DNA of 64,000 nucleotides from Streptomyces kaniharaensis (lineage in GTDB: Bacteria; Actinomycetota; Actinomycetes; Streptomycetales; Streptomycetaceae): assembly GCF_009569385.1 (NCBI RefSeq), contig NZ_WBOF01000003.1, forward strand, positions 248,001 to 312,000, read 5' to 3'. Below the pieces are notes generated by a model, which made no database searches, had not been told where the DNA came from, and saw nothing but the letters and a program-made list of their open reading frames with translations. Of the stretch, positions 1 to 64,000 are shown piece by piece (the first letter of the stretch is position 1; the number at the start of each line of letters is the position of its first letter). The translations under genes were made by a program, and so were the position numbers.

Positions 1-32
1 GGGCGAGGCCGCGCACGTTCAGATGGCGAGCC

Positions 33-125
33 TCAACGGCGGTAGTACAGGCGGTAGCGGACGAACAGGACGATGCAGGTGATCACGCCGACCGCGCACA
101 CCGGCGGGCTGAGGCCGAACACCAT
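33..125 (-). CDS. small single-span membrane protein (hypothetical)
   Basis: A 30-residue reading frame starting MVFGLSPPVC and ending in YYRR, with one hydrophobic segment (about residues 9-22) followed by a basic, tyrosine-rich tail. This is the layout of a tiny inner-membrane peptide with its C-terminus in the cytoplasm. An in-frame TGA lies shortly upstream, so the ATG at 125 is the only plausible start, but no clear ribosome-binding site precedes it. I do not recognise a family. It is called only on its composition and the plausible membrane topology, and may be chance. Confidence 0.35.
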   Translation of the reverse strand: MVFGLSPPVCAVGVITCIVLFVRYRLYYRR

Positions 126-253
126 GTCGCCGCCCGCGCGCGCTCAACAGCCACCGGGGGAACGGTTCCAGGCCGCTTTCCGGCTCTCGGGCTCAGCCCC
201 AGAGTGCCCCGCCGCGGCCGCTTCGGCCGCGGCGGGGCCGTCGTCACCGGCTC

Positions 254-331
254 TCAGCACTGAGGGCGGCGGCCGTGGTTGGCCCCGCGCCTGGCCCGCG
301 CCTTCTTCTTGCGGCGCCGCTTCGATGACAT
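254..331 (-). CDS. 50S ribosomal protein bL37
   Basis: A 25-residue, extremely basic protein that begins MSSKRRRKKKARARRG and ends ANHGRRPQC. The run of Lys/Arg followed by an A-N-H-G-x-R-P tail is the signature of the small actinobacterial ribosomal protein bL37, a component of the large subunit in mycobacteria and streptomycetes. The ATG at 331 is preceded by a strong purine-rich ribosome-binding site (GGAAGGAGAGGAG) at good spacing. It stands as a single gene downstream of, and on the same strand as, the TPR gene. Genes this short are often missed in annotation. The family assignment rests on motif recognition. Confidence 0.75.
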   Translation of the reverse strand: MSSKRRRKKKARARRGANHGRRPQC

Positions 332-432
332 GGCCACTCCTCTCCTTCCGGGGGCACCCCCTCGTCCCACCGTTCCACACCCCGCCGCCCCCGGCCCGCC
401 GAGAGCGCCCGCCCCGGTCCTGGGCGGTTCGG

Positions 433-1764
433 TCAGGGGACCTCGGAGGGGATCTCGGAGGGGAACCCGGCGACCAGGGCCCCAGCGTGGGGGTTGATCG
501 CGAGCGCGGTGGTCAGGTCCGCACGCGCGGCGGACGCGTCGCCGAGGGACGTCTGGATCATCGCCCGGTGGTAGTGGTACAGAGCGCTGCGGGTGCCGAG
601 GGCGAGCGCCTCGTCGGATTCGGCGAGTGCCTCCCGGTCGTGGCCGTTGACGTGCAGGGCCCAGGCGAGGGCGTCGTGGGTGTCGAGGAAGGGCCGGCTG
701 CGGATGCCGTTCTCGGCGATGGTCAGGGCGAGGGCCTGGTCGCCGTGGTCGGCCTCGAAGAGCGCGGCATCCGCGTCCAGGGCGACACCGTTGTCGGTGA
801 GGAGCTTCTCCTCCGCCCGGAACAGCTGGTACTGCTGCTCGGCGTCCTGGCTGCGGCCGAGGCGCTGGTAGAGCTCGCCGAGCTGGAGGACGAACTCCGG
901 TTGCGGGAGGCGTTGGACGGCCAGGGCGAGGTCGGCGACGGCGGCGTCGGTGTCGCCGAGGGCCGCCTCGGCGCGGGCCCTGGCCTGGAGCAGCGGGGTG
1001 TAGGTGGGGGCCGCGGCCAGGCCGTGTTCGGCTTCCTGCAGTGCGGTGGCCGCATCGCCGGTGTTGAGGGCGAGTTCGCCGAGGTAGTAGTGCGCGAAGG
1101 CCTGGTCGGCGGGGCCTGCGGCGTCCTGCAGGGCGCGTTGCATGAGGGTGCGGGCGGTGGTGGTGTCGCCGCGCAGTTCGGCGACGTAGGAGGCGCGGGC
1201 GAGGGAGGGGGTGCCGGGTTTGAGGTCCACCATGTGCTGGACGGCGTCGGCGGCTTCGGGGTAGCGGCCGAGCTGGGTGTAGGCGTCGGCGAGTGTGCCG
1301 TACAGCGTGGAGTTGTACGGGTTGACGGCGATGGCGCGCTGCGCCCAGTCGAGGGCGCGGGTGAATTCGTGGCGGCCGTTGTCGAGGGCTGCCATGGCGC
1401 CCATGGCGGTGAAGTTGTCCTCGCCGTCGAGTTGCAGCGAGCGGTGCAGCACCTCCTCGGCCTTGGGGTAGTAGGTGGGGTCGGCGGTGTTCTTGGCCTG
1501 CTGGACGTAGTCGAGGCCGAGCCTGGCGAGGGCCTGCGCGTCCTCGGGTGTCTCGTGCAGGCGGCGTTGGAGGGCCGCGATGTCGGCGGACAGCGCGTCA
1601 TCTGCGCGGTCGGAAGCGGCGGTTCGGGGCATCGGCGGGGCCGGGTCGGTGCGTTGCGCGGGCCAGGGTGCGAGGCCGAGGCCGCCGGCGAGGAGCAGGG
1701 CGGGCCCCAGGGCGGTGACCACGGCGGCGCGCAGCAGTGTGCGGCGGTGTCCGGGGAGGTTCAA
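433..1764 (-). CDS. secreted/membrane-anchored tetratricopeptide repeat protein
   Basis: 443 residues. The N-terminus (NLPGHRRTLLRAAVV, then a hydrophobic stretch to about residue 35) is an uncleaved signal anchor or signal peptide. The rest is a chain of TPR helices (for example RHEFTRALDWAQRAIAVNP and RYPEAADAVQHMVDLKPG), a protein-interaction scaffold exposed outside the membrane. The start is taken as TTG at 1764, which overlaps the stop of the sortase gene upstream and has GGAGCGG just before it, so translation is probably coupled. It is the last gene of the DUF4331-sortase-TPR operon, so its partner is likely one of those surface proteins. The substrate is unknown. Confidence 0.75.
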   Translation of the reverse strand: MNLPGHRRTLLRAAVVTALGPALLLAGGLGLAPWPAQRTDPAPPMPRTAASDRADDALSADIAALQRRLHETPEDAQALARLGLDYVQQAKNTADPTYYPKAEEVLHRSLQLDGEDNFTAMGAMAALDNGRHEFTRALDWAQRAIAVNPYNSTLYGTLADAYTQLGRYPEAADAVQHMVDLKPGTPSLARASYVAELRGDTTTARTLMQRALQDAAGPADQAFAHYYLGELALNTGDAATALQEAEHGLAAAPTYTPLLQARARAEAALGDTDAAVADLALAVQRLPQPEFVLQLGELYQRLGRSQDAEQQYQLFRAEEKLLTDNGVALDADAALFEADHGDQALALTIAENGIRSRPFLDTHDALAWALHVNGHDREALAESDEALALGTRSALYHYHRAMIQTSLGDASAARADLTTALAINPHAGALVAGFPSEIPSEVP

Positions 1765-2528
1765 TTGCCGCTCCGGTCGGTCGGGGGTGGTGGGGGTGGG
1801 GGTGGGGTGGACGGCTGCGCGGCGGTGGTGGGTGTGAGCGTGGCGTAGACGACGAGGTTGTCGCGGTACTCGTGGCGCTGCTGGTCGAAGGTGCCGCCGC
1901 AGGTGATGAGGCGCAGCTGCGGGGTGCCGGCGGTGGTGTAGACCTGGTCGTCGGGGAAGTGGTCCTTGTCGTACTGGCGCAGGGCCTTCACGGTGAAGTC
2001 GACGTGGGTGCGGTCCTGGCGGTCGATGGTTATGAGGTCGCCGGGGCGCAGGTCGGAGAGGCGGTAGAAGGCGGCGGGGCCGGTGCGGGAGTCGACGTGG
2101 CCGACGACGACCGCGGCTCCCGGTCCGCCGGGGCGCGGGCCCGCGCTCCACCAGCCGATCTGGTCGGGGTCGTCGGGTGCGGGCAGGTGGCCGTCCGGGG
2201 TGACCTGGAGGTCGGTCAGGGGGCTGTCGAGGGCGATCGCGGGGATGTGGATGCCTTCGGGTTCGGCGGCGGTGCTGTCCGTCTGCGCGGGTGGGCTGGC
2301 GGTGTTCCTGAGCGCCGGGAGTGTGCCGATGTCGGTGCGTGGGCGGGGGCCGGGCTCGGAGGTGGTGAGCGCGATGCTTCCCGCGCTGGCCAGGGCCAGG
2401 CCGGCGGCGACGGCGAGGAGTGCGGCGGGCCGCCGTGGCGGCGCCGGCCGGATCGCCGGCGTGGACGCCGGCCGTCCGCCCTCCTCGCTGGAGGAGGGCG
2501 GACGGCCGGGTGTGGTGGGGCTGGTCAC
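1761..2528 (-). CDS. class F sortase
   Basis: 255 residues. A short N-terminal cytoplasmic segment is followed by a transmembrane anchor (about residues 25-48) and a sortase beta-barrel. The catalytic residues are visible: His in VVVGHVDS, Cys in LITCGG and Arg in EYRDNL, arranged as in class F sortases of actinomycetes, which are extracytoplasmic transpeptidases. A Pro-rich C-terminal tail follows. The GTG start overlaps the DUF4331 stop, and its own stop overlaps the TPR start, so all three genes are translationally coupled. The first codons lie inside a perfect 19-bp inverted repeat (2468-2509), which could control expression. No LPXTG-type substrate was seen nearby. Confidence 0.85.
   Translation of the reverse strand: MTSPTTPGRPPSSSEEGGRPASTPAIRPAPPRRPAALLAVAAGLALASAGSIALTTSEPGPRPRTDIGTLPALRNTASPPAQTDSTAAEPEGIHIPAIALDSPLTDLQVTPDGHLPAPDDPDQIGWWSAGPRPGGPGAAVVVGHVDSRTGPAAFYRLSDLRPGDLITIDRQDRTHVDFTVKALRQYDKDHFPDDQVYTTAGTPQLRLITCGGTFDQQRHEYRDNLVVYATLTPTTAAQPSTPPPPPPPPTDRSGN
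2468..2509. repeat. perfect 19-bp inverted repeat with 4-nt loop in the sortase 5' coding region
   Basis: Positions 2468-2486 are exactly the reverse complement of 2491-2509, with a GCTG loop. In the transcript this folds into a 19-bp, GC-rich hairpin starting 16 nt after the DUF4331 stop and lying within about codons 7-20 of the sortase gene. It looks like a terminator or attenuator between the first and second genes of the operon, yet it is translated if the GTG at 2528 is used. There is no other start codon between the hairpin and the transmembrane anchor. Confidence 0.85.
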
Positions 2529-4177
2529 CGCTCGGCGCGCCGGCGCCGCAGGGCCAGGATGCCCGCGGCGGCCAGGAGGACGCCGCCGCCGAGGGCGGTC
2601 GCCGCGACCACGGGGAAGCGGCCGGCCAGGGCGGTGCCGCCGAGGCCTGCGCCGATGCCGCCGCTGGGGTTGTCGGAGTCGGCCTGGTTGACCGCCGCGG
2701 TGTTGGGCAGGGCGACGTAGGGGAAGTTCGCGCCGGGCTGGCGGAACGGTTTGTCCACGCCGTCGCCGGCGGCGAGGGCCGGTACGAGCTTGCCGGTCTG
2801 GGCGGCGCCTTCCAGGGCCTGGATGGCGATGTCGACGACGTCGTCGTTGAGGCGTCGGCCGTTGGGGAATCCGGCCAGGTCCTGGCCGAGCACGCCGAGC
2901 CGGTTGGGTTTGGCGGCCGGGGGCACGGCCATGTTGAGGCGCAGTTCCTCGGCGGGCGTGAACTTCTCCTTGTTCACGTCGGCGTTCAGGAGCTGGGAGT
3001 TGAGGTCGGCCTGGATCGGTCCGCAGGTCTTGCACACGCCGGTCAGGAAGATCTCGACGAGGTCGTTGCGCGGGGCCGCGGGGGCGGGGATGCCGTAGAT
3101 GCTCTGGATGAGCTTGGGCACGATCGGGTCCTTGACCTTGTCGACCACCGGGGTGACGGTGTGGTCCTGGTCGGGCGGCAGGGCGTTGAAGGCGTCCTTG
3201 AACTTGAGCGGGACGACGGCCTCGTTGACCAGCGGGTTGCCCAGTCGGGAGACCTGGTGGAACCCGGCCTCGCCGCCCTTGCCTTCGCCGCCCTTGTCGT
3301 GACCGGACTCGCCGCCCTTGCTCTCGCCGCCCTTGTCGCCGACGACGGCGCCCTTGCGGTCGGTGGTGGACCAGACGCCGATCACGGGGTTGTGCTGGGG
3401 GTCGCCGTTGAGCGCCAGGTCCTTCTTGGGGACCTGGAGGGCGATGGTGTTGACGTTGTAGCCGGCGACGGTGTCGTGGCCCGTCTCCTTGAGGTTTCCG
3501 CCGTACAGGAGGTCGAAGATCCTCAGGTCGAGGAAGAACGGGTCGGCGGCTTGTCCGGCGAAGCTCTGTCCGCCGCCGGGGAGTTGGACGAGGGCCTGCT
3601 GGCGTAGCGCCCCGTAGTCGGGCATCGACGCCTTGCCGACGTTGGAGGGTGCGACGGGCGCGTCCTTGACCAGGGTCTTCGTGGTGCCGCCGCCGTCGGT
3701 GACGGTCAGCGTGTAGGTCTGGCGGAAGTTCAGCGTCGTGTCGTCCAGGGACTTGACCACGCCGGTGTTGTAGAGGAACTGGTTGGCGTCGTCGCGGATG
3801 TGGTCGGTGAACTGCCAGGTGTAGGTGAGGTCGGGTTTGCCGTCGCCCTTGCCGTCGATCTTGATGTTGTAGCGGGCGTCGGTGGCGAACGGGTAGAAGT
3901 TCGGGCCGCCGTTGGGTTCCTCGAAGGGGATCCAGTTCGCGACGAGGGTGACGGTGTCGGGCTTGTCGGGGCTGGTGAAGGCGTAGACGTCGGTGTTGTC
4001 CGCCTTGGGGTCGCCCGCGATGAGCGGGGCCTCGCGGTGGCTGGAGGCGGAACCGACCTGGGGCGCCAGGCCCGTGAGTACGCCGACGGACACCAGGGAG
4101 AGGGTTCCGAGGGCCGCGAGGGCGCGCTCGGCCGCCCGAGTGGCGGTCCTTCGGCGGGGCGAGCGGAGATGCTGCAT
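2525..4177 (-). CDS. DUF4331 domain surface protein
   Basis: 550 residues from the ATG reading MQHLRSPRRR. A basic N-region and hydrophobic segment form a signal peptide ending near SASSHREAP. The mature protein starts with the DUF4331 hallmark SHREAPLIAGDP and contains the family pattern TDVYAFTSPD and NPYxFAT-like segments. A Gly/Lys/Glu-rich low-complexity insert (KGGES/KGGEG repeats) lies around residue 300. The C-terminus carries a transmembrane helix and a basic RRRRAER tail, so the protein is probably anchored at the cell surface with most of it outside. The function of DUF4331 is unknown. The coupled sortase suggests surface processing, though no canonical LPXTG motif is visible. Confidence 0.85.
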   Translation of the reverse strand: MQHLRSPRRRTATRAAERALAALGTLSLVSVGVLTGLAPQVGSASSHREAPLIAGDPKADNTDVYAFTSPDKPDTVTLVANWIPFEEPNGGPNFYPFATDARYNIKIDGKGDGKPDLTYTWQFTDHIRDDANQFLYNTGVVKSLDDTTLNFRQTYTLTVTDGGGTTKTLVKDAPVAPSNVGKASMPDYGALRQQALVQLPGGGQSFAGQAADPFFLDLRIFDLLYGGNLKETGHDTVAGYNVNTIALQVPKKDLALNGDPQHNPVIGVWSTTDRKGAVVGDKGGESKGGESGHDKGGEGKGGEAGFHQVSRLGNPLVNEAVVPLKFKDAFNALPPDQDHTVTPVVDKVKDPIVPKLIQSIYGIPAPAAPRNDLVEIFLTGVCKTCGPIQADLNSQLLNADVNKEKFTPAEELRLNMAVPPAAKPNRLGVLGQDLAGFPNGRRLNDDVVDIAIQALEGAAQTGKLVPALAAGDGVDKPFRQPGANFPYVALPNTAAVNQADSDNPSGGIGAGLGGTALAGRFPVVAATALGGGVLLAAAGILALRRRRAER

Positions 4178-4674
4178 CTGCCATCCGTTTCCGGGTGAGA
4201 TCCGCTCTGCGCCGTCAGGGGCCGGGGCAGAGGGAAGCGGTGTGTGCGCTCGCGGTCCCACGCGGAGGACCGGGGGTCACCCGGCGGTGCGGTCGGTGCT
4301 CCGCCGGCCCGTCCGTCGTGCGACGTGAGCTCTCATGAGAATCACCACGAACCGGGACAAGATCGCGAGGTGGGCTCGGCCGACCGGGGTCGCCGTTCGT
4401 CCGGGTGGGCGCTGGGCGGCCGCCCGGCCGCCGGGACGGACCGACGGCGCGCGCGGCGCATCCGACGCCGGCGCCGCCCTCGGTCTCGGCCTCGGTCTCG
4501 GCCTGGGCCGTGCGGGGCCGAGCGGGTGAGCGCGGTGGTCCGTGCGGGTGGCCGCGCCCTGGTGCCCCGCGCGCGGGCGGGGAATCCGGTCGGCGGTGCG
4601 GCCATCGTCCTGGAGGGTCCGCGACGAGTGCCGGACCGTGTGCGCGTACTGCCGCCCGACAGGAAGCGAGACCG
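4178..4674. other. divergent intergenic region (497 nt) between the DUF4331 operon and the nickel/cobalt transporter
   Basis: No convincing gene. It must hold promoters for both divergent operons. A 10-bp palindrome TCTCATGAGA lies at 4331-4340 and continues into TCATGAGAATCACC. A nearly identical 14-mer occurs upstream of the Pls-type synthetase, so this may be a regulator half-site. Short CTCGGTCTCGGC repeats occur near 4482-4508. A 64-codon frame starting at 4335 is low in coding character and was not called. Confidence 0.5.
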
Positions 4675-6351
4675 ATGAACGCCGTACTCGGACGCGTCCG
4701 ATCCGCCGGTCCCCGCCCCGCCCGGTGGGCGGCCGCGGCGGGCAGCGTCCTGTGGCTCGTCGCCGCGGCGCCCCAGGCCCGGGCGCACCCGCTCGGCAAC
4801 TTCTCCGTCAACCACTACACCGGCCTGACGCTCCACCCGGACCGGGTCGAGGTCCTCGCCGTCACCGACGCCGCCGAGATCCCCACCCTCCAGGACGCCC
4901 CGCGCGTCGCCGACGGCCACCCGGCCGGGGACGCCGAGCGGGCTGCCTGGGCGAACGCCCGGTGCGCCGACACCGCCGCCCACCTGGCCGTCACCGTGCC
5001 CGAGCGCCTGGCCTTCACCGTCCGCTCGGCCGCGTTCGACTACCAGCCGGGCCAGGCCGGGCTTCGCACCAGCCGCCTCGAATGCCGCCTGGAGGCGCCG
5101 GTGGACCTGACGGCCGGTCGGCTCACCCTGCACGTCGACACCGGCGCCGATCCCACCCGCGTCGGCTGGAACGAGATCACCGCCCGGGGCCAGGGGGTGC
5201 GGCTCGACCGCTCCACCGTCCCGGACGTCTCCTCCTCGAAGGAACTGCGCGACTACCCCCGCGACATGCTCACCACCCCGCGCGGAGACACCCGGGCCGA
5301 GATCACGGCCGCACCGGACGACGGCAGACCGGCGCCCGCCGGCGTCACCACCACTGCGGCGAACCCCGGCACGGGACTGTCGGCCCGTATCGAGGCCCTG
5401 TCGGGGAAACTCGCCGCGCTCGTCGGAACCGGGCGGCTCACCCTGCCCGTCGGCCTGCTCGCCGTCGCGCTGGCCACCGTCCTCGGCGCCGGCCACGCGG
5501 TGCTGCCCGGCCACGGCAAGACCGTCATGGCCGCCTATCTCGCCGGACGGCGCGGCCGCACCCGCGACGCCGTCACCGTCGGCGCCACCGTCACCCTCAC
5601 CCACACGGCCGGCGTCCTGGTCGTCGGCCTGTGTCTGAGCGCGTTCTCCTCCCTGGCCGGCGACACCCTGCTCGGCTGGCTGGGCGTGGCCAGCGGCGCC
5701 CTGGTCGCCGCCATCGGCGTCAACCTGCTCACCGACGCCGTCCGCCGCTCACGCCACGCGGCCTCGTCCCGCCCAGGCCGCCGCGGCCGCCCGGAGACCG
5801 GCCCGACGGCGGTGACCGAACCGGCAGTTGCCCTGACGGCCGCCGCCCGGGCCGGCGCGGACCACCACTCCCACGCTCACCCCGGTCCCCACGCGGGCGG
5901 CGGGGACGGGCACCACGAGCATCCCCACGCGGACGGGGACGGGCACCACCACGCCCAGCCGCACCGCCACGGGCTCTTCGGCCACCACCACACCCACCAC
6001 CACGACGTGGCCGACCAGCCGTTCACCACCAAGGGCCTCGTCGGCCTCGGCATCGCGGGCGGACTCGTCCCCAGCCCGTCGGCGCTCGTCGTGCTCCTCG
6101 GCGCCGTCGCCCTGGGGCGCACCGTCTTCGGCGTCGCCCTCGTGGTCGCCTACGGCCTCGGCATGACCATCACCCTCACGGCCATCGGCCTCCTCCTGGT
6201 CCGCCTCCAGGACCGGCTGGCGAGGGCCGCCGACCGCCCCGCCTTCGTCCTGGCCCGCCGCATCGCCCCGCACACGGCCGCGCTCACCGCGGTCCTGGTG
6301 CTCCTCGTCGGCCTCGGCCTCATCGTCCGTAGCCTGCCGACAGTCCTTTGA
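4675..6351 (+). CDS. HoxN/RcnA-type nickel/cobalt transporter with extracytoplasmic N-terminal domain
   Basis: 558 residues. A signal-peptide-like N-terminus (hydrophobic to about residue 40, ending QARAHPLGNFSVN) leads into a roughly 220-residue extracytoplasmic domain. After this comes a six-helix integral membrane domain. The family motif GHAVLPGHGKTV is in the first helices, followed by a cytoplasmic loop extremely rich in His (HHHAQPHRHGLFGHHHTHHH), typical of Ni/Co permeases and exporters such as RcnA. The ATG at 4675 follows a GACAGGAAGCGAGACC ribosome-binding region. It is divergent from the DUF4331 operon, and a lipoprotein gene follows 28 nt downstream. Export of Ni/Co or another transition metal is inferred from the family. 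Confidence 0.85.
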   Translation: MNAVLGRVRSAGPRPARWAAAAGSVLWLVAAAPQARAHPLGNFSVNHYTGLTLHPDRVEVLAVTDAAEIPTLQDAPRVADGHPAGDAERAAWANARCADTAAHLAVTVPERLAFTVRSAAFDYQPGQAGLRTSRLECRLEAPVDLTAGRLTLHVDTGADPTRVGWNEITARGQGVRLDRSTVPDVSSSKELRDYPRDMLTTPRGDTRAEITAAPDDGRPAPAGVTTTAANPGTGLSARIEALSGKLAALVGTGRLTLPVGLLAVALATVLGAGHAVLPGHGKTVMAAYLAGRRGRTRDAVTVGATVTLTHTAGVLVVGLCLSAFSSLAGDTLLGWLGVASGALVAAIGVNLLTDAVRRSRHAASSRPGRRGRPETGPTAVTEPAVALTAAARAGADHHSHAHPGPHAGGGDGHHEHPHADGDGHHHAQPHRHGLFGHHHTHHHDVADQPFTTKGLVGLGIAGGLVPSPSALVVLLGAVALGRTVFGVALVVAYGLGMTITLTAIGLLLVRLQDRLARAADRPAFVLARRIAPHTAALTAVLVLLVGLGLIVRSLPTVL

Positions 6352-6379
6352 CGAACTCTCCGAACGGGAGCCCCGACCG

Positions 6380-6760
6380 ATGAACCGCCTCACGCTCACC
6401 ACCGCCGCCGCGCTGCTCGGGGCCGTCCTCCTGAGCGGATGCTCCCACCCGTCGGACGCCGGGTTCGACGCCCAGAGCGCCACCCCGTCGCCGACGTGCC
6501 TGGTCCATCAGACCCGCGATCCCGGCAACCGCTACACCGCGGGCAACAGCGCCGCCCCCCGCGCCGTCCTGGAGATGATGCGCTACTACACGGCCAACGG
6601 CACCAAGGCCTACTGCGACGGCCAACCCCCCACCGGCACCGACCGCCACTGGACCGGCCTCTACACCACCCTCGGCGGCGATCCCACCCACCTCGGCACC
6701 CCGGTCACCTCGTCGGACCGAGAAGGCTCGCATCGCAGCGGCGCCCGGCCGGTGCGGTGA
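6380..6760 (+). CDS. small lipoprotein (hypothetical)
   Basis: 126 residues with a classic lipoprotein signal: basic MNRLTL, a hydrophobic core and the lipobox LLSGC with the lipidated Cys at residue 21. The mature part contains two further cysteines (PTCLVHQ and AYCDGQ) that could form a disulfide, and the stretch APRAVLEMMRYYTANGTKAYC. It follows the nickel/cobalt transporter by 28 nt on the same strand and has a GGGAG-type ribosome-binding site, so the two are likely cotranscribed. It could be an accessory protein in metal homeostasis, but no known family is recognised. Confidence 0.75.
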   Translation: MNRLTLTTAAALLGAVLLSGCSHPSDAGFDAQSATPSPTCLVHQTRDPGNRYTAGNSAAPRAVLEMMRYYTANGTKAYCDGQPPTGTDRHWTGLYTTLGGDPTHLGTPVTSSDREGSHRSGARPVR

Positions 6761-6820
6761 ACCGGCGGCGCGAACTTCCGCCCAGAGCAACGGTTTCCGC
6801 CCCGACGGGCCCGCCCGCCG

Positions 6821-7711
6821 CTAGGCGTGTGCCGCCTCGCGCAGGTGGCCGAGGAAGGCAGTGGTGGCCGGGGACGGGCGGTGGCCGCGGCGCAGCGCGG
6901 TGCAGACCCGGCGTACGGGGGTGTCGTCGGGATGCAGGGCGACGAGGGCGATGTCGGGGCGGGCGGCGCGGGCCGCGAGGGAGGGGATGAGGGCGGGGCC
7001 CAGTCCGGCGGCGACGAGGCCGAGTTTGGCCGTCCAGCCGGCGACCTCGTACTCGACGCGTGGCCGTAGGCCGTTGCGGGCGAAGGCGGCGAGGAGGGTG
7101 GTCTCGATGGTGCGGCTGGCGGCGATCCAGGGTTCGTCGGCGAGTTCGACGAGGCGGACGCGGCGGCGGCGGGCGAGGCGGTGGTCGCGGGGCAGGGCGA
7201 CCAGGATGGGGTCGTCGACGAGGGGGTGGAGGTCGAACTGGTCGCTGTCGTGGGGCTGTTCGGGGTAGGAGGCGACGACGGCGAGGTCGATGGTGGCGTC
7301 GGCGAGGCGGGTCAGGAGGTCGGCGGACAGTCCTTCGGTGAGGGAGACGGCCACTGCGGGGTGGGCGGTGCGGAAGGCGGCGAGGGCGCCGGGGACGAGG
7401 GCCGCGTTGGCGCTGTCGAAGGCGCCGACGCGTAGCCGGCCGGCGTTCAGTTCGGTGAGGGCGCAGAGGTCGCGGCGGGTGGAGTCGAGGCGTTCCAGCA
7501 GGGCTTCGGCGTGTGGGAGCAGGGTGCGGCCGTGTTCGGTGAGGGTGACGCCGCGGGCGAGGCGGTCGAACAGCGGGGCGCCGAGTTCTGCTTCCAGGGT
7601 GGAGATCTGACGTGAGATCGCGGACTGCGTGAAGCCGAGGTGTTCGCCGGCGGCGGTGAAGGAGCCCAGACGGGCGGCGGTGCGGAAGACGTCCAGCCAA
7701 ACCATGTCCAT
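6821..7711 (-). CDS. LysR-family transcriptional regulator
   Basis: 296 residues. The N-terminal winged helix-turn-helix (FTAAGEHLGFTQSAISRQIS, residues about 17-36) is followed by the linker helix and a LysR substrate-binding domain (from about residue 90: GRLRVGAFDSANAALVPGAL). It is divergent from the dehydrogenase-like gene that begins 66 bp away, the standard arrangement in which the LysR protein controls its neighbour and itself. A GCATG-N5-CATGC inverted repeat in the gap (7715-7729) is a candidate operator. The effector is unknown. Confidence 0.9.
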   Translation of the reverse strand: MDMVWLDVFRTAARLGSFTAAGEHLGFTQSAISRQISTLEAELGAPLFDRLARGVTLTEHGRTLLPHAEALLERLDSTRRDLCALTELNAGRLRVGAFDSANAALVPGALAAFRTAHPAVAVSLTEGLSADLLTRLADATIDLAVVASYPEQPHDSDQFDLHPLVDDPILVALPRDHRLARRRRVRLVELADEPWIAASRTIETTLLAAFARNGLRPRVEYEVAGWTAKLGLVAAGLGPALIPSLAARAARPDIALVALHPDDTPVRRVCTALRRGHRPSPATTAFLGHLREAAHA

Positions 7712-7714
7712 ATG

Positions 7715-7729
7715 GCATGGCTATCATGC
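7715..7729. promoter_or_regulatory. candidate LysR operator (GCATG-N5-CATGC)
   Basis: A 5-bp inverted repeat with a 5-bp spacer sits in the 65-bp gap between the divergent LysR and dehydrogenase genes, close to the regulator start codon. Its position and dyad form fit a LysR-type binding site, but the sequence alone does not prove binding. Confidence 0.45.
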
Positions 7730-7776
7730 GAGACATTCGTTTGTCGCGTGGCTTCGGGCTGCCTAGCGTGGTGCCC

Positions 7777-8574
7777 ATGGAACCCATGAACAAGATCGCG
7801 TTTCTCGGGCTGGGCCGGATGGGTCTGCCGATGGCCCGTCGCCTCGCCGCCGCCGGCCTGCCGTTGACCGTCTGGAACCGCAGCCGGGCCCGGGCCGCCT
7901 CGGCGGGCCTGGCCTTCGAGGCGAGCCCGGCCGAGGCCGTCGCGGGTGCGGAGGTGGTCATCACGATGCTGTCCGATCCGGCGGCGGTGCAGGAGGTGGC
8001 CGGGCAGTTCCTGGAGCACCTGGCGCCGGGCGCGCTGTGGATCGACATGTCGTCCGTCGGACCGGAGACGGTGGCCGCCCTGCGTGACCGACTTCCGGAC
8101 GGGGTGGGCCTGGTGGACGCCCCGGTGCTGGGCAGCGTCGGCCCCGCCGCCACCGGCGACCTGGTCGTCTACGCGGGCGGTGAGCCGCAGGACCTGGACC
8201 GGGCGCAGCCGGTGCTGGAGCACCTGGGGCGGGTGCTGCGTTGCGGCGGGCCGGGTCTGGGCGCGGCGTTGAAGGTGGTGGTGATGGGCGCGGTCGTGGC
8301 CGGGGTGACGGTGGTGGGCGAGGCGCTGGCGGTGGCGGACGCGCTGGGTGTGCCGGAGGAGCTGGCGCTGGGCGCCCTGGGCGGCGGGCCGCTCGCGGGG
8401 GTGGTGGCCCGCGCCCGCAGTGAGGAGTCGGACTTCCCGGTGCGTCTGGCGGCCAAGGACCTCGCCCTGGGCGGCGGCGGTCCGGTGCTCACGGCGGCGC
8501 GTGAGGTGCTGCTGGCACACCCGGGCATCGCGGAGGAGGACCTGTCGCGGGTGGTCGCGGCGATCCGCGGCTGA
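7777..8574 (+). CDS. NAD(P)-dependent beta-hydroxyacid dehydrogenase/imine reductase-like oxidoreductase
   Basis: 265 residues from the ATG reading MEPMNKIAF. The N-terminal Rossmann fold shows FLGLGRMGLPMARRL, the dinucleotide-binding signature of the 3-hydroxyisobutyrate dehydrogenase superfamily. A motif resembling the substrate-binding loop (DAPVLGSVGPAATGDL, about residue 113) and the conserved lysine region GAALKVVVMGAV (about 160-170) follow. The protein is slightly shorter than the usual 290 residues. It is divergently transcribed from a LysR regulator, which probably controls it. The substrate (a beta-hydroxyacid, or an imine as in imine reductases) cannot be told from sequence. Confidence 0.8.
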   Translation: MEPMNKIAFLGLGRMGLPMARRLAAAGLPLTVWNRSRARAASAGLAFEASPAEAVAGAEVVITMLSDPAAVQEVAGQFLEHLAPGALWIDMSSVGPETVAALRDRLPDGVGLVDAPVLGSVGPAATGDLVVYAGGEPQDLDRAQPVLEHLGRVLRCGGPGLGAALKVVVMGAVVAGVTVVGEALAVADALGVPEELALGALGGGPLAGVVARARSEESDFPVRLAAKDLALGGGGPVLTAAREVLLAHPGIAEEDLSRVVAAIRG

Positions 8575-8588
8575 GCGCCTGCGGGGCG

Positions 8589-8621
8589 CCGGCCCGGGCC
8601 TGCTCGGCGGGCCCGGGCCGG
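8589..8621. terminator. convergent transcription terminator hairpin
   Basis: A perfect 12-bp GC-only stem (8589-8600 with 8610-8621) and a 9-nt loop lie between the stop of the dehydrogenase gene and the stop of the convergent alpha/beta hydrolase gene. Such U-less stems are common bidirectional terminators in Streptomyces. Confidence 0.7.
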
Positions 8622-8639
8622 TGGGTAGGCCCGGGCGGC

Positions 8640-9371
8640 TCAGCCGGCCGGGGTCTCCAGCCAGGCGATGGCATGGGCCCAGCTGGCGTGGGCGGGGTCG
8701 ATGACGTCGAAGTGGTCGGCGCCGGGGTGCTCGGCGTAGGCGACGCGGTCGTCGGCGGCCGTGGCGGCCTCAATGTAGGCGCGGCTGTGGGTGACGGGGA
8801 CGCGCTGGTCCCGGTCGCCGTGGACGACCAGGTACGGGCGGTGGAGCGGGAGGCGGTTCAGCGGGGAGGCGTCGCGGTAGGCGGCCGGGTCGTCCTCGTA
8901 CGGGCTGCCGATGAACAGCGGGGTCGCCCCCTCGCCCAGGCCCTCCGCCGCGCAGCGGGCCAGGTCGGTGATCGGGGCGAGCGCCACGGCGGAGCCCACG
9001 GCGCCGGCCTCCGCGGCCAGCAGGGCCAGCTGCCCGCCCGCGGAGTGCCCGACGGCCACCGACGGCAGGTCGGCGAGGTGCGGGCGAGCCCCGCGGACGG
9101 CGGCGACCGCGGCGAGGACGTCGGCGAGGGTCTGCGGCCAGCCCCCGCCGTCGTGGCCGGTGCGCCGGTACTCGACGTTGGCCACGCACCAGCCGCGCCC
9201 GGCCAGGTCGGCGGCGAGGGCGTCCATCAGGTGCAGGTCGTGGCGGTCGCGCCACCAGCCGCCGTGCACGCTCACCGCCAGGCCCCGGGCGGGCCGCCCG
9301 CCCTCGGGCTCCCACATCTGCGTGAACTGGCTCGGCGCGTCTCCGTAGCGCACGACCTCGCGTGTCTGCAT
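8640..9371 (-). CDS. alpha/beta hydrolase (esterase/kynurenine formamidase-like)
   Basis: 243 residues from the ATG at 9371, preceded by GAGGGATCAG. Alpha/beta-hydrolase features: oxyanion motif HGGWWRDRHD (about residue 36), nucleophile elbow GHSAGGQ (Ser about 108), an acid residue in VHGDRDQRVP and a catalytic His in GADHFDV near the C-terminus. The HGGWW oxyanion and overall length resemble the BD-FAE/kynurenine formamidase-type esterases. It is convergent with the oxidoreductase gene, with a terminator between them. The substrate is unknown. Confidence 0.8.
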   Translation of the reverse strand: MQTREVVRYGDAPSQFTQMWEPEGGRPARGLAVSVHGGWWRDRHDLHLMDALAADLAGRGWCVANVEYRRTGHDGGGWPQTLADVLAAVAAVRGARPHLADLPSVAVGHSAGGQLALLAAEAGAVGSAVALAPITDLARCAAEGLGEGATPLFIGSPYEDDPAAYRDASPLNRLPLHRPYLVVHGDRDQRVPVTHSRAYIEAATAADDRVAYAEHPGADHFDVIDPAHASWAHAIAWLETPAG

Positions 9372-9634
9372 CTGATCCCTCACACAGGTAGGCGGCTCCC
9401 GGCGCGCTCCGGGTGCGCGGCGTCCGGCGACGTTAGCCGACGGCGCCCGCCGCCGCCACCGGGTCCGCGCCGGCACAGCTGCATGGCGGGGCCGGTCGGC
9501 CGCGCGGCCGGGCGGATTGTGCGCCCGAGCCGATCACCCCGTAGCGTCGTCGTCGCACACCGCGCGGCCGGTCGCATCGGCCGCCGGGCACAGGAGCGTT
9601 GGGGGAAAGCAGCAGCCATGCAGGAGTTCCGGTC

Positions 9635-10459
9635 ATGACGCGCGGGCGCCGCCCGGTCCGGGGTGCGGCGGTGCTGGGGCTGGCGGCGGTGCTGCTGGCG
9701 GCGACCGCCGGCTGCGGCCCGTCGGCCTCCCAGTCCCGCCCCGAGGACACCGCCGGGGCGGCCGCCCCGGCCGCCGTCGACCCGTCCCACCCCCTCGCCG
9801 TCGTCTACCGCGGCCCCGCCGCCTGCGACGGCTGCCCCGAGGCCGCGCAGGACCTGCTGGAACGCAACCACTTCACCGTCCGCTTCATCGGCCCCGACGA
9901 GCCGCTGCACTTCGGCCCCGGCGCCCTGGCCGGCGCCGCCCTGTACGTCCAGCCGGGCGGCACCAACGGCCAGGAGGTGACCACCGCCTGGAACCTGCTG
10001 CGCCACGAAAGCGGCTTCCGCCCCGAACTCGTCCGCGACTACGTCCGCGGCGGCGGCCGCTACCTGGGCCTGTGCATGGGCGGCTACCTGGCCGGCAACC
10101 CCGGCTACGACCTCCTGCCCGGCGACTCCGGCGAGTACATCAAGACCGACGGCGCGAGCGTCACCGACGAGCAGGACCACCTCGTCCCCGTCACCTGGCG
10201 CGGCCAGCCCCAGCCCATGTACTTCCAGGACGGCCCCTACTTCGACGTCGACGCCCCCGGCGCCGACGTCCTGGCCCGCTACACCAACGACCGCATCGCC
10301 GCCGTCGTCGCCCCCTACGGCACCGGCCGCGTCGCCGTCAGCGGCCCCCACCCCGAGGCCCCCGCCGACTGGTACGCCGGCTACCACCTGACCGACGTCT
10401 CCCAGACCGGCCTGAGCCTTGGCGACGACCTGCTCCGCACCCTGATGCAGGCGTCTTGA
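9635..10459 (+). CDS. lipoprotein with BPL-N / glutamine-amidotransferase-like domain
   Basis: 274 residues. The signal sequence with lipobox ATAGC places the lipidated Cys near residue 28. The remainder has a class I glutamine-amidotransferase-like fold of the biotin-protein-ligase N-terminal (BPL-N) type: VQPGGTNGQEV and the cysteine elbow YLGLCMGGYLAGN, where Cys lies in a G-x-C-x-G-G turn. The ATG at 9635 has an AGGAG site at good spacing. It stands alone between divergent and convergent neighbours. The enzymatic activity of these exported BPL-N lipoproteins is not established. Confidence 0.75.
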   Translation: MTRGRRPVRGAAVLGLAAVLLAATAGCGPSASQSRPEDTAGAAAPAAVDPSHPLAVVYRGPAACDGCPEAAQDLLERNHFTVRFIGPDEPLHFGPGALAGAALYVQPGGTNGQEVTTAWNLLRHESGFRPELVRDYVRGGGRYLGLCMGGYLAGNPGYDLLPGDSGEYIKTDGASVTDEQDHLVPVTWRGQPQPMYFQDGPYFDVDAPGADVLARYTNDRIAAVVAPYGTGRVAVSGPHPEAPADWYAGYHLTDVSQTGLSLGDDLLRTLMQAS

Positions 10460-10507
10460 CGAGCGCCCTCGTCGTCCGCGTCCCCGAGGCCGAGCCCGGA
10501 CAGCGCC

Positions 10508-10544
10508 GCGCCCCTGTACCGGCGCGCGGCCGGCACAGGGGCGC
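10508..10544. terminator. terminator hairpin between BPL-N lipoprotein and DUF397 genes
   Basis: A 10-bp perfect stem (10508-10517 with 10535-10544), extended inside by CCGG/CCGG pairing, lies between two convergent stop codons. It probably serves as a bidirectional terminator. Confidence 0.65.
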
Positions 10545-10564
10545 TCTCGCCTGCTGGGGAGGTG

Positions 10565-10768
10565 TCAGACGGTGCCGAACTCGCCGGCCCGGACCGACGT
10601 GACGAACGCCGACCAGGCGTCCGCCGCGAAGACCAGCACCGGCCCGTGGGGGTCCTTGGAGTCACGCACGGGAACGGTGTCGGGCAGCCCGTCCGCCACC
10701 TCGACGCATTGCCCCTGCTGGGCGGTGTACGAGCTGGTGCGCCACGTGGCGCCGCTCAGGTCATCCAT
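10565..10768 (-). CDS. DUF397 protein
   Basis: 67 residues with the family pattern: W-R-T-S-S-Y near the start, CVEVADG and then VPVRDSKDPHGPVLVF, ending in AFVTSVRAGEF. DUF397 proteins are small actinobacterial partners of XRE/DUF5753 regulators; some pairs affect development and antibiotic production. The start ATG at 10768 overlaps the end of the upstream regulator gene by 8 nt, so the two are translated together. Confidence 0.9.
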   Translation of the reverse strand: MDDLSGATWRTSSYTAQQGQCVEVADGLPDTVPVRDSKDPHGPVLVFAADAWSAFVTSVRAGEFGTV

Positions 10769-11597
10769 GCTCAATCCCTCTTCGCACGTCTCGAATGAAC
10801 TCGACGCTCGCCGCCCGCGGCAACGCCTCGACCTGTAGTTGATCGTACTCATTTGCCCACTCCGCCAAGGTATCCGGCTCACGCTCCAGGAACCCCCGCT
10901 TCTGGGTCTCGCTATAGCCAACCATGGCCCTGTTCGGCATGGTCAGCAACGTCATCGGGTGAGCGAACGGCCGGTTCTCACCGAGCGAGAAGGGGCTGAC
11001 CTGGAGAATGACCCTCGGCTGCGCGGCAAGCGCCTCCAGATGCAGGAGCTGCTCGATCATCACCTCCCGGTCCCCTATGGATCGCCGCAGGCATCCCTCG
11101 TCCATGACGGCGTGTAAGAGAGGTGCCGGGTCCTTCTCCGCGAGGCACTTCTGCCTGCGCAGCAGAACGGCCGTCCGCTCGTCGGCCTGCTGCCGGGTCG
11201 AGGCGCCCCGGCGCACCAACGCCCCCTGATAGGCGCACACGTAGGCGGGGATCTGGAGAAGACCCGGAATGATGTTGATCTCGAACAGGCGCAGCGCCAC
11301 GGCCTCGGCCTCACTGCGCAGGTACTCCTCGAACCCCTCGAACAGGACGCCCCGTCGAGACCTGCGCCACATCCGTTCGAAGCGCCCGGGCGTTCCGAAC
11401 GCCAGGTCAATCCTTCTGGCCAAGAGAAGAGTTGGAGGCTTGCGATCGGTTTCGACGGCCGACACATGGACACCCGAGTACCCGATCCGCTCCGCCAGGC
11501 CCTCCTGCGTCCACCCATGGTCCATGCGAGCCGCGCGTAGACACACGCCGAACTCGGCAGTACGCGAGGCGTCGGGGTCGAGTTCCTTGCGGTTCAT
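10761..11597 (-). CDS. XRE-family regulator with DUF5753 domain
   Basis: 278 residues from the ATG reading MNRKELD; a TTG 33 nt further upstream is an alternative start. The HTH (WTQEGLAERIGYSGVHVSAVE, about residues 29-49) is followed by the DUF5753 domain (NIIPGLLQIPAYV, QKCLAEKD, ENRPFAHPMTLLTMPN). The gene overlaps a DUF397 gene, the standard two-gene module in streptomycetes. It resembles the pair at 26502-27535 of this window throughout. The effector is unknown. Confidence 0.9.
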   Translation of the reverse strand: MNRKELDPDASRTAEFGVCLRAARMDHGWTQEGLAERIGYSGVHVSAVETDRKPPTLLLARRIDLAFGTPGRFERMWRRSRRGVLFEGFEEYLRSEAEAVALRLFEINIIPGLLQIPAYVCAYQGALVRRGASTRQQADERTAVLLRRQKCLAEKDPAPLLHAVMDEGCLRRSIGDREVMIEQLLHLEALAAQPRVILQVSPFSLGENRPFAHPMTLLTMPNRAMVGYSETQKRGFLEREPDTLAEWANEYDQLQVEALPRAASVEFIRDVRRGIEHG

Positions 11598-11703
11598 GAT
11601 CGCCGGTGACTCTTCCTTCCTGATCGACAAGTTGAAGAGCCTCCGAGCGTAGAGGACAGTTGGCTGCCGCGGGTCGTCATTGCACTACGGAGTGGAGCGA
11701 ACG

Positions 11704-11982
11704 TTGGCGCGCCAGAGATCACCCAAGTCCCCGGCCGGCAGGCCGTATCGCCCGCGGGTCGGCGAGATCGTCAAGGACCGCGCCACCGGCCGGCTCGGCG
11801 CCTACATGGGCGAAGTGCGCGGGGAGTACTACCTCCGCCGGCCCGAGGGCGGCATCGAGTGGTCGGCCAGGCCCGCCGATGTCGAATGCCTCCCGGGCGA
11901 ACACCCGACGGTGGCCATCGTCTCGGTGCCGTCCGAGCCCCGCACGTCGGGTCGCTACCGCGCCGGCGGACCAACCGGTTGA
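11704..11982 (+). CDS. small conserved hypothetical protein
   Basis: 92 residues from TTG at 11704, which has GGAG 7 nt upstream. The core RVGEIVKDRATGRLGAYMGE, then YYLRRPEGGIEWSA and a C-terminal Pro-rich part, matches a family of short streptomycete proteins often found divergent from XRE/DUF397 modules, as here. No catalytic motif is visible. The function is unknown; linkage suggests control by the neighbouring regulator. Confidence 0.65.
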   Translation: MARQRSPKSPAGRPYRPRVGEIVKDRATGRLGAYMGEVRGEYYLRRPEGGIEWSARPADVECLPGEHPTVAIVSVPSEPRTSGRYRAGGPTG

Positions 11983-12102
11983 ACCTTCCGCCGGACGTCG
12001 GACGCCCGGCCCGGCCGCCCGCCAGTACGGCCAGGTCGGGCCCACCCGCTGGGGCCTCGAAGCTCGGCGCGACTGCGGGAGGCCCCTAAGGGACAAGAGG
12101 AC

Positions 12103-12146
12103 GCCCCGCCGCCCGGCAGCCTGTGTGGCGACCGGGGCGGCGGGGC
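12103..12146. terminator. terminator hairpin between convergent genes
   Basis: GC-rich arms at 12103-12116 and 12132-12146 pair over 14-15 bp with one bulged base. The hairpin lies 120 nt after the small hypothetical gene and 120 nt before the stop of the convergent FG-GAP protein gene, so it can serve both. Confidence 0.6.
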
Positions 12147-12267
12147 GGATGTGGTCCGGGATCAGCTGGGGGACGTGGCGGGGCGAGTTCTGGACACCGT
12201 CGGTGTCGGAGTTGCTGACCGGCCAGCGCGGTAGGCGGCCGCAGGTGCAGGATCGCCGCTCAGTGGG

Positions 12268-13761
12268 TCAGAAGAGCTGGATGGCGTTCCAGTCCCAGTT
12301 GGCGCCGGCGGGAACGGACTTGGGAGAGCTCTGGAAACCGGTGATGTGACCACTGGCGTCGGCAAGACCAGTGAAGAAGCCGATCGAACCGTCGGCACGC
12401 CGGTAGAGCATGGCAAGGTCAGTACGACCGTCACCGTTGAAATCTCCCGCAACCAGCTTCATCGAGTTACGGTCCCAACCGCCACCGGGCGGGACGACAT
12501 AGCCGCTCGTGAACTCGCCCAACTGACCGCTGACATCGGTCAGCGAGGTGAAGAAACCGATCGAACCGTCGGCGTGGTAGTACGCCATGATGACATCGTC
12601 ACGACCGTCGCCGTTGGCATCGCCGGAGAAGAGCTGGATGGCGTTCCAGTCCCAGTTGGCGCCGGCGGGAACGGACTTGGGAGAGCTCTGGAAACCGGTG
12701 ATGTGACCACTGGCGTCGGCAAGACCAGTGAAGAAGCCGATCGAACCGTCGGCACGCCGGTAGAGCATGGCAAGGTCAGTACGACCGTCACCGTTGAAAT
12801 CTCCCGCGACCAGCTTCATCGAGTTACGGTCCCAACCGCCACCGGGCGGGACGACATAGCCGCTCGTGAACTCGCCCAACTGACCGCTGGTATCGGTCAG
12901 CGAGGTGAAGAAACCGATCGAACCGTCGGCGTGGTAGTACGCCATGAGCCCGTCGGCCCGCCCGTCACCATTGGCATCGCCGCGCACACTTCGACGGTGG
13001 ACGACACCGTTGACCCATGCGGCCACGTCGTCGACCCGCGCGCTGGACGCGCCGGTGCGTGTCTCGGGGCTGCCCAGGCACCCGCCCTGCCAGGAACGGG
13101 AGGCGACGGCGACGAGTTCGGCCCGGCCGTTGGTCTCGCGGACGGCGGGGGCGCCGGTGTCGCCCTTGCAGATCGCCGCGCCGGCGATGCCGGTGGTGTC
13201 GATGCCACCGGGCGCGACCGCATCCAGGGTGAACATGCCCGAGTGGAGCTTGGCCGGCAGCCACTCGTCCTTGGTGCGCCCGTACCCGGGCACCCGCAGC
13301 TTCTCACCCGCCGTCGGCGCCGTTGTCGCCACCGCGAGCGGGGCGATGCCGTCGACCGGCGTGGCCAGGCGGGCCAGCACCAGGTCGCGATCCTGACGCG
13401 GCACCAGCTCGGTCACGCCGACCTCCCGGCCGGCGGCCGTTCCGGTCAGGTCGGTGCGCCCGATGGTGGCGATGGTCTTCCACCTCGGCGCCCCGGCAGC
13501 GAGCGCCTGCGGCTGGGCGGGGTCATCGGCGAAGCAACTCGCGGCGGTTATCACCCAGTTGCGGTCCACCAGTGCACCAGTGCAGGTGCGGAAGGTGTCG
13601 CCGATGGTCAGCTTGGCTGTGAACGCGTACGCCCCGTCGGTGGCCGCGTCCCCGACGACGGCGCCGGCCGGGACGGTGGAGAAGAGGGTCAGCGCGCCGA
13701 CAGCCGCAGCCGCAGTCAGCGCGCCCACCCGACGGGAGCGGGACGAAGTTCTGTGAAGCAT
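12268..13761 (-). CDS. secreted trypsin-like pseudoprotease with FG-GAP repeats
   Basis: 497 residues from the ATG reading MLHRTSSRS, with a signal peptide to about residue 33. The S1 (trypsin) fold follows (about 35-255), but the catalytic His motif reads VITAASCF instead of TAAHC and the Ser motif reads GDTGAPAV instead of GDSGGP. Two of three triad residues are therefore replaced (His to Ser, Ser to Thr), while the Asp motif DLVLARL remains. The C-terminal half consists of FG-GAP/VCBS repeats (GDANGDGRADGLMAYY, GDFNGDGRTDLAMLY), calcium-binding beta-propeller blades. The protein is likely a secreted binding protein, not a protease. It lies 40 nt after the small secreted-protein gene, in the same operon. 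Confidence 0.85.
   Translation of the reverse strand: MLHRTSSRSRRVGALTAAAAVGALTLFSTVPAGAVVGDAATDGAYAFTAKLTIGDTFRTCTGALVDRNWVITAASCFADDPAQPQALAAGAPRWKTIATIGRTDLTGTAAGREVGVTELVPRQDRDLVLARLATPVDGIAPLAVATTAPTAGEKLRVPGYGRTKDEWLPAKLHSGMFTLDAVAPGGIDTTGIAGAAICKGDTGAPAVRETNGRAELVAVASRSWQGGCLGSPETRTGASSARVDDVAAWVNGVVHRRSVRGDANGDGRADGLMAYYHADGSIGFFTSLTDTSGQLGEFTSGYVVPPGGGWDRNSMKLVAGDFNGDGRTDLAMLYRRADGSIGFFTGLADASGHITGFQSSPKSVPAGANWDWNAIQLFSGDANGDGRDDVIMAYYHADGSIGFFTSLTDVSGQLGEFTSGYVVPPGGGWDRNSMKLVAGDFNGDGRTDLAMLYRRADGSIGFFTGLADASGHITGFQSSPKSVPAGANWDWNAIQLF
12271..12948. repeat. near-identical 357-bp-period tandem repeat in the FG-GAP region
   Basis: The block starting at 12271 recurs at 12628 with only a few base differences over about 320 bp (for example ACA versus GTA in a Ser/Thr-Asp-Val/Thr turn). 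It encodes two 119-residue units of two FG-GAP blades each. Such low divergence at third positions points to a recent duplication or gene conversion. Confidence 0.9.
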
Positions 13762-13801
13762 TGCTCGAATCCTGTCGTTGAGTTGGGCCCGAGTGTCCGG
13801 C

Positions 13802-14329
13802 TCAGCCGGTGACACGCAGTTCGACGAGGACGGAGCGCTTTCCGCCGGGCAGGCTTTCACCGACGGGCGCGGTTGAGTTCGGGCTGACGTCGACCTTCTT
13901 CTCCTCGCCGCCCGCGACCAGCCTGGCGCTGACGGCGCGTTCCTCGGTCCAGATGCCGTAGACGTCCGGCAGCTCCATGGCAAGGTAGCCGCTCGTGCCG
14001 GAGACGGTGAAGCAGTAGCCGCGCTTGTCGAGTCGGGACTCGATGAAGATCTCGTTCGATGCCTGACAGTCGGTCGGCACGCTGTTGTCCGGGCCCTCCT
14101 TGAGCCGGATGTGCCCGTCGCCCTGCTTCAGCGAGATCTTCCGTTCTTTGAAGATGCGGTCGGCCCCGGGGTGCTGGAAGTCCTCGACGGCGGAGGGCAT
14201 GGCGGCGTCCGCCGATGCCGCGCCGGAGGCGGCCTGTGCGGTCGTGAGGGACGCGAATCCGATGCCTGCCGCAGTCAAGGCGCCGACGGCACAGGCCAGA
14301 ACTGCCGTCCGGGAGCGGGATATCAGCAC
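13802..14329 (-). CDS. secreted hypothetical protein
   Basis: 175 residues beginning GTG CTG ATA (MLISRSRTAV). A signal peptide ends near TTAQA-ASGAAS. The mature protein has two cysteines (PTDCQAS and RGYCFTVSG) about 29 residues apart, suited to a disulfide, and ends in a beta-strand-like GKRSVLVELRVTG. It has an AGGAAGAAGGG ribosome-binding site and is the first gene of a two-gene operon with the trypsin-like pseudoprotease. I do not recognise the family. A shared extracellular complex with the downstream protein is an inference from the operon only. Confidence 0.75.
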   Translation of the reverse strand: MLISRSRTAVLACAVGALTAAGIGFASLTTAQAASGAASADAAMPSAVEDFQHPGADRIFKERKISLKQGDGHIRLKEGPDNSVPTDCQASNEIFIESRLDKRGYCFTVSGTSGYLAMELPDVYGIWTEERAVSARLVAGGEEKKVDVSPNSTAPVGESLPGGKRSVLVELRVTG

Positions 14330-14379
14330 GGGTGGACCCTTCTTCCTGATGCTGCATCAACACAGCTTGTTGAGTGACT

Positions 14380-14409
14380 GCATGACTACTACTCACGAGT
14401 AAGTCATGC
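14380..14409. promoter_or_regulatory. nested inverted repeat in divergent promoter region
   Basis: Outer arms GCATGACT (14380-14387) and AGTCATGC (14402-14409) enclose inner arms TACTC and GAGTA. The element lies between the secreted-protein operon and the large polymorphic toxin gene, in an AT-richer stretch that includes TAAGAT. It fits a dimeric repressor operator controlling both divergent units, though no regulator gene is adjacent. Confidence 0.45.
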
Positions 14410-14606
14410 GTAAGATAGCAGCAATCACTCGCCTGCGAACCAATCGCCGTTCGCACGGGATCAACTTTGCGGCGAGCTGCGACAAGGACATTCCCGCGAC
14501 CGGATCGCGTGGTCACGAATGTCCCTCGCGCGTCCGTGTGCGGTGCCAGGGCGCCAGGTGATCCGGGACGCGCGATGACGCATGTCCCAAGAGAGAGGAA
14601 TGTCTT

Positions 14607-17600
14607 GTGAAACACCCCTTGCGCTCCTTGGGAGCGCCGGGAACCGCCGGGAAGAAGCGACCCCCGGGAAGCCGGATAGCGGGATTGCGCCGTGCATGCG
14701 CGGTCCTGCTGCCCGTGGCCCTCGCTGCCGGCATGCTCGGCACAACGCCCGCGTTCGCGGCAGACTCTGACGCCGACCCGGACATGCCCGTGCTGACGGA
14801 CCGTGGCCGTGTCGTCGGCCTGTGGACCATCGGTGGTCCCGGCGTGAAGGCGGCTGCCGAGGCCGCGCTGACTGGCTCGGACGAGGACGTCAAGCGCTTC
14901 CTCGAGGTCGAGAAGGGCGACGCCGAGTACCACGACGACCGGGTGTCGGCGTTCCAGATGTTCAGCCTCGGCGGGCCCGGGGTGCGCGAGGCCGCCACCA
15001 AGGCGCTGAAGGGTTCCACGGACGACCTGCGCGCCTTCCTCAGGGACGGCTGGCGGACCCCGCTGGAGCAGGACCGGCGGGTCGAGGCCTTCCAGCTCGT
15101 CGCCACCGGCGGCGTGAGCGTCAGGGAGCAGGCCACCGCCGCGCTCAAGGGCACGCCCGAGGACGTGAAGAAGTTCCTCGAGCAGGGCCAGTACGACGCC
15201 CTCGAGGTCGACAACCGCGCACGAACGATGCAGCTCCTCGGCTCCGGCGGCCCGGCCATGAAGGAAGCCGCCAAGGTCGCTCTGCGCGGCACGCCCTCCG
15301 ACATCGCCGAGTTCCTGAACATCGGCCAGTTCGTCGCCCGCGCCCGGGACCAGGAACGCGCCACGATCTCCCAGCTGGCCGACCAGGCCGAACAGGCCGG
15401 CGCCCAGGCGCAGGCCGCCAAGGACGCCGCCAAGGCCGCGTCCGCGCGCGCAGTCGACGCGTCACAGCAGGCCAAGGAATCCGCGGAGACCGCGGCGAAG
15501 GAGACCGAGGCAGCCGGCCAGGACCTGACCCGCGCCACGGAAGCCGCCACGCGCGCGGCCGATGCGGCCCAGGGCGCGGCGACCGCCGCCCAGCAGGCAG
15601 TCGCCGCAGCCGGTGCCGCCAACCAGGCCTCCCGCATCGCCTCCAGCGCCGCGGCCCAGGCCGCCAGCGCGGCCAGTGGCGCAGCCCTCGCGGCGGGCAA
15701 CGCCCGCAAGGCCGCCGCCGCCGCCTCCTCGGACGCGGGCAAGGCCGCCGAGGCCCGCCAGCGAGCCGAAGAAGCACGCAACGCCGCGAACGACGCCCAG
15801 CGGGCCGCGGACGCCGCGAACAATGCCGGCACCGCCTCCCAAGCGGCGGGCGAGGCCTCGGCTGCGGCCAAGAGCGCCAGCGGTAACGCGAACGCGGCCG
15901 CCGGTTCCGCGGAGAAGGCCGGCCGTCTGGCGAGCGCCGCCGGTGCCGGCTCCAACCGTGCGCAGGCCGCGGCCGAACAGGCCCGCCGCCAGGCGAACGA
16001 GGCCAACCGGGCCGCGGACGCGTCCGCGGCGCTGGCCGGCCAGTCCGCCCAGGCCGCCTTCCAGGCCCGCGACGCCGCGCACACGGCGGCCACGCACGCC
16101 CAGAACGCGGCGACGGCCGCGGACCAGGCCGCCGAGCACGCAGGCCAGTCCGCCGTCTCGGCGGCCGAGTCCGCCCGGCAGGCCGGCGAAGCACGCACGG
16201 CTGCGGCGGCGGCGAGCGAGGCGGTGAAGACCGCCAGCGGCGTCTACGAACTCGCCCGCAAGACCGAGGCCGAGGACCTGACCGCCCGCACCGCCGCTGC
16301 CGTCGAGACCGCCCGGGACACGAAGAAGGCCGACGACGAAGCCATCGGTGGAATCGGCACCCTCCTCGCCAACTGGCGGGCCCAGGACCAGGAAGCCGCC
16401 GCCCTGGCCGCCGAGGCCGCTCGCCCCGGCGCGGACCCGAAAGCACTTGCCGCCAGGGGCCGCAAGGCCGCACTCCAGGCCATGAAGACCGGCGGCCCCT
16501 GGAGCCAGGAAGCCGCCACGGTCGCCCTGGCCGGCACCGACGACGCCGTCCTGAACTGGGTGCGCACCGGCCGGCACAAGGCCGAGCTGGACGACATGCG
16601 CCAGAACGTGCAGGAGATCGCCCAGGACAGCCCCGACGAAGCCGTCCGCACCGCCGCCACCGCCGCGCTCAAGGGCGACGCCCAGCAGATCGAGGCCTTC
16701 TACACCACCGGCCAGCACGAGGCCGCGGTCACCGACAACCGCGTCCGCGCCTATCAGCTGATCGCCACCGGCGGCACCAGCGTCAAGGAAGCCGGCGAGA
16801 AGGCCCTGCGGGACGGCTCGCCCAAGGCCGTCGCCGCCTTCCTGATGACCGGCCAGTACACGGCCCGCCAGATCGACGAACGCGTCCAGGCCACCCAACT
16901 GCTCGCCAGCGGCGGCCCGGAGGTCCAGGCCGCAGCCAAGTTCGCACTCGCCGGCACGCCCGATCTCGTCAGCTCCTTCCTCAAGACCGGCCAGTACATG
17001 GCCGACCGCAAGGACCAACTCGCCACCGCCCACGCCGCGCAGATGCGCCGCCTGATCGCCGAGGCCTCCCAGACCGCGGCCAAGGCCCAGCAGGACGCCT
17101 GGGAGGCCACCGAGGCCGCGGCCGTCGCCGCCGGCGCCTCCGGCGACGCCGACAACGCCCGCAACCAGGCCCGCGCCTCCGCCGACCAGGCGGCCGGATT
17201 CGCCGCTGACGCCGGCAAGTCCGCCCAGGACGCCGAAGCCTCCGCCACCCGCGCCGCCCAGTCCGCCACCACCGCCCGCACAGCCTCCCAGGCCGCCGCC
17301 CACGACGCCGGCAAGGCCACCGCCTCCGCCAACCGCGCACAGGCCTCCGCCGCCCAGGCCCGCCGGTCCGCCAACACGGCCCGCGACGCCGCGAACCAGG
17401 CCTACACCTCCGCCGTCGCGGCGGGACAGGACGCCGGAGCTGCCCAGCAGGCCGCCGACGAAGCCTGGAGCATCACCGCGGAGAAGCAGATCCAGGAACG
17501 CCAGGCCGAACTGAACGCCGAGGATCCGGGCATCCAGGCCGATGCCAAGAAACTCGAGGAAGAATTCACGAAGGAGCTGGAAGCACAGATCCGGGCTGAA

Positions 17601-18305
17601 ATTCAGAAGGAAATATACTTTAGCCAGTTCAACTGCTTCTTCATCACTCCCGACACGCCGCGGGAGTTCATCGCCCGATGCAATATGGCCAAGGTGAACG
17701 GCACATACGGGCCAGGCGGCGTGTTCGCACCCGGCACCATAATCGGAACTCTCAGCTATTGGGGGTCCCTCGATGAGGTGCAGCTCCTAAAGAATGTCAC
17801 CAAGTCCATCCTCGGCGTGGACAGCGCCGAAGAGTGCATCAAGCAGAAGAACGTCGGCGCCTGCGCAGAACTCGCCGTCACCTTCTTCCCGGCCGGGAAA
17901 GCCGCCAAGCTCGCAGAAATTGCCTACAAAGCCAAAACCATCGAGGAGATTGCCAGGGTAACGAGCTCTGCGATCAAATGCGTGGGAAAGATCGACTGCC
18001 TGCCCACGCCAAAGGAAGCGCAGCTGGCGATCGAGAACCTCCCGCGCTGGAGCTCCGGGGCGAAGCGGGACGTGAGGCACCTGGCACCCAACCTGGTGAC
18101 CGAGGACATATCCGCCAAGGGCAAGGTCTTCACGATCACCGGCGGTGACGGAAAGCACCGTGTTCTCGTCCAGATGCCCGGTGAGGTGAACGGCAAGGCG
18201 GGACGCTTTGAGTGGCTCATTGAAGACCAGGACGGAACCCAGGTAGTATCCCACCAAGGATTCATCGACGGCGGAACGATCAACGGTATTCCCAATAAGC
18301 CATGA
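14607..18305 (+). CDS. ALF-repeat polymorphic toxin
   Basis: 1232 residues from GTG at 14607 (GAGAGAGGAA just upstream). A long signal sequence ends at PAFA-AD (about residue 51). ALF repeats follow (VVGLWTIGGPGVKAAAEAAL; pattern GGPxVxxAAxxAL-G-DVxxFL), then a very Ala-rich coiled coil (about 250-560), a second ALF set (about 620-800), a second coiled coil to about 960, and a cysteine-containing pre-toxin segment. The last 85 residues (from KRDVRHLAPN to INGIPNKP) form the likely toxic domain, with a GRFEWLIE and SHQGFIDGGTI pattern seen in C-terminal toxins of contact-dependent systems. Its stop overlaps the immunity gene. Base composition becomes less GC-rich after about 17580, as expected for exchangeable toxin tips. 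The exact enzymatic activity is not identified. Confidence 0.85.
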   Translation: MKHPLRSLGAPGTAGKKRPPGSRIAGLRRACAVLLPVALAAGMLGTTPAFAADSDADPDMPVLTDRGRVVGLWTIGGPGVKAAAEAALTGSDEDVKRFLEVEKGDAEYHDDRVSAFQMFSLGGPGVREAATKALKGSTDDLRAFLRDGWRTPLEQDRRVEAFQLVATGGVSVREQATAALKGTPEDVKKFLEQGQYDALEVDNRARTMQLLGSGGPAMKEAAKVALRGTPSDIAEFLNIGQFVARARDQERATISQLADQAEQAGAQAQAAKDAAKAASARAVDASQQAKESAETAAKETEAAGQDLTRATEAATRAADAAQGAATAAQQAVAAAGAANQASRIASSAAAQAASAASGAALAAGNARKAAAAASSDAGKAAEARQRAEEARNAANDAQRAADAANNAGTASQAAGEASAAAKSASGNANAAAGSAEKAGRLASAAGAGSNRAQAAAEQARRQANEANRAADASAALAGQSAQAAFQARDAAHTAATHAQNAATAADQAAEHAGQSAVSAAESARQAGEARTAAAAASEAVKTASGVYELARKTEAEDLTARTAAAVETARDTKKADDEAIGGIGTLLANWRAQDQEAAALAAEAARPGADPKALAARGRKAALQAMKTGGPWSQEAATVALAGTDDAVLNWVRTGRHKAELDDMRQNVQEIAQDSPDEAVRTAATAALKGDAQQIEAFYTTGQHEAAVTDNRVRAYQLIATGGTSVKEAGEKALRDGSPKAVAAFLMTGQYTARQIDERVQATQLLASGGPEVQAAAKFALAGTPDLVSSFLKTGQYMADRKDQLATAHAAQMRRLIAEASQTAAKAQQDAWEATEAAAVAAGASGDADNARNQARASADQAAGFAADAGKSAQDAEASATRAAQSATTARTASQAAAHDAGKATASANRAQASAAQARRSANTARDAANQAYTSAVAAGQDAGAAQQAADEAWSITAEKQIQERQAELNAEDPGIQADAKKLEEEFTKELEAQIRAEIQKEIYFSQFNCFFITPDTPREFIARCNMAKVNGTYGPGGVFAPGTIIGTLSYWGSLDEVQLLKNVTKSILGVDSAEECIKQKNVGACAELAVTFFPAGKAAKLAEIAYKAKTIEEIARVTSSAIKCVGKIDCLPTPKEAQLAIENLPRWSSGAKRDVRHLAPNLVTEDISAKGKVFTITGGDGKHRVLVQMPGEVNGKAGRFEWLIEDQDGTQVVSHQGFIDGGTINGIPNKP

Positions 18306-18814
18306 GCGACCTACTGAAATTCAAGATCCCGGCGGATTTCATCGAACCGCATGTCCATCTGAGCCTTGCGGAGCTCGAGTACGGGCACCGCGAGGGCTGG
18401 ATCGACGCCGACGGCGTCATCGGTCTCTGTACGCGACGCCTCGTTGCGGGCCACGCATCGCAGCTGGAGGAGACGATCGCGCTTCTGCTGTCCGACGAGG
18501 CCGATCAGGTGGCCGGAATTCTGGAGGGCGCTGACGCGGGCCGTGCCGTGGACGACGTGCGGCCGGTGTGGCGATATCTGGCGCTCGCCTGGGCCTACGA
18601 GAACCGCGAGGGTCTGGGTGACGCATTGGGGGTGGTCGAGATGCTGTACGCGGACTTCGACTACCCGTCCGAGATGGACGGCTTCGTTCGCTACATGCCG
18701 GCGCAGCCCGGGCAGAAGACGGGCATCGACGCCCTGATGTCGCGGTGGGAGGAATTCGTCCGCAGCGAGGGAGAGTTCTACCGAGGTCGTGATCGGGAGT
18801 CCGAAACCGGCTGA
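18302..18814 (+). CDS. DUF2247 immunity protein
   Basis: 170 residues. The ATG overlaps the toxin stop (ATGA), so each toxin is made with its antidote. The pattern FKIPADFIEPHVHLSLAELEYG, then GWIDADGVIGLCTRRLV and a C-terminal PSEMDGFVRYMPAQ, matches DUF2247, a family predicted as immunity proteins of polymorphic toxin systems. It has no signal peptide, consistent with cytoplasmic protection. A hairpin terminator follows at 18861-18890. Confidence 0.8.
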   Translation: MSDLLKFKIPADFIEPHVHLSLAELEYGHREGWIDADGVIGLCTRRLVAGHASQLEETIALLLSDEADQVAGILEGADAGRAVDDVRPVWRYLALAWAYENREGLGDALGVVEMLYADFDYPSEMDGFVRYMPAQPGQKTGIDALMSRWEEFVRSEGEFYRGRDRESETG

Positions 18815-18860
18815 GGCCACCGGTCTTTGACACCGGTCCATCCGACATCGGTCAGGTCTG

Positions 18861-18890
18861 GGCTGTTTCCGCAGGACTGCGGAAGCAGCC
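18861..18890 (+). terminator. intrinsic terminator of the toxin-immunity operon
   Basis: A 13-bp stem (18861-18873 with 18878-18890, one G-U pair) with a GGAC-type loop is followed directly by CTTTCCTGT. This is one of few hairpins in the window with a short T-run, giving a canonical rho-independent layout 46 nt after the immunity gene. Confidence 0.75.
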
Positions 18891-18976
18891 CTTTCCTGTG
18901 GGCTCAGGAGCCCGCCCGGGCGTGACGTCCCGTCCCCCCGAAAGCCCCGCTGCCTGAAAACGCCGGGGCCGGCGGG

Positions 18977-19189
18977 TCAGGGGGTGGTGTCCTCGGCGAG
19001 GGTGTGGGCGACGAGGGCGTTGGCGTGGCCGTGGCCGAGGCCGTGTTCGGTCTTGAGCCAGGCGACGAGTTCCATGTGCTTGGTGAGCGGGGAGGAGCAG
19101 ATGAGGTCCTTCCACTCGGCGATGGGGCGGCCGTACTTCTTCTCGATGGACGGGAAGTAGCTGGCGGGGCCCTTCACGGGTGCGGTCAT
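18977..19189 (-). CDS. DUF4287 domain protein
   Basis: 70 residues from the ATG reading MTAPVKGPASYFPSIEKKYG; a GTG two codons upstream is an alternative. The sequence (SIEKKYGRPIAEWKDLI, then MELVAWLKTEHGLGHGHANALV) is the DUF4287 helical fold, in which a short Gly-rich loop (GLGHGHAN) separates helices. The function is unknown. It lies downstream of the Pls-type synthetase on the same strand but behind a strong terminator, so it is probably an independent gene. Confidence 0.85.
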   Translation of the reverse strand: MTAPVKGPASYFPSIEKKYGRPIAEWKDLICSSPLTKHMELVAWLKTEHGLGHGHANALVAHTLAEDTTP

Positions 19190-19252
19190 GATCACAGTGT
19201 CCCATCGGTCGCGTCCGCGATGATCTTCGCGGCTCTTTCGGAGCGCACACGC

Positions 19253-19301
19253 GAGTGCGCGGTGCGGTCACGGGTTGAGACCGTGGCCGCACCGCGCACT
19301 C
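19253..19301 (-). terminator. strong terminator hairpin after the Pls-type NRPS gene
   Basis: Positions 19253-19267 pair perfectly with 19287-19301 (15 bp). After one mismatch, a further 5 bp (CACGG/CCGTG) close a 7-nt loop. The hairpin starts 25 nt after the synthetase stop on the minus strand, isolating it from the DUF4287 gene. Confidence 0.8.
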
Positions 19302-19325
19302 ATCGCTCCGCGCAGGTGACGTGCG

Positions 19326-22300
19326 TCACACCGTCGTGCGCCCCGCCGCGGCGCGGCGTCGTGCCCGGGCGGCGCGGCGGCCGGCGGGCGGGGTGGGGTC
19401 GGCGCTCCAGGCGGCGACGGGGTTGCCGAGCCAGCGGGTGGCGCCGGGGACGTTCTCGCCGCGCATGACCAGGGAGGCGGGGCCGACGGTGGTGCCGGCG
19501 CCGAGGGAGGAGTTGAGCAGGACGATGGAGTGCGGGCCGGTGGTGGAGCCGGGGCCGAGGTGGACGGTGCCCAGGCGCATGACGCGGTCGTGGAAGAGGT
19601 GGGTCTGCAGGACGGTGCCGCGGTTCACGCTGGCGCCGGCCTCGACGGTGACCAGGTCGCTCTCGGGCAGCCAGTGGGTCTCGCACCACACGCCGCGGCC
19701 GATGCGCGCGCCGAGGCTGCGCAGCCAGACGTTCAGGTAGGGGGTGCCGGTGATGCTGGAGCCGCCGAAGGGCATGGCGAGTTCTTCGACGAAGGTGTCG
19801 TAGAGCTCGTTGCGCCAGACGAAGGACGACCAGAGCGGGTGTTCGGCGGTGCGGAAGCGTCCGACGAGCAGCCACTTGGCGGCGGTGGTGACGGCACAGG
19901 CGATGACGGCGGCGGCGCCGAGGATGAGGCCGGCGGCGGCCAGGGCGGCGGCGAGGCCGTAGTCGTCGCGCAGTTCCTGGAGGGCGAGCAGGACGAGGTC
20001 GCCGAGGAGGGCGGCCAGTATGACGGGCAGCAGGCGGCACAGTTCGACGCCGGCGCGCGCCCACATCAGGCGCCGGGGCGGGTCGTAGGTGCGGGCCTCG
20101 CCGCCGGCGTCGGCGACGCGGGGCAGGGCGAAGGCGGGGCGGCCGAGCCAGGAGGAGCCTTCGGGGGCGTGGGCGGGGGTGTCGGACAGGACGCCGACGA
20201 GGGAGTTGTCGGGCAGGTGGCGGCCGGGGCCGACGATGCCGGAGTTGCCGACGAAGGAGCGCCGTCCGACGTGGGAGGGGCCCAGGTGCAGCCAGCCGCC
20301 GCGGACCTCGTAGGGGGCGACGAGGGTGTCGTCGGCGAGGAACGCCCCGTCGTCCACGCGCATGAACCCGGGCAGGCTCAGGACCGTGGACGCCTCGACG
20401 CGCCGGCCGATGCGGGCGCCGAGCAGGCGCAGCCACAGCGGGGTGAAGAGGCTGGCGTAGAGGGGGAAGAGGGTGCGCCGGGCGGTGTCGCTGAGGCGGT
20501 GGACGGCCCAGGCGCAGAAGGCGACCTTGCCGTGGGCGGGGTGGTGGCCGGGGCGCAGGGGCAGGGAGAGGAGGCGGACGGTCAGCGCTATGAGGGCGGC
20601 GTGGCAGGCGAGGGTGAGGGCGGTGAGGGGGACGGTGGCGGGCAGGAGCTGGAAGAGGACCTGGCCGAGGCTGTGGTCGGTGTCGATCATCGGGTAGATG
20701 ATCGCGAGGGCGGGCAGGGCGGCGATGATCGGCAGGAGGCCGAAGAGGGTCAGGCCGATCCCGTAGGCGAGGCCCCAGCCGCGCGAGCGCGGTGCCGTGC
20801 CGGGGGCGGGCCAGTGGGTGGTGGGGGTGTCGGGGGCGGGGCGGGCCGGGGAGCCGTGCCAGTGCTCGTGCGGGGGCACGGTGCCGGTGACGCAGGAGCC
20901 GGGGGCGATGTCGGCGCCGGCGCCGATGCGGGCGCCGGGCATGAGGGTGGCGCGGGTGGCGACGCGGGCGCCTTCGCCGACCTCGGTGTGGCCGAGGTGG
21001 AGGATGTCGCCGTCCAGCCACCAGCCGGCGATGTCGACCTCGGATTCGAGGACGGCGCCGGCGCCGAGGCGGGCGAGGCCGGTGACGGGGGGCAGGGTGT
21101 GCAGGTGGACGCCGGGGCCGACGCGGCAGCCGAGTGCGCGGGCGTAGCGGGTGGCCCAGGGGGTGCCGGTGAGGGCGCCGACACCGAAGAGGGCGACGGT
21201 GCGCTCGGCGGCCCACAGGCGCAGGTGGACGTGGCCGCCGCGGGGGTGGCTGCCGGGGCGGATGCCGGTGGTGAGCAGGCGGGCGGCGCCGGCTGCGAGG
21301 AGGGTGCGGCCGGGGGCGCTGTAGAAGAGGAGGAGGCCGGCGGCGACGGGCCACCACGGGGAGTGGGGGGCCCAGGGCAGGTGGGCGCCGGTGAGGTTGT
21401 CGAGGGCGGTCAGGACGAGGACCCAGCGCAGGCCGGCGAGGGTGAAGAGGGCGAGCAGGGCGAGGGTCTGCCACAGGCCGGCACTGGCGGGGGTGCGGCG
21501 CACGGTGCGTTCGGCGGCGGGGGCCTGTTCGCGGGGGCCGGTCCCGGGCTGTGGGGGTGTGTGGGTGTCCAGGTGGGCGGCGAGCGCGCTGAGGACGGGG
21601 TGGGCGTACAGGTCGGCGACGGAGACGCCCGGGTGGCGGGTGCGCAGTTCGGAGACGAGGCGGGCGGCGGTGAGGCTGGAGCCGCCGAGGGCGAAGAAGT
21701 CGTCGCCCGGGCCGGGGGCCATGCCGAGCAGGCGTTCCCAGTGGCCGGCGAGCCAGCCGGCGGTGCCTTCCAGCGGGGTGCGGTCGGCGCTCTCCTGGGT
21801 GCCGGTGGTGGCCAGCGGCCAGGGCAGGGCGCCTCGGTCGACCTTGCCGGAGGTGCGGGTGGGCAGGGAGTCGAGGAGGGCGAGGACCGGCACGAGCGGG
21901 GCGGGCAGGTGTTCCAGCAGCTGGTGGCGGGCGGCGGCCAGGTCGGGCCGGGTGCCGGGCTGTGGGACGAGGTAGCCGACGAGCAGGTCGGCGCCGGCGG
22001 GGGTCTTGCGGACGGCGGCGGCCGCGGCGCGGATGCCGGGCAGGGCCTGGAGGGCGGCGTCGATCTCGCCGAGTTCGATGCGGCGCCCGCCGAGTTTGAT
22101 CTGGTCGTCGGCGCGGCCGATGAAGACCAGGCCTTCGGGGTCGTTGCGCACCAGGTCGCCGCTGCGGTAGACGCGGGGGGAGGCGAGGTAGGGGTGGGTG
22201 GTGTACTTCTCGGCGTCCTTGGCGGGGTCGAGGTAGCGGGCGCAGCCGACGCCGCCGATCAGCAGTTCGCCGGTCTCGTACCAGGGGACGGGCTGGCCGG

Positions 22301-23327
22301 TGGCGTCGACGACGGCGATCTCCCAGCCGTCCAGGGGTGCGCCGATGCGTACCGGTTCGCCGGGGAGCATGCGGGCGGCGGTGGCGACGACGGTGGTCTC
22401 GGTGGGGCCGTAGGTGTTCCAGAACTCGCGGTGGCCGGTGGCCAGGCGCTCGACGAGTTCGGCGGGGCAGGCTTCGCCGCCGACGATGATCAGGCGTACG
22501 GCGTCCAGGCATTCCTGGGGCCACAGGGCGAGCAGGGTGGGGACGGTGGAGACGACGGTGATGCGGCGCTCGACCAGCCAGGGGCCGAGGTCGGTGCCGG
22601 CCTTGACGAGGGAGCGGGGGGCGGGCACCAGGCAGGCGCCGTGGCGCCAGGCCAGCCACATTTCCTCGCAGGAGGCGTCGAAGGCGACCGACAGGCCGGC
22701 CAGGACGCGGTCGCCGGGGCCCAGGGGGCGGTGGCGCAGGAACAGGCGGGCCTCGGCGTCGACGAAGGCGGCGGCGCTGCGGTGGGTGACGGCCACGCCC
22801 TTGGGTCGTCCGGTGGTGCCGGAGGTGAAGATGATCCACGCGTCGTCGGTCGGGGCGGGCCAGGCCGGGCGGCCGCCGGGGCGGGCGGCGGGGCCGGCCG
22901 TCAGCTGGAGGTTGGCGCCGATGACGGCGCAGACCCGGGCGTCGTTCCAGATCATCTCGGCGCGCTCGTCGGGGTCGTCGGCGTCGACGGGCACGTAGGC
23001 GGCGCCGCAGCGCAGCACGGCGAGGATGGCGACGTAGAGGTCGGCGGTGCCGGAGGGGATGCGCACGCCGACCCGGTCGCCGGGGCCGATGCCGTGGCCG
23101 GCGAGGACGCCGGCGAGGGTGTCGACCTCGTGCAGCAGGGTGCGGTAGTCGAGCACGGCGGTGCCGGTGTCCAGCGCGGGCGCGTGGGGGTGGGCGTCGG
23201 CGGTGGCGGCGATGATGTCGAGCAGGGTGCGCGGGTGGGCGGGCTGGGCCACCGGCCAGCCGGCCGCCCACCCCGGATGGGGGCGGTGCAGCGTGCCTGG
23301 GCCGGCCGTGTCCTGGCGTACGTCCAT
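19326..23327 (-). CDS. Pls/PosA-family nonribosomal peptide synthetase (epsilon-poly-L-lysine synthetase-like)
   Basis: 1333 residues from the ATG reading MDVRQDTAG. The adenylation domain (about 35-505) has core motifs IIFTSGTTGRPKGV (165-178), NTYGPTE, YRSGDLV, GRADDQIKLGGRRIELGEI and the catalytic Lys in RTSGKVDR. The specificity region FDASCEEMW has acidic residues after the conserved Asp, suited to a cationic amino acid. A carrier domain (FFALGGSS, Ser 551) follows. There is no condensation or thioesterase domain; instead the rest contains paired transmembrane helices and three tandem left-handed beta-helix-like domains. This is the architecture and length of epsilon-poly-L-lysine synthetase (Pls, about 1319 residues) and relatives that make cationic isopeptides at the membrane. 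Lysine as substrate is inferred, not proven. Confidence 0.85.
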   Translation of the reverse strand: MDVRQDTAGPGTLHRPHPGWAAGWPVAQPAHPRTLLDIIAATADAHPHAPALDTGTAVLDYRTLLHEVDTLAGVLAGHGIGPGDRVGVRIPSGTADLYVAILAVLRCGAAYVPVDADDPDERAEMIWNDARVCAVIGANLQLTAGPAARPGGRPAWPAPTDDAWIIFTSGTTGRPKGVAVTHRSAAAFVDAEARLFLRHRPLGPGDRVLAGLSVAFDASCEEMWLAWRHGACLVPAPRSLVKAGTDLGPWLVERRITVVSTVPTLLALWPQECLDAVRLIIVGGEACPAELVERLATGHREFWNTYGPTETTVVATAARMLPGEPVRIGAPLDGWEIAVVDATGQPVPWYETGELLIGGVGCARYLDPAKDAEKYTTHPYLASPRVYRSGDLVRNDPEGLVFIGRADDQIKLGGRRIELGEIDAALQALPGIRAAAAAVRKTPAGADLLVGYLVPQPGTRPDLAAARHQLLEHLPAPLVPVLALLDSLPTRTSGKVDRGALPWPLATTGTQESADRTPLEGTAGWLAGHWERLLGMAPGPGDDFFALGGSSLTAARLVSELRTRHPGVSVADLYAHPVLSALAAHLDTHTPPQPGTGPREQAPAAERTVRRTPASAGLWQTLALLALFTLAGLRWVLVLTALDNLTGAHLPWAPHSPWWPVAAGLLLFYSAPGRTLLAAGAARLLTTGIRPGSHPRGGHVHLRLWAAERTVALFGVGALTGTPWATRYARALGCRVGPGVHLHTLPPVTGLARLGAGAVLESEVDIAGWWLDGDILHLGHTEVGEGARVATRATLMPGARIGAGADIAPGSCVTGTVPPHEHWHGSPARPAPDTPTTHWPAPGTAPRSRGWGLAYGIGLTLFGLLPIIAALPALAIIYPMIDTDHSLGQVLFQLLPATVPLTALTLACHAALIALTVRLLSLPLRPGHHPAHGKVAFCAWAVHRLSDTARRTLFPLYASLFTPLWLRLLGARIGRRVEASTVLSLPGFMRVDDGAFLADDTLVAPYEVRGGWLHLGPSHVGRRSFVGNSGIVGPGRHLPDNSLVGVLSDTPAHAPEGSSWLGRPAFALPRVADAGGEARTYDPPRRLMWARAGVELCRLLPVILAALLGDLVLLALQELRDDYGLAAALAAAGLILGAAAVIACAVTTAAKWLLVGRFRTAEHPLWSSFVWRNELYDTFVEELAMPFGGSSITGTPYLNVWLRSLGARIGRGVWCETHWLPESDLVTVEAGASVNRGTVLQTHLFHDRVMRLGTVHLGPGSTTGPHSIVLLNSSLGAGTTVGPASLVMRGENVPGATRWLGNPVAAWSADPTPPAGRRAARARRRAAAGRTTV

Positions 23328-24298
23328 GGGGGGTTGTTCCTCGGCTCCGGTGTCCTGGGCGGGGTTCCTGGTCAGGGGGTGATGCGTGCGCATCGGCACG
23401 TGGGGGCGCGGACGGGTGTCACCTGGGGTGATGCGCCCACCCACCATGACTCGGCCAGGAGGCCGGTGGATGCAGTGGGGGTGCAGTCAAAGGAGATTCT
23501 CATGATCTGTGCCGTTGGGACCGGCAGAGGAATGATTCGTATGCCGATGTGGGCTTTGGGGAAGTTTTCGCTGGTGAAGGGTAGCGGGCGTAGCGGGCTC
23601 AGGGGGGTCGCGGCGGTGACGGCCGTGGGAAGAGTGATGAACGCCATGCGACCGGAACGCTACCGGCAGCAGCCGTGCGGCGCCGCCCGGCCGAGGCGCC
23701 GGGTCGGGGCCAGGGCGGCTCGGGGCGGGGCGTGTGCTCGACGGTGGGGGCGGCGGGTTCGGGGGCCGTGCGGTCCTGGTGGGCGCACGTGTATTCGGCG
23801 TGGGAACCGTCGCCGGTGCCGTGGACGGCGTCATCCGCCTGGTCTGGACCGCCGTCGAGGTGTGCGCGGGTGTGCCGGCCGTCCTCACTCGAACGGCGTC
23901 ACGCCTCGGCGCTTCCCCGCCCCCGGGGCGAGGCGGCCCGGCGAAGCGCCCGCTCGCCGTGCGACTATCGCCGGCCGTGAGCCGGACCACGGTCTCCCCG
24001 CCGTACTCGGGCCCCCGCGGTGCGACGATCACTCCCCGGGCCGGGTCTGTTCCACCCACGCTGAGCGCTTCAGTTGGCGGGTTGGGTGTCTGCCTACGGC
24101 TCACGACACCGCCCCGACCGCGCCGGACCCGTGATCGTTGCCGCCCCGACCGGCCGGTACCGCCGATGGCCGGTGCCGCCGCGATCGGGGCGGTCGTGCA
24201 TCTGCCGGCCACCGCCGTCGAGGAGGGCCGGGACCTGTCCTCGATGAGCGGCATCCTGGCCGACCGCTACCGTCTACTGCCGGTCTGACGGCCCGCCG
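23328..24298. other. 971-nt region upstream of the Pls-type gene without a confident gene
   Basis: The region must contain the promoter and leader of the synthetase gene (minus strand). Composition is mixed, with a less GC-rich patch at 23455-23650. On the + strand a very good ribosome-binding site (AAAGGAGATTCTC) precedes an ATG at 23502, but the frame runs on as Arg/Gly-rich, non-protein-like sequence. A + frame from 23734 to 24288 has moderate coding bias at its two ends and may be a remnant. The motif TCATGAGAATCTCC on the minus strand near 23500-23515 nearly repeats one at 4333-4346. Confidence 0.4.
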
Positions 24299-25054
<756 letters not shown>

Positions 25055-25409
25055 GGTCGTGCCTTTCGGGAGTGCTCAGAGACGGCGCTCCCGGACGACC
25101 TATCGCCCGACCGTGACCCCGGAGGGGAGCACCCATGTCGATACTGCGTTCACGGGTACCACCTCCTCGTTCTCTCGCACGGCCTGCGGAAAAGTAGCAG
25201 TGGTCGCCGTGGTCGGCCAACGGGTTTGCGCAGGCTCCGCGGCCCGCCGCGGAGGCGGTCACGCTCAGCCGGCCCCCGCTTCGCGCTGCTCACCCTCTCG
25301 TCGGCGACCCGCCGCCCGGGACCTGGCCGCCACCGGAGCCGCAGCCCCGCCGTGCTTGCCGTCGTCGAACGCGGGCATGTGCTTTCCCTTCACGGTTGGT
25401 CAGACCGGG
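25055..25409. other. 355-nt intergenic region
   Basis: No confident gene. A 20-codon + frame (25135-25197, MSILRSRVPPPRSLARPAEK) follows a GGAGGGGAG sequence but leads nowhere and has no partner gene. A GGCCCGCCGCGGAGG-rich segment could fold. Presumably the region holds the promoter of the hydrolase gene (minus strand) and the end of the Nudix transcript. Confidence 0.35.
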
Positions 25410-25871
25410 TCAGGCTGCGCGCTGGCCGTGGAGGAGCAGCGGGACGGCCCTTTTCGTGAGCGCTTCGTTGACGCGGGCGGCCTGGGCGGGCGCCATGACG
25501 GCGGGAATCTCGGTGACGGGGACGAAGTGGGCGCCGAACAGGCCGCTGCGGCGCCGGGGCGGGACGGTGGGGTGGCCGGTGACGGTGCCGCCGTCGAAGA
25601 CGAGGTTCAGCCGCTCCAGGTAGCGGTCGGCGGGGGTGAAGTCGACCGCGAGGAGGTGCGTGAGGCGCAAGTTGAACCCGGTCTCGAAGAACAGGTGCCG
25701 GGCGGCGGCCTCGTGCGGCGGCTCGTTCGCACGGGCGGCACCACCGGGCAGGATCAGGCCGTCCAGGTGGTCGGGGTCGACGAGCAGGACCTCGCCACGC
25801 GGGTTGCGGACGAGGACGAGGCAGCCGAGCCGGCACACGGGCGGCTTGGCGAGCAGACGGGCATCGCGCAT
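25410..25871 (-). CDS. Nudix hydrolase with degenerate Nudix box
   Basis: 153 residues from the ATG reading MRDARLLAKPP. The fold is recognisable from VCRLGCLVLVRNPRGEVLLV, then LPGGAARANEPPHEAAARHL and FFETGFNLRL. The Nudix box, normally G-x5-E-x7-R-E-U-x-E-E-x-G-U, here reads with His in place of the first catalytic Glu and Phe in place of one of the paired Glu residues. Metal binding and pyrophosphohydrolase activity may therefore be weakened or altered. It sits upstream of two small minus-strand genes' ends and could be cotranscribed with them (62-nt gap). The substrate is unknown. Confidence 0.75.
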   Translation of the reverse strand: MRDARLLAKPPVCRLGCLVLVRNPRGEVLLVDPDHLDGLILPGGAARANEPPHEAAARHLFFETGFNLRLTHLLAVDFTPADRYLERLNLVFDGGTVTGHPTVPPRRRSGLFGAHFVPVTEIPAVMAPAQAARVNEALTKRAVPLLLHGQRAA

Positions 25872-25933
25872 CGGGGGGCTACTTCCTGTTCCTGGCACGC
25901 CAGTTGACACCGGCGAGGAGGGCAGCGGCGAGG

Positions 25934-26182
25934 TCAGTCGTCATAGGTCAGACGCTCGTAGCGCAGCCCCTTGCGGAGCAGGTCGACGATGCGCAGCACC
26001 TCGCGGGTGCGGGCGGAGCCGAGGTTGATCAGGTAGCATCCGGTCAGCCGCCCGTACTCCCAATCCACCTCCAGGGAGGGCAACTTCGCCCCGCCGAGCG
26101 CGAGGACGGTGGTGAGGTCGTCGACGACGGAGGCCGCCTCGCGGCGCTGCTCGGCGGTGGCCCGGTTCAGCATCGTGCCCAT
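25934..26182 (-). CDS. small hypothetical protein
   Basis: 82 residues from the ATG at 26182, which overlaps the stop of the upstream gene (TGATG), indicating translational coupling. Mostly alpha-helical: MGTMLNRATAEQRREAASVV, a middle strand segment LPSLEVDWEYGRLTGCYLIN, then LRIVDLLRKGLRYERLTYDD. It appears to be the second member of a two-gene unit divergent from the XRE regulator at 26502. No known family is recognised; the linkage suggests regulation by that XRE protein. Confidence 0.6.
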   Translation of the reverse strand: MGTMLNRATAEQRREAASVVDDLTTVLALGGAKLPSLEVDWEYGRLTGCYLINLGSARTREVLRIVDLLRKGLRYERLTYDD

Positions 26183-26385
26183 CACTCCCCCAACCGCGGG
26201 TGCACCTCGAAGCCCCGCCACGCCGAGAAGGCCGCGCAGAAGGAGCTGAACGAGGCGAGTTCACCGGGGGAGGTGTGCAGCCACTCCCCCGTGATCTCGT
26301 TCCGCACCCGGTAGCACCGGGCGTCGGAGTCCCACCGCACCCCGTAGCCGTGGAGCCGGCCGGCAGGGAGTTGGGCATGGGCCAT
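26182..26385 (-). CDS. small hypothetical protein
   Basis: 67 residues starting MAHAQLPAGRLHGYG. This ATG is chosen over an in-frame one 42 nt upstream because GGAGGGTT lies at ideal distance before it. The sequence contains YGVRWDSDARCYRVRNEITGEW and a C-terminal aromatic helix (FSSFCAAFSAWRGFEV). It overlaps the next gene. The gene is divergent from the XRE/DUF397 module and 117 nt away from it. The function is unknown. Confidence 0.6.
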   Translation of the reverse strand: MAHAQLPAGRLHGYGVRWDSDARCYRVRNEITGEWLHTSPGELASFSSFCAAFSAWRGFEVHPRLGE

Positions 26386-26501
26386 GGGAGAACCCTCCGC
26401 AATCGAGCTTTTACGTTCCGTGCTCATAGTGGCGCAACGTCACCTAGGATCGGAAGCGAGCTGCGACTTGCCATTGGGGCAGCCGGAAGTTGAGGGTTTT
26501 C

Positions 26502-27341
26502 ATGAACAAGAAGACTGTTGACCCGACGTCATCTCCCTGGGCCCCTTTCGGGATCCAACTCCGCAGGTCACGCGAGGCCGCCGGCCTCAAGCAGGAGGAG
26601 CTGGCGCCGCTGTGCGAATGCTCCCCGTCGCACCTCTCCTACGTCGAACTTGCGCATCGGCCTCCGAGCCGGAGCCTCGCCGAACTCGCCGACAAGGCGC
26701 TCCAGACCGGCGGCACCCTCATGCTGATGTGGTGGCAGCTCAAGCACACCGCGATCTTGGAGGGCTTCCCGGAGTACGCCCGCTACGAGGCTCTCGCGGA
26801 GCAGATCAGGATCTTCGAGATCGACGTCATCCCCGGGCTCCTGCAGACCCGGGCATACGCGACCGCGATCGAGATGGGATACGCCAGGCAGGGTGGTGCA
26901 ACGCTGGAACAAGCCGAGGAGCGCATCGAGTTCAGACTCGCCCGGCAACAGGTCCTGGAACGGATCCCGACTCCGCTTCTGCATACGGTGCTCGACGAGA
27001 GCTGCCTGAGGAGGATCGTCGGCGGGCGGGACGTCATGGTCGGGCAGTTGCTCCACCTTGAACAGATGGCCAAACGACCCAACGTGGTCATCCAGGTGGC
27101 GCCGTACTCCTTGGGCGAGAACCGGCCGTTCACTCGCGTGGCGCACCTCCTTACCATGCCCAACCGCAAAATTCTCGCGTACGGCGAGATTGAGCAGCGC
27201 GGTTACATCGACCGTGATTCCCAGTCGGTTGCCGCGCTGACCAAGAGCTACGATCGGCTCGCGGTCGAGGCCCTTGGCCAGGCCGAATCGCTTACTTTGA
27301 TCCGCTCGGCACGGAGGGATTTTGAATGGATGTCGACCTGA
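26502..27341 (+). CDS. XRE-family regulator with DUF5753 domain
   Basis: 279 residues from the ATG reading MNKKTVDPTS, with GAGGG 5 nt upstream. The helix-turn-helix LKQEELAPLCECSPSHLSYVE (about residues 30-50) is followed by DUF5753 (EIDVIPGLLQTRAYATAI, LDESCLRRIVGG, ENRPFTRVAHLLTMPN). Its 3' end overlaps the DUF397 gene by 16 nt. This is the second XRE/DUF397 module of the window and resembles the one at 10565-11597, suggesting paralogues with different ligands or targets. Confidence 0.9.
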   Translation: MNKKTVDPTSSPWAPFGIQLRRSREAAGLKQEELAPLCECSPSHLSYVELAHRPPSRSLAELADKALQTGGTLMLMWWQLKHTAILEGFPEYARYEALAEQIRIFEIDVIPGLLQTRAYATAIEMGYARQGGATLEQAEERIEFRLARQQVLERIPTPLLHTVLDESCLRRIVGGRDVMVGQLLHLEQMAKRPNVVIQVAPYSLGENRPFTRVAHLLTMPNRKILAYGEIEQRGYIDRDSQSVAALTKSYDRLAVEALGQAESLTLIRSARRDFEWMST

Positions 27342-27535
27342 CTAACGCTTCCTGGCGGAAGAGTTCACACAGTGGCGGTGGCGGCGGCGCATGCGTTGAG
27401 GTCGCCGACGGTTTCACCGGCGTCATGCCCGTCCGTGACTCCAAGGACCCGCACGGCCCCGCCCTCCTCTTCTCCTCCTCCGCCTGGCAGTCCTTCGTCA
27501 CCGCCGTCCGCACCGGCGAGTTCGACGCCAACTAG
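27326..27535 (+). CDS. DUF397 protein
   Basis: 69 residues: MDVDLTNASWRKSSHSGG, a Gly run, CVEVADG, MPVRDSKDPHGPALLF and the C-terminal FVTAVRTGEF. These are all hallmark DUF397 elements. It overlaps the upstream XRE gene and is followed by a hairpin terminator at 27569-27600. Confidence 0.9.
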   Translation: MDVDLTNASWRKSSHSGGGGGACVEVADGFTGVMPVRDSKDPHGPALLFSSSAWQSFVTAVRTGEFDAN

Positions 27536-27568
27536 GGCTGCTGGTGGCCCTGTAGGCGGCTGGTCGGT

Positions 27569-27600
27569 GGCGGGTCCGTAAGCCTTGTCGCGGACCCGCC
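27569..27600 (+). terminator. terminator after the XRE/DUF397 module
   Basis: A perfect 10-bp stem (27569-27578 with 27591-27600) and a 12-nt loop lie 34 nt after the DUF397 stop codon. Confidence 0.65.
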
Positions 27601-28030
27601 GCTCGGGCGGGAGCCGGGCCAGGCACCACCGACCCGGTGCCCCTCCGAACGATCGGCAGCAGGTGCTGCCCCTCGTCATCGATCTCGCAAAGACGCGTAC
27701 TCGTTCTGCGACCCGCATAGCTTGGCGACTCCCCACTCTTGCCGCGTCAGATCGCCGGAGCCGTGGGCTGCCGGCGCGCACCCGTCCCGTGCCCGGCACC
27801 CGCTGTGCGGAGGTCCCGCGTGGGTGAGGACGACATCGACAAGATTCCCGAGCGGACCCTGGCACATGTCGCCACATCCCCCTACGGGTTGACCGGACAA
27901 GGATGGAGGCCTGGCCGGCCTGGAGCGGCTCGTGGCGTCGTCGCCCCCGACGAAGCCGTCGGAGCGCCGCCCGGCGTCGGTGGCGCACGCTCTTCACCGG
28001 GGCGACGACTCCCCAGCACGAAGGAAATCG
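27601..28030. other. 430-nt region upstream of fabV
   Basis: No confident gene. The + frame beginning GTG at 27820 starts with a protein-like stretch (DDIDKIPERTLAHVATSPYG) but becomes composition-biased, perhaps a short gene remnant. The 3' end just before 28031 carries the fabV ribosome-binding site (AAGGAA) and presumably its promoter. Confidence 0.35.
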
Positions 28031-29230
28031 ATGACTCTCCGTCAGATCAAGCCCGGCAACCGTGGCTTCCTCTACGTCAACTCCCACCCCGAGGGCTGCG
28101 CTGCCGTCGTCGACGAGTTGTGGCAGCGCACCCCCGCACCCACCGGCCCGGCCGTCGCGGCGGGGCCGGTTGCCCTGATCATCGGCTCCAGTGCCGGTTA
28201 CGGCCTCGCCGCCACCGTGGCCGCGCTGCGCACCTACGGCATGCGCGGACTCGGTATCGCATTCGAGGCTCCCGAGACCGAGCGCCGTACCGCCTCCGGC
28301 GGCTGGTACCGGACGGCCCGCACCGCGGAACTCGCCGGACCGGCCGGCGATTTCGCGTTCCTCAATGCCGACGCCTTCTCCGTCGCGGCCAAGGAGCAGG
28401 CGCTGGACCACCTCGCCGCCCGGTACGGCAAGGTCGACTACCTCGTCTACAGCGTCGCCGCGCCCCGCCGCACCGACCCCGTCACCGGCGAGGTCCACCA
28501 CTCGGTGATCAAGCCCCTGGGATCCGCCTACCGGGCCAAGACCCTGCAGTTCGACGGCGACACCCCGCTCGTCGGTTCCCTGGAACTCGAGCCCGCCGAC
28601 GACGGGGAGCGCGAGGCGACCGTGCAGGTCATGGGCGGCGCCGACTGGAAGCTGTGGATCGACGCGCTGGCGGACCGTGGCCTCGTCCGCCACGGCTTCC
28701 ACACGGTGGCGCTCTCCTACGTGGGCTCCGACCTGACCGCGCCGATCTACCGGGCCGGCACCATCGGCGCGGCCAAGCAGCACCTGGAGGACACCGCGCG
28801 CCGCCTTCAGCGGGACCTGGCCCCGCTCGGCGGACAGGCCCACACCGTGGTCGCCGGCGCGGCCGTCACCCAGGCCTCGACCGCCATCCCGTCCATCGCC
28901 CTCTACACCAGCCTGCTGCGTGCCGTCCTCGGCGACGACTTCCAGAGCACCGACCGGCAGGCCGCCGCCCTGTGGCAGCAGCTCACCGGCGCGGTGCCGC
29001 TCCAGCTCGACCAGGAGCAGCGGATCCGCCTCGACGGCTGGGAGATGGACGAGAAGGTTCAGGGCGCCGTCCACGAACGCTGGGCCGCCGCGACCACCGA
29101 CACGCTGGCCGAACTCGCGGACACCGACTGGTTCCGGGCGCAGGTCGGCCGGCTCTATGGGTGGGACGTGCCCGGAACCGACTACGACGCCCCGGCCCGG
29201 ACCACGGTTGCCTGGCCGGCCACGAGCTGA
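28031..29230 (+). CDS. fabV: trans-2-enoyl-CoA/ACP reductase FabV
   Basis: 399 residues from the ATG reading MTLRQIKPGNRGFLYVN. Typical FabV features: the N-terminal GFLYVNSHPEGC, the extended Rossmann motif GPVALIIGSSAGYGLA (about residue 45-60), and the catalytic Y-x8-K pair, Tyr240 and Lys249, in IYRAGTIGAAK. The length matches the family (about 400). FabV reduces enoyl thioesters in the last step of fatty-acid elongation and resists triclosan; here it may supplement FabI. AAGGAA lies 5 nt before the start, and a terminator follows at 29257. Confidence 0.92.
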   Translation: MTLRQIKPGNRGFLYVNSHPEGCAAVVDELWQRTPAPTGPAVAAGPVALIIGSSAGYGLAATVAALRTYGMRGLGIAFEAPETERRTASGGWYRTARTAELAGPAGDFAFLNADAFSVAAKEQALDHLAARYGKVDYLVYSVAAPRRTDPVTGEVHHSVIKPLGSAYRAKTLQFDGDTPLVGSLELEPADDGEREATVQVMGGADWKLWIDALADRGLVRHGFHTVALSYVGSDLTAPIYRAGTIGAAKQHLEDTARRLQRDLAPLGGQAHTVVAGAAVTQASTAIPSIALYTSLLRAVLGDDFQSTDRQAAALWQQLTGAVPLQLDQEQRIRLDGWEMDEKVQGAVHERWAAATTDTLAELADTDWFRAQVGRLYGWDVPGTDYDAPARTTVAWPATS

Positions 29231-29256
29231 GCCGGCACGTGCTGGCCGGTGGCGGT

Positions 29257-29294
29257 GGGGCCCCGGGCGCGGCGACTGCCACGCCCGGGGCCCC
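29257..29294. terminator. terminator hairpin after fabV
   Basis: Arms 29257-29269 and 29282-29294 form a perfect 13-bp stem with a 12-nt loop, 26 nt after the fabV stop and just before the end of the convergent SnoaL-like pseudogene. Confidence 0.75.
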
Positions 29295-29300
29295 GGAGAC

Positions 29301-29579
29301 TCATGCCGGGCGCCCGGGGGAAGCGGCGGCCGTGGTGCCCTGGAAGGCGGTGGCGAGGCCGTCCAGGCAGGCCTGGCGGCCGTGGACGTCGGGCAGTTGG
29401 CCCTGCGGCGGGCGGTGGAGGACGAAGTCCTCGGTGACGAGTTCGCCGTGGTGGTCGAGGGTGCGGTGGTCCCTCTCGTGGCCGGCGTACCAGCGGTGCA
29501 CCACGGTGAGGGCGCGGTGCTCCTAGGAGTCGGCGGCGAGGGCGGCGCGGAGGGTGTCGAGTGCGGTGGGTTCGGGCAC
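29301..29579 (-). pseudogene. SnoaL/NTF2-like protein gene interrupted by an in-frame TAG
   Basis: From GTG at 29579 the frame reads MPEPTALDTLRAALAADS, then TAG (29523-29525), and continues in the same frame with EHRALTVVHRWYAGHERD, LVTEDFVLHRPP and GRQACLDGLATAF to a TGA at 29301. Both halves have the same high GC third-position bias and together look like the N-terminal two-thirds of a SnoaL-like polyketide-cyclase/NTF2 fold. The C-terminal strands are missing. I infer a nonsense mutation plus a 3' truncation near the fabV terminator. It lies just downstream of the SDR gene on the same strand. Confidence 0.6.
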
Positions 29580-29605
29580 GGTCGGTGGTCCTGTTCCGGG
29601 CCGGT

Positions 29606-30451
29606 TCAGCGGACCCAGGCGCGGGTGAGGTCCTGGACGGCGGAGCCGTCGAGGTCGGCGAGCTTGGTGGCGACGAAGTCGCGGGCCCACGGGGAGGTCT
29701 GGACGCGGAAGGCGGGACGCTCGGCGCTCAGGGCGTCGATGATCGGGGCGGCGGCCTCGGCCGGGGTCTGGGCGTTGCCGAAGGACTGCTGGGTGCGGGC
29801 GATGTAGGCCTGAAGGGCGGGGGCGTAGGGCCCGGCTGCGGTGAGCAGGGCGGGAACGTCCAGGCCGAGGTTGGCGACGAACTCGCTGGCGACCGCGCCG
29901 GGTTCGATCACGGTGACGTCGACGCCGACGGTGGCGGCGACGGGGGCGAGGGACTCCATGAAGCCCTCGACGGCGAACTTGGCGGCGCAGTAGGCCTCGT
30001 TGAAGGGCTGGCCGACGACGCCGCCGACGCTGGTGACGGTGATCACCCGGCCCTGGGCGGCGCGCAGGTGGGGCAGGGCGGCGCGGGTGGTGGCCACCAC
30101 GCCGAAGAAGTTGACCTCCATGGCGGTGCGGACGTCGTCGAGGCTGCTCTGTTCGATGGTGCCGACCTGGGCGGCGCCGGCGTTGTTGACCAGCGCGTCG
30201 AGGCGGCCGTGCTCGGCGATCACCTCGTCCAGGCAGGCGGCGATGCTCTCGGGGTCGGTCACGTCCAGGCGCCGGACGTGGATGCGGTCGGCCACACCCG
30301 TCTCGGCGGCGGCCTTGAGCAGGGCCTCGGCCTTGCCGGTGTCGCGCATGGTCGCGATGGTCCTCCAGCCGGCCCGCGCGGCGCCAAGGGCGGCGGCCAG
30401 GCCGATGCCGGAGGACGTGCCGGTGATCAGGACGGTCTTCGGGGCAGTCAT
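29606..30451 (-). CDS. short-chain dehydrogenase/reductase (classical SDR)
   Basis: 281 residues from the ATG at 30451 with AGGAAGACC upstream. Classical SDR motifs: TGTSSGIGLAAALG (residues about 10-23) for NAD(P) binding, the NNAG motif (VNNAGAAQVG), catalytic Ser in TVTSVGGVVG and the active-site Y-x3-K as EAYCAAKFAVEGF. The order NNAG, Ser, YxxxK is intact. It is divergent from a TetR regulator, with two operator-like palindromes in the 130-bp gap, so it is very likely TetR-controlled. The substrate is unknown. Confidence 0.9.
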   Translation of the reverse strand: MTAPKTVLITGTSSGIGLAAALGAARAGWRTIATMRDTGKAEALLKAAAETGVADRIHVRRLDVTDPESIAACLDEVIAEHGRLDALVNNAGAAQVGTIEQSSLDDVRTAMEVNFFGVVATTRAALPHLRAAQGRVITVTSVGGVVGQPFNEAYCAAKFAVEGFMESLAPVAATVGVDVTVIEPGAVASEFVANLGLDVPALLTAAGPYAPALQAYIARTQQSFGNAQTPAEAAAPIIDALSAERPAFRVQTSPWARDFVATKLADLDGSAVQDLTRAWVR

Positions 30452-30496
30452 GCGGGTCTTCCTTGCCTGTGGGGCGTAACGGGCGCAACCCGTAAG

Positions 30497-30542
30497 CGGG
30501 GAGTTCCCCGGTTCCCTTCCACCGTAATCGGGGAACTCCCCG
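30497..30542. promoter_or_regulatory. two direct-repeat palindromic operators of the TetR regulator, with adjacent -10 element
   Basis: CGGGGAGTTCCCCG (30497-30510) and CGGGGAACTCCCCG (30529-30542) are each near-perfect dyads and exact reverse complements of each other. Both are followed by GTT, and their starts are 32 bp apart, about three helical turns. A TAGACT -10 hexamer (30553-30558) suitable for the TetR gene lies just downstream, placing the second site over its -35 region. They sit between the divergent SDR and TetR genes, so dual control and autorepression are likely. Confidence 0.75.
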
Positions 30543-30581
30543 GTTGTCCAGCTAGACTGGTCCCCGACGAAGGGAGCAACC

Positions 30582-31157
30582 TTGACCACCCAGCCGAGCC
30601 CGCTGCGCGCCGATGCCCGCCGCAACCGGGAGCGCATCCTCGAAGCGGCCGTCCGCGCCTTCTCCGAGAAGGGCGCGGACGTGCCGATCGACGCGATCGC
30701 CAAGGCCGCCGGCGTCGGCTCGGCCACGCTCTACCGCCACTTCCCCACCCGCGAGGCACTGGTCGAGGCCGCCTACCGCAACGAGCTGGCCCGGGTCTGC
30801 GACAGCGCCGCCGAACTGCTGGCCGACAACCCGCCGGACCGGGCGATGCGCCTGTGGATGGACGACTTCATCGACTACCTGGCCGCCAAGCAGGGCATGG
30901 CGGACGCCCTGCGGGCCGCCGTCGCCTCCGGCGCGGACCCCTTCGCCGAGACCCTCGACAAGCTCGCCACCGCAGTCGACACGCTGCTGCGCGCCGGCGC
31001 CGAGGCCGGTCTCCTGCGCCCGGACATCGACCCCATCGACGTCGGCCTCAGCCTCAGCGGCGTCGCACTGATCACCAGCGCCCCCGCCCAACACGAACGG
31101 GCCGGCCGCCTCCTCGACCTGCTCCTCGACGGGCTCCGCTTCGGAGCGGACCGATAA
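30582..31157 (+). CDS. TetR-family transcriptional regulator
   Basis: 191 residues from TTG at 30582, preceded by AAGGGAGCAACC. The N-terminal DNA-binding domain (ERILEAAVRAFSEKG, then PIDAIAKAAGVGSATLYRHF, about residues 33-52) is typical TetR. The C-terminal helical ligand domain contains RAMRLWMDDFIDYLAAKQGM and resembles regulators of SDR/efflux genes. It is divergent from the SDR gene, with two operator dyads in between. The inducing ligand is unknown. Confidence 0.9.
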   Translation: MTTQPSPLRADARRNRERILEAAVRAFSEKGADVPIDAIAKAAGVGSATLYRHFPTREALVEAAYRNELARVCDSAAELLADNPPDRAMRLWMDDFIDYLAAKQGMADALRAAVASGADPFAETLDKLATAVDTLLRAGAEAGLLRPDIDPIDVGLSLSGVALITSAPAQHERAGRLLDLLLDGLRFGADR

Positions 31158-31297
31158 CCCGCCTCGCCGGCTTCCGCGCTGCGGCCCGTACCGGTGGTGG
31201 GCGCCCCCGGCTCCGCCGAGGGCGGCCGACGCTGCGCCGCGGCGCATCGATCGGGAGCGGGTCCCCGGTCGGCGCGCGCCGCGAACGACCGAAGGTG

Positions 31298-31375
31298 TCA
31301 GCCCAGGCGGCGGGTGAAGAACCGCACGGAGCTGTCCGGTTCGAACGCCGGGGTCTCCCCGTGGTTGCCGGGATC
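31298..31375 (-). pseudogene. C-terminal remnant of an alpha/beta hydrolase gene
   Basis: On the minus strand a frame reads DPGNHGETPAFEPDSSVRFF, then TRRLG and a stop at 31298. This is the characteristic C-terminal end (catalytic His region and last helix) of the dienelactone-hydrolase-like group represented intact at 24299-25054, which ends GGHTGVPQFELDAGARFFARHLK. Nothing upstream continues the fold, so only about 25 codons survive. The rest of the 31158-31575 gap holds no gene. Confidence 0.5.
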
Positions 31376-31575
31376 GGCTGACGTGCGGTTCTTCCGGGCG
31401 CCCCGTCAGCACGCCGAACCAGAACGCCCAAGACCGTTCGGGGTGTTCGGCTGAGCATGAGTTCTGGCAACAGGAATCACTCCCGCTCGGGCTTGAGGAA
31501 CGGTGGTCTCGCCGGTTTCGCGGTGGGGCCGTACGGTGGTGGCCGGTTGACCGTGTCCTCTCAAAGGAGTGGGTG

Positions 31576-31815
31576 ATGGACGTGACGGCCGGCGCCGGGG
31601 CGTGGCGCAAGAGCAGTTACAGCGGCGGGTCCGACGGCTGCGTGGAGGTCGCCGGCGACCCTGGCGCCGCCGGCCTTTGCGGTGTCGGCGGCGTGCTGCC
31701 GGTGCGCGACTCCAAGGACCCCGGCGGGCCCGTCCTGCACTTCCCCTCCCCCGCCTGGCGCGCGTTCGTGGCCGCGGTGCGCGCCGGAGAGTTCGACACC
31801 CCGGCCGGGCGCTAG
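31576..31815 (+). CDS. orphan DUF397 protein
   Basis: 79 residues from ATG at 31576 with AAAGGAG 6 nt upstream. Contains AWRKSSYSGGSDGCVEV, an insertion with a second cysteine (GLCGVGG), LPVRDSKDPGGPVLHF and FVAAVRAGEF, all DUF397 hallmarks. Unlike the two other DUF397 genes of the window, it has no adjacent XRE regulator. It is convergent with the MBL-fold gene, with 7 nt between the stops. Confidence 0.85.
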   Translation: MDVTAGAGAWRKSSYSGGSDGCVEVAGDPGAAGLCGVGGVLPVRDSKDPGGPVLHFPSPAWRAFVAAVRAGEFDTPAGR

Positions 31816-31822
31816 CCGGACG

Positions 31823-32551
31823 TCAGAGGGCGAGCGTCATGTCCTCCTCGGCGGCGAGCACCTCACCCGTGAAACGGGCGCGGACGAGGGCGAGCGGGCG
31901 GGTGCGGTCGCTGCCGGGCCAGAAGTGGGTCAGCAGCAGGCGGCGGGCGCCGGCGCGCTCGGCCCATGCGGCGGCGTCGGCGGCGCTCAGCAGATCGGGG
32001 TCGCTCTGGTCCGGGAGGGTGGTGCCGGCGATGAACAGGTCGGCTCCGGCGGCAAGTTCGGCCAGCGCCGGGGCCGGGCCGGCGTCGCCGCTGTAGGCGA
32101 GGACCAGGCCCGGGGCGCTCAGGCGCACGCCCGCGTGCGGGACGTGATGGGGCAGGCGCGCGGTGTCCAGGCGCAGCGGTCCGATCCGGTGTGTGGCGGC
32201 GGGGAGCGGGTGGATGTCGAAGACGTCGTTCAGGTTCTCGGTGGGTTCCATCGCCTGGACGCGGGCGATGACGCCGGGTGGGCAGTACAGCGGCAGGCGT
32301 GGGCCGCGTTGTGGGGCGAAGTAGCGGGAGCGGGCGAGGGCGCTGAGGTCGGCGCAGTGGTCGGGGTGTTCGTGGGTGATCACGACGGCGTCGAGGAGGG
32401 CGGGGTCGCCGTGGGCGGCCAGGCGCGGGAAGGTCGCGTAGCCGAGGTCGAGGGCGAGGCGGAATCCGTCGTAGTCGAGCAGGAAGCCGCTGGCTGCGCG
32501 TCCGGGCTCCGGCCAGGCTCCGCAGGTTCCGAGGACGGTGAGCGTGCGCAC
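31823..32551 (-). CDS. metallo-beta-lactamase-fold hydrolase
   Basis: 242 residues from GTG at 32551 (VRTLTVLGTCGAWPEPG). The Zn-binding motif THEHPDHCADL (HxHxDH, about residues 58-68) is present, with further ligand regions at LPHHVPHAGV, YSGDAGPAP and the C-terminal LLTHFWPGSD. The fold and the N-terminal VLGTCGAWP resemble RNase Z/arylsulfatase-like MBL proteins of actinomycetes. No signal peptide. The substrate is unknown. It is convergent with an orphan DUF397 gene and transcribed away from an esterase gene 400 bp upstream. Confidence 0.85.
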   Translation of the reverse strand: MRTLTVLGTCGAWPEPGRAASGFLLDYDGFRLALDLGYATFPRLAAHGDPALLDAVVITHEHPDHCADLSALARSRYFAPQRGPRLPLYCPPGVIARVQAMEPTENLNDVFDIHPLPAATHRIGPLRLDTARLPHHVPHAGVRLSAPGLVLAYSGDAGPAPALAELAAGADLFIAGTTLPDQSDPDLLSAADAAAWAERAGARRLLLTHFWPGSDRTRPLALVRARFTGEVLAAEEDMTLAL

Positions 32552-32967
32552 CGGGTGATGATCGCATGCCCTTCCGCGCGCGGGCAGGGGCCCGGAGCCG
32601 GGGCGGGTGCGTGGGTGGCGTCTTTGCCGCACGACCGGGTGCTGTCAGGTCCCTCGGCCAGGCTTTCAGAGGCCGCCGGCAAACCGGCTGTTCCTGTTGT
32701 CGCCCGGATCGGTGCGGCTGGTGCGCGGCTCTTGCTGCCGGGAGTCCGTGAGGCTGTTCGGCCGGGGTTGTCCGACGGTGCGCGGACTCGCGGCCGGATT
32801 GGTGTCGTTGTCGGACAGCTGATGCAGTGTCAGGTTGATCGCGGCACCGAGCTGCGGGCGTGGCCCTGATCTTGGATCAGAACTCGGGGGCGCTGCGCGC
32901 CGGCACGGGTGGGGCTGGCAAGCTGGGCCGGTCGGGGCGCTGCCGGGTGCCTCTGGGCGAGGGGGTT
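32552..32967. other. 416-nt intergenic region
   Basis: No gene seen. A dyad CTGATC-TTG-GATCAG lies at 32866-32880, about 90 bp upstream of the esterase start, and could be an operator. The region must hold the promoters of the divergent MBL and esterase genes. Confidence 0.4.
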
Positions 32968-33963
32968 GTGGTGGTGGGGGGATCGGCGGCTCGTCGTGTG
33001 CCTGCCCTGGATCCGCAGGTGCGGGCCGCGGTGGCGGCGGCCGGTGAGCGGGCGCGGGAGGTGCTCACCCCGCAGGGCCTGGCGGCGTGGCAGGAGCGGG
33101 ACGTCGCCGCCCGGCCCCGCCCGACGCTCGACCAGTTGCGCGATGGCGGCCGGTTCGAGGTGAAGGAGGTGCGTGTGCCGCGGGCCGGCGGCGGGGGCGA
33201 GGTGACGCTCGTCAGCGCGCGGCCCGCCGGGGTTCGCGAGGCACTGCCGTTGCTGTACTACCTGCACGGCGGTGGGATGGTGACGGGCAACGCGTGGTCG
33301 GTCCTGCCCCGGCTGCTGCGCGCGTGGGCGCTGCCACTGGGGTTGGCGGTCGTGTCCGTCGAGTACCGGCTGGCGCCGCGCACCCGCTTCCCCGGGGCCG
33401 TCGAGGACTGCTACGCCGCACTGGTGTGGGCGGCCGGGCACGCGGGCGTGCTGGGTGTGGACGCGCGGCGCGTGGTCATCGGCGGCAAGAGCGCCGGTGG
33501 CGGGCTCGCCGCGGCGTTGGCCCTGCTGGCCCGTGATCGCGGCGCTGCGGCGCCGGTCGGTCAGCTGCTGCTGAGCCCGATGCTCGACGACCGCGGCGAC
33601 ACCTTCTCCAGCCACCAGATGGCCGGCCACGACACCTGGGACCGCACCTCCAACGCCACCGCCTGGCGGGCCCTGCTCGGCAGCCGGTACGGCGCCGCCG
33701 ACGTTTCGCCCTACGCCGCTGCGGCCCGCGCCACCGACCTGTCCCGGCTGCCTGCGGCGTACGTCGACGTGGGGTCCGCGGAGACGTTGCGCGACGAGGC
33801 CGTCGCCTACGCCAACGCGATCTGGCGGGCGGGCGGCGAGGCCGAACTGCACGTGTGGCCCGGCGCCTGCCACGGTTTCGACACCCTCGCCCCGCACGCG
33901 GTCATCACCCAGGACGCCCACGACGCCCGCACCCGCTGGCTGCGGCGCATCCTCCAACGTTGA
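32968..33963 (+). CDS. hormone-sensitive-lipase-family alpha/beta hydrolase
   Basis: 331 residues if translation starts at GTG 32968 (GAGGGGG just upstream); GTG 32998 is an equally reasonable start. The HSL hallmarks are intact: oxyanion motif YYLHGGGMV, strand VSVEYRLAPRTRFPGAVEDC, nucleophile GGKSAGGG, an acid in YVDVGSAETLRDEA and the catalytic His in GACHGFD. The length fits bacterial HSL esterases (about 310). It ends close to a decayed minus-strand locus. It probably hydrolyses acyl esters; the physiological substrate is unknown. Confidence 0.88.
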   Translation: MVVGGSAARRVPALDPQVRAAVAAAGERAREVLTPQGLAAWQERDVAARPRPTLDQLRDGGRFEVKEVRVPRAGGGGEVTLVSARPAGVREALPLLYYLHGGGMVTGNAWSVLPRLLRAWALPLGLAVVSVEYRLAPRTRFPGAVEDCYAALVWAAGHAGVLGVDARRVVIGGKSAGGGLAAALALLARDRGAAAPVGQLLLSPMLDDRGDTFSSHQMAGHDTWDRTSNATAWRALLGSRYGAADVSPYAAAARATDLSRLPAAYVDVGSAETLRDEAVAYANAIWRAGGEAELHVWPGACHGFDTLAPHAVITQDAHDARTRWLRRILQR

Positions 33964-33964
33964 C

Positions 33965-34456
33965 CCCGCCCCGGGCCGGCGGCCCACGGGGTGGCAGCCA
34001 CGTACAGAGGGACACATCCTCGCGCGCCAGCGCGGCGTCCGCACTGTTCGTCAGGTCGACTACCACGACGGGGTTCAGGAAGCCCGAAGCATCCCGCACC
34101 TCGTCAGGACCGAGCACCCACGGCTCCGTCCCGCCCCGTCCATCCATCCACGCTCGCTTCCCCTGGTGCGGGTTGGCGCCGGTCAGCCCTTCGTCGCGAT
34201 GAACTCGTAGGCACCGGCGGCCACCTCGTCGAGGTACGGACCGCGGTTGACCTTGTTCGCGGCACCCGGGCAGCGCCACCACCGTCCCGGAGCCCACATG
34301 TCGCCTCCCCTGGACGTCGATGAAGAAGATCTTCCCGAACACGTCCGGGTTCGCGGGATACGGGTGCGGCGCGGTCGATGTGACGGCGCGTTGGCGCGGC
34401 CCGGCGCTTCGCCGGACCGCCGCCAGGACGTGACCGGCAGGCGGAGGCTTCGCCAC
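33965..34456 (-). pseudogene. decayed coding region with shifted frames
   Basis: Three stretches with strong coding-like third-position bias occur one after another on the minus strand in different frames: NPDVFGKIFFIDVQGRRHVG (around 34300-34360), then AANKVNRGPYLDEVAAGAYE ending FIATKG (34183-34245), then PWVLGPDEVRDASGFLNPVV (33990-34130). Alternatively, the middle piece is a 38-codon gene of its own (ATG at 34299 with GGGGAGG upstream). The pattern suggests one or two genes broken by frameshifts. The first fragment is reminiscent of secreted V8-like proteases, but this is weak. Confidence 0.35.
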
Positions 34457-34574
34457 AATTCCCCTCGCGCCGCGCCGTGGACAAGCATCACGGTGGCGCC
34501 CGTCGCGGCCCTATCATCGACCGAAGATCATTTCCGGCCGGGGTTGTCAGCCACGGCCGACCGGGGGGAAACAG

Positions 34575-37442
34575 ATGCTTTTTCGCGTACTCGGCGAGCT
34601 GGAAGTCGAGGACGGCACCGGGGACCGCGCCGTCCGGGGTGTGCGGCTGCGCTCGCTCCTGGCCGTCCTGCTGCTGCACCCGAACCAGCCGCTCACCACC
34701 GACCGGCTCCAGGACGCCCTGTGGGGAGAGGAACCGCCCGAGTCCGGGGCGGCGGCGGTGCACAACCTGGTGGCGCGGCTACGCCGCACGCTGTCCGACG
34801 GCGACGGCGGCCGGCTCACGGCCACACCGCTCGGCTACCGGCTCGACGTCGCCGACGACGAACTCGACAGCCGGCTCTTCGAAGGCCACCTCGATGCGGC
34901 CCGGGACGCCGTACTCGGCGGCGACTGGGAGTCCGTCCACCGGGAGACGTCCGCCGCCCTGGCACTGTGGCGCGGCGCCCCGCTCGCCGAACTGCCCGAC
35001 CTCGCCGACGCCGGCCCGGCGCGCGAGCGGTGGCAGGAGGCGCGACTGCAGGCCCTCGAATGGCGCCTCGACGCGGATCTGCACCTGGGCCGATCCACCG
35101 GGCTCGTCCCCGAACTGACCCGGCTCGTCGACGAACACCCGCTGCGCGAGACCTTCCACCAGCAGCTGATGCTCGCCCTCCACCGCGCCGGCCGCCGCGC
35201 CCAGGCCCTGGCCGCCTACCGGCGCCTGCACCGGACCCTGCGCGACGAACTCGGCGTCGAACCGGGACGCGCCGCCCAGAAGATCCACCAGGACATCCTC
35301 TCCGCCGGCGAGCCCGAACCGGCACCCACACCGACGCCCGAACCTGCGCCCGAACCGGCGCCGCAGACCCCGTCCGCACCAGAACCCGCGCGCCTTGGAC
35401 AACTCCCCTCCGACACAACCGACTTCACCGGACGCGAGGCAGAACTGGGACAACTCCGCGACCACCTCGCGGCAGCCGCCACAGGCAGCGGCCCGTCCGT
35501 GCTGGCCGTCTGCGGCATGGGCGGCGTCGGCAAGACCGCACTCGCCGTCCGGGCCGCGCACCAGGCCAAGGACCTGTTCCCGGACGGGCAGCTCTACGTC
35601 GACCTGCGCGGCTTCGGCAACGGCGAGCCGCGCCAGGCCCACGAGGTCCTGGCCCGCTTCCTGTCCGACCTCGGCGCCGAACAGCACGGCCAACTGCCGG
35701 CCGCACACACCGACGACCGGGCCGCCCAGCTGCGCGCCGCCCTCGCCGACCAGCGGGTCCTGCTGCTGCTCGACAACGCCCGTGACGCGCAGCACCTGCT
35801 GCCGCTGCTGCCCGGCGACGGGCGCAGTGCCGTGCTGGCGACCAGCCGCAACACGCTCGGTGACCTGCCGGGCGCGGTTCAGATCCGGCTGGAGCCGCTG
35901 GATGTGGAGGACCAGCGGCGTCTGCTGTCGGCGGTGTGCGGCGCCGAGCGGGTGTGTGCCGACCCGGACAGCGCCCTGCGGTTGCTGGCGGCCTGTGGCG
36001 GGCTGCCGCTGGCGTTGCGGATCGTCGCGGCCCGGCTGGCCGCCCGTCCGGTGTGGTCCCTGGACACGTTGGCGCAGTGCGTGAGCGATGACGGCCGGCG
36101 GCTGCGGTCGCTGGCGGCGGGGCGTCTGAGTGTGCGGGACACCTTCGCGTCCAGCTATGTGGCGTTGCGCGACGGCGGCGATGTGGTGGAGCGTGAGGCG
36201 GCCCGGTTGTTCCGGTTGCTGGGTCTGTGGCCGGGTCTGGTGTTCGGCGTGGAGCAGGCCGCCGCGCTGGTGCAGCGTTCCACTGCGGACGCGGCCGATC
36301 TGCTGGAGCTGCTGGTGGACTACCACCTGCTTCAGAGCCCGCAGCCGTGGCGCTACCGCTTCCACGACCTGCTGAGCGAGTACGCGGCCGAACGCGCCGG
36401 TGAGGAGGAGAGGCCCGAGGACCGTGATGCGGCACGGGTCAGGCTCATGGTCTGGTACCTCGGGGCGCTGGAGCGGAGCAGGGCGGCGATCCTCTCCGGC
36501 CACACGCTCAGCGCCGTCCTGGAGGACACCCCGGCCGCGCCGCTGCCCGTCTTCGCGGGCGCGCAGGAGGCCACGTGGTGGTGCACCCGGGAGCTGGCCA
36601 ACATCAAGGAGGTGGTGCGCCAGGCGGCCACATCGTCGCGGCCCGATCTCGCCTGGCGGATCACCTTCGGCCTTTCCGGATACGACACCCTGTGTTTTTG
36701 GACCGGTGAGACCGACGACCTCAAGGCCATGGCGCTGAGAGCGGCCCGCGAGCACGGCGACCTGGTCGGCCAGACCCGGATGCTCGCCCGGATCGGCGTC
36801 GTCCACGGCATGGCCTACCGCAACCGGGAGGCCATCGAGGCACTGGAAGCCGCCCTCGAAGCGGCCGAGAGGACCCACCGCACGGACCTCGTCACCGACA
36901 TCCTGAGAAACCTCGCCGTCGCCCACAACCACGCGCTGGACGGCGCGGCAGGCCTCGCCTACGCGCAGAGAGCCATCGAATACGACCCCGCGATCGCGCA
37001 GGAGGGCTTCACGGTGGCCACCATGGCCTTCTCCCACCTGCACATGCAGGACTACGCCGCGGCCGAGCCCGGGTTCCGGCGCGCACTGCAGATCTGGCGC
37101 GACCACGGCAACCTTCACAACACCGCGGTCACCCTGGCCAACCTCGGCGACACCCTGCGGGGCCTGGACCGACGCGAGGAAGCCCTCGCCGCGCTGGAGG
37201 AGGCCCGCCAGATCCACGAGCGGACGAGGAACCACGAAGCCCTCGCGGACTGCCTGGTCGTCACCGGCCGCACCCACCGCCACTTCGGCGAGTGGGACGA
37301 CGCGGCGGTCTGCTTCCAGCGGGCCGCCGACCTCGCCCGCGAACACGACCTGCGCGCGCTGAGCGCGCAGGCCCGCGAAGGCCTCGCCGAAATCGACCGG
37401 CTGCGCGGGCGCCGCCCTGAGGACACGAGCCGCCACAGGTAG
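34575..37442 (+). CDS. AfsR/SARP-family transcriptional activator with NB-ARC and TPR domains
   Basis: 955 residues from the ATG reading MLFRVLGELEVEDG, with a GGGGGGAAACAG ribosome-binding region. Domains: OmpR-type winged helix (about 1-92), bacterial transcriptional activation domain BTAD (about 97-242), a Pro-Glu linker (EPAPTPTPEPAPEPAP), an NB-ARC ATPase with Walker A CGMGGVGKTAL (313-323) and Walker B-like VLLLLDNAR, and C-terminal TPR helices. This is the architecture of AfsR, a pleiotropic activator of secondary metabolism. It has no biosynthetic cluster immediately adjacent; the Pls-type synthetase is 11 kb away. Targets are unknown. Confidence 0.93.
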   Translation: MLFRVLGELEVEDGTGDRAVRGVRLRSLLAVLLLHPNQPLTTDRLQDALWGEEPPESGAAAVHNLVARLRRTLSDGDGGRLTATPLGYRLDVADDELDSRLFEGHLDAARDAVLGGDWESVHRETSAALALWRGAPLAELPDLADAGPARERWQEARLQALEWRLDADLHLGRSTGLVPELTRLVDEHPLRETFHQQLMLALHRAGRRAQALAAYRRLHRTLRDELGVEPGRAAQKIHQDILSAGEPEPAPTPTPEPAPEPAPQTPSAPEPARLGQLPSDTTDFTGREAELGQLRDHLAAAATGSGPSVLAVCGMGGVGKTALAVRAAHQAKDLFPDGQLYVDLRGFGNGEPRQAHEVLARFLSDLGAEQHGQLPAAHTDDRAAQLRAALADQRVLLLLDNARDAQHLLPLLPGDGRSAVLATSRNTLGDLPGAVQIRLEPLDVEDQRRLLSAVCGAERVCADPDSALRLLAACGGLPLALRIVAARLAARPVWSLDTLAQCVSDDGRRLRSLAAGRLSVRDTFASSYVALRDGGDVVEREAARLFRLLGLWPGLVFGVEQAAALVQRSTADAADLLELLVDYHLLQSPQPWRYRFHDLLSEYAAERAGEEERPEDRDAARVRLMVWYLGALERSRAAILSGHTLSAVLEDTPAAPLPVFAGAQEATWWCTRELANIKEVVRQAATSSRPDLAWRITFGLSGYDTLCFWTGETDDLKAMALRAAREHGDLVGQTRMLARIGVVHGMAYRNREAIEALEAALEAAERTHRTDLVTDILRNLAVAHNHALDGAAGLAYAQRAIEYDPAIAQEGFTVATMAFSHLHMQDYAAAEPGFRRALQIWRDHGNLHNTAVTLANLGDTLRGLDRREEALAALEEARQIHERTRNHEALADCLVVTGRTHRHFGEWDDAAVCFQRAADLAREHDLRALSAQAREGLAEIDRLRGRRPEDTSRHR

Positions 37443-37522
37443 CCCGACAGGGGCCGCAATGTGACGAACAGTCAGATCTGTGAAGAGTCGCTTATGCAGC
37501 CGCCCCCCGGCCTGGTCCCGCG

Positions 37523-37780
37523 CTGACCCTCGCCCGCGTCGTCCCGGCGGGCGCCGCCTTCACCCATGACCTCCACAAGCCCGGCGTCCCGCCCACCCAG
37601 CGCCTCGCCCGCTGCGCCGGGATCCGCGTGACCGAGGCCCGTCACGCGGCCACGGCAAGCCGCGCTTTCGCCCCAAGGGGGCAGCTGGGTGCCCAGCGGC
37701 GCCGGCGGGCCGGCGAGCAACTGCTCGACGACGCCGGCGCGGTGCAGTGGCGCGAGCGCAACAACCGGGTGACCGGGTAG
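37523..37780 (+). pseudogene. gene remnant of unknown origin
   Basis: An 86-codon frame with very high GC third-position content reads ALTLARVVPAGAAFTHDLHK, then PTQRLARCAGIRVTEARHA and a tail DDAGAVQWRERNNRVTG before TAG. It has no plausible start codon or ribosome-binding site and stops upstream in the same frame. The product looks protein-like but matches no family I know, so it is listed as a remnant. Confidence 0.3.
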
Positions 37781-37810
37781 GACATCGACGGCGAGCATGC
37801 CCGGCCGGAC

Positions 37811-37856
37811 CGGGCCGGGCTGGGCGGGGCCGGGCCGGGCGGGGCCGGGCGGGGCC
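37811..37856 (+). repeat. G-tract array (potential G-quadruplex)
   Basis: Nine runs of three or four G separated by one to three bases occur within 46 nt on the + strand (GGGCC/GGGC units). This density easily satisfies the four-tract requirement for an intramolecular G-quadruplex. It lies in the gene-poor gap after the SARP gene. Confidence 0.7.
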
Positions 37857-38248
37857 ACCGGATCGGCCCTTGGATCAAGGCGTTCATTTTTCCGAACGTG
37901 GCCTGTGGACGCCTACCCCCTGCTGTCCTGGGCGGCGCGCGGTCGACGGTGGATGATCGCCCGCGCCCGCAGGCCGGACGGGCGGGTCGGCGAAGCGGCC
38001 ACCGTCATGGCCGCGATCACGGTCGTCATGGGGCCATCGGGGCCGGCTCGCGGCCCGGGGGCGGCTGCCTTGGGTGCCGGCATCAGCGAGGCGCTCGCCC
38101 CGAGGGGGAAGGAGCGCAGGGCCACCGGGGTGTGGGGCGGCTCGGTGCGTGCACAGGGCGGTCGTGACGACCCGGGTCATGGCGTCGCCCGCACCCGGGG
38201 GGGATGGCGGGGCCGGGCCTGTCGTAGGGGGGTGGCACACTCGCCGGC

Positions 38249-38863
38249 ATGACGATGATCGAAGCGATCGAAGCGGTCCTGAAGGCGAACGATCCGGACG
38301 GCGAGCCCGGGTACCTCGGCGAGTTCACGCTCGCAGGGCGGCTGTTGAGCCGCGGGCAGATCGCGGTGTGCGGACTCGACGGCGGGGACCACTACACCTT
38401 CGACGACGTCGCCGACGGACTGCACGAGGTGTATCTGGCGTACGACTGGGACGACGAGCGGGGCGCCACCGTCTGCGCGGTCGCGCTGGTCGCGGGCGCC
38501 ACCACCGCGCAGGCGCTGGTGGAGGCGAGCTGGGAGGAGGCGTCGGACGACGTCAACCAGCTGAGCGAGGACGCCTCGGCGATCTACTCCAGCACCCCCG
38601 ACAACCTGGCCATCGGCGCAGCCCTCCACCGCAGCGCCGGGTTCACGCAGGCCGAAGACCCCGTGGCCCATGCCGTCGCCGAGTTCGAGGCGCAGCAGGA
38701 GGCCGGCTCCCGCACCCCGCTGCTCGATGTCGTCGTCGACCCGGCCAGCGGCGCGAACGCCCTGGTCTTCCCGACCTGCGACTTCACGGCGAGCAGCATC
38801 CTGGTCGGCCGGGACGACAACGGCACGGGCGTGGGGATCTTCTGGTCCAACTTCGACGGGTGA
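38249..38863 (+). CDS. hypothetical cytoplasmic protein
   Basis: 204 residues from the ATG reading MTMIEAIEAVLKAND; no signal peptide or membrane segment. Mixed alpha/beta sequence, with acidic motifs (HYTFDDVADGLHEVYLAYDW) and a conserved-looking C-terminal block DVVVDPASGANALVFPTCDF followed by LVGRDDNGTGVGIFWSNFDG. The coding bias is strong and uniform, so the gene is real. The family is not recognised. Two direct 14-bp copies TGACATCCGACGCG begin at the stop codon (38861-38888). Confidence 0.7.
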   Translation: MTMIEAIEAVLKANDPDGEPGYLGEFTLAGRLLSRGQIAVCGLDGGDHYTFDDVADGLHEVYLAYDWDDERGATVCAVALVAGATTAQALVEASWEEASDDVNQLSEDASAIYSSTPDNLAIGAALHRSAGFTQAEDPVAHAVAEFEAQQEAGSRTPLLDVVVDPASGANALVFPTCDFTASSILVGRDDNGTGVGIFWSNFDG

Positions 38864-39122
38864 CATCCGACGCGTGACATCCGACGCGTAACGAATGAGG
38901 GGTGGGGTGAGGGTGAGGGGGCGGCTTGTGCTGAGCCGGGAACCCGAACCCTCGGCGCAGCCCCGGGCAGGCCCTCGACACCGTGCCGGACCGGCCGCAC
39001 GGCAATCGACCGCAAGGGGGCCCGGCGGCGCCGGCGGCAAGTCCGGTCGAGGGTCCGGCCCGGTCGAGGGTCCGCTTGTCGGCTGAGCGCGCTCGTGCCG
39101 ACTCCGCCTCTGGGTCGGGCCG

Positions 39123-39542
39123 TTAGTCATCGTCCGGCTCGAACCGGGCGAGGGCAGTCCAGTCCAGCGGTCTAACGATCTCGGCCAGCCGGCCGAAGGG
39201 GTCCTCACTCGGCTGTTGGAACCACACCACGGACAGCTCGCTGTGGCCGGGATCGGTCACTCCCGCGGGGCGCCAGGACGCGCTCAGCCGGGCATGCACC
39301 CTGGCCCGAGGCAGCCAGGTGTCCACCCGCGCGGCCGCATCGGCCCGGATGCCGTCCAGGTCATGGATGTACAGACCGGACCTGGTGGCGAGCTGCTTGT
39401 CCAACTGCATGATCCTGAACCGGCGATGCAGGTGGGGCGTCCCCTCGATCATCCCTTCGAGGTCGTCCGACATGCACAGTTCGCGCAGTTCCACGCACAT
39501 GTCCCGCACCTGAAACGTCCGCAGCTCATGTTCCCCCGTCAC
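39123..39542 (-). CDS. hypothetical protein
   Basis: 139 residues from GTG at 39542 (VTGEHELRTFQVRDMC). The sequence has no signal peptide and is mainly helical at the start (CVELRELCMSDDLEGMIEG), with a strand-rich C-terminal half (SELSVVWFQQPSEDPFGRL) and an acidic end. A TAGGCT hexamer 7 nt before the GTG would place the transcription start at the start codon, so the mRNA may be leaderless. The family is unknown. Uniform codon bias supports it as a gene. Confidence 0.6.
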   Translation of the reverse strand: MTGEHELRTFQVRDMCVELRELCMSDDLEGMIEGTPHLHRRFRIMQLDKQLATRSGLYIHDLDGIRADAAARVDTWLPRARVHARLSASWRPAGVTDPGHSELSVVWFQQPSEDPFGRLAEIVRPLDWTALARFEPDDD

Positions 39543-39625
39543 AGCGCGCAGCCTAACGGCGGCCGCCGCCGCCGGCGAACGCAATTTTCCGCCTGCCCTT
39601 GAACCGGGTCAGGCGGGACGGTGCG

Positions 39626-39840
39626 TCAGCCGGCGCACACCCGGCGGGCATGCCCGTTCACCACGAAGATCGGATAGTAGACGCGTGCTTGATCACGCCG
39701 TCGATGATCAGGGTGACGCTCAATGCAGAGCGTCGATCCGCCCGCTTCAAGGGTGGACAAGCCGAACAACGCGGCGAGCCGGACAGCGGTGTCGGAGAGC
39801 GGAACGAAGGGAGGGCCCCGCCCCTGCCGCCACCTGGCTG
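39626..39840 (-). pseudogene. decayed gene fragment with frameshifts
   Basis: Coding-like pieces alternate between two minus-strand frames: PLSDTAVRLAALFGLSTLEA, then SVTLIIDGVIKHA in a second frame, then ARVYYPIFVVNGHARRVCAG back in the first frame, followed by a stop at 39626. Read together they form a plausible continuous protein end, so two compensating indels are inferred. The family is unknown. Confidence 0.3.
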
Positions 39841-39942
39841 AGGGACGCATGGACCAGGCCCCCCGGTGAGCACCTCCGCGATGAACTTCCCTCCACCACA
39901 CGACGGTTCGCACACGGCCACGACACCGCATCACGGGACAAG

Positions 39943-39980
39943 GCCGTCCACGGCATCTCGGCCGAGATGCCGTGGACGGC
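39943..39980. repeat. perfect 38-bp palindrome
   Basis: Positions 39943-39961 are exactly followed by their reverse complement at 39962-39980 with no spacer. The sequence would form a 19-bp hairpin or cruciform (minus the loop nucleotides). It is not in a recognised gene, and lies 80 bp upstream of a TAATAT -10-like element and a group of small hairpins. Confidence 0.9.
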
Positions 39981-40057
39981 TCTCGAGGGCAAGACGCCCG
40001 GCCGCCGGGCGCGGGACTTGCGGGACTTGCGGGCCGGCGTCGAGGGCGGTCCGCTGA

Positions 40058-40250
40058 CCTGCTAATATTCTTCTCGTCGCGAGGGAGATGATTCCTCGCC
40101 AGGCGTCAGCGGTGCTACCAGAGCACGTCCTACTTTCAGTAGGGAGAGTCCGTGCAACCCGGGCCTGGCGCTCCACCGTCGGGCGAGGTCCGGCACCCAC
40201 CAGGGGTGCCGGGCCTCGCCCGCGTTTGCGGGCCGTTTCGCGGGTCAGAA
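40058..40250 (+). ncRNA. candidate structured small RNA with terminator
   Basis: A -10-like TAATAT (40063-40068), unusual in this GC-rich DNA, is followed by three compact hairpins: GCGAGG/CCTCGC (40079-40099), GTGCT/AGCAC with loop ACCAG (40112-40126) and CCTACT/AGTAGG (40129-40143). A very stable 41-nt hairpin (40181-40221, 8 + 9 bp with one mismatch), also with an ACCAG loop, could terminate it. The recurrence of hairpins and of the same loop sequence suggests a small RNA or structured leader. No known RNA family is recognised, and a short ORF (40152-40382) overlaps it. Confidence 0.4.
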
Positions 40251-40382
40251 CGGCGGCAGCCCCCGGCGAGCGGCTTCTGGTGCGAGAACGCCCGCGCCTG
40301 GACCTGCGTCACGTACGACCGTCTCAGCACCATCCCCACCGAGAAGACCCGCACTGGGCGAGATGTTCGCCTCTGCGCGTAG
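40152..40382 (+). CDS. possible small protein downstream of hairpins
   Basis: 76 codons from GTG at 40152, preceded by AGTAGGGAGAGTCC. The first half overlaps the strong hairpin at 40181-40221 and is Pro/Gly/Arg-rich. The second half (FWCENARAWTCVTYDRLSTI) has almost exclusively G/C third positions and looks protein-like, with cysteines that could pair. It may be a short real gene or the end of a broken one. No family is recognised. Confidence 0.3.
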   Translation: MQPGPGAPPSGEVRHPPGVPGLARVCGPFRGSERRQPPASGFWCENARAWTCVTYDRLSTIPTEKTRTGRDVRLCA

Positions 40383-40475
40383 CCCTACGACCGGCTCGCC
40401 TCAGCCGGCCCGCCCGACCGACCGCCCGCCCGCCCGGCCGCCCAGGGACAGGACGTCGGCCCCAAGGGGTGCAGG

Positions 40476-40859
40476 TCAGCAGGAGGAGTCAGGGGAAAGC
40501 GACTCGAGCCAGGACGCGAAGTGCGCGGACACGAACTCGAAGTCCGCGGGATCCAGATCACCCAGATCGGAGGAGAACACGGCGCCGTCCGGATCACCGG
40601 CACGCACGAGAAATCCACGGCCACCACTGTCATCGCCGACGAGGACGAAACCCGGCGCACACTGCGCGACCTCATAGGTGGCGTTGCGTTCGCCGATACA
40701 CCCCGTGGAGTACACCGCGACACCGGACTCGGTGAGCAGGCCGCCCTGCACACCCCACAAGGCCACCAGCGGAGCCGGAAAACCCATCCCGGTCTCGGCC
40801 CGCGCCCGCACCACATCAGCCGGCGTCGCCGCCTCCGGTCCCGAAATCGCCCCTGCCAC
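40476..40859 (-). CDS. SMI1/KNR4 (SUKH)-family protein, probable orphan immunity protein
   Basis: 127 residues from GTG at 40859 (VAGAISGPEAATPADVV), with GAAGGGG upstream. The pattern GFPAPLVALWGVQGGL, GVAVYSTG, GFVLVGDDSGGRGFLV and the C-terminal FEFVSAHFASWLES matches the SUKH superfamily, many members of which neutralise toxins of contact-dependent or polymorphic toxin systems. No toxin gene is adjacent, so it is an orphan; the DNA around it is full of remnants. Confidence 0.7.
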   Translation of the reverse strand: MAGAISGPEAATPADVVRARAETGMGFPAPLVALWGVQGGLLTESGVAVYSTGCIGERNATYEVAQCAPGFVLVGDDSGGRGFLVRAGDPDGAVFSSDLGDLDPADFEFVSAHFASWLESLSPDSSC

Positions 40860-41065
40860 GTCACACCCCTTCCGAACACGCCACGGCCGACCCAACAGGC
40901 ATCGGAACAGACACTGCTACCGAGGCACGCCCCCAGCAAGCCGCCACCACCGGCGGCGGGTGGCTCCGGCAGGAGCCGGATCCACGGCCGAAACCCCCGG
41001 GAACCGTGGCGAATCCGGGGGCGGACCTGACCGGCGACAAGCAAACCCCGCCAGCGACACGGCGC

Positions 41066-41249
41066 GGTGAACCTCCACCTCCGGCACCGGGCCGTATGTC
41101 GAGCCGTATGTCGACGAGCCGTACCACGCCGGATTTTGACGCCGGGCGGACGACGGGCCGAGCCCGACCCGCACACCGCCCCCACCGGCGGCCCCCGGTG
41201 ACCAAGCGGGCGTCCCGAACGCCGACACGGCTCTGCAACGGGCGTCAAC
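41066..41249. repeat. diverged duplicated segment, copy 1
   Basis: This segment and the one at 42192-42372 share blocks in the same order: GGTGAACCTCCAC, GACGAGCCGTACCACGCCGG, CCCGACCCGCACACCGCC and GCGGGCGTCAAC. The copies are about 1.1 kb apart in direct orientation. Neither encodes a convincing protein, although both give similar Arg-rich translations. They may be remnants of a mobile element or duplicated gene flanks. Confidence 0.7.
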
Positions 41250-41621
41250 GCCCCGGCATGTCATCCCGGCCTCGTTCGACGGTCAGTCGCCACCACGCCG
41301 CGAGCGCCTCCAGCAACGGCTGCAACCCGCCACCACATGAAACGAGCCGGCCGCGAACTCCCCCATGCCGTGCTGGAACACAAGGTCGCGCTTCCCGCCC
41401 TGGTACGACGGAGCTGTCTCCCCGTCCGGCTCAGGTCCCAAAACGGTGACGGCCGCCATGCCGGCCTCCCGTCCGAATACCACTACCACCGCCCGGCGTT
41501 CACCGTAGCTCAGGTCCCAGCGCGGCTCGCACGCCGGTGAACGTCGCCGGTCGGAGCATCCGCAGCGGGGACCCAATCCGCCTCCCCACGCCGCGCCTGT
41601 CAACTCACCCCGACCAGTCAC
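41245..41621 (-). pseudogene. frameshifted hypothetical gene
   Basis: Starting at GTG 41621, 8 nt after the stop of the upstream gene, the frame becomes protein-like (EPRWDLSYGERRAVVVVFGR, then GGKRDLVFQHGMGEFAAGSF). Near 41325-41335 the coding signal moves to another frame (LQPLLEALAAWWRLTVERGR, DDMPGR, TGA at 41245). The switch falls in a G-rich run, as expected for a single-base slip. The family is unknown. Confidence 0.45.
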
Positions 41622-41629
41622 ACGATCGA

Positions 41630-41974
41630 CTATGTCCAGTCGTCCGTTCCACCCAGCAGTGCGACAAGGTCCAGCCCGGGATCATCGGCCTCGGCCGACC
41701 ATCGGTCGTAGGCGGCCTCCCACAGTGGGGCCAACTGGGTCATCCACGGCAGCCGGTAGCGGTGCACGAACGGGCGCCGGCCGGGCCGGCGAACCGTAAT
41801 GCACCGGCTCAGCAGATCGCTGCGGTGGCGGACCTCGGTCCGGGCGTCCACGACCACGGACCGGTCTGCGATCTGCAGGACCTGTTGACCGTCCACATTT
41901 CGTAGCACTGCGGGCAGCCGGCCGAGTTGCCCCGACCAAAGGACCTCAGAGTGCCCCGGACCCACACGCGCCAC
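41630..41974 (-). CDS. hypothetical protein
   Basis: 114 residues from GTG at 41974, chosen because GGAAGGAG lies 7 nt upstream. The sequence contains GHSEVLWSGQLGRLPAVLRN, QIADRSVVVDARTEV and a C-terminal helical, acidic segment (WEAAYDRWSAEADDPGLDLV). No signal or membrane segment. It is followed after 8 nt by a frameshifted gene, which suggests a former two-gene unit. Not recognised as a known family. Confidence 0.5.
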   Translation of the reverse strand: MARVGPGHSEVLWSGQLGRLPAVLRNVDGQQVLQIADRSVVVDARTEVRHRSDLLSRCITVRRPGRRPFVHRYRLPWMTQLAPLWEAAYDRWSAEADDPGLDLVALLGGTDDWT

Positions 41975-42191
41975 CTCACCGCTCCTTCCGCAGAGCCGCA
42001 CGGCTCAACCGACGTGCCACGGCCGTCACCTGCCGGCCCGTCCCGCACTGGAGCACACGATCAATTGCCAGACACGCTCCAGCGTTCGACGTCCTTCGCG
42101 ACAATCATCCCAGCGGATACCGCGACGGCCGCCCACCCGACGCGATGCCAGGCCGCGCGGCGCCCTGCTGCCCCGCGCGGGCCTGGAACCA

Positions 42192-42372
42192 GGTGAACCT
42201 CCACGCGGCACCGAGCCGCATTGACCGCCTGTCGACGAGCCGTACCACGCCGGGATTCCACGCCGACGGATGACAGGTCAACGCCCGACCCGCACACCGC
42301 CGCCCCCACCAGCGCCCTGGTGACCCATCAGGCGTCCCCGGACGCCAGCACGGCCCGGCAGCGGGCGTCAAC
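42192..42372. repeat. diverged duplicated segment, copy 2
   Basis: Direct-orientation counterpart of 41066-41249, with the same ordered sequence blocks and several small insertions and deletions. Confidence 0.7.
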
Positions 42373-42725
42373 AACCCGATATGGTCCGGACACGGACTCC
42401 GCGAGGCGGTCAACAGGCCGTCACCACCCGTGGTCGGCTCAAGGCCTACTCGGACGACCCAAGAACAGCTCGACCCGGTCGAGCCAGCAAGCGCGCAGCG
42501 GGGACCAGCCAACGTGCCACCGCGAGTGCGCGGCGCCCCGCATCACAGGAACGCCCGACGCATCACCCCGGGCGACGATGTCACATCGAGCGCCACCGTT
42601 GGCCGGCCCCGGCCCAGTCCCGCAACCCACGCCAGACGCTCACCCCCGAGCAGCCCACCACCTAAACCGGGACCGTCACACCAGACCACTGCCCCGCGCA
42701 GCACGCACACAATGCCCGCCAGCGC

Positions 42726-42790
42726 CACCCAGTCCGCCACCGGCAGCCACCCAGTCCGCCACCGGCAGCCACCCGTCCGGCACCGGCAGC
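42726..42790. repeat. three tandem 22-bp repeats
   Basis: CACCCAGTCCGCCACCGGCAGC-type units occur at 42726-42747 and 42748-42769 (identical) and as a diverged 21-bp unit at 42770-42790. They lie outside any recognised gene. Confidence 0.85.
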
Positions 42791-42907
42791 CACCCGGGAC
42801 GACGACGACCGCGGGACGACCGCTCCGAAAGCAGCCGGGCCATGCGCTCCCAGAAGCCGCCGGGAACACGAACAGCAGACACCCGCCAAAGCGCGAAAAC
42901 GCAACCG

Positions 42908-42942
42908 GGCCCGCCCGATCCACGAGAGATCGGACGGGCCCA
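42908..42942. terminator. terminator of the xylFGH-type operon
   Basis: Arms 42908-42921 and 42929-42942 form a 14-bp stem with one mismatch and a CACGAGA loop. It lies 65 nt beyond the permease stop on the minus strand. CCTGAGGC-type repeats (42975-43014) occur between the stop codon and this hairpin. Confidence 0.7.
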
Positions 42943-43007
42943 CTACGCCACCGCTGCACCATCCAGACGCCAGGCGCCTCAGGCGAGGTGCCTCAGGTGT
43001 TGGTGCC

Positions 43008-44756
43008 TCAGGTGCGGGCGGCGCTGGCGCGGGTGCGGCGCGAGACCGAGTCGAGGACGACCGCGGCCAGCAGCACAGCGCCGGTGATCATGTACTGGAT
43101 GGCCTGCGCGGCATGCACCATGTCCAGACCGGTGGTGATCGACTGGATCACCAGAATGCCCAGCAGCGCCGACCACGTCTTGCCGCGCCCACCGAACAGG
43201 CTCGTGCCGCCGATCACGGCCGCGGCGATCGCGCTCATCAGCACGTTGCCACCACCCAGCATCTTGTCGGCCGAACCCTGCTGCGAGGCGATGAACAGAC
43301 CGCCCAGCCCCGCCAGCGCCGCGGAGATCATGTAGACCGAGATCCGCACCCACGCGACGTTGATACCCGCACGACGAGCCGCCTCCACACCACCACCGAC
43401 CGCGAAAACCTGCCGCCCGTACGCGGTACGCCGCAGCACGAAGTCCGTGAGGACGACGACACCGACCAGAACGACCAGCGGCAGGGGCAGACCGCGGTCC
43501 TGGTTCAGCGTGTAGGCCAGCGGCAGCGTCAGCGCCGCCAGCGCCCCCGTCCGCAGCGCGATGTCACCGACCGGGCGGGCGGTGAGACCGGCCGCCGCAC
43601 GCCGGCGAGCGGTCCGCAGCTGCGCCAGCACGTACAGGGCCGGGGCCAGGACCGCCAACGCCCACGCGTAGGCGACATCACCATCGCCGAGGAACGCGGT
43701 GTCGAGGGAAGCGATGAGACCGTCATGACGGTTGTTGATCGTGCCGAGATCCCCGAGAACGTAATCCTGCAGACCACTCCACGCGAGCATGCCGGCAAGC
43801 GTGACCACCAGAGCCGGCACACCGACACGAGCGAAGAAGAAACCGTGCAGCGCGCCCATCGCACACACCACAGCCAGGCCCGCGGCAACCGCAAGCCACT
43901 CGTTCACACCCTGACGCACCGCAAGCACCGATGAGACCGCCGCACACACACCGGCCAGCGAACCGAGCGACAGATCGATCTCACCCAGCAGAAGAACGAA
44001 CACCACACCGACCGCGATCAACCCCGGCCCGGCAATGTACTTCGTGATGTTCGTAAGGTTGTCAGCCTGAAGGAAATGCCCGGTGACACTCTGGAAAATG
44101 ACCGCGATCAGCGCAAGACCGATCACCACCGGCGCAGAACCGAGCTCACCCCCCGACAAACGCCGCCGCAGCTCATCCAGATAACCCTTCAGACCCGCCG
44201 AACGCACCAACAAACGCGGATCAGCAGCAGACACCCCAGAACCAGCAACCCCAGCCGAAGCAGCAGCCTCAACAGAGGTAGCAGCCTCAGCGGAGGCGGC
44301 AGCGGGCGCCGCGGAGGCGCCGGCCTTCGCCGGGACAGCAGCCTTGACCGAGGCGGTGGCCTCAGCCGACGTACCGGCCTCAACAGAGACGGCAGCCTCA
44401 GCCGGAACAGCAACCTCACCAGAGACGGCAGCCTCAGCGGAGGCACCGGCCTCCACCGGGGCGGCGGCCTCGGCAGCAAGCGTCGCGGAGGTGTCCTCGG
44501 CGCCAGCAGGCGCCGCGACGCCCGCCTCGGCAGAAGCAGCAGCCTCAGCCGGGGCGGTGGCCCCAGCCGGGGCGGTGGCCCCAGCCGGGGCGGCGGCCTC
44601 GGCGGAGGCGGCGGCCTCGGCGGAGGCGGCGGCCTCGGCAGAGGTGGTGGCCTCGGCGGAGGTGGCAGCCTGGACCGGGACGGAGGCCGTGGCCTCAGCC
44701 GAAGTGGCGGCCTCGGCCGCCGTGGTGGCTCCAGCGGGAGTGGCGGGAGTGCTCAT
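43008..44756 (-). CDS. xylH: XylH-type sugar ABC transporter permease with 178-residue Ala/Glu/Ser-rich N-terminal extension
   Basis: 582 residues. Residues 1-178 are a repetitive low-complexity extension built from units such as AEAAAS, AEAAAP and AGATAP. From ADPRLLVRSAGLKGYLDELR onward the protein is a normal branched-type sugar permease of about 400 residues with roughly ten membrane helices and the family segments LLLGEIDLSLGSLAG (about 250) and GGTSLFGGRGKTW (about 520). The ATG overlaps the stop of the ATPase gene (ATGA). The extension is predicted to be cytoplasmic, before the first helix. Xylose specificity is inferred from overall resemblance to XylFGH systems. Confidence 0.88.
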   Translation of the reverse strand: MSTPATPAGATTAAEAATSAEATASVPVQAATSAEATTSAEAAASAEAAASAEAAAPAGATAPAGATAPAEAAASAEAGVAAPAGAEDTSATLAAEAAAPVEAGASAEAAVSGEVAVPAEAAVSVEAGTSAEATASVKAAVPAKAGASAAPAAASAEAATSVEAAASAGVAGSGVSAADPRLLVRSAGLKGYLDELRRRLSGGELGSAPVVIGLALIAVIFQSVTGHFLQADNLTNITKYIAGPGLIAVGVVFVLLLGEIDLSLGSLAGVCAAVSSVLAVRQGVNEWLAVAAGLAVVCAMGALHGFFFARVGVPALVVTLAGMLAWSGLQDYVLGDLGTINNRHDGLIASLDTAFLGDGDVAYAWALAVLAPALYVLAQLRTARRRAAAGLTARPVGDIALRTGALAALTLPLAYTLNQDRGLPLPLVVLVGVVVLTDFVLRRTAYGRQVFAVGGGVEAARRAGINVAWVRISVYMISAALAGLGGLFIASQQGSADKMLGGGNVLMSAIAAAVIGGTSLFGGRGKTWSALLGILVIQSITTGLDMVHAAQAIQYMITGAVLLAAVVLDSVSRRTRASAART

Positions 44757-45538
44757 GCGGCGTCCTCCTCCTCGGTGAGGCGGGCCTGGCGACGGGTGAC
44801 AGCATTGTCAGTCGCACCGGTGATCGCGGAAATGATCTGTTCCTGAGTGGTGTCGGCAACGGAGAACACACCGTTGTTACGGCCCAGACGCAGCACGGCG
44901 ACCGTATCGGCCACCGCCCGCACGTCGGCCATGTTGTGACTGATGAGAATGACCCCCAACCCCCGGGCCCGCAGCCGCTCCACGAGATCGAGGACCTGAG
45001 CGGTCTGCTCGACACCCAGCGCCGCGGTCGGCTCGTCGAGGATGACGATCGACGGGTCGCCCACCAGCGCCCGCGCGATCGCCACCACCTGACGCTGCCC
45101 ACCGGACAGCGCCGCCACCGGGATCCTCACACTCGGAATCCGGATCGACAGGGTGTCCAGGAGCTCACGAGCGCGCTGCTCCATCGCCGTCTCGTCCAGC
45201 AGACCCCGCGACCGCTTCTCACGGCCGAGGAACAGATTGGCGACCACATCGAGGTTGTCACACAGGGCGAGATCCTGATACACGGTGGCGATACCGAGCG
45301 TCTGCGCGTCCTGAGGACGCGTCAGACGCACCGGGTCACCGTGCCAGGTGATGGTGCCCTCGTCGATCGGGTGAACACCCGCGATCGTCTTGACGAGAGT
45401 GGACTTCCCGGCACCGTTGTCACCCACCAGGGCAACGACCTCACCCGCGTGGACCGTGAGATCCACATCGGTGAGAGCCTGAACGGCACCGAAGCGCTTG
45501 GAGACCGCGCGCAGCTGCAGGACGGGTGCGCCTGTCAC
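44753..45538 (-). CDS. xylG: XylG-type sugar ABC transporter ATP-binding protein
   Basis: 261 residues from GTG at 45538, preferred because AAGAAGG lies 5 nt upstream; a TTG at 45571 would add 11 residues. It is a single ABC domain: Walker A GDNGAGKST (about 38-46), Q-loop VYQDLALC, signature LSGGQRQ, Walker B VILDEPTAAL and switch ISHN. One domain rather than the duplicated RbsA/XylG form of enterics is usual for actinomycete systems. Its stop overlaps the permease start, and it follows the binding-protein gene closely. Confidence 0.9.
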   Translation of the reverse strand: MTGAPVLQLRAVSKRFGAVQALTDVDLTVHAGEVVALVGDNGAGKSTLVKTIAGVHPIDEGTITWHGDPVRLTRPQDAQTLGIATVYQDLALCDNLDVVANLFLGREKRSRGLLDETAMEQRARELLDTLSIRIPSVRIPVAALSGGQRQVVAIARALVGDPSIVILDEPTAALGVEQTAQVLDLVERLRARGLGVILISHNMADVRAVADTVAVLRLGRNNGVFSVADTTQEQIISAITGATDNAVTRRQARLTEEEDAA

Positions 45539-45583
45539 ATGAACCTTCTTCTCGGGGGAGGGGGACTTCAAGGCCGGACGGCC

Positions 45584-46678
45584 CTACTTGAGACCCGCAC
45601 CGGCACACGCGGCCGCGTAGTCGGCCGTGCAGATGTCCGCCGCCTTGTACAGGCCGTCGGCGACGACAGTGTCGTTGATGTTCGCCTTCGTCACGACCTT
45701 CGGCTCCAGGAGCTTGGCCGCAATACCCTTGTCGGTGGCACTGTCCACACTCGCCGAGGCGACCGACTTCACGTCCTTGCCCTGCAGCAGATCCACCGCC
45801 AGCTCCGCGGCACTGTCCGCCAGCGGCCGGTACGCCTTGTAAATCGTGTACGCCTGGTCACCGTTCACGATCCGCTGGATCGCGTCCAGACCCGCGTCCT
45901 GCCCACCGACCGGAACCTTGATCCCCGCGGCCTGCAGCTGCGTGATGATCGCACCCGCCATACCGTCGTTCGCCGAGTACACCGCCTGGAAACCCGTCTT
46001 ACCGAGCTGGGTGACCGCAGCCCCGATCTTCTGACCCGCGACCGTCGGCTTCCACTCACCCGACTGCTCGTAGACGACCTTCTTCACCTTCGCGTCGAGG
46101 ACCTTGTGCGCCCCCGCCTTGAACTGCCCCGCGTTCGGGTCCGCCTCATCACCGTTGATCATGACGATGTTCGCGTCCGCGGCCTGCGCGCCCAGCGCGT
46201 CCACCAGCGCCTGACCCTGCAGCTCGCCGACCTTCTCGTTGTCGAACGACACGTAGGCCGCGACCGGACCGGTGGCCAGACGGTCATAGGAGACCACCTT
46301 CACACCCTTCGCCGCCGCCTCCTGCACCCAGCTCTGCGTCGACTTCGCATCGAAGGCATCCAGCACGATCACCTTCACACCCTGCGCGATCAGAGTGTCG
46401 AACTGCTGCTTCTGCTTCGCGGCACTACCCTCCGCGTTGTTGTACAACACGTTGCAGTCCGCACACAGCGCCTTCACCTTCGCCTCGATGAACGGCCGGT
46501 CGAACGACTCATACCGCGTCGACGAGGCGTTCTCCGGCAGCAGCAGACCAATCGACTTACTGTCCCCCGAAGCCGCCGCACCCGCCTTGTCACCCCCCGC
46601 CTTACCACACGCGGCCATGGACAACGCCAGCGAAACACCCGTAACGGCGATAACAGCACGACGCATCGAAGCGTTCAT
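45584..46678 (-). CDS. xylF: XylF-type sugar-binding lipoprotein
   Basis: 364 residues from the ATG reading MNASMRRAVIAV. Lipoprotein signal with lipobox SMAAC (Cys about residue 24). Periplasmic-binding fold of the ribose/xylose type: SIGLLLPENASSTRYESFDR, VKVIVLDAFDAKSTQSWVQ, VSYDRLATGPVAAYVSFDN and VYSANDGMAGAIITQLQAAG. The wording strongly resembles XylF of streptomycetes. First gene of the binding protein-ATPase-permease operon; a TTGACG-N17-GTTTAA-like promoter lies 53 nt upstream, and beyond it begins the T-free tract. Xylose as ligand is inferred. Confidence 0.9.
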   Translation of the reverse strand: MNASMRRAVIAVTGVSLALSMAACGKAGGDKAGAAASGDSKSIGLLLPENASSTRYESFDRPFIEAKVKALCADCNVLYNNAEGSAAKQKQQFDTLIAQGVKVIVLDAFDAKSTQSWVQEAAAKGVKVVSYDRLATGPVAAYVSFDNEKVGELQGQALVDALGAQAADANIVMINGDEADPNAGQFKAGAHKVLDAKVKKVVYEQSGEWKPTVAGQKIGAAVTQLGKTGFQAVYSANDGMAGAIITQLQAAGIKVPVGGQDAGLDAIQRIVNGDQAYTIYKAYRPLADSAAELAVDLLQGKDVKSVASASVDSATDKGIAAKLLEPKVVTKANINDTVVADGLYKAADICTADYAAACAGAGLK

Positions 46679-46730
46679 GAACAGGTCCCTCTCCCAGACA
46701 TCGCCGCGACACTGCGGCGGAGTGGGGGGA

Positions 46731-46759
46731 GTTAAACCCGCCCACACCCATGACGTCAA
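46731..46759 (-). promoter_or_regulatory. probable xylF promoter
   Basis: Read on the minus strand: -35 TTGACG (46754-46759), 17-bp spacer, -10 TTTAAC (46731-46736), 53 nt before the xylF ATG. The -35 overlaps an 8-bp palindrome TGACGTCA (46751-46758) that could be an operator. Confidence 0.6.
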
Positions 46760-46842
46760 CAAGTAAAACCAACCAGCCCCCAATCCACCTCCATTCGTTA
46801 TCTTCCCGAACGCTCACCCGAAACCCAAACCTGGAGAAACCT

Positions 46843-47323
46843 CCAAACACCCACCCCCCACCACCCCACCAGCACGACACGACAAGCAGGAAGAAGACAG
46901 CAACACCACAGCAACACAGCACCACAGCAACACAGCAAGACGGCAACACAGCAGCACAGCAGGGCAGCAAGACGGCAGGGCAGCGCCAGCGGAAGACAAC
47001 ACGACAACACAAGGACGGCGACGACGACCACCGAAGCACCACGACACGACACCAGCAGAACCGCGACAGCACAACAGAAGAGGGCCAGCGGGAACCGCCG
47101 CAAGACACACGACAACCACAACAAGACACAACAAGACACAACAAGACGCAGGAAGACGCAGGAAGACGCAGGAAGACGCAGGAAGACGACCGGGCACCAG
47201 GACAACCGGACAACACACGGAGGCGGCGGGACAGAGACCACAGGAAGACACAGAAAGACGACAGGACCACGGAAGGAGGAGGGGCGAAGAGCACAGCGAG
47301 ACACAAGGAACGCCACAAGACCG
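46843..47323. other. 481-nt tract with no T on the + strand (A-free minus strand)
   Basis: Direct reading shows not one thymine on the + strand from 46843 through 47323. Up to 47467 only isolated T residues occur (for example at 47324). The tract is built of A, C and G, with CAA/CAG/GAC/AAGAC words. All three minus-strand frames are open across it simply because every stop codon needs an A. It lies between the I36-like gene and the xylF promoter, upstream of both the promoter and the operon. It is not a gene; no known element is recognised. Confidence 0.9.
47121..47190. repeat. seven tandem 10-bp units inside the T-free tract
   Basis: Consecutive decamers read ACAAGACACA (twice), ACAAGACGCA, GGAAGACGCA (three times) and GGAAGACGAC. 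The exact 10-bp period is close to the helical repeat of DNA, so the AAGAC core recurs on one face. Confidence 0.9.
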
Positions 47324-47654
47324 TGAAAGACAGACCAAAGGGACGAAAAGACCGACAGGACAGCGCGACGGAAGGCGACCGGACACGAAAGAGGGGGAAG
47401 AGAGACGGAGGCGAAAGGGGCGACCGGGAGGCGGAAGGGAGGCTGCAGGAACAGCCCGGGACACCCCTTCACAACCTGACGGAACGTCAGATCACACGAC
47501 ACCACCCGGCCCACACACCCAGACACGCGCCCGAACACACGAAACAAGGGGCGCCCGCCGCTCCCCCCCGAGCGACGGACACCCCTCAACCACAGCCACC
47601 AGGCCTCAGTGATGAAACGTCAGAAACCATTCAGCAACACCGAGTTGCCGAATA

Positions 47655-48020
47655 TCAAGGACGATCCAGCGTGATCGAATTGACCGGACCCAGGTCGAAC
47701 CACACCCCGTTCTGCGCCGCCATGTCATAGACACAGTCGACACCACCCGACCCCCGACACAGCCGCGCATGAGCACCACCCGACTGATTGTTCAGCACCC
47801 AGTGACTCCCGAACTGATTACTCAGATTGTGAGCACCGTAGCTCCAGAACACCTCACTCGGACTCACCGCCGGATCCTGACCCTGCGGATAGACACACAC
47901 CGCACCCCACGGACAACCCGCCCACGAACCACCCACCGCACCCGCACCACCAACCCCGACACCCGCCACCACCCCAACCGCCAAACCCACCACCGCAACA
48001 GCACGCACCAACCCACGCAT
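47655..48020 (-). CDS. secreted peptidase-inhibitor I36-like protein
   Basis: 121 residues from the ATG reading MRGLVRAVAVVG, with GGGAGGACGATTC before it. A long Gly/Val-rich signal peptide ends near GGAGA-VGGSWAG. The mature domain has CPWGAVCVYPQGQ and later cysteines (ARLCRGSGGVDCVYD), with a strand-rich layout typical of the small secreted I36/beta-gamma-crystallin-like inhibitor group of streptomycetes. The coding strand is G/T-rich and A-poor like the adjacent T-free tract, so the same strand bias extends through this gene. Inhibitor activity is only inferred. Confidence 0.7.
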   Translation of the reverse strand: MRGLVRAVAVVGLAVGVVAGVGVGGAGAVGGSWAGCPWGAVCVYPQGQDPAVSPSEVFWSYGAHNLSNQFGSHWVLNNQSGGAHARLCRGSGGVDCVYDMAAQNGVWFDLGPVNSITLDRP

Positions 48021-48137
48021 GAATCGTCCTCCCTCACCAAAGCGCTGAACCAACCACCAACACACACCAGCCTAGAAACACACCAACCACACCAGTCCCT
48101 GACACCCGACAGGGACCACAGCCACACCGTCGGTGGC

Positions 48138-49040
48138 TCAGAGTCTGGTCGCGGAGAAGGTGTCGCACTGAGCCATGTCACCGGTCCGGTAGCCAGTGGT
48201 GAACCAGGCCTTGCGCTGCTCGGAAGAACCGTGCGTCCACGCCTCGGGGTTGATCTTGCCCGTGGCCTGTTTCTGGATCCGGTCGTCACCCACTGCGGAA
48301 GCCGCATCCAGGCCCTGCGCGATGTCCTGATCGGTGATCGAGGCGATCAGCGGCCGCCCGGTGGACGGCTGCGGGGTGGTGGTGGCATGGTGCGCCCACA
48401 CCCCGGCGTAGCAATCGGCCTGCAACTCCAGACGCACCGACGCGCTCGCAGCACCCTGCCGGTCGCCGCCGACCTTCTGCATCGCGCCGGTCAGAGTCTG
48501 CACGTGGTGGCCGAACTCGTGGGCGACGACGTAGGACTCGGCGAACGGGCCGCCCTTGGCGCCGGAGCGGGTCGACAGCTCGTCGAAGAAACCGAGGTCG
48601 AAGTAGGCCTTCAGGTCGCCCGAGCAGTAGAACGGGCCCACCGCGGAGGTCGCCAGGCCGCAGGCGGTGTTGACCCGGCCGGTGAACAGCACCGTGTCCG
48701 CGGGCTTGTAGGCGATGCTCCGCTTGGGCAGTTCGGCACGCCAGAACTCCTGCAGGCTGTTGGTGACCGCCACGATCCGGCAGTCCTGGCGCTTGTTCGC
48801 ATCCGCGCCGGTCTTACAGGCCGACTGCACCTCGCCCGCGGTGTGCACGCCGCTGGAGGAGGAACTGGTGCCACCACCGGAGGACAGGCCCAGCAGCTTG
48901 GGGTCCACGCCCAGCAGGACGGCGACCAGCACCACGATCAGGCCCACCGCCCCGCCGCCGATGGCGAGATTCCCGCCCGGGATCCCACGCCGGTCCTCCA
49001 CCTGTGAGGTGTCGAGATCGGCCTGCTCGTCGAACTGCAT
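48138..49040 (-). CDS. YpfJ-type neutral zinc metallopeptidase (membrane-anchored)
   Basis: 300 residues from the ATG reading MQFDEQADLDTSQVEDRRG. A single transmembrane helix (about residues 28-48) anchors it, followed by a Ser/Gly linker and the peptidase domain. The zinc motif VAHEFGHHVQ and the downstream Glu in LELQADCYAG are present, as in the KPN_02809/YpfJ neutral zinc metallopeptidase family. Cysteines (QSACKTG, QDCRIV, NTACGL, YCSGD) are extracytoplasmic. The substrate is unknown. It is a single gene on the minus strand. Confidence 0.9.
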   Translation of the reverse strand: MQFDEQADLDTSQVEDRRGIPGGNLAIGGGAVGLIVVLVAVLLGVDPKLLGLSSGGGTSSSSSGVHTAGEVQSACKTGADANKRQDCRIVAVTNSLQEFWRAELPKRSIAYKPADTVLFTGRVNTACGLATSAVGPFYCSGDLKAYFDLGFFDELSTRSGAKGGPFAESYVVAHEFGHHVQTLTGAMQKVGGDRQGAASASVRLELQADCYAGVWAHHATTTPQPSTGRPLIASITDQDIAQGLDAASAVGDDRIQKQATGKINPEAWTHGSSEQRKAWFTTGYRTGDMAQCDTFSATRL

Positions 49041-49103
49041 ACCTCTGCCTGCCCGCTTCTGTCTCAAGATTGTCCTGGTGCGCCGGTTGACGGCCCGCAC
49101 AGC

Positions 49104-49412
49104 CTACGGGGCCGGCGGTGGCCGGCTCACCAGCGTCTGGCGGTCGTCCACCACGCCGACGTGGCGCAGGCGCTGTGGCGGGCTGTGACGACGGCGGGGA
49201 TCGAGGGTCGTACCTACAACGTATGCGATGACGCGCCGCTGACGGCCTGGGACCTGCACGTCCTCAACAGGCTCACACACCCCAGGGGTTCGGGGAAGGA
49301 TGACTTCGACCCGTGGGAGGGTCAGATGTCGACGGCGGCGGCACGGCGGGATCTGGGGTGGCGTCCGCTGTACCCGTCGGCGTGGGCTGCCGCGGAGGCG
49401 GGCGCGCTGTGA
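49104..49412 (+). pseudogene. C-terminal remnant of an NAD-dependent epimerase/dehydratase
   Basis: An open frame reads RLAVVHHADVAQALWRAVTT, then GRTYNVCDDAPLTAWDLHVL and ends DLGWRPLYPSAWAAAEAGAL. This is the typical end of an extended-SDR epimerase (the HVDDVA segment, YNVCDD and the L-G-W-R-P-x-Y-P-S block). The N-terminal Rossmann part and catalytic residues are absent, and upstream sequence is the divergent metallopeptidase promoter. It is therefore a truncated fragment, possibly with an internal deletion after DLHVLNR. Confidence 0.65.
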
Positions 49413-49469
49413 CCCGCAGCGGCGGCGCCTGCCCCTGCCGGGGTTGCCGGGCAGGGGCAGGCGGGTGGG

Positions 49470-51527
49470 TCACACCATAGGCGCAGGGGCGTAGCCGGCC
49501 GGGCGGGTGGTGAACGTGCCGCGGCCCTGGGTACGCGAGCGCAAACGGGTCGCGTAGCCGAACAGCTCGGCCAGCGGCACCAGGGCCGTCACCGTGGCGG
49601 CGGCCTGCGCGATGGCGGTGGCCTGGACGCTGCCGCGGCGGGCCGCGAGGTCGCCGAGCACTGTGCCCAGGGCATCCTCGGGCACGCTCACCGTCACCTG
49701 CGCAAGCGGCTCCAGGAGCTGGAGCCGGCCTGCGCGCAGCGCTTCACGCAGACCCTGGCGTGCGGCGGTGCGGAAGGCCAGCTCGGAGGAGTCCTTGGAG
49801 TGAGTGGCCCCGTCGGTGAGGGTCACGCGCACGCCGGTGACCGGATGGCCGCCGAGCGGGCCCGTGGAAAGAGCCTCGCGGCATCCCTCCTCGACGGCCT
49901 GCACGTACTCGCGCGGCACCCGTCCGCCGGTGACGGTGGACGTGAACACGAAATCCTCCTCACAACTGTCTTCGAGGGGCTGGACATCGAGCACCAGGTG
50001 CGCGAACTGGCCCGCGCCGCCCTCCTGTTTCACATGCCGGTGGACGAAGCCGGAGACGCCCTCCACCAGGCGCTCGCGGTGGGCGACCTGCGGGCGGCCC
50101 ACCACCGTGTCGACCCCGTGGTCGCGGCGGATCTTCTCCACCGCGACCTCCAGGTGCAGCTCCCCCAGTCCCGACAGCGTGCGCTGCCCGGTCTCGGGGT
50201 CGGTGCGGGGCCTGAGCGAGGGGTCCTCCTCCGCCAGGCGGGCCAGGGCCTGGGCCAGCTTGTCGGTGTCGGCAGCGCGACGGGCCTCGACGGCGACGGT
50301 GACGACCGGTTCGGCGCTGACCGGGGCCTCCAGCAGGATGGGGGCGGCGGGTGCGCACAGGGTGGCGCCGGGGCGGGCGGCCTTGGGGCCGATCACGGCG
50401 ACGATGTCGCCGGCCAGGGCGTGGCGCAACTCGCTGTGCCGGTCGGCCTGTACGCGCAGGATGCGGGCGATGCGCTCGGTGCGGCCGGTGGTGGCATCCA
50501 GCACGGTGTCTCCTTTCTCCAGTCGGCCGGCGTAGACGCGCAGGTAGGTGAGGCGTCCGGTGGGGGCGGCGTTCACCTTGAACGCCAGGGCGGTGAAGGG
50601 CTGTTCGGGGTCGGCGGCGCGCTGCTGCGGCGTGTCGTCGGCCAGGCTTGCGGCGCCCCGGACCGCCGGAACGTCCAGCGGGGAGGGCAGGTAGGCGATG
50701 GCGGCGTCCAGGAGCGGTTCGATGCCGCGGTTGCGGTAGGCGGATCCGCACAGCACCACCACTGCCTCGCCGCTGAGGGTCAGCTCCCGCAGGACGGCGG
50801 TGAGGGTGGCGATGCTGAGCGTCCCGTCGGCACAGAACTCCTCAAGCGCGCCGGGGTGCAGCTCGGCGACCGCCTCCTCCAGAACGCGCCGACGCGCCGC
50901 GGCCTCAGCGGCCAGGTGCACGGGCACCGGGCCCTCCCGCATGCCCTCCTCGCCGCCGCTCCAGGTGAGGGCGCGCAGGCGCAGCAGGTCGATGACTCCG
51001 ACGAACTCGCCCTCGGCACCGATCGGCAGCTGCACGGCCAGCGGATGCGGGTGCAGGCGCTCGCGGATGGAGGCGAGCGCCGCATCCAGGTCGGCGCCGG
51101 AGCGGTCCAGCTTGTTGACGAACGCGATCCTCGGCACGCCGTGGCGCTCGGCGGCCCGCCACACCGACTCGCTCTGCGGCTCGACGCCGGCGACCGCGTC
51201 GAACACCGCGATCGCGCCGTCCAGCACACGCAGCGAGCGCTCGACCTCGTCGGCGAAGTCGACGTGGCCGGGGGTGTCGATGAGATTGACCCGGTGCCCG
51301 GCCCAGGCGCAGCTGACGGCAGCGGCGAAGATGGTGATGCCGCGGTCGCGTTCCTGCGGGTCGAAGTCGGTGACGGTGGTGCCGTCGTGGACCTCGCCGC
51401 GCTTGTGGATGGCACCGGTGAGGTAGAGGATCCGCTCGGTGACGGTGGTCTTGCCGGCGTCGACGTGGGCGAGGATGCCGAGGTTGCGGACGGCGGCGAT
51501 GGTGCTGCTGGTGGTGTCGGTGCGCAT
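49470..51527 (-). CDS. elongation factor G paralogue
   Basis: 685 residues from the ATG reading MRTDTTSSTIAAVRNLG. GTPase motifs are intact: G1 AHVDAGKTT, G3 DTPGHVDF and G4 NKLD, followed by EF-G domains II-V (SGLGELHLEVAVEKIRRDHG, TSTVTGGRVPREYVQAVEEG). It is shorter than housekeeping EF-G (about 708) and stands alone, outside the str operon (rpsL-rpsG-fusA-tuf), so it is an additional EF-G-like translational GTPase as found in many streptomycetes. A role under stress or in antibiotic tolerance is speculative. Confidence 0.9.
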   Translation of the reverse strand: MRTDTTSSTIAAVRNLGILAHVDAGKTTVTERILYLTGAIHKRGEVHDGTTVTDFDPQERDRGITIFAAAVSCAWAGHRVNLIDTPGHVDFADEVERSLRVLDGAIAVFDAVAGVEPQSESVWRAAERHGVPRIAFVNKLDRSGADLDAALASIRERLHPHPLAVQLPIGAEGEFVGVIDLLRLRALTWSGGEEGMREGPVPVHLAAEAAARRRVLEEAVAELHPGALEEFCADGTLSIATLTAVLRELTLSGEAVVVLCGSAYRNRGIEPLLDAAIAYLPSPLDVPAVRGAASLADDTPQQRAADPEQPFTALAFKVNAAPTGRLTYLRVYAGRLEKGDTVLDATTGRTERIARILRVQADRHSELRHALAGDIVAVIGPKAARPGATLCAPAAPILLEAPVSAEPVVTVAVEARRAADTDKLAQALARLAEEDPSLRPRTDPETGQRTLSGLGELHLEVAVEKIRRDHGVDTVVGRPQVAHRERLVEGVSGFVHRHVKQEGGAGQFAHLVLDVQPLEDSCEEDFVFTSTVTGGRVPREYVQAVEEGCREALSTGPLGGHPVTGVRVTLTDGATHSKDSSELAFRTAARQGLREALRAGRLQLLEPLAQVTVSVPEDALGTVLGDLAARRGSVQATAIAQAAATVTALVPLAELFGYATRLRSRTQGRGTFTTRPAGYAPAPMV

Positions 51528-52189
51528 GGCCCGAGATGCCTTTCGGAGATGATCCGGCGATCGAAAAGGGGCGCGCGATTCACTGACGACACGTCAGAAG
51601 TGTGTGCGGGGACACGGCTTGCCCGTGCGCCGCACCGGTGGTCAGGCGGTCGTCGTACTCCAGCGGTGCCGGCCGCGCAGCGGGCACCGCAAGGACGGGG
51701 ACACCAGGATCACCTCGTACCGGGACGCGGGAGAGACGGGCACGGCGATGCGCTGCACGACCATGGCCTTTGCCCTCCCTCTCCTCTTTCGGCGTCACGG
51801 TGCGCGCCCGGGGCCCCCTCTCGGGGCGGCGGCGCGCGTCTGCGGGTGAGTCTAGGCACGACAACGTCCACCCCGCACCGGGATTTTCCTGCGGAAGGGC
51901 GGCCGGCCACGGGAATGACAGCGGCCCACTCCGTGACGCGGCCGGTGCTCAAGCAGGCTGGGCAGGAGCCCTGCCTGCCGGCGCCCGGTCGACGACGCGG
52001 CGCGGGCCGGGGCCGGCGGTGCGATCAGCGGCAAGCCGACCAGTCCGCCGTTGGAGCGAACAGCTCGAGTGGATACCGCACGCCCGGCGCCCGCTCGCCG
52101 ATGATGCCCGTATACGCCGCGCCCGCCCGCGCGAGCACGGACCATCCGGCCGCCCGGGGGCGCGCATCCCCACCAGAGGAGAGACCCCC
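51528..52189. other. 662-nt intergenic region
   Basis: Apart from the possible 40-codon minus-strand gene at 51642-51764, no gene is seen. The right part carries AT-richer words (GGATACCGCAC, CCGTATACGCC), probably the promoter of the hydrolase gene at 52190. Confidence 0.4.
51642..51764 (-). CDS. possible small protein upstream of the EF-G paralogue
   Basis: 40 residues (MVVQRIAVPVSPASRYEVIL, then Ser/Arg-rich) from the ATG at 51764, with GGAGGG 8 nt upstream. Third positions are almost all G or C. After about residue 31 another frame (PLEYDDRLTTGAAHGQAVSP) also looks coding and continues to 51580, so this may be a frameshifted 60-70 residue gene. The family is unknown. Confidence 0.35.
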   Translation of the reverse strand: MVVQRIAVPVSPASRYEVILVSPSLRCPLRGRHRWSTTTA

Positions 52190-53419
52190 GTGTCCGAACT
52201 GGACGACAAGCAGGCCGAGAAGGCGGAGCAGAGCGTCGGCTCGTTCACCCTCGCCGGCCCCCTGGACATCGTCGCCCCCACCCCGCTCCCCTACCCGGTA
52301 CCCGAGCCCGACGAGCAGTGGCAGCTGCCGAACGGCTTCGCCCACGTCTTCTACGGCGAGCGCAACCAGGGCATCACGCGCCCGGTCATCATGGCCGACG
52401 GCTTCAACCTCGGCCGCAGCGACCTGCAGTGGCTGTACGCGGGCCTGGACCGCGACTTCCCGCTGCTGAGCGAGCTGCGCCGGCGCGGCCGCGACGTCAT
52501 CCTGCTCGGTTTCGAGGAGCGCTCCGCCTCCATCCTCGACAACGCGCAGGCCGCCATCGCCGCCATCCAGCGCACCCTCGCCGAGCAGTTCGGCGACGCC
52601 CCGCTGACGGTCGGCGGCTTCAGCATGGGCGGCATGGTCACCCGCTATGCGCTCGCCCGGCTGGAGATGATGCGCATGGACCACCGCACGCGCGTCTACT
52701 TCTCCTACGACACCCCGCACCGCGGCGCCGTCGTGCCGATCGGCCTGCAGGCGTTCGCCCACTTCATCCCGCTGCCGAACGACTTCGCCCGGCAGATGAA
52801 CAGCCCCGCCGCCCGGCAGATGCTCTGGCGCCACTACGACCCGAAGACGGGCCAGATCGGCGTGGCCCCCGAGCGCACCGCGTTCCTGCAGAAGCTGGAG
52901 GAGGCCGGCGGCTGGCCGCGCATTCCGCGCCTGATCGGCCTCGCCAACGGCCGCGGCGACGGCACCGGGCTCGGCATCGAGCCCGGCTCCATGACGATGG
53001 AGGTGCGCCGCATCTACCCCGGCACCACCTTCTACGTCCAGTCCCAGGGCAACAACGCGGTCGTCGCCGAACTCAAGCGCCGCTTCCCCAAGGCCGAGAA
53101 GACGATCACCACCAGCGGCTTCCCGGAGCTGGACGCCGCCCCCGGCGGCATGCTGCGCTCCTACGGCATCCTCGCCGACATGCTGAAGAAGTTCGGCGCC
53201 GAGGTCGACCTGCGCCACGAGCACGTCTGCTTCGTGCCCTCCGTCAGCGCGGTCTCCATCCGCGACCTCGACGAGAACAAGGACCTCTACGCGAACATCG
53301 ACGACCTCGCCCCGGACGAGAGCGACCTCGACGACTTCGTCTGCTCCGGCGCCAACACCGCGCACACCGCCGTCACCGCCGAACTCGGCGAGTGGCTCCT
53401 GGACCGCCTCCCCGACTGA
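52190..53419 (+). CDS. lipase-like alpha/beta hydrolase
   Basis: 409 residues from GTG at 52190 with AGAGGAGAG upstream. No signal peptide; acidic N-terminus (MSELDDKQAEKAEQSVG). Alpha/beta-hydrolase motifs: strand VIMADGFNLGRSDLQWLYAG, VILLGFEERSASIL, the nucleophile elbow VGGFSMGGMVTRYALA (Ser about 143) and a plausible His in VCFVPSVSAVS or LRHEHVC. The region after it contains YFSYDTPHRGAVVPIGLQAF, as in DUF676/PGAP1-like lipases. A terminator hairpin lies at 53451-53476. Substrate unknown; probably an intracellular esterase or lipase. Confidence 0.8.
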   Translation: MSELDDKQAEKAEQSVGSFTLAGPLDIVAPTPLPYPVPEPDEQWQLPNGFAHVFYGERNQGITRPVIMADGFNLGRSDLQWLYAGLDRDFPLLSELRRRGRDVILLGFEERSASILDNAQAAIAAIQRTLAEQFGDAPLTVGGFSMGGMVTRYALARLEMMRMDHRTRVYFSYDTPHRGAVVPIGLQAFAHFIPLPNDFARQMNSPAARQMLWRHYDPKTGQIGVAPERTAFLQKLEEAGGWPRIPRLIGLANGRGDGTGLGIEPGSMTMEVRRIYPGTTFYVQSQGNNAVVAELKRRFPKAEKTITTSGFPELDAAPGGMLRSYGILADMLKKFGAEVDLRHEHVCFVPSVSAVSIRDLDENKDLYANIDDLAPDESDLDDFVCSGANTAHTAVTAELGEWLLDRLPD

Positions 53420-53450
53420 ACCCTCTGATCCGACTCGCGTGATCCGATTC

Positions 53451-53476
53451 GCGGCGGCGGGACTTCCCGCCGCCGC
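53451..53476 (+). terminator. terminator after the lipase-like gene
   Basis: A perfect 11-bp stem (53451-53461 with 53466-53476) and ACTT loop, 31 nt after the stop codon. Confidence 0.75.
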
Positions 53477-53560
53477 GGTGCGGTTGCAGACGGTCCCGGA
53501 TGATGGATCGTCAAGAAGCGACGCGGAAAGGCCTGCAGCGAGCCGGTAGGCTGCGGCGTT

Positions 53561-53968
53561 GTGTTCGAATACCACGGATGGATCAGGGCCCTGGAGAGTG
53601 CCGCCGACGATGACGACGACATCCACCTCGTGGATGCTCGTCTCCGGCAGATCGCCGAGGGCATCGAGCGGCGGATCCGGGAGGTCGACAGCCCGCATCT
53701 CCTCGATCTGCGATGGATGAACGGCGCGGTCTTCATCCACTTCGGGGGTCAGCCGAATCACCCCGATCATCAGATCCTCGACTTCTTCCGGGAGGTCGGC
53801 GAGCGGGCCCCGGGGTCGTACGGCCTGCTGCATGTGCGCGACGACGAAGACCCCGCTCACGGGAACGAGGTCCGCGTCGTCAGGATGGTCCGCGGCCGGG
53901 TGAGCGAGCACCCGGAGCCGCTGTTGTCGCCCTGCATCCCGGTTCTGGAGGATCCGCTCCCGGAGTAG
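53561..53968 (+). CDS. Imm7-family immunity protein (orphan)
   Basis: 135 residues from GTG at 53561 (MFEYHGWIRALESAADDDDD). The N-terminal FEYHGWI, the middle MNGAVFIHFGGQPNHPDHQI, and the C-terminal APGSYGLLHVRDDED and LLSPCIPVLED are the hallmarks of Imm7, a predicted immunity family of bacterial polymorphic toxins. No toxin gene is adjacent on either side, so it may protect against toxins of competing strains. The ALF toxin at 14.6 kb has a different immunity family next to it. Confidence 0.85.
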   Translation: MFEYHGWIRALESAADDDDDIHLVDARLRQIAEGIERRIREVDSPHLLDLRWMNGAVFIHFGGQPNHPDHQILDFFREVGERAPGSYGLLHVRDDEDPAHGNEVRVVRMVRGRVSEHPEPLLSPCIPVLEDPLPE

Positions 53969-54088
53969 CTGCCCGTGCCGCCCCACGCGCGCCGCCCCTG
54001 GGGCGGCACCAAACGCTCGCGACCCGGTAACGTCGGCCATGGCGCAACCCCGCACAGTCAGGGGACGCGCACCCGGGAGACACCCTCG

Positions 54089-54196
54089 ATGACCAAGAGC
54101 GACCAGAACCCCCACACCCCGGCCGGCCGTGCCGCCGAGAAGCTTGCCGCGCAGGGCCCGGTTCCGGCCTCCTGCACCCACCCGAACGGTTTGTAA
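54089..54196 (+). CDS. 35-residue leader-like peptide upstream of AraC regulator
   Basis: Starts ATG with GGGAG upstream and reads MTKSDQNPHTPAGRAAEKLA, ending CTHPNGL with TAA at 54194. The AraC gene's GTG follows after 1 nt and has no ribosome-binding site of its own, so translation of the regulator is likely coupled to this peptide. No family is recognised; it may be a small protein in its own right. Confidence 0.5.
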   Translation: MTKSDQNPHTPAGRAAEKLAAQGPVPASCTHPNGL

Positions 54197-54197
54197 C

Positions 54198-54626
54198 GTG
54201 CCTCGTGTGCCCCTCTCCGACCTCGTCCGGCTCCGCCAGGCCCGTGACACGATGGACCGCGACTACGCGCAGCCACTGGACGTCCCGGCGCTGGCGCGGG
54301 TCGCCCTCATGTCGCCGGGCCACTTCTCGCGCAGCTTCCGCGCCGCGTACGGCGAGACGCCGTACAGCTACCTCATGACGCGCCGGATCGAGCGGGCCAA
54401 GGCACTGCTGCGGCGTGGCGACCTGACGGTGACGGAGGTGTGCATGGCGGTCGGCTGTACGTCGCTGGGCTCGTTCAGCTCGCGGTTCACGGAGCTGGTC
54501 GGTGAGACCCCGAGCGCGTACCGGGCCCGCGACCACGAGAACGGCGCCGCCGTCCCGGCCTGCATCGCCAAGATCCACACCCGGCCGGTCAGGAACGGAG
54601 AAGCGAAAGACAGCCCCGAACCGTAG
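54198..54626 (+). CDS. AraC-family transcriptional regulator
   Basis: 142 residues from GTG at 54198 (GTG 54207 is an alternative). The double HTH of AraC proteins is nearly the whole protein: LDVPALARVALMSPGHFSRS, then GETPYSYLMTRRIERAKALL and VTEVCMAVGCTSLGSFSSRF with VGETPSAYR. No ligand-binding domain is attached. A VOC-family gene follows 10 nt downstream, a common pairing in actinomycetes, so the regulator probably controls that operon. Confidence 0.9.
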   Translation: MPRVPLSDLVRLRQARDTMDRDYAQPLDVPALARVALMSPGHFSRSFRAAYGETPYSYLMTRRIERAKALLRRGDLTVTEVCMAVGCTSLGSFSSRFTELVGETPSAYRARDHENGAAVPACIAKIHTRPVRNGEAKDSPEP

Positions 54627-54636
54627 CGTGAGGGGC

Positions 54637-55053
54637 ATGGACATCACGCTTTCACAGTGCTTCATCGCCGTCGACGACCACGACAAGGCGCTCGCCTTCT
54701 ACCGCGACGTGCTCGGCCTCGAGGTGCGCAACGACGTCGGCTTCGAGGGCATGCGCTGGGTGACCGTCGGCTCGCCGTCGCAGCCCGACGTGGAAATCGT
54801 CCTGGAGCCCCCGCTCGCGGACCCGAACGCCTCGGACGCCGACCGGCAGGCGGTCGCCGAACTGCTGGCCAAGGGCATGCTGCGCGGGGTCATCTTCCGG
54901 ACCGACGACTGCGACGCGACGTTCGAGCGCATCCGCGCCGCGGGCGGTGAGGTCCTGCAGGAGCCGATGGACCAGCCGTACGGCGTACGCGACTGCGCCT
55001 TCCGCGACCCGGCCGGGAACATGCTGCGGTTCAACCAGCCGCGCGGCAGGTAG
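54637..55053 (+). CDS. VOC-family (glyoxalase/bleomycin-resistance-like) protein
   Basis: 138 residues from the ATG at 54637 with GAGGGGC just before it. Two beta-alpha-beta-beta-beta units: MDITLSQCFIAVDDHDKALA, FYRDVLGLEVRNDVGFEGMRW and the second half LRGVIFRTDDCDATFERIRA, ending YGVRDCAFRDPAGNMLRFNQ. Metal-site residues (His/Glu positions) are partly non-canonical, as often in this broad group. It is cotranscribed with the AraC regulator. The reaction is unknown. Confidence 0.9.
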   Translation: MDITLSQCFIAVDDHDKALAFYRDVLGLEVRNDVGFEGMRWVTVGSPSQPDVEIVLEPPLADPNASDADRQAVAELLAKGMLRGVIFRTDDCDATFERIRAAGGEVLQEPMDQPYGVRDCAFRDPAGNMLRFNQPRGR

Positions 55054-55224
55054 CGGGAGCGTTCTGCGGCAGACCGGGTGCTCCCGCAGCAACGCAACTG
55101 GTATGCAAGGGAGTTGTGGAGATTTTCGGACCTGCCGACTGGCAGGTGGGGCAACGGGTAGGCGGCGGTCAGGTACGTCGGCCCGCCCGGGGTCGACGCG
55201 TCAGGATCGCAGGAGGGCGATTCG

Positions 55225-55647
55225 ATGCAGATGTCTGCTGTCCGCCCGGTGCCCGTCACGTTCCCCGACAGTGCACTGCCCGATGTCCCGGTCGATGCGG
55301 AACTCCGCTTCGACACGAGCCTTCCGTACGCGGCATGCCTCGCGTTTCCGCTGGCCCCGTGCGAGTGCACGGGCCGCGATGCCCAGGTGTGCTGGTACTT
55401 CAGCCGCGAACTGCTGCGCGAGGGCCGCTGTGTCCCCACCGGCAGTGGCGACGTGAAAGTCTGCCCGGGGTCCGAGGGCGAGGTCCTCATCACCCTGCGG
55501 GGGCCTACCGGCGAGGCCGTGCTCAGCGCCCCGGAGGATGCCGTCACCGCCTTCCTCTCGGACTCCTTCGCGCTGGTACCCGCCGGGTCGGAGTCCGACC
55601 ACCTCGACGTCGACGCCGCGCTCGACCGGCTTCTCGCCACCGACTGA
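55225..55647 (+). CDS. SsgA-family sporulation/cell division protein (SALP)
   Basis: 140 residues from the ATG at 55225, with AGGAGGG upstream; ATG 55231 is an alternative. Characteristic SALP sequence: VDAELRFDTSLPYAACLAFP, VCWYFSRELLREGRCVPTG, GDVKVCPGSEGEVLITLRGP and a C-terminal FLSDSFALVPAGSE. SsgA-like proteins direct septum placement and spore maturation in sporulating streptomycetes. This one is probably an additional paralogue. It is strong evidence for the organism's group. Confidence 0.93.
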   Translation: MQMSAVRPVPVTFPDSALPDVPVDAELRFDTSLPYAACLAFPLAPCECTGRDAQVCWYFSRELLREGRCVPTGSGDVKVCPGSEGEVLITLRGPTGEAVLSAPEDAVTAFLSDSFALVPAGSESDHLDVDAALDRLLATD

Positions 55648-55770
55648 CCGCGCGCACGGGCACACGGGCGAGGACGAGGTGCGGCGCGATTCGACCGGGC
55701 TACCCGGCTCGCCGTGCGCTCTTCCGTAGAATCCACGGGCCGATCCCGCCGTGTCCGCCTGTAGGAGGCC

Positions 55771-56280
55771 GTGCTGACTCCCACCTCGGGGCCAGGAGTG
55801 CTCGCCCGCCTGGAGACTCTGGTCCGCGAGGCTCCCGCCGACCGGAGCGGAGCGCTGTGGAGGCTCGCGGAGGCGGGGCGGCAACTGGACGCGAACGTGA
55901 TCCGCCTGCTGCCGAACGCCGCGGTCGCCGAGCACGTGGAGCCGGACCTCGATGTCCTCATCCACGTGCTCGGCGGGAGCGGCCGACTGGAGACGGACAG
56001 CATTCCGCAGGACCTGGCGCCGGGGTGCACGGCGTGGCTGCCGCACGGTGCACAACGGTCGCTCTCCGCGGGTCCGACCGGTCTGCTCTACCTCACCGTG
56101 CACCGCCGGCGGCCCGGCCTTGCCATCCGCTCCGCTCCCGTCGGACCGGCGGGCAGCGAGGCGGCGGCTCCGCCCGGCCAGGTCTGCGCCCGCTGCGGGC
56201 GGCTTGCGGGCGAGGCGGACGCACGGTTCTGCAGCCAGTGCGGCGAGCGCCTGCCGACGGCTGCGGGGCCCGGCCGCTGA
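55771..56280 (+). CDS. cupin protein with C-terminal zinc ribbon
   Basis: 169 residues from GTG at 55771; AGGAGG lies very close (2 nt), so the GTG at 55798 may be used instead. The central part (LDANVIRLLPNAAVAEHVEP, DVLIHVLGGSGRLETDS) is a small beta-barrel cupin, but the metal-binding His cluster is incomplete. The C-terminus has a four-cysteine zinc ribbon (CARCGRLAGEADARFCSQCG). Such cupin-zinc-ribbon fusions occur in actinomycetes; their function is not known to me. Confidence 0.7.
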   Translation: MLTPTSGPGVLARLETLVREAPADRSGALWRLAEAGRQLDANVIRLLPNAAVAEHVEPDLDVLIHVLGGSGRLETDSIPQDLAPGCTAWLPHGAQRSLSAGPTGLLYLTVHRRRPGLAIRSAPVGPAGSEAAAPPGQVCARCGRLAGEADARFCSQCGERLPTAAGPGR

Positions 56281-56320
56281 GCGCCACCAGGCCCGCGCTC
56301 GCGGTTGCGGGTGGCGGAGG

Positions 56321-56365
56321 CTCTCGACGGACTGGCTCTCGACGGACTGGCTCGCGACGGACTAC
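56321..56365. repeat. three tandem 15-bp repeats
   Basis: CTCTCGACGGACTGG occurs at 56321-56335 and 56336-56350, with a third copy changed at two positions at 56351-56365. They lie between the convergent cupin and winged-helix genes. Confidence 0.85.
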
Positions 56366-56418
56366 GTGATCCGGACTACGCCCCAGGACCCGCCCCTTCG
56401 CCGACGAGGCGAGACCTT

Positions 56419-56748
56419 TCAGCCGAGATCCTGTTCTGAGCTCGCGCCGACCTGTTGCCGCAGCAGGACAGCCAGCAGCTCCGCCAGGGTCGGGCCACTG
56501 TCGGCGGGGTGGCGCAGTTGCTTGGCGGCGATGACGCGGTACTGGTTGGCCCGGCCGACCCGGTGGTGGGTGAGGTATCCCGCTTCTTCGAGATCGACGA
56601 TGATCCGCTGGACGGCGCGCTCGGTCAGCAGGCAACGGGCGGCGATGTCGCGCACCCTGATCCCCGGGTCCCGGGCGATCTGCACCAGGACGCGTGCGTG
56701 GTTGGTCAGGAACGTCCACTGATGCCCGGCCAACGGCTGCTCTTCCAC
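56419..56748 (-). CDS. winged helix-turn-helix regulator (MarR/ArsR-like)
   Basis: 109 residues from GTG at 56748 (VEEQPLAGHQWTFLTNHARV). Compact winged-helix protein: VRDIAARCLLTERAVQRIIV (recognition helix) and the wing YLTHHRVGRANQYRV. A TATCCT hexamer ends 6 nt before the GTG, so the transcript may be leaderless. It lies next to the respiratory genes to its right and may regulate part of that set. The target is unknown. Confidence 0.8.
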   Translation of the reverse strand: MEEQPLAGHQWTFLTNHARVLVQIARDPGIRVRDIAARCLLTERAVQRIIVDLEEAGYLTHHRVGRANQYRVIAAKQLRHPADSGPTLAELLAVLLRQQVGASSEQDLG

Positions 56749-56904
56749 CCGTCCAGGATAGGGCGCCGGATTCGTCGAAGGAGTCAGGAAATACACGAAA
56801 GCAGATTCGCGACATCGATTCCCGATAGCCCGCATGGAACCGCCGGAGCCGGGCACACGCAGTGTCCGAACGTCCCGTTTACCCGCATGAGAGGGTCGAT
56901 TCCC

Positions 56905-57072
56905 ATGCTGCTACTCGTCCTCATCCTGCTGCTGGCCCTCATCCTGGGCGGCGCCGGATTCGCCGTGCACGTCCTGTGGTGGATCGCGCTGGCCGTCCTG
57001 GTGGTCTGGGTCCTCGGCTTCGTCTTCACCGCGGGCGGCGCCGGCGGCCGTCGGCGGTGGTACCGGTGGTGA
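56905..57072 (+). CDS. small hydrophobic membrane protein
   Basis: 55 residues from the ATG at 56905 (MLLLVLILLLALILGGAGFA), with GAGAGGG upstream; an ATG 18 nt earlier lacks a ribosome-binding site. Two membrane segments (VHVLWWIALAVLVVWVLGFV) and an Arg/Trp-rich C-terminus. This short hydrophobic protein type is widespread in streptomycetes; its function is unknown. It precedes the respiratory cluster. Confidence 0.8.
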   Translation: MLLLVLILLLALILGGAGFAVHVLWWIALAVLVVWVLGFVFTAGGAGGRRRWYRW

Positions 57073-57393
57073 CCACCACCCACATCCCTTGCCGGGGCCG
57101 GCTGTGACCGGCCCCGGCGTCGTCGGGTAGCGCCCGGCCGGTGACGGAACGGCCCTGCACGTTCCGCCGTTGGAGTGTTCTGCCGCCGCGTGAAGGAGCA
57201 ACCGGCATTGCTCGGCCGCCCTGCACGGGGGTGGCCGCACTAGGTTGCCTGGCGTGGAGGTAACCAAGGTTTCGCCTCGTGGCCGCGTCATCCGCCCATC
57301 CGGTTCTCTGCGCAGGGCAGGGGCCCTGCGCAGCACCGTCCGTACGACACGGGCCGACCGGCAGGTCGTCACGCGGGCGGAAGGCCGGAACCG
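57073..57393. other. 321-nt intergenic region upstream of qcrB
   Basis: No gene. Contains promoter-like TAGGTT (near 57243) and a GC-rich hairpin-prone stretch right after the small hydrophobic protein gene. Confidence 0.35.
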
Positions 57394-59085
57394 ATGAGCG
57401 GGCGGAAGCCGTCGGCCGGTGAACGCGCCGCGATCAGTCTGGACGGGCGGCTGCCGGTCATGGAGGGGGGCCGGGAACTGTTGCGCAAGGTGTTCCCGGA
57501 CCACTGGTCGTTCCTTCTGGGCGAACTGGCGCTGTACAGCTTCGTCGTCCTGTTGCTGACCGGCGTCTACCTCACGTTCTTCTTCGATCCGAGCATGCGC
57601 GAGATCGTCTACGACGGCTCCTACCTGCCGTTGCGCGGCGTGAGCCTGTCGGAGGCGTACGCGTCGACCCTGCGCATCAGCTTCGACGTGCGCGGCGGCC
57701 TGCTGATCCGTCAGGTCCACCACTGGTCGGCGCTGCTGTTCGTCTCGGCGATCGGCGTGCACCTGCTGCGGGTGTTCTTCACCGGGGCCTTCCGCCGCCC
57801 GCGGGAGCTCAACTGGGTCATCGGCGTGACGCTGTTCAACCTCGCGCTGCTCGAAGGTTTCTCCGGCTACTCGCTGCCCGACGACACCCTCTCGGGCACC
57901 GGGCTGAGGATCGCCGAGGGAGTACTGCTCTCGGTGCCGCTGGTCGGCTCCTATCTCACCTTCTTCGCCTTCGGCGGCGAGTTCCCCGGGCACACGATCG
58001 TCCCTCGGCTGTTCAGCCTGCACATCCTGCTGGTGCCCGGCCTGCTGCTGGCCCTGATCGGGGCCCACCTGACGCTCGTGGTCGTCCTGAAGCACACGCA
58101 GTGGGCAGCACCCGGCCGCACCAACCGGAACGTTGTGGGCATGCCCTTCTTCCCGCAGTTCATGACCCGCACGCTGGGCCTGCTGTTCACGCTGAGCGGC
58201 ATCATGGCGCTGTCGGCCTTCCTCGCGGAGATCAACCCGATCTGGCGATACGGCTCCTACCGGCCCGACGTCGCCGGGGCCGGCGCCCAGCCCGACTGGT
58301 ACATCGGCTTCATCGAGGGCGCCCTGCGGCTGATGCCGGCCGCGGAGACCCGTGTGCTCGGGCACACGGTGTCGTGGAGCGCCTTCGTTCCGTCGCTGGT
58401 CGTGCCCGGTCTCCTGTTCGCGGTGCTGTACGCCTACCCCTTCGCCGAACGGTGGCTCGATCCCGATCCGGGCGAGCACCACCTGTGCGACCGGCCGCGC
58501 AACAAGCCCACCCGCACCGCGCTGGGTGCCGCCGGGATCGCCTTCTACGCGGTGCTGCTGATCGCCGGCGGCAACGACGTGATCGCGTACACCTTCGGTG
58601 TCTCCGTCAACACGCTCACCGAGGTGCTACGGGCGGCACTGATCGTCCTGCCACCCGTGTCGTTCATGCTGGCCCGGCGGATCTGCCTGGCGTTGCAGGC
58701 CAGGGACCGCACCCGCCTCCTGGAGGGCGACCGGACCGGCCGGATCGATCAGTCCCCCGACGGCGGCTTCACCGGCCGCCACCGCCCTGTGCGGCAGTAC
58801 GAGCGCGTGGTGATGCTCGTACGCGAGGTGCCGGTGCCCCAGCAGGCCCCGGACGGGGCGCCGCGCCGGGAGCGGGTGCGGGCCGCCGTGAGCTCCTGGT
58901 TCTACGGTGACCGGGTCGAACTACCCGCCACCGAACGGGAGCTGGAGCGCGTCGCGGGCGTCCTCACCGCCCCGGCCCACCCCCGCACTCCGGCAGAGCG
59001 ACCTCCTCGGCCGACCACGACCGGCCCGGTCCGTCGTCTGGTCCGCAGGATCATGCGTCGCCGTCGTCGCGGTACTGGAAGATGA
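57394..59085 (+). CDS. qcrB: cytochrome b subunit of cytochrome bc complex (QcrB paralogue)
   Basis: 563 residues from the ATG reading MSGRKPSAGER. Cytochrome b with heme-ligand His pairs in RQVHHWSALLFVSAIGVHLL and FSLHILLVPGLLLALIGAHL, and the Qo-site motif as QPDWYIGFIEGALRL (PDWY in place of the PEWY found elsewhere). The long C-terminal cytoplasmic tail is usual for actinobacterial QcrB. The genes for QcrA and QcrC are not adjacent, so this is probably an extra copy separate from the main qcrCAB operon. Its 3' end overlaps ctaF by 35 bp in convergent orientation. Confidence 0.88.
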   Translation: MSGRKPSAGERAAISLDGRLPVMEGGRELLRKVFPDHWSFLLGELALYSFVVLLLTGVYLTFFFDPSMREIVYDGSYLPLRGVSLSEAYASTLRISFDVRGGLLIRQVHHWSALLFVSAIGVHLLRVFFTGAFRRPRELNWVIGVTLFNLALLEGFSGYSLPDDTLSGTGLRIAEGVLLSVPLVGSYLTFFAFGGEFPGHTIVPRLFSLHILLVPGLLLALIGAHLTLVVVLKHTQWAAPGRTNRNVVGMPFFPQFMTRTLGLLFTLSGIMALSAFLAEINPIWRYGSYRPDVAGAGAQPDWYIGFIEGALRLMPAAETRVLGHTVSWSAFVPSLVVPGLLFAVLYAYPFAERWLDPDPGEHHLCDRPRNKPTRTALGAAGIAFYAVLLIAGGNDVIAYTFGVSVNTLTEVLRAALIVLPPVSFMLARRICLALQARDRTRLLEGDRTGRIDQSPDGGFTGRHRPVRQYERVVMLVREVPVPQQAPDGAPRRERVRAAVSSWFYGDRVELPATERELERVAGVLTAPAHPRTPAERPPRPTTTGPVRRLVRRIMRRRRRGTGR

Positions 59086-59446
59086 AGCCGAACACCGCCA
59101 GTGCGAGCACCAGGCCGCCGAGGACGATCAGCCACCGGGCGAACACCAGGCCGAGCGCGAAGATCGTCACACCCACCGCCACGAGCACCGGGTATCCGCT
59201 GCGGGCCGGGAAGAATCCCACCGGCCCCGCGGTCTCCGCGATCTCGGCCTCCTTCCGGTCCTGAGCCCGCCCGCCGCCCCGCCGGTGATGCTGGACGAAC
59301 CAGAACAGGGCGATCAGCCCCGACATCAGGAACGCCACGGTCAGGATCGCCTTTCCGGCGGGGTCCCGGGCCCAGAGTCCGTACACGAGTCCCGTGCTCG
59401 CGAAGAACACCGTCATGATGCCGAACAGCCACCCCTCGGCCTTCAT
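59051..59446 (-). CDS. ctaF: cytochrome c oxidase subunit IV (CtaF)
   Basis: 131 residues from the ATG overlapping the ctaD stop (ATGA). Four transmembrane helices: [58 protein letters not shown] and [20 protein letters not shown]. CtaF is an actinobacteria-specific subunit of the aa3-type oxidase. The 3' end overlaps qcrB in convergent orientation. Confidence 0.9.
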
Positions 59447-61146
59447 CGCGCACTTCCCCGCTCGCCCGGGCCGCCGGGCGGCACGTCGGCGGCGCTTCCC
59501 CGGGACTCGGCGGGAGCCACCTCCGGGTGGTGCAGGTCGAACGCCGGCGACTCGGAACGGATCCGGGGCAGCACACGGAAGTTGTGGTGCGGCGGAGGGC
59601 TGGACGTGGCCCATTCGAGCGACCGGCCCCAGCCCCACGGATCGTCCTCCGTGATCCGGGTGCCGTGCCGGGTGGTGGTCCAGACGTTGTAGAAGAACGG
59701 CAGGTTGGAGATCCCCAGCAGGAACGCCCCGGCCGAGGCGAGCACGTTGAGGGCCGTGAATCCGTCCACGTCCAGGTACGTCGCGTAGCGGCGCGGCATC
59801 CCCTGGGCCCCCAGCCAGTGCATCACCAGGAAGGTGGCCTGGAATCCCACGAACAGGATCCAGAAGTGCACCTTGCCGAGCCGCTCGTCGAGCATCTTCC
59901 CGGTCAGCTTCGGCCACCAGAAGTAGAAGCCGCCGAAGGTGGCGAACACGACCGTCCCGAACAGGACGTAGTGGAGGTGGGCCACCACGAAGTAGCTGTC
60001 GGTGACGTGGAAGTCGATCGGCGGCGCGGCCAGCAGCACCCCGCTGAGCCCGCCGAACAGAAAGGTCACCAGGAACCCGATCGACCACAGCATCGGTGTG
60101 TCGAAGGACAGCGAGCCGTTCCACATCGTGCCGATCCAGTTGAAGAACTTCACCCCGGTGGGCACCGCGATGAGGAACGACATCATCGAGAAGAACGGCA
60201 GCAGCACCTGCCCGGTGACGAACATGTGATGCGCCCACACCGACATGGACAGGGCCGTGATGGCGATCGTCGCGCCGATCATCCCGTAGTAGCCGAACAA
60301 CGGCTTGCGGCTGAACACGGGGATGATCTCGCTGACGATGCCGAAGAACGGGATCGCGACGATGTAGACCTCAGGATGGCCGAAGAACCAGAAGAGGTGC
60401 TGCCAGAGGATCGCCCCGCCGTTCGCCGCGTCGAAGGCGTGTGCGCCGAACTTCCGGTCCGCTTCCAGGCACAGCAGCGCCGCCGTGAGTACCGGGAAGG
60501 CCAGCAGCACCATGATCGACGTGAACAGCACGTTCCAGGTGAAGATCGGCATCCGGAACAGGGTCATGCCGGGTGCCCGGAGACAGGTGATGGTGGTGAC
60601 GAAGTTGACGGAGCCCAGGATCGTGCCGATACCCGCCACCACCAGGCCGAACGACCACAGGTCGCCGCCCGCCCCTGGCGAGAACACCGGTCCGTTCAGC
60701 GGCGCGTACGCGAACCAGCCGAACGCGGGCGCCCCGTACGACGTGAGGAAGCCGCTCACGACCAGCAGCCCGCCCAGCAGGAAGGCCCAGTAGGTGAAGG
60801 CGTTCAGGCGGGGGAAGGCGACGTCGGGCGCCCCGATCTGCAACGGCATGATCGCGTTGGCGAACCCGGCGAACGTCGGGGTGGCGAACAGCAGCAGCAT
60901 GATCGTGCCGTGCATGGTGAACATCTGGTTGTACTGGTGGTTCGACAGGAAGCCCGTGTCGGGACCCAGCAGCTGAGCGCGCATCAACAGCGCCAGCACG
61001 CCCCCGAACAGGAAGAAGCCGAACGCCGTCGCCAGATAGAGGTTCCCGATCACCTTGTGGTCCGTGGTGAACAGCCATCGCAGCACCGTGCTGCCCTGGT
61101 GGAGCCGGACCTGGGCACGCCGCGACGCGGCGGTCGAAACACTCAT
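59443..61146 (-). CDS. ctaD: cytochrome c oxidase subunit I (CtaD)
   Basis: 567 residues from the ATG reading [10 protein letters not shown], with GGAGGTTCC upstream. Twelve-helix heme-copper oxidase with His ligands in FTMHGTIML (heme a), the copper B/active-site [12 protein letters not shown] and WAHHMFVTG, and the terminal pair in [10 protein letters not shown] (heme a3 and heme a). The proton-channel segment [20 protein letters not shown] is conserved. It reduces O2 to water at the membrane. Subunits II and III (ctaC, ctaE) are not in the window, so this ctaD-ctaF pair is a secondary copy, perhaps for low-oxygen or stress conditions. Confidence 0.93.
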
Positions 61147-61437
61147 GGAACCTCCGCGACGGAGCCGATGACGCACCCCCGAAGACGGCTCCGGCACGTC
61201 GCCCTCCCGAGCGGATCACAAGCCCTCGCACGCCAATCGCGACCCTAGCGGTGGCCGGCCCGCCCGCCGGGCTGCCACGCTGCACGACCCTCGACCGGCC
61301 GACATCCGGCGACGCCCACCGCGGCTCCGGCAGCCGTGGACGCGCTGCTCCGCCACGCCGATCGGGCGGCCGACGTCATGGGTGGAGGGCATTCTGAGCG
61401 CCGGTCATGAGCCGAACAGCCGGCGGGCACCGCGGTG

Positions 61438-61995
61438 TCAGTGCGGTCCGCCCGGGGTCAGGAAGTCCCGCAACCGTTCGACGAGCGAGCGCTCGGGTGG
61501 CGGCAGGCGGTCGGCCGGGCGTGCCTTCGGGAGCTGGCGGTGGGGACGCCCGGAGGAGAGCTCCTTGGTCTCGCGGGCGCGGGCGGCCAGGACGCGCAGT
61601 TCGCCCTCGGTGGCCACGGCGCGTACGGCCGGGAAGAGCCGGGCCTCCTCGTCGCCGGCGTGCCGGGTGACCTCCTCGGCCAGGCGGGCCACCAGGCGGT
61701 CGAAGTGCGGCGACCCGACACGGATATGACGGAGTTCGCCCAGGAGGGCCTCCACCGCGTGGTGGTCGGCGAGTTCACGTGCCACCACCGCCGGTCCGTC
61801 GGCCAGCCGGTCACGGGCGAGCGGGTAGAGGTGTTCCTCCTCGGCGCGCGCGTGGCGGACCAGTTGGTCGGCCACGAGGTCGGCCAGTTCCTTACGCTGC
61901 GGGTCCCCGCTGGGCAGGCCGCTGAGTTCGCTGAAGTGGAGCAGCACCGACTGGTGGTCGGCGGTGAGCTGGTCGAGCAGGTCTTCGTCGTGCAC
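61438..61995 (-). CDS. hemerythrin-like protein
   Basis: 185 residues from GTG at 61995 with AAAGGAAGACGATC upstream. The four-helix HHE domain shows iron-ligand motifs DHQSVLLHFSEL, HARAEEEHLYPLARD, DHHAVEALLGEL and RHAGDEEARLFPAV; a basic, Pro-rich tail follows. Hemerythrin domains bind a di-iron centre that senses or carries O2, or scavenges NO or peroxide. It lies 47 nt downstream of a second hemerythrin gene, in the respiratory cluster. Confidence 0.9.
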   Translation of the reverse strand: MHDEDLLDQLTADHQSVLLHFSELSGLPSGDPQRKELADLVADQLVRHARAEEEHLYPLARDRLADGPAVVARELADHHAVEALLGELRHIRVGSPHFDRLVARLAEEVTRHAGDEEARLFPAVRAVATEGELRVLAARARETKELSSGRPHRQLPKARPADRLPPPERSLVERLRDFLTPGGPH

Positions 61996-62042
61996 GATCG
62001 TCTTCCTTTCCGGTCCACGGGGCGCCGGCCTCCGGACTGCGG

Positions 62043-62555
62043 TCAGCCCTCCAACGCGTCGGCGATGCGGTGCAGCATGCCGGCGCCGAGCGGACGGCGC
62101 GGCGCGGTCTCGCGCACGGCCTGCATCCGCTCGCCCATCTCCCGGAGCTCCTTGCGGCCGAACGCGGCCCGGACCTTCGGGAACCAGGTGCCCTCCTCCT
62201 CCTCGATGTGACGCTCGACGGCATCGATCAGGACGGCGGTCTTGGCGTCGTAGCCCTCGTCGTCGGGGCTCATCCGGCTCAGCTCCTCGCAGAGCAGGTC
62301 GGCGACGTGGTGCTCCTCCTTGGCGCGGTCCATGTCCGCGGCAAAGCCGGGCACCTCCTGGCGGATGCGGGGGTAGACCAGTTCGTCCTCCAGGTAGGTG
62401 TGGACGGTCAGCGCCTCCACGATCTTCTCGACCGTCTCGCGCCGCGCTCGGTCGCCGCCGCGCCCGTCACCCCCTGCGAGCCCCCGGTACTCGCGGAACA
62501 GGCGGCGGACTTCCTTGTGGTCCTCCCGCAGCAGGACGATGGCATCGTTCGACAT
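62043..62555 (-). CDS. hemerythrin-like protein
   Basis: 170 residues from the ATG reading MSNDAIVLLREDHKEV, with AAAGGAGACGAGTG upstream. HHE motifs: EDHKEVRRLFREY, HTYLEDELVYPRIR, KEEHHVADLLCEEL and RHIEEEEGTWFPKV, so both histidine-rich helices are complete. It is the first gene of a two-gene unit with the hemerythrin at 61438. Role in oxygen or oxidative stress response is inferred. Confidence 0.9.
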   Translation of the reverse strand: MSNDAIVLLREDHKEVRRLFREYRGLAGGDGRGGDRARRETVEKIVEALTVHTYLEDELVYPRIRQEVPGFAADMDRAKEEHHVADLLCEELSRMSPDDEGYDAKTAVLIDAVERHIEEEEGTWFPKVRAAFGRKELREMGERMQAVRETAPRRPLGAGMLHRIADALEG

Positions 62556-62738
62556 CACTCGTCTCCTTTGGTCGACGGCTTCCCCGCCCGACCGGGCGTG
62601 TCCCCGGGCGGCCCCCGGCCAAACGCCGGGCCACGGCCCTCGGCAGGACTGGCGCCGCCGGTTCCGGGCATCCGCCCGGTACGTCCCGGTTCCGGAACGA
62701 CCACCGGGACCGCCAACGTCACCGAGGCTGGACGGGCG

Positions 62739-63187
62739 ATGCGCGATGCGACCGCCGGAGGGACCGGCGACGGCGGAATGGGCCTGATCGACGACCTGGC
62801 CCTGCTGACCGCGCTCGCGACCGGAGACCTCGACGTCTACCTGCGGTACTCGAAGGGACCCCGGGCGGACCGGGCCGGCAGCCGGGACTACGAGGCCGAC
62901 GTCCGGCTGCCCGGCCTGTCCGTGACGTCCCTGCGGCCGGAGCCCTGGTGGCCCCGCCCGGCCGCCGACTGGGTGGCCCGGCGGGTCGTGAAGTACGCGG
63001 ATCTGGCAGCGAGTTGCCCGACCGGCGGCCGTGGGTGCTGACCGGCCGGGTGGTCGGCGTCGGACCGGACCACGAGCCGCTGATCGCCGACCCGCTGCCA
63101 CTCGCCTGGCTCGCTCCCGAGGTCCTCGACGAGGCCGCACGGCGCTACCGCGCGCGGTTCACCCCGGGCCGGGACTCCACCGACTGA
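62739..63187 (+). pseudogene. DUF6098-like gene with a frameshift
   Basis: From ATG 62739 the product runs LIDDLALLTALATGDLDVYL, EADVRLPGLSVTSLRPEPWW and WVARRVVKYADLA, then hits TGA at 63041. A second frame continues with ELPDRRPWVLTGRVVGVGP and LPLAWLAPEVLDEAARRYRA to a stop at 63187. The two parts join sensibly if one base is restored near 63012. The combined protein fits DUF6098 of streptomycetes. It is either a pseudogene or a sequencing error. Confidence 0.65.
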
Positions 63188-63222
63188 GTTTCCCGGCCCT
63201 GCGCCCGGGCAGCCGCCGAGTC

Positions 63223-64000
63223 ATGGACCACTCACGCGCACCCGTCCTCGACGCCCTCGGCGCCTACCACGAGGAGGGCCGGCTGTCGTTCACGCCGCCC
63301 GGCCACAAGCAGGGCCGGGGCGCCGATCCACGCGTCCGGGCCGTCCTCGGCGACGCCCTGTTCCGGGCCGACGTCCTCGCGACCGCCGGGCTCGACGACC
63401 GGCGCTCGACCAACCAGGTGCTCCAGCAGGCCGAGGAGCTGATGGCCGATGCCGTCCACGCGGACCTCACCTTCTTCTCCACCTGCGGCAGTTCGCTCTC
63501 CGTCAAGGCCGCCATGCTCGCCGTGGCCGGGCCCGGGGAGCGGCTGCTCATCGGCCGCGACGTGCACAAGTCGGTCGCCTCCGGGCTCGTCCTCTCGGGA
63601 GTGCACCCCGTCTGAGTGGACCCGGAGTGGGACCCTCGGCTGCACTTCGCCCACCCTCCGTCGGCGCGGGCGTACGCCAAGGCCCTCGCCGAGCATCCCG
63701 AGGCGACCGGAGCCCTCATCACCAGCCCGACCCCCTACGGCGGCTGCGCGGACCTCGCCGGTACCGTCCAGGTCTGCCACGACCGCGGCCTGCCGCTGAT
63801 CGTGGACGAGGCCTGGGGTGCCCACCTGCCGTTCCATCCGCGCCTGCCGGCCTGGGCGATGGACGTGGGAGCGGACCTCTGTGTGACCTCGGTGCACAAG
63901 ATGGGCGCCGGGCTGGAACAGAGCTCGGTGTACCACCTGCAGGGCGATCTCGTCGATCCCGCCGAGCTCAAGGCGCGGGCCGACCTGCTCGGCACCACCA
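63223..64000 (+). pseudogene. Orn/Lys/Arg decarboxylase (PLP-dependent) with in-frame TGA, truncated by the window end
   Basis: Starts ATG (MDHSRAPVLDALGAYHEEG) and shows the family motifs LSFTPPGHKQGRGADPR, FSTCGSSLSVKAAMLAVAGP and, further on, LIVDEAWGAHLPFHPRLPAW and the PLP-lysine motif LCVTSVHKMGAG. After GVHPV a TGA (63613-63615) interrupts the frame. The same frame resumes at once with VDPEWDPRLHFAHPPSARAY, where related proteins have Trp, so TGG to TGA is the simplest explanation. The C-terminal part lies beyond the window. Confidence 0.75.

Follow-up and report, generated by a model that had tools for sequence, protein, structure and literature searches.

When an arm of a linear Streptomyces chromosome breaks, the end is resected and the arm is replaced from the other arm by recombination (PMC5869714), and break-induced replication has been proposed to homogenise the terminal inverted repeats (TIRs; PMC7205883). 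Streptomyces NucS cuts only G/T, G/G, and T/T mismatches, and without nucS the leading strand shows markedly asymmetric mutation counts, with 1150 A>G against 412 T>C and 715 C>T against 274 G>A changes (PMC11109965). The tract described here, a stretch of 481 nucleotides without a single thymine in the genome of Streptomyces kaniharaensis, shares features with these systems and departs from each of them. Like the TIRs whose homogenisation has been studied (PMC5869714; PMC7205883), it lies in a near-identical inverted duplication, probably situated at replicon ends, which is the known substrate of that process; what differs is that the repeat's inner edge bears a compositional and mutational signature, which is new here and is not described in the literature searched. 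The NucS/EndoMS spectrum (PMC11109965) has the leading-strand changes A to G and C to T in common with the tract, and its substrates G/T, G/G, and T/T would by biased conversion yield C to G and A to T as well, but the published bias is chromosome-wide and was seen in mutants, whereas the one reported here is local, saturated, graded, tied to an edge, and found in a genome with nucS.

Bacterial replication-strand skew likewise makes the leading sense rich in G and T irrespective of transcription; it is, however, normally modest and extends over megabases, whereas in the tracts studied here a single base is nearly missing over 0.1–5 kb and the effect stops at the homology edge. GC-biased gene conversion replaces alleles in heteroduplex DNA in favour of a preferred base, as is proposed below for the islands studied here, but it is strand-symmetric and favours G+C over A+T, whereas the islands are strand-polar and favour keto over amino bases on one strand. 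An account of such islands was not found in the literature search, although this absence is weak evidence. The new aspect is a strand-biased substitution that is local, saturated, and tied to a homology edge.

Extent and coding potential of the tract

The window, i.e., the whole 64-kb stretch that was analysed (G000:C3:248001-312000), belongs to a draft genome of 8.77 Mb in 19 contigs, among which C1 was for the most part sampled by pattern search only. A direct base count on the plus strand at positions 46843-47323 gave 190 A, 159 C, 132 G, and zero T, so that the 481-nt run, which is A-free on the minus strand, exists as the initial annotation had read it from the letters. The scarcity of T reported as far as position 47467 is equally real: the plus strand of the 625-bp segment 46843-47467 contains about 0.3% T and carries degenerate 8- and 10-bp tandem repeats. 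The run is the longest of its kind in the window, followed by a second T-free run of 129 nt on the same strand (47891-48019), which overlaps the beginning of a short ORF on the minus strand, and by one of 119 nt (47325-47443). In 100 simulations under a first-order Markov model of the window, the longest T-free run had a mean of 66 nt and a maximum of 85 nt, and the same model gives an expected number of about 10^-26.7 runs of at least 481 nt.

In T-free DNA neither ATG nor any stop codon nor a -10 box of the form TAnnnT is possible on either strand. The claim that the minus strand lacks stop codons and ATG, and that its transcript would lack A, accordingly holds and can be widened, as all six frames are open and both strands are devoid of start (ATG) and stop codons. 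This openness is what lets mechanical ORFs of 216-326 amino acids cross the tract in several frames (window 46602-47730), and these are to be regarded as false. No gene was called across the tract, and codon periodicity was not found over the 625-bp segment (G+C by phase 0.65/0.55/0.65). Coding tails rich in Ala, Lys, Pro, and Gly, which are a frequent source of long T-free runs here, were ruled out by this phase composition. A search of Rfam with window positions 44000-50000 returned zero families at E ≤ 1; a structured RNA was therefore dropped as a reading, and evidence favouring an R-loop element, a protein platform, or a pausing region, all of which had been suggested earlier, was not found either.

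The sugar transporter locus and its relatives

The tract is flanked by a minus-strand sugar ABC transporter operon, comprising genes for a xylF-like sugar-binding protein (PF13407; 45584-46678), an ATPase (44753-45571), and a permease (PF02653; 43008-44756), and on its other side by a minus-strand ORF of 122 amino acids without Pfam match (47655-48023), at the start of which the coding strand has hardly any A, and a minus-strand zinc metallopeptidase gene (PF04228; 48138-49100). The initial annotation had described the tract as lying upstream of xylF. In 29 xylF orthologs of congeners (84-91% identity), A-free runs in the upstream 1.5 kb reached at most 92 nt, so that the tract is not an xylF element, and a conserved xylF leader or riboswitch was ruled out on the same grounds. 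Ordinary sequence in relatives at this position had been named in the initial annotation as a refutation, and it speaks against an xylF-linked element, yet such tracts recur elsewhere. The tract looks like a footprint of recombination between chromosome ends and not like a regulatory element of the adjacent transport genes of xylose type.

An inverted duplication around the tract

An inverted duplicate of window positions 42045-48132, aligned with one gap column and zero substitutions, is located at the end of another contig of the same genome, C15, which consequently carries an identical copy of the tract and breaks off inside the repeat, 6.1 kb in. The right end of this block probably represents the inner edge of a TIR that runs left to the start of C3. 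According to this reading, which rests on the 6-kb overlap between two draft contigs, the assembly would have collapsed a TIR of about 296 kb into C3, and window position 48132 would mark its inner edge; composition is normal again beyond 48132-48138 on both arms. The tract sits a short way inside this near-identical inverted duplication: from the edge, it is about 0.8 kb to the end of the 481-nt run and 0.1 kb to that of the second T-free run. The T-free strand is the plus strand on C3 and the minus strand on C15, as in other replicons, with the telomere side deduced from the contig layout. Along C3:1-296132, T-poor segments in lagging sense are restricted to the first 4.6 kb and the last 1.3 kb. 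Substitutions between TIR copies, 28 in all and mostly from one plasmid, were too few to be used as a mutational spectrum, and this approach was dropped.

Distribution and polarity of T-free runs

A scan of relatives, as the initial annotation had proposed, showed T-free runs longer than about 190 nt to be widespread: nearly all of the 70 congeners have them, as do 16 of 17 sampled genera of the family, and many of the runs are coding (Ala/Lys/Pro/Gly-rich). Runs of similar or greater length than the one studied here were found in G027 (554 nt), G155 (558 and 617 nt), G147 (476 nt), and G042 (428 nt, assigned as coding by the gene caller, yet without codon periodicity). The 5' end of the T-free strand faces the near telomere, which corresponds to the lagging-strand sense; on the complementary strand, which points 5' to 3' to the telomere (leading sense), A is almost gone and G and T have taken the place of part of the C. 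In three closed genomes, with dnaA as origin marker and a codon-based gene caller, 25 of 29 interior noncoding runs, defined by the lack of codon periodicity, were in lagging sense, compared with 31 of 59 coding runs.

The tracts have no conserved motif that could be found, and their lengths range from 120 bp to >5 kb. Between the plasmids NZ_CP109462 and NZ_CP107773 the tract is 70% identical and the adjoining 6 kb are 93% identical; within the tract, A, C, and G interchange while T remains nearly absent. Sequence that changes while T stays excluded had been named earlier as a sign of significance, and it is thus observed between tracts at other loci. On the leading sense the plasmid tracts are A-poor and not C-poor.

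Several other T-poor regions were recorded in the course of the survey. Locus L380 (G147:C40 about 134000-140500) spans 6.5 kb, in which one strand has a T content of just about 2%, and ends sharply near 140.5 kb. A T-poor noncoding repeat family, whose members are about 82% alike, occupies C3:1-5300, C2:1-2100, C7:1-1840, and the right end of C7, and adjoins a conserved minus-strand gene near contig ends. Long homopolymer or CG runs in G006:C1, G008:C1, and G062:C2:240618-240901 look like assembly artefacts.

Association with TIR inner edges

Among 15 other replicons whose TIR inner edge was determined by self-alignment, 12 have a T-poor tract that coincides with this edge or is no more than about 2 kb away from it. 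The count leaves out the home locus and the marginal G042, whose tract lies 2.2 kb inside, and includes five genomes selected for T-free runs near ends (G062, G172, G155, G039, and G060). Among the replicons with tracts are contig C4 of the home genome (edge 7881, tract 6707-8403), the closed genome G027 of the same genus (edge 127148, tract 126943-127420), G062 (edge 240327, tract up to 239345), G172 of another genus (edge 206823, tracts up to 205135), G039 (edge 8737, tract 8480-8782), and G002 (edge 12229, tract 12218-12399 on one arm). In plasmid G155:C2, the 558-nt T-free run ends exactly on the edge base (15593), and the right copy measures 617 nt. Further plasmids were chosen by a terminal helicase homolog so as not to select by composition, and five of them carry a tract at or just inside the edge: NZ_CP108678 (edge 8112), AP028456 (9124), NZ_CP109462 (8144), NZ_CP107773 (8312), and CP109208 (9259). 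Four of these five share a family of ends with C4; NZ_CP109399, from the same selection, lacks the tract.

Averaged over replicons, noncoding T in lagging sense amounts to 15-16% deep in the TIR and declines to 7-9% in its last 4 kb, while outside the edge it is 13% in the first 2 kb and 15% further out; in the last kb of the TIR it was below 15% in all 12 of 12 replicons. Tracts of reverse polarity near edges are rare.

The association with edges is strong, though neither universal nor exclusive. Edges without tract were found in contig C2 of the home genome (21.9 kb), G060 (25.3 kb), and NZ_CP109399 (6.6 kb), and tracts distant from known edges occur at C2:59-62 kb, at G060:37.9 kb, and as interior runs. 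The sharp end of the island in G147 had been forecast to be a repeat edge, and a second copy was not found in this draft assembly. Inverted blocks at 27-38 kb in G060 pair with TIR-internal sequence at 17-24 kb; the island of this genome was for that reason rejected as a former TIR edge and remains an exception.

Contig C4 (1-272972) has the appearance of a linear plasmid: its TIR measures 7.9 kb (37-7881 and 272880-265051), and a large helicase-like gene is found at either terminus. Contig C2 has an 11.2-kb inverted duplication of 99.95% identity (10676-21913 and 738598-749829), which suggests that it is a linear megaplasmid whose TIR measures about 21.9 kb.

Substitution bias at synonymous sites

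The bias is not confined to noncoding DNA. Near edges, the fourfold degenerate sites on the strand running toward the telomere are nearly devoid of A, poor in C, and rich in G and T, and this is the same for genes transcribed toward or away from the telomere. The excess of G+T at leading-sense fourfold sites was +0.20 in the 8 kb on the inner side of the edge and -0.01 in the 8 kb beyond it (permutation p 2e-5), and resolved by distance in four chromosomes it was +0.29 at <4 kb inside, +0.12 at 4-8 kb inside, and -0.01 at <8 kb outside. A transcription-linked bias was ruled out, as flanking genes are oriented toward, away, convergently, or divergently and biased genes occur in both directions.

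At the home locus, neighbouring genes within the repeat are shifted to G+T on the leading sense and composition is normal past the edge, with both unique flanks of the repeat normal at fourfold sites. The permease gene (C 0.35, G 0.48, T 0.17) and the ATPase gene (C 0.37, G 0.43, T 0.18) have G+T excesses of +0.25 and +0.21, and the zinc metallopeptidase gene just beyond the edge is near normal (+0.10). For xylF, fourfold frequencies are A 0, C 0.21, G 0.61, and T 0.175, compared with C 0.73 (range 0.59-0.88) and G 0.22 (0.09-0.29) in 29 orthologs. Relative to the ortholog in G031, the fourfold sites of xylF have undergone 82 changes from C to G, 28 from C to T, and 2 from A to T, against 6 from G to C and 1 from T to C in the reverse direction. 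Since the xylF protein is still 91% identical, these changes amount to a synonymous rewriting that depends on position.

Of the options offered in the initial annotation, the evidence supports the scar of a strand-biased mutational process, because synonymous sites of neighbouring genes are affected, the bias follows the orientation of replication and not of transcription, and it is found on only one side of the repeat edge.

Origin of the strand-polar islands

The pattern is well supported, and its most satisfactory explanation, to which we give about an even chance of being correct, is that the tract represents the noncoding core of an island of strand-polar biased substitution, roughly 5-10 kb long and located just inside the TIR inner edge, which was produced by recombination between TIR copies. 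If the two TIR copies are kept identical through recombination, a break in one arm would leave an origin-side end that is resected, and the resulting 3' tail, which would always be the leading-sense strand, would pair with the other TIR. In hosts that lack MutS and possess NucS, only the keto-keto mismatches G/T, G/G, and T/T would be cut; in six of six genomes tested, nucS was present and mutS absent (presence only). An invading G or T opposite a resident T or G would then lead to loss of the resident allele, and A and C on the invading strand would yield to G and T. Deep in the TIR, invasions of both strand polarities would be equally frequent and cancel, whereas breaks beyond the homology could not contribute events close to the inner edge, so that one polarity would win over a distance of one heteroduplex length. 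Such one-sided invasion would account for the polarity, the peak at the edge, the decay over a heteroduplex length, and the lack of any effect outside. The simplest form of this edge model is in conflict with the telomere-proximal T-poor tracts, for which it predicts the opposite polarity and which have the same polarity as the edge tracts; at fourfold sites the polarity does reverse close to the ends of the helicase plasmids, whereas G155 and G060 show no such reversal.

A variant of the same explanation invokes error-prone break-induced synthesis that keeps the raw strand-asymmetric spectrum of the polymerase. As calculated from published counts of nucS mutants, this spectrum would be expected to give a similar noncoding composition, with about 4% T in lagging sense, and would leave the C to G changes in xylF unexplained unless codon selection against T-ending codons contributes.

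The order of events could also be the reverse, with old, gene-poor DNA having reached an extreme replication-error equilibrium and TIR edges forming preferentially there, through breakage or inter-arm homology. The composition predicted from nucS-mutant rates (PMC11109965) for the lagging sense, C 0.46, A 0.20, G 0.30, and T 0.04, is indeed close to that of the noncoding islands of G027, G062, and G172, and the shared polarity of interior noncoding runs far from TIR edges, as well as the extension of T-poor DNA past the edge in C4 and on the left arm of G027, would be expected from such a history. A transition equilibrium does not, however, explain that an intact xylF lost about 110 fourfold C, mostly through C to G transversions; beyond the edge, composition is normal on both arms in most replicons, and ordinary intergenic DNA has an AT skew near zero over most of the same arms, an observation by which a smooth arm-wide mutational skew was also ruled out. 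We therefore regard this sequence of events as rather unlikely.

It is less probable still, and in our view improbable, that T-free DNA is maintained by selection at repeat edges as a spacer, protein platform, R-loop, or replication-related element. The exclusion of T between plasmids that exchange the other three bases, the strict polarity, and the impossibility of -10 boxes and of start and stop codons would all suit a selected element, but such an element should not lack a conserved motif or vary so widely in length, and it would not account for the same, graded bias at the synonymous sites of flanking genes, for edges without tract, or for the tract-free xylF locus of relatives. Insertion of horizontally acquired DNA of odd composition beside xylF, which the lineage-specific occurrence of the tract at this locus might suggest, is very improbable in view of a 91% identical xylF ortholog with rewritten synonymous sites and of a bias that is graded across several genes and recurs at unrelated TIR edges. 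A sequencing or assembly artefact is hardly credible: GC-rich low-complexity DNA is hard to assemble and some assemblies of relatives contain spurious homopolymers, but the sequence is identical on two contigs, and tracts of the same class are present in closed genomes and in plasmids from other projects.

Returning to recombination between TIR copies as the preferred origin, we tentatively propose, as a possible though still doubtful generalisation, that the TIR inner edges of linear replicons in the Streptomycetaceae carry a new type of strand-polar, keto-favouring biased gene conversion, which would be caused by the keto-keto specificity of NucS in combination with one-sided invasion at the end of homology, and that composition would thereby record arm recombination. 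For annotation, T-free DNA calls for caution, as it gives rise to long false ORFs, and codon usage is misleading near TIR edges. If the proposal is true, composition alone would mark old or present TIR inner edges in linear bacterial chromosomes, the islands would constitute a graded and strand-resolved record of inter-arm recombination, and both the upkeep of TIR identity and the specificity of NucS as a driver of actinobacterial gene conversion would become testable.
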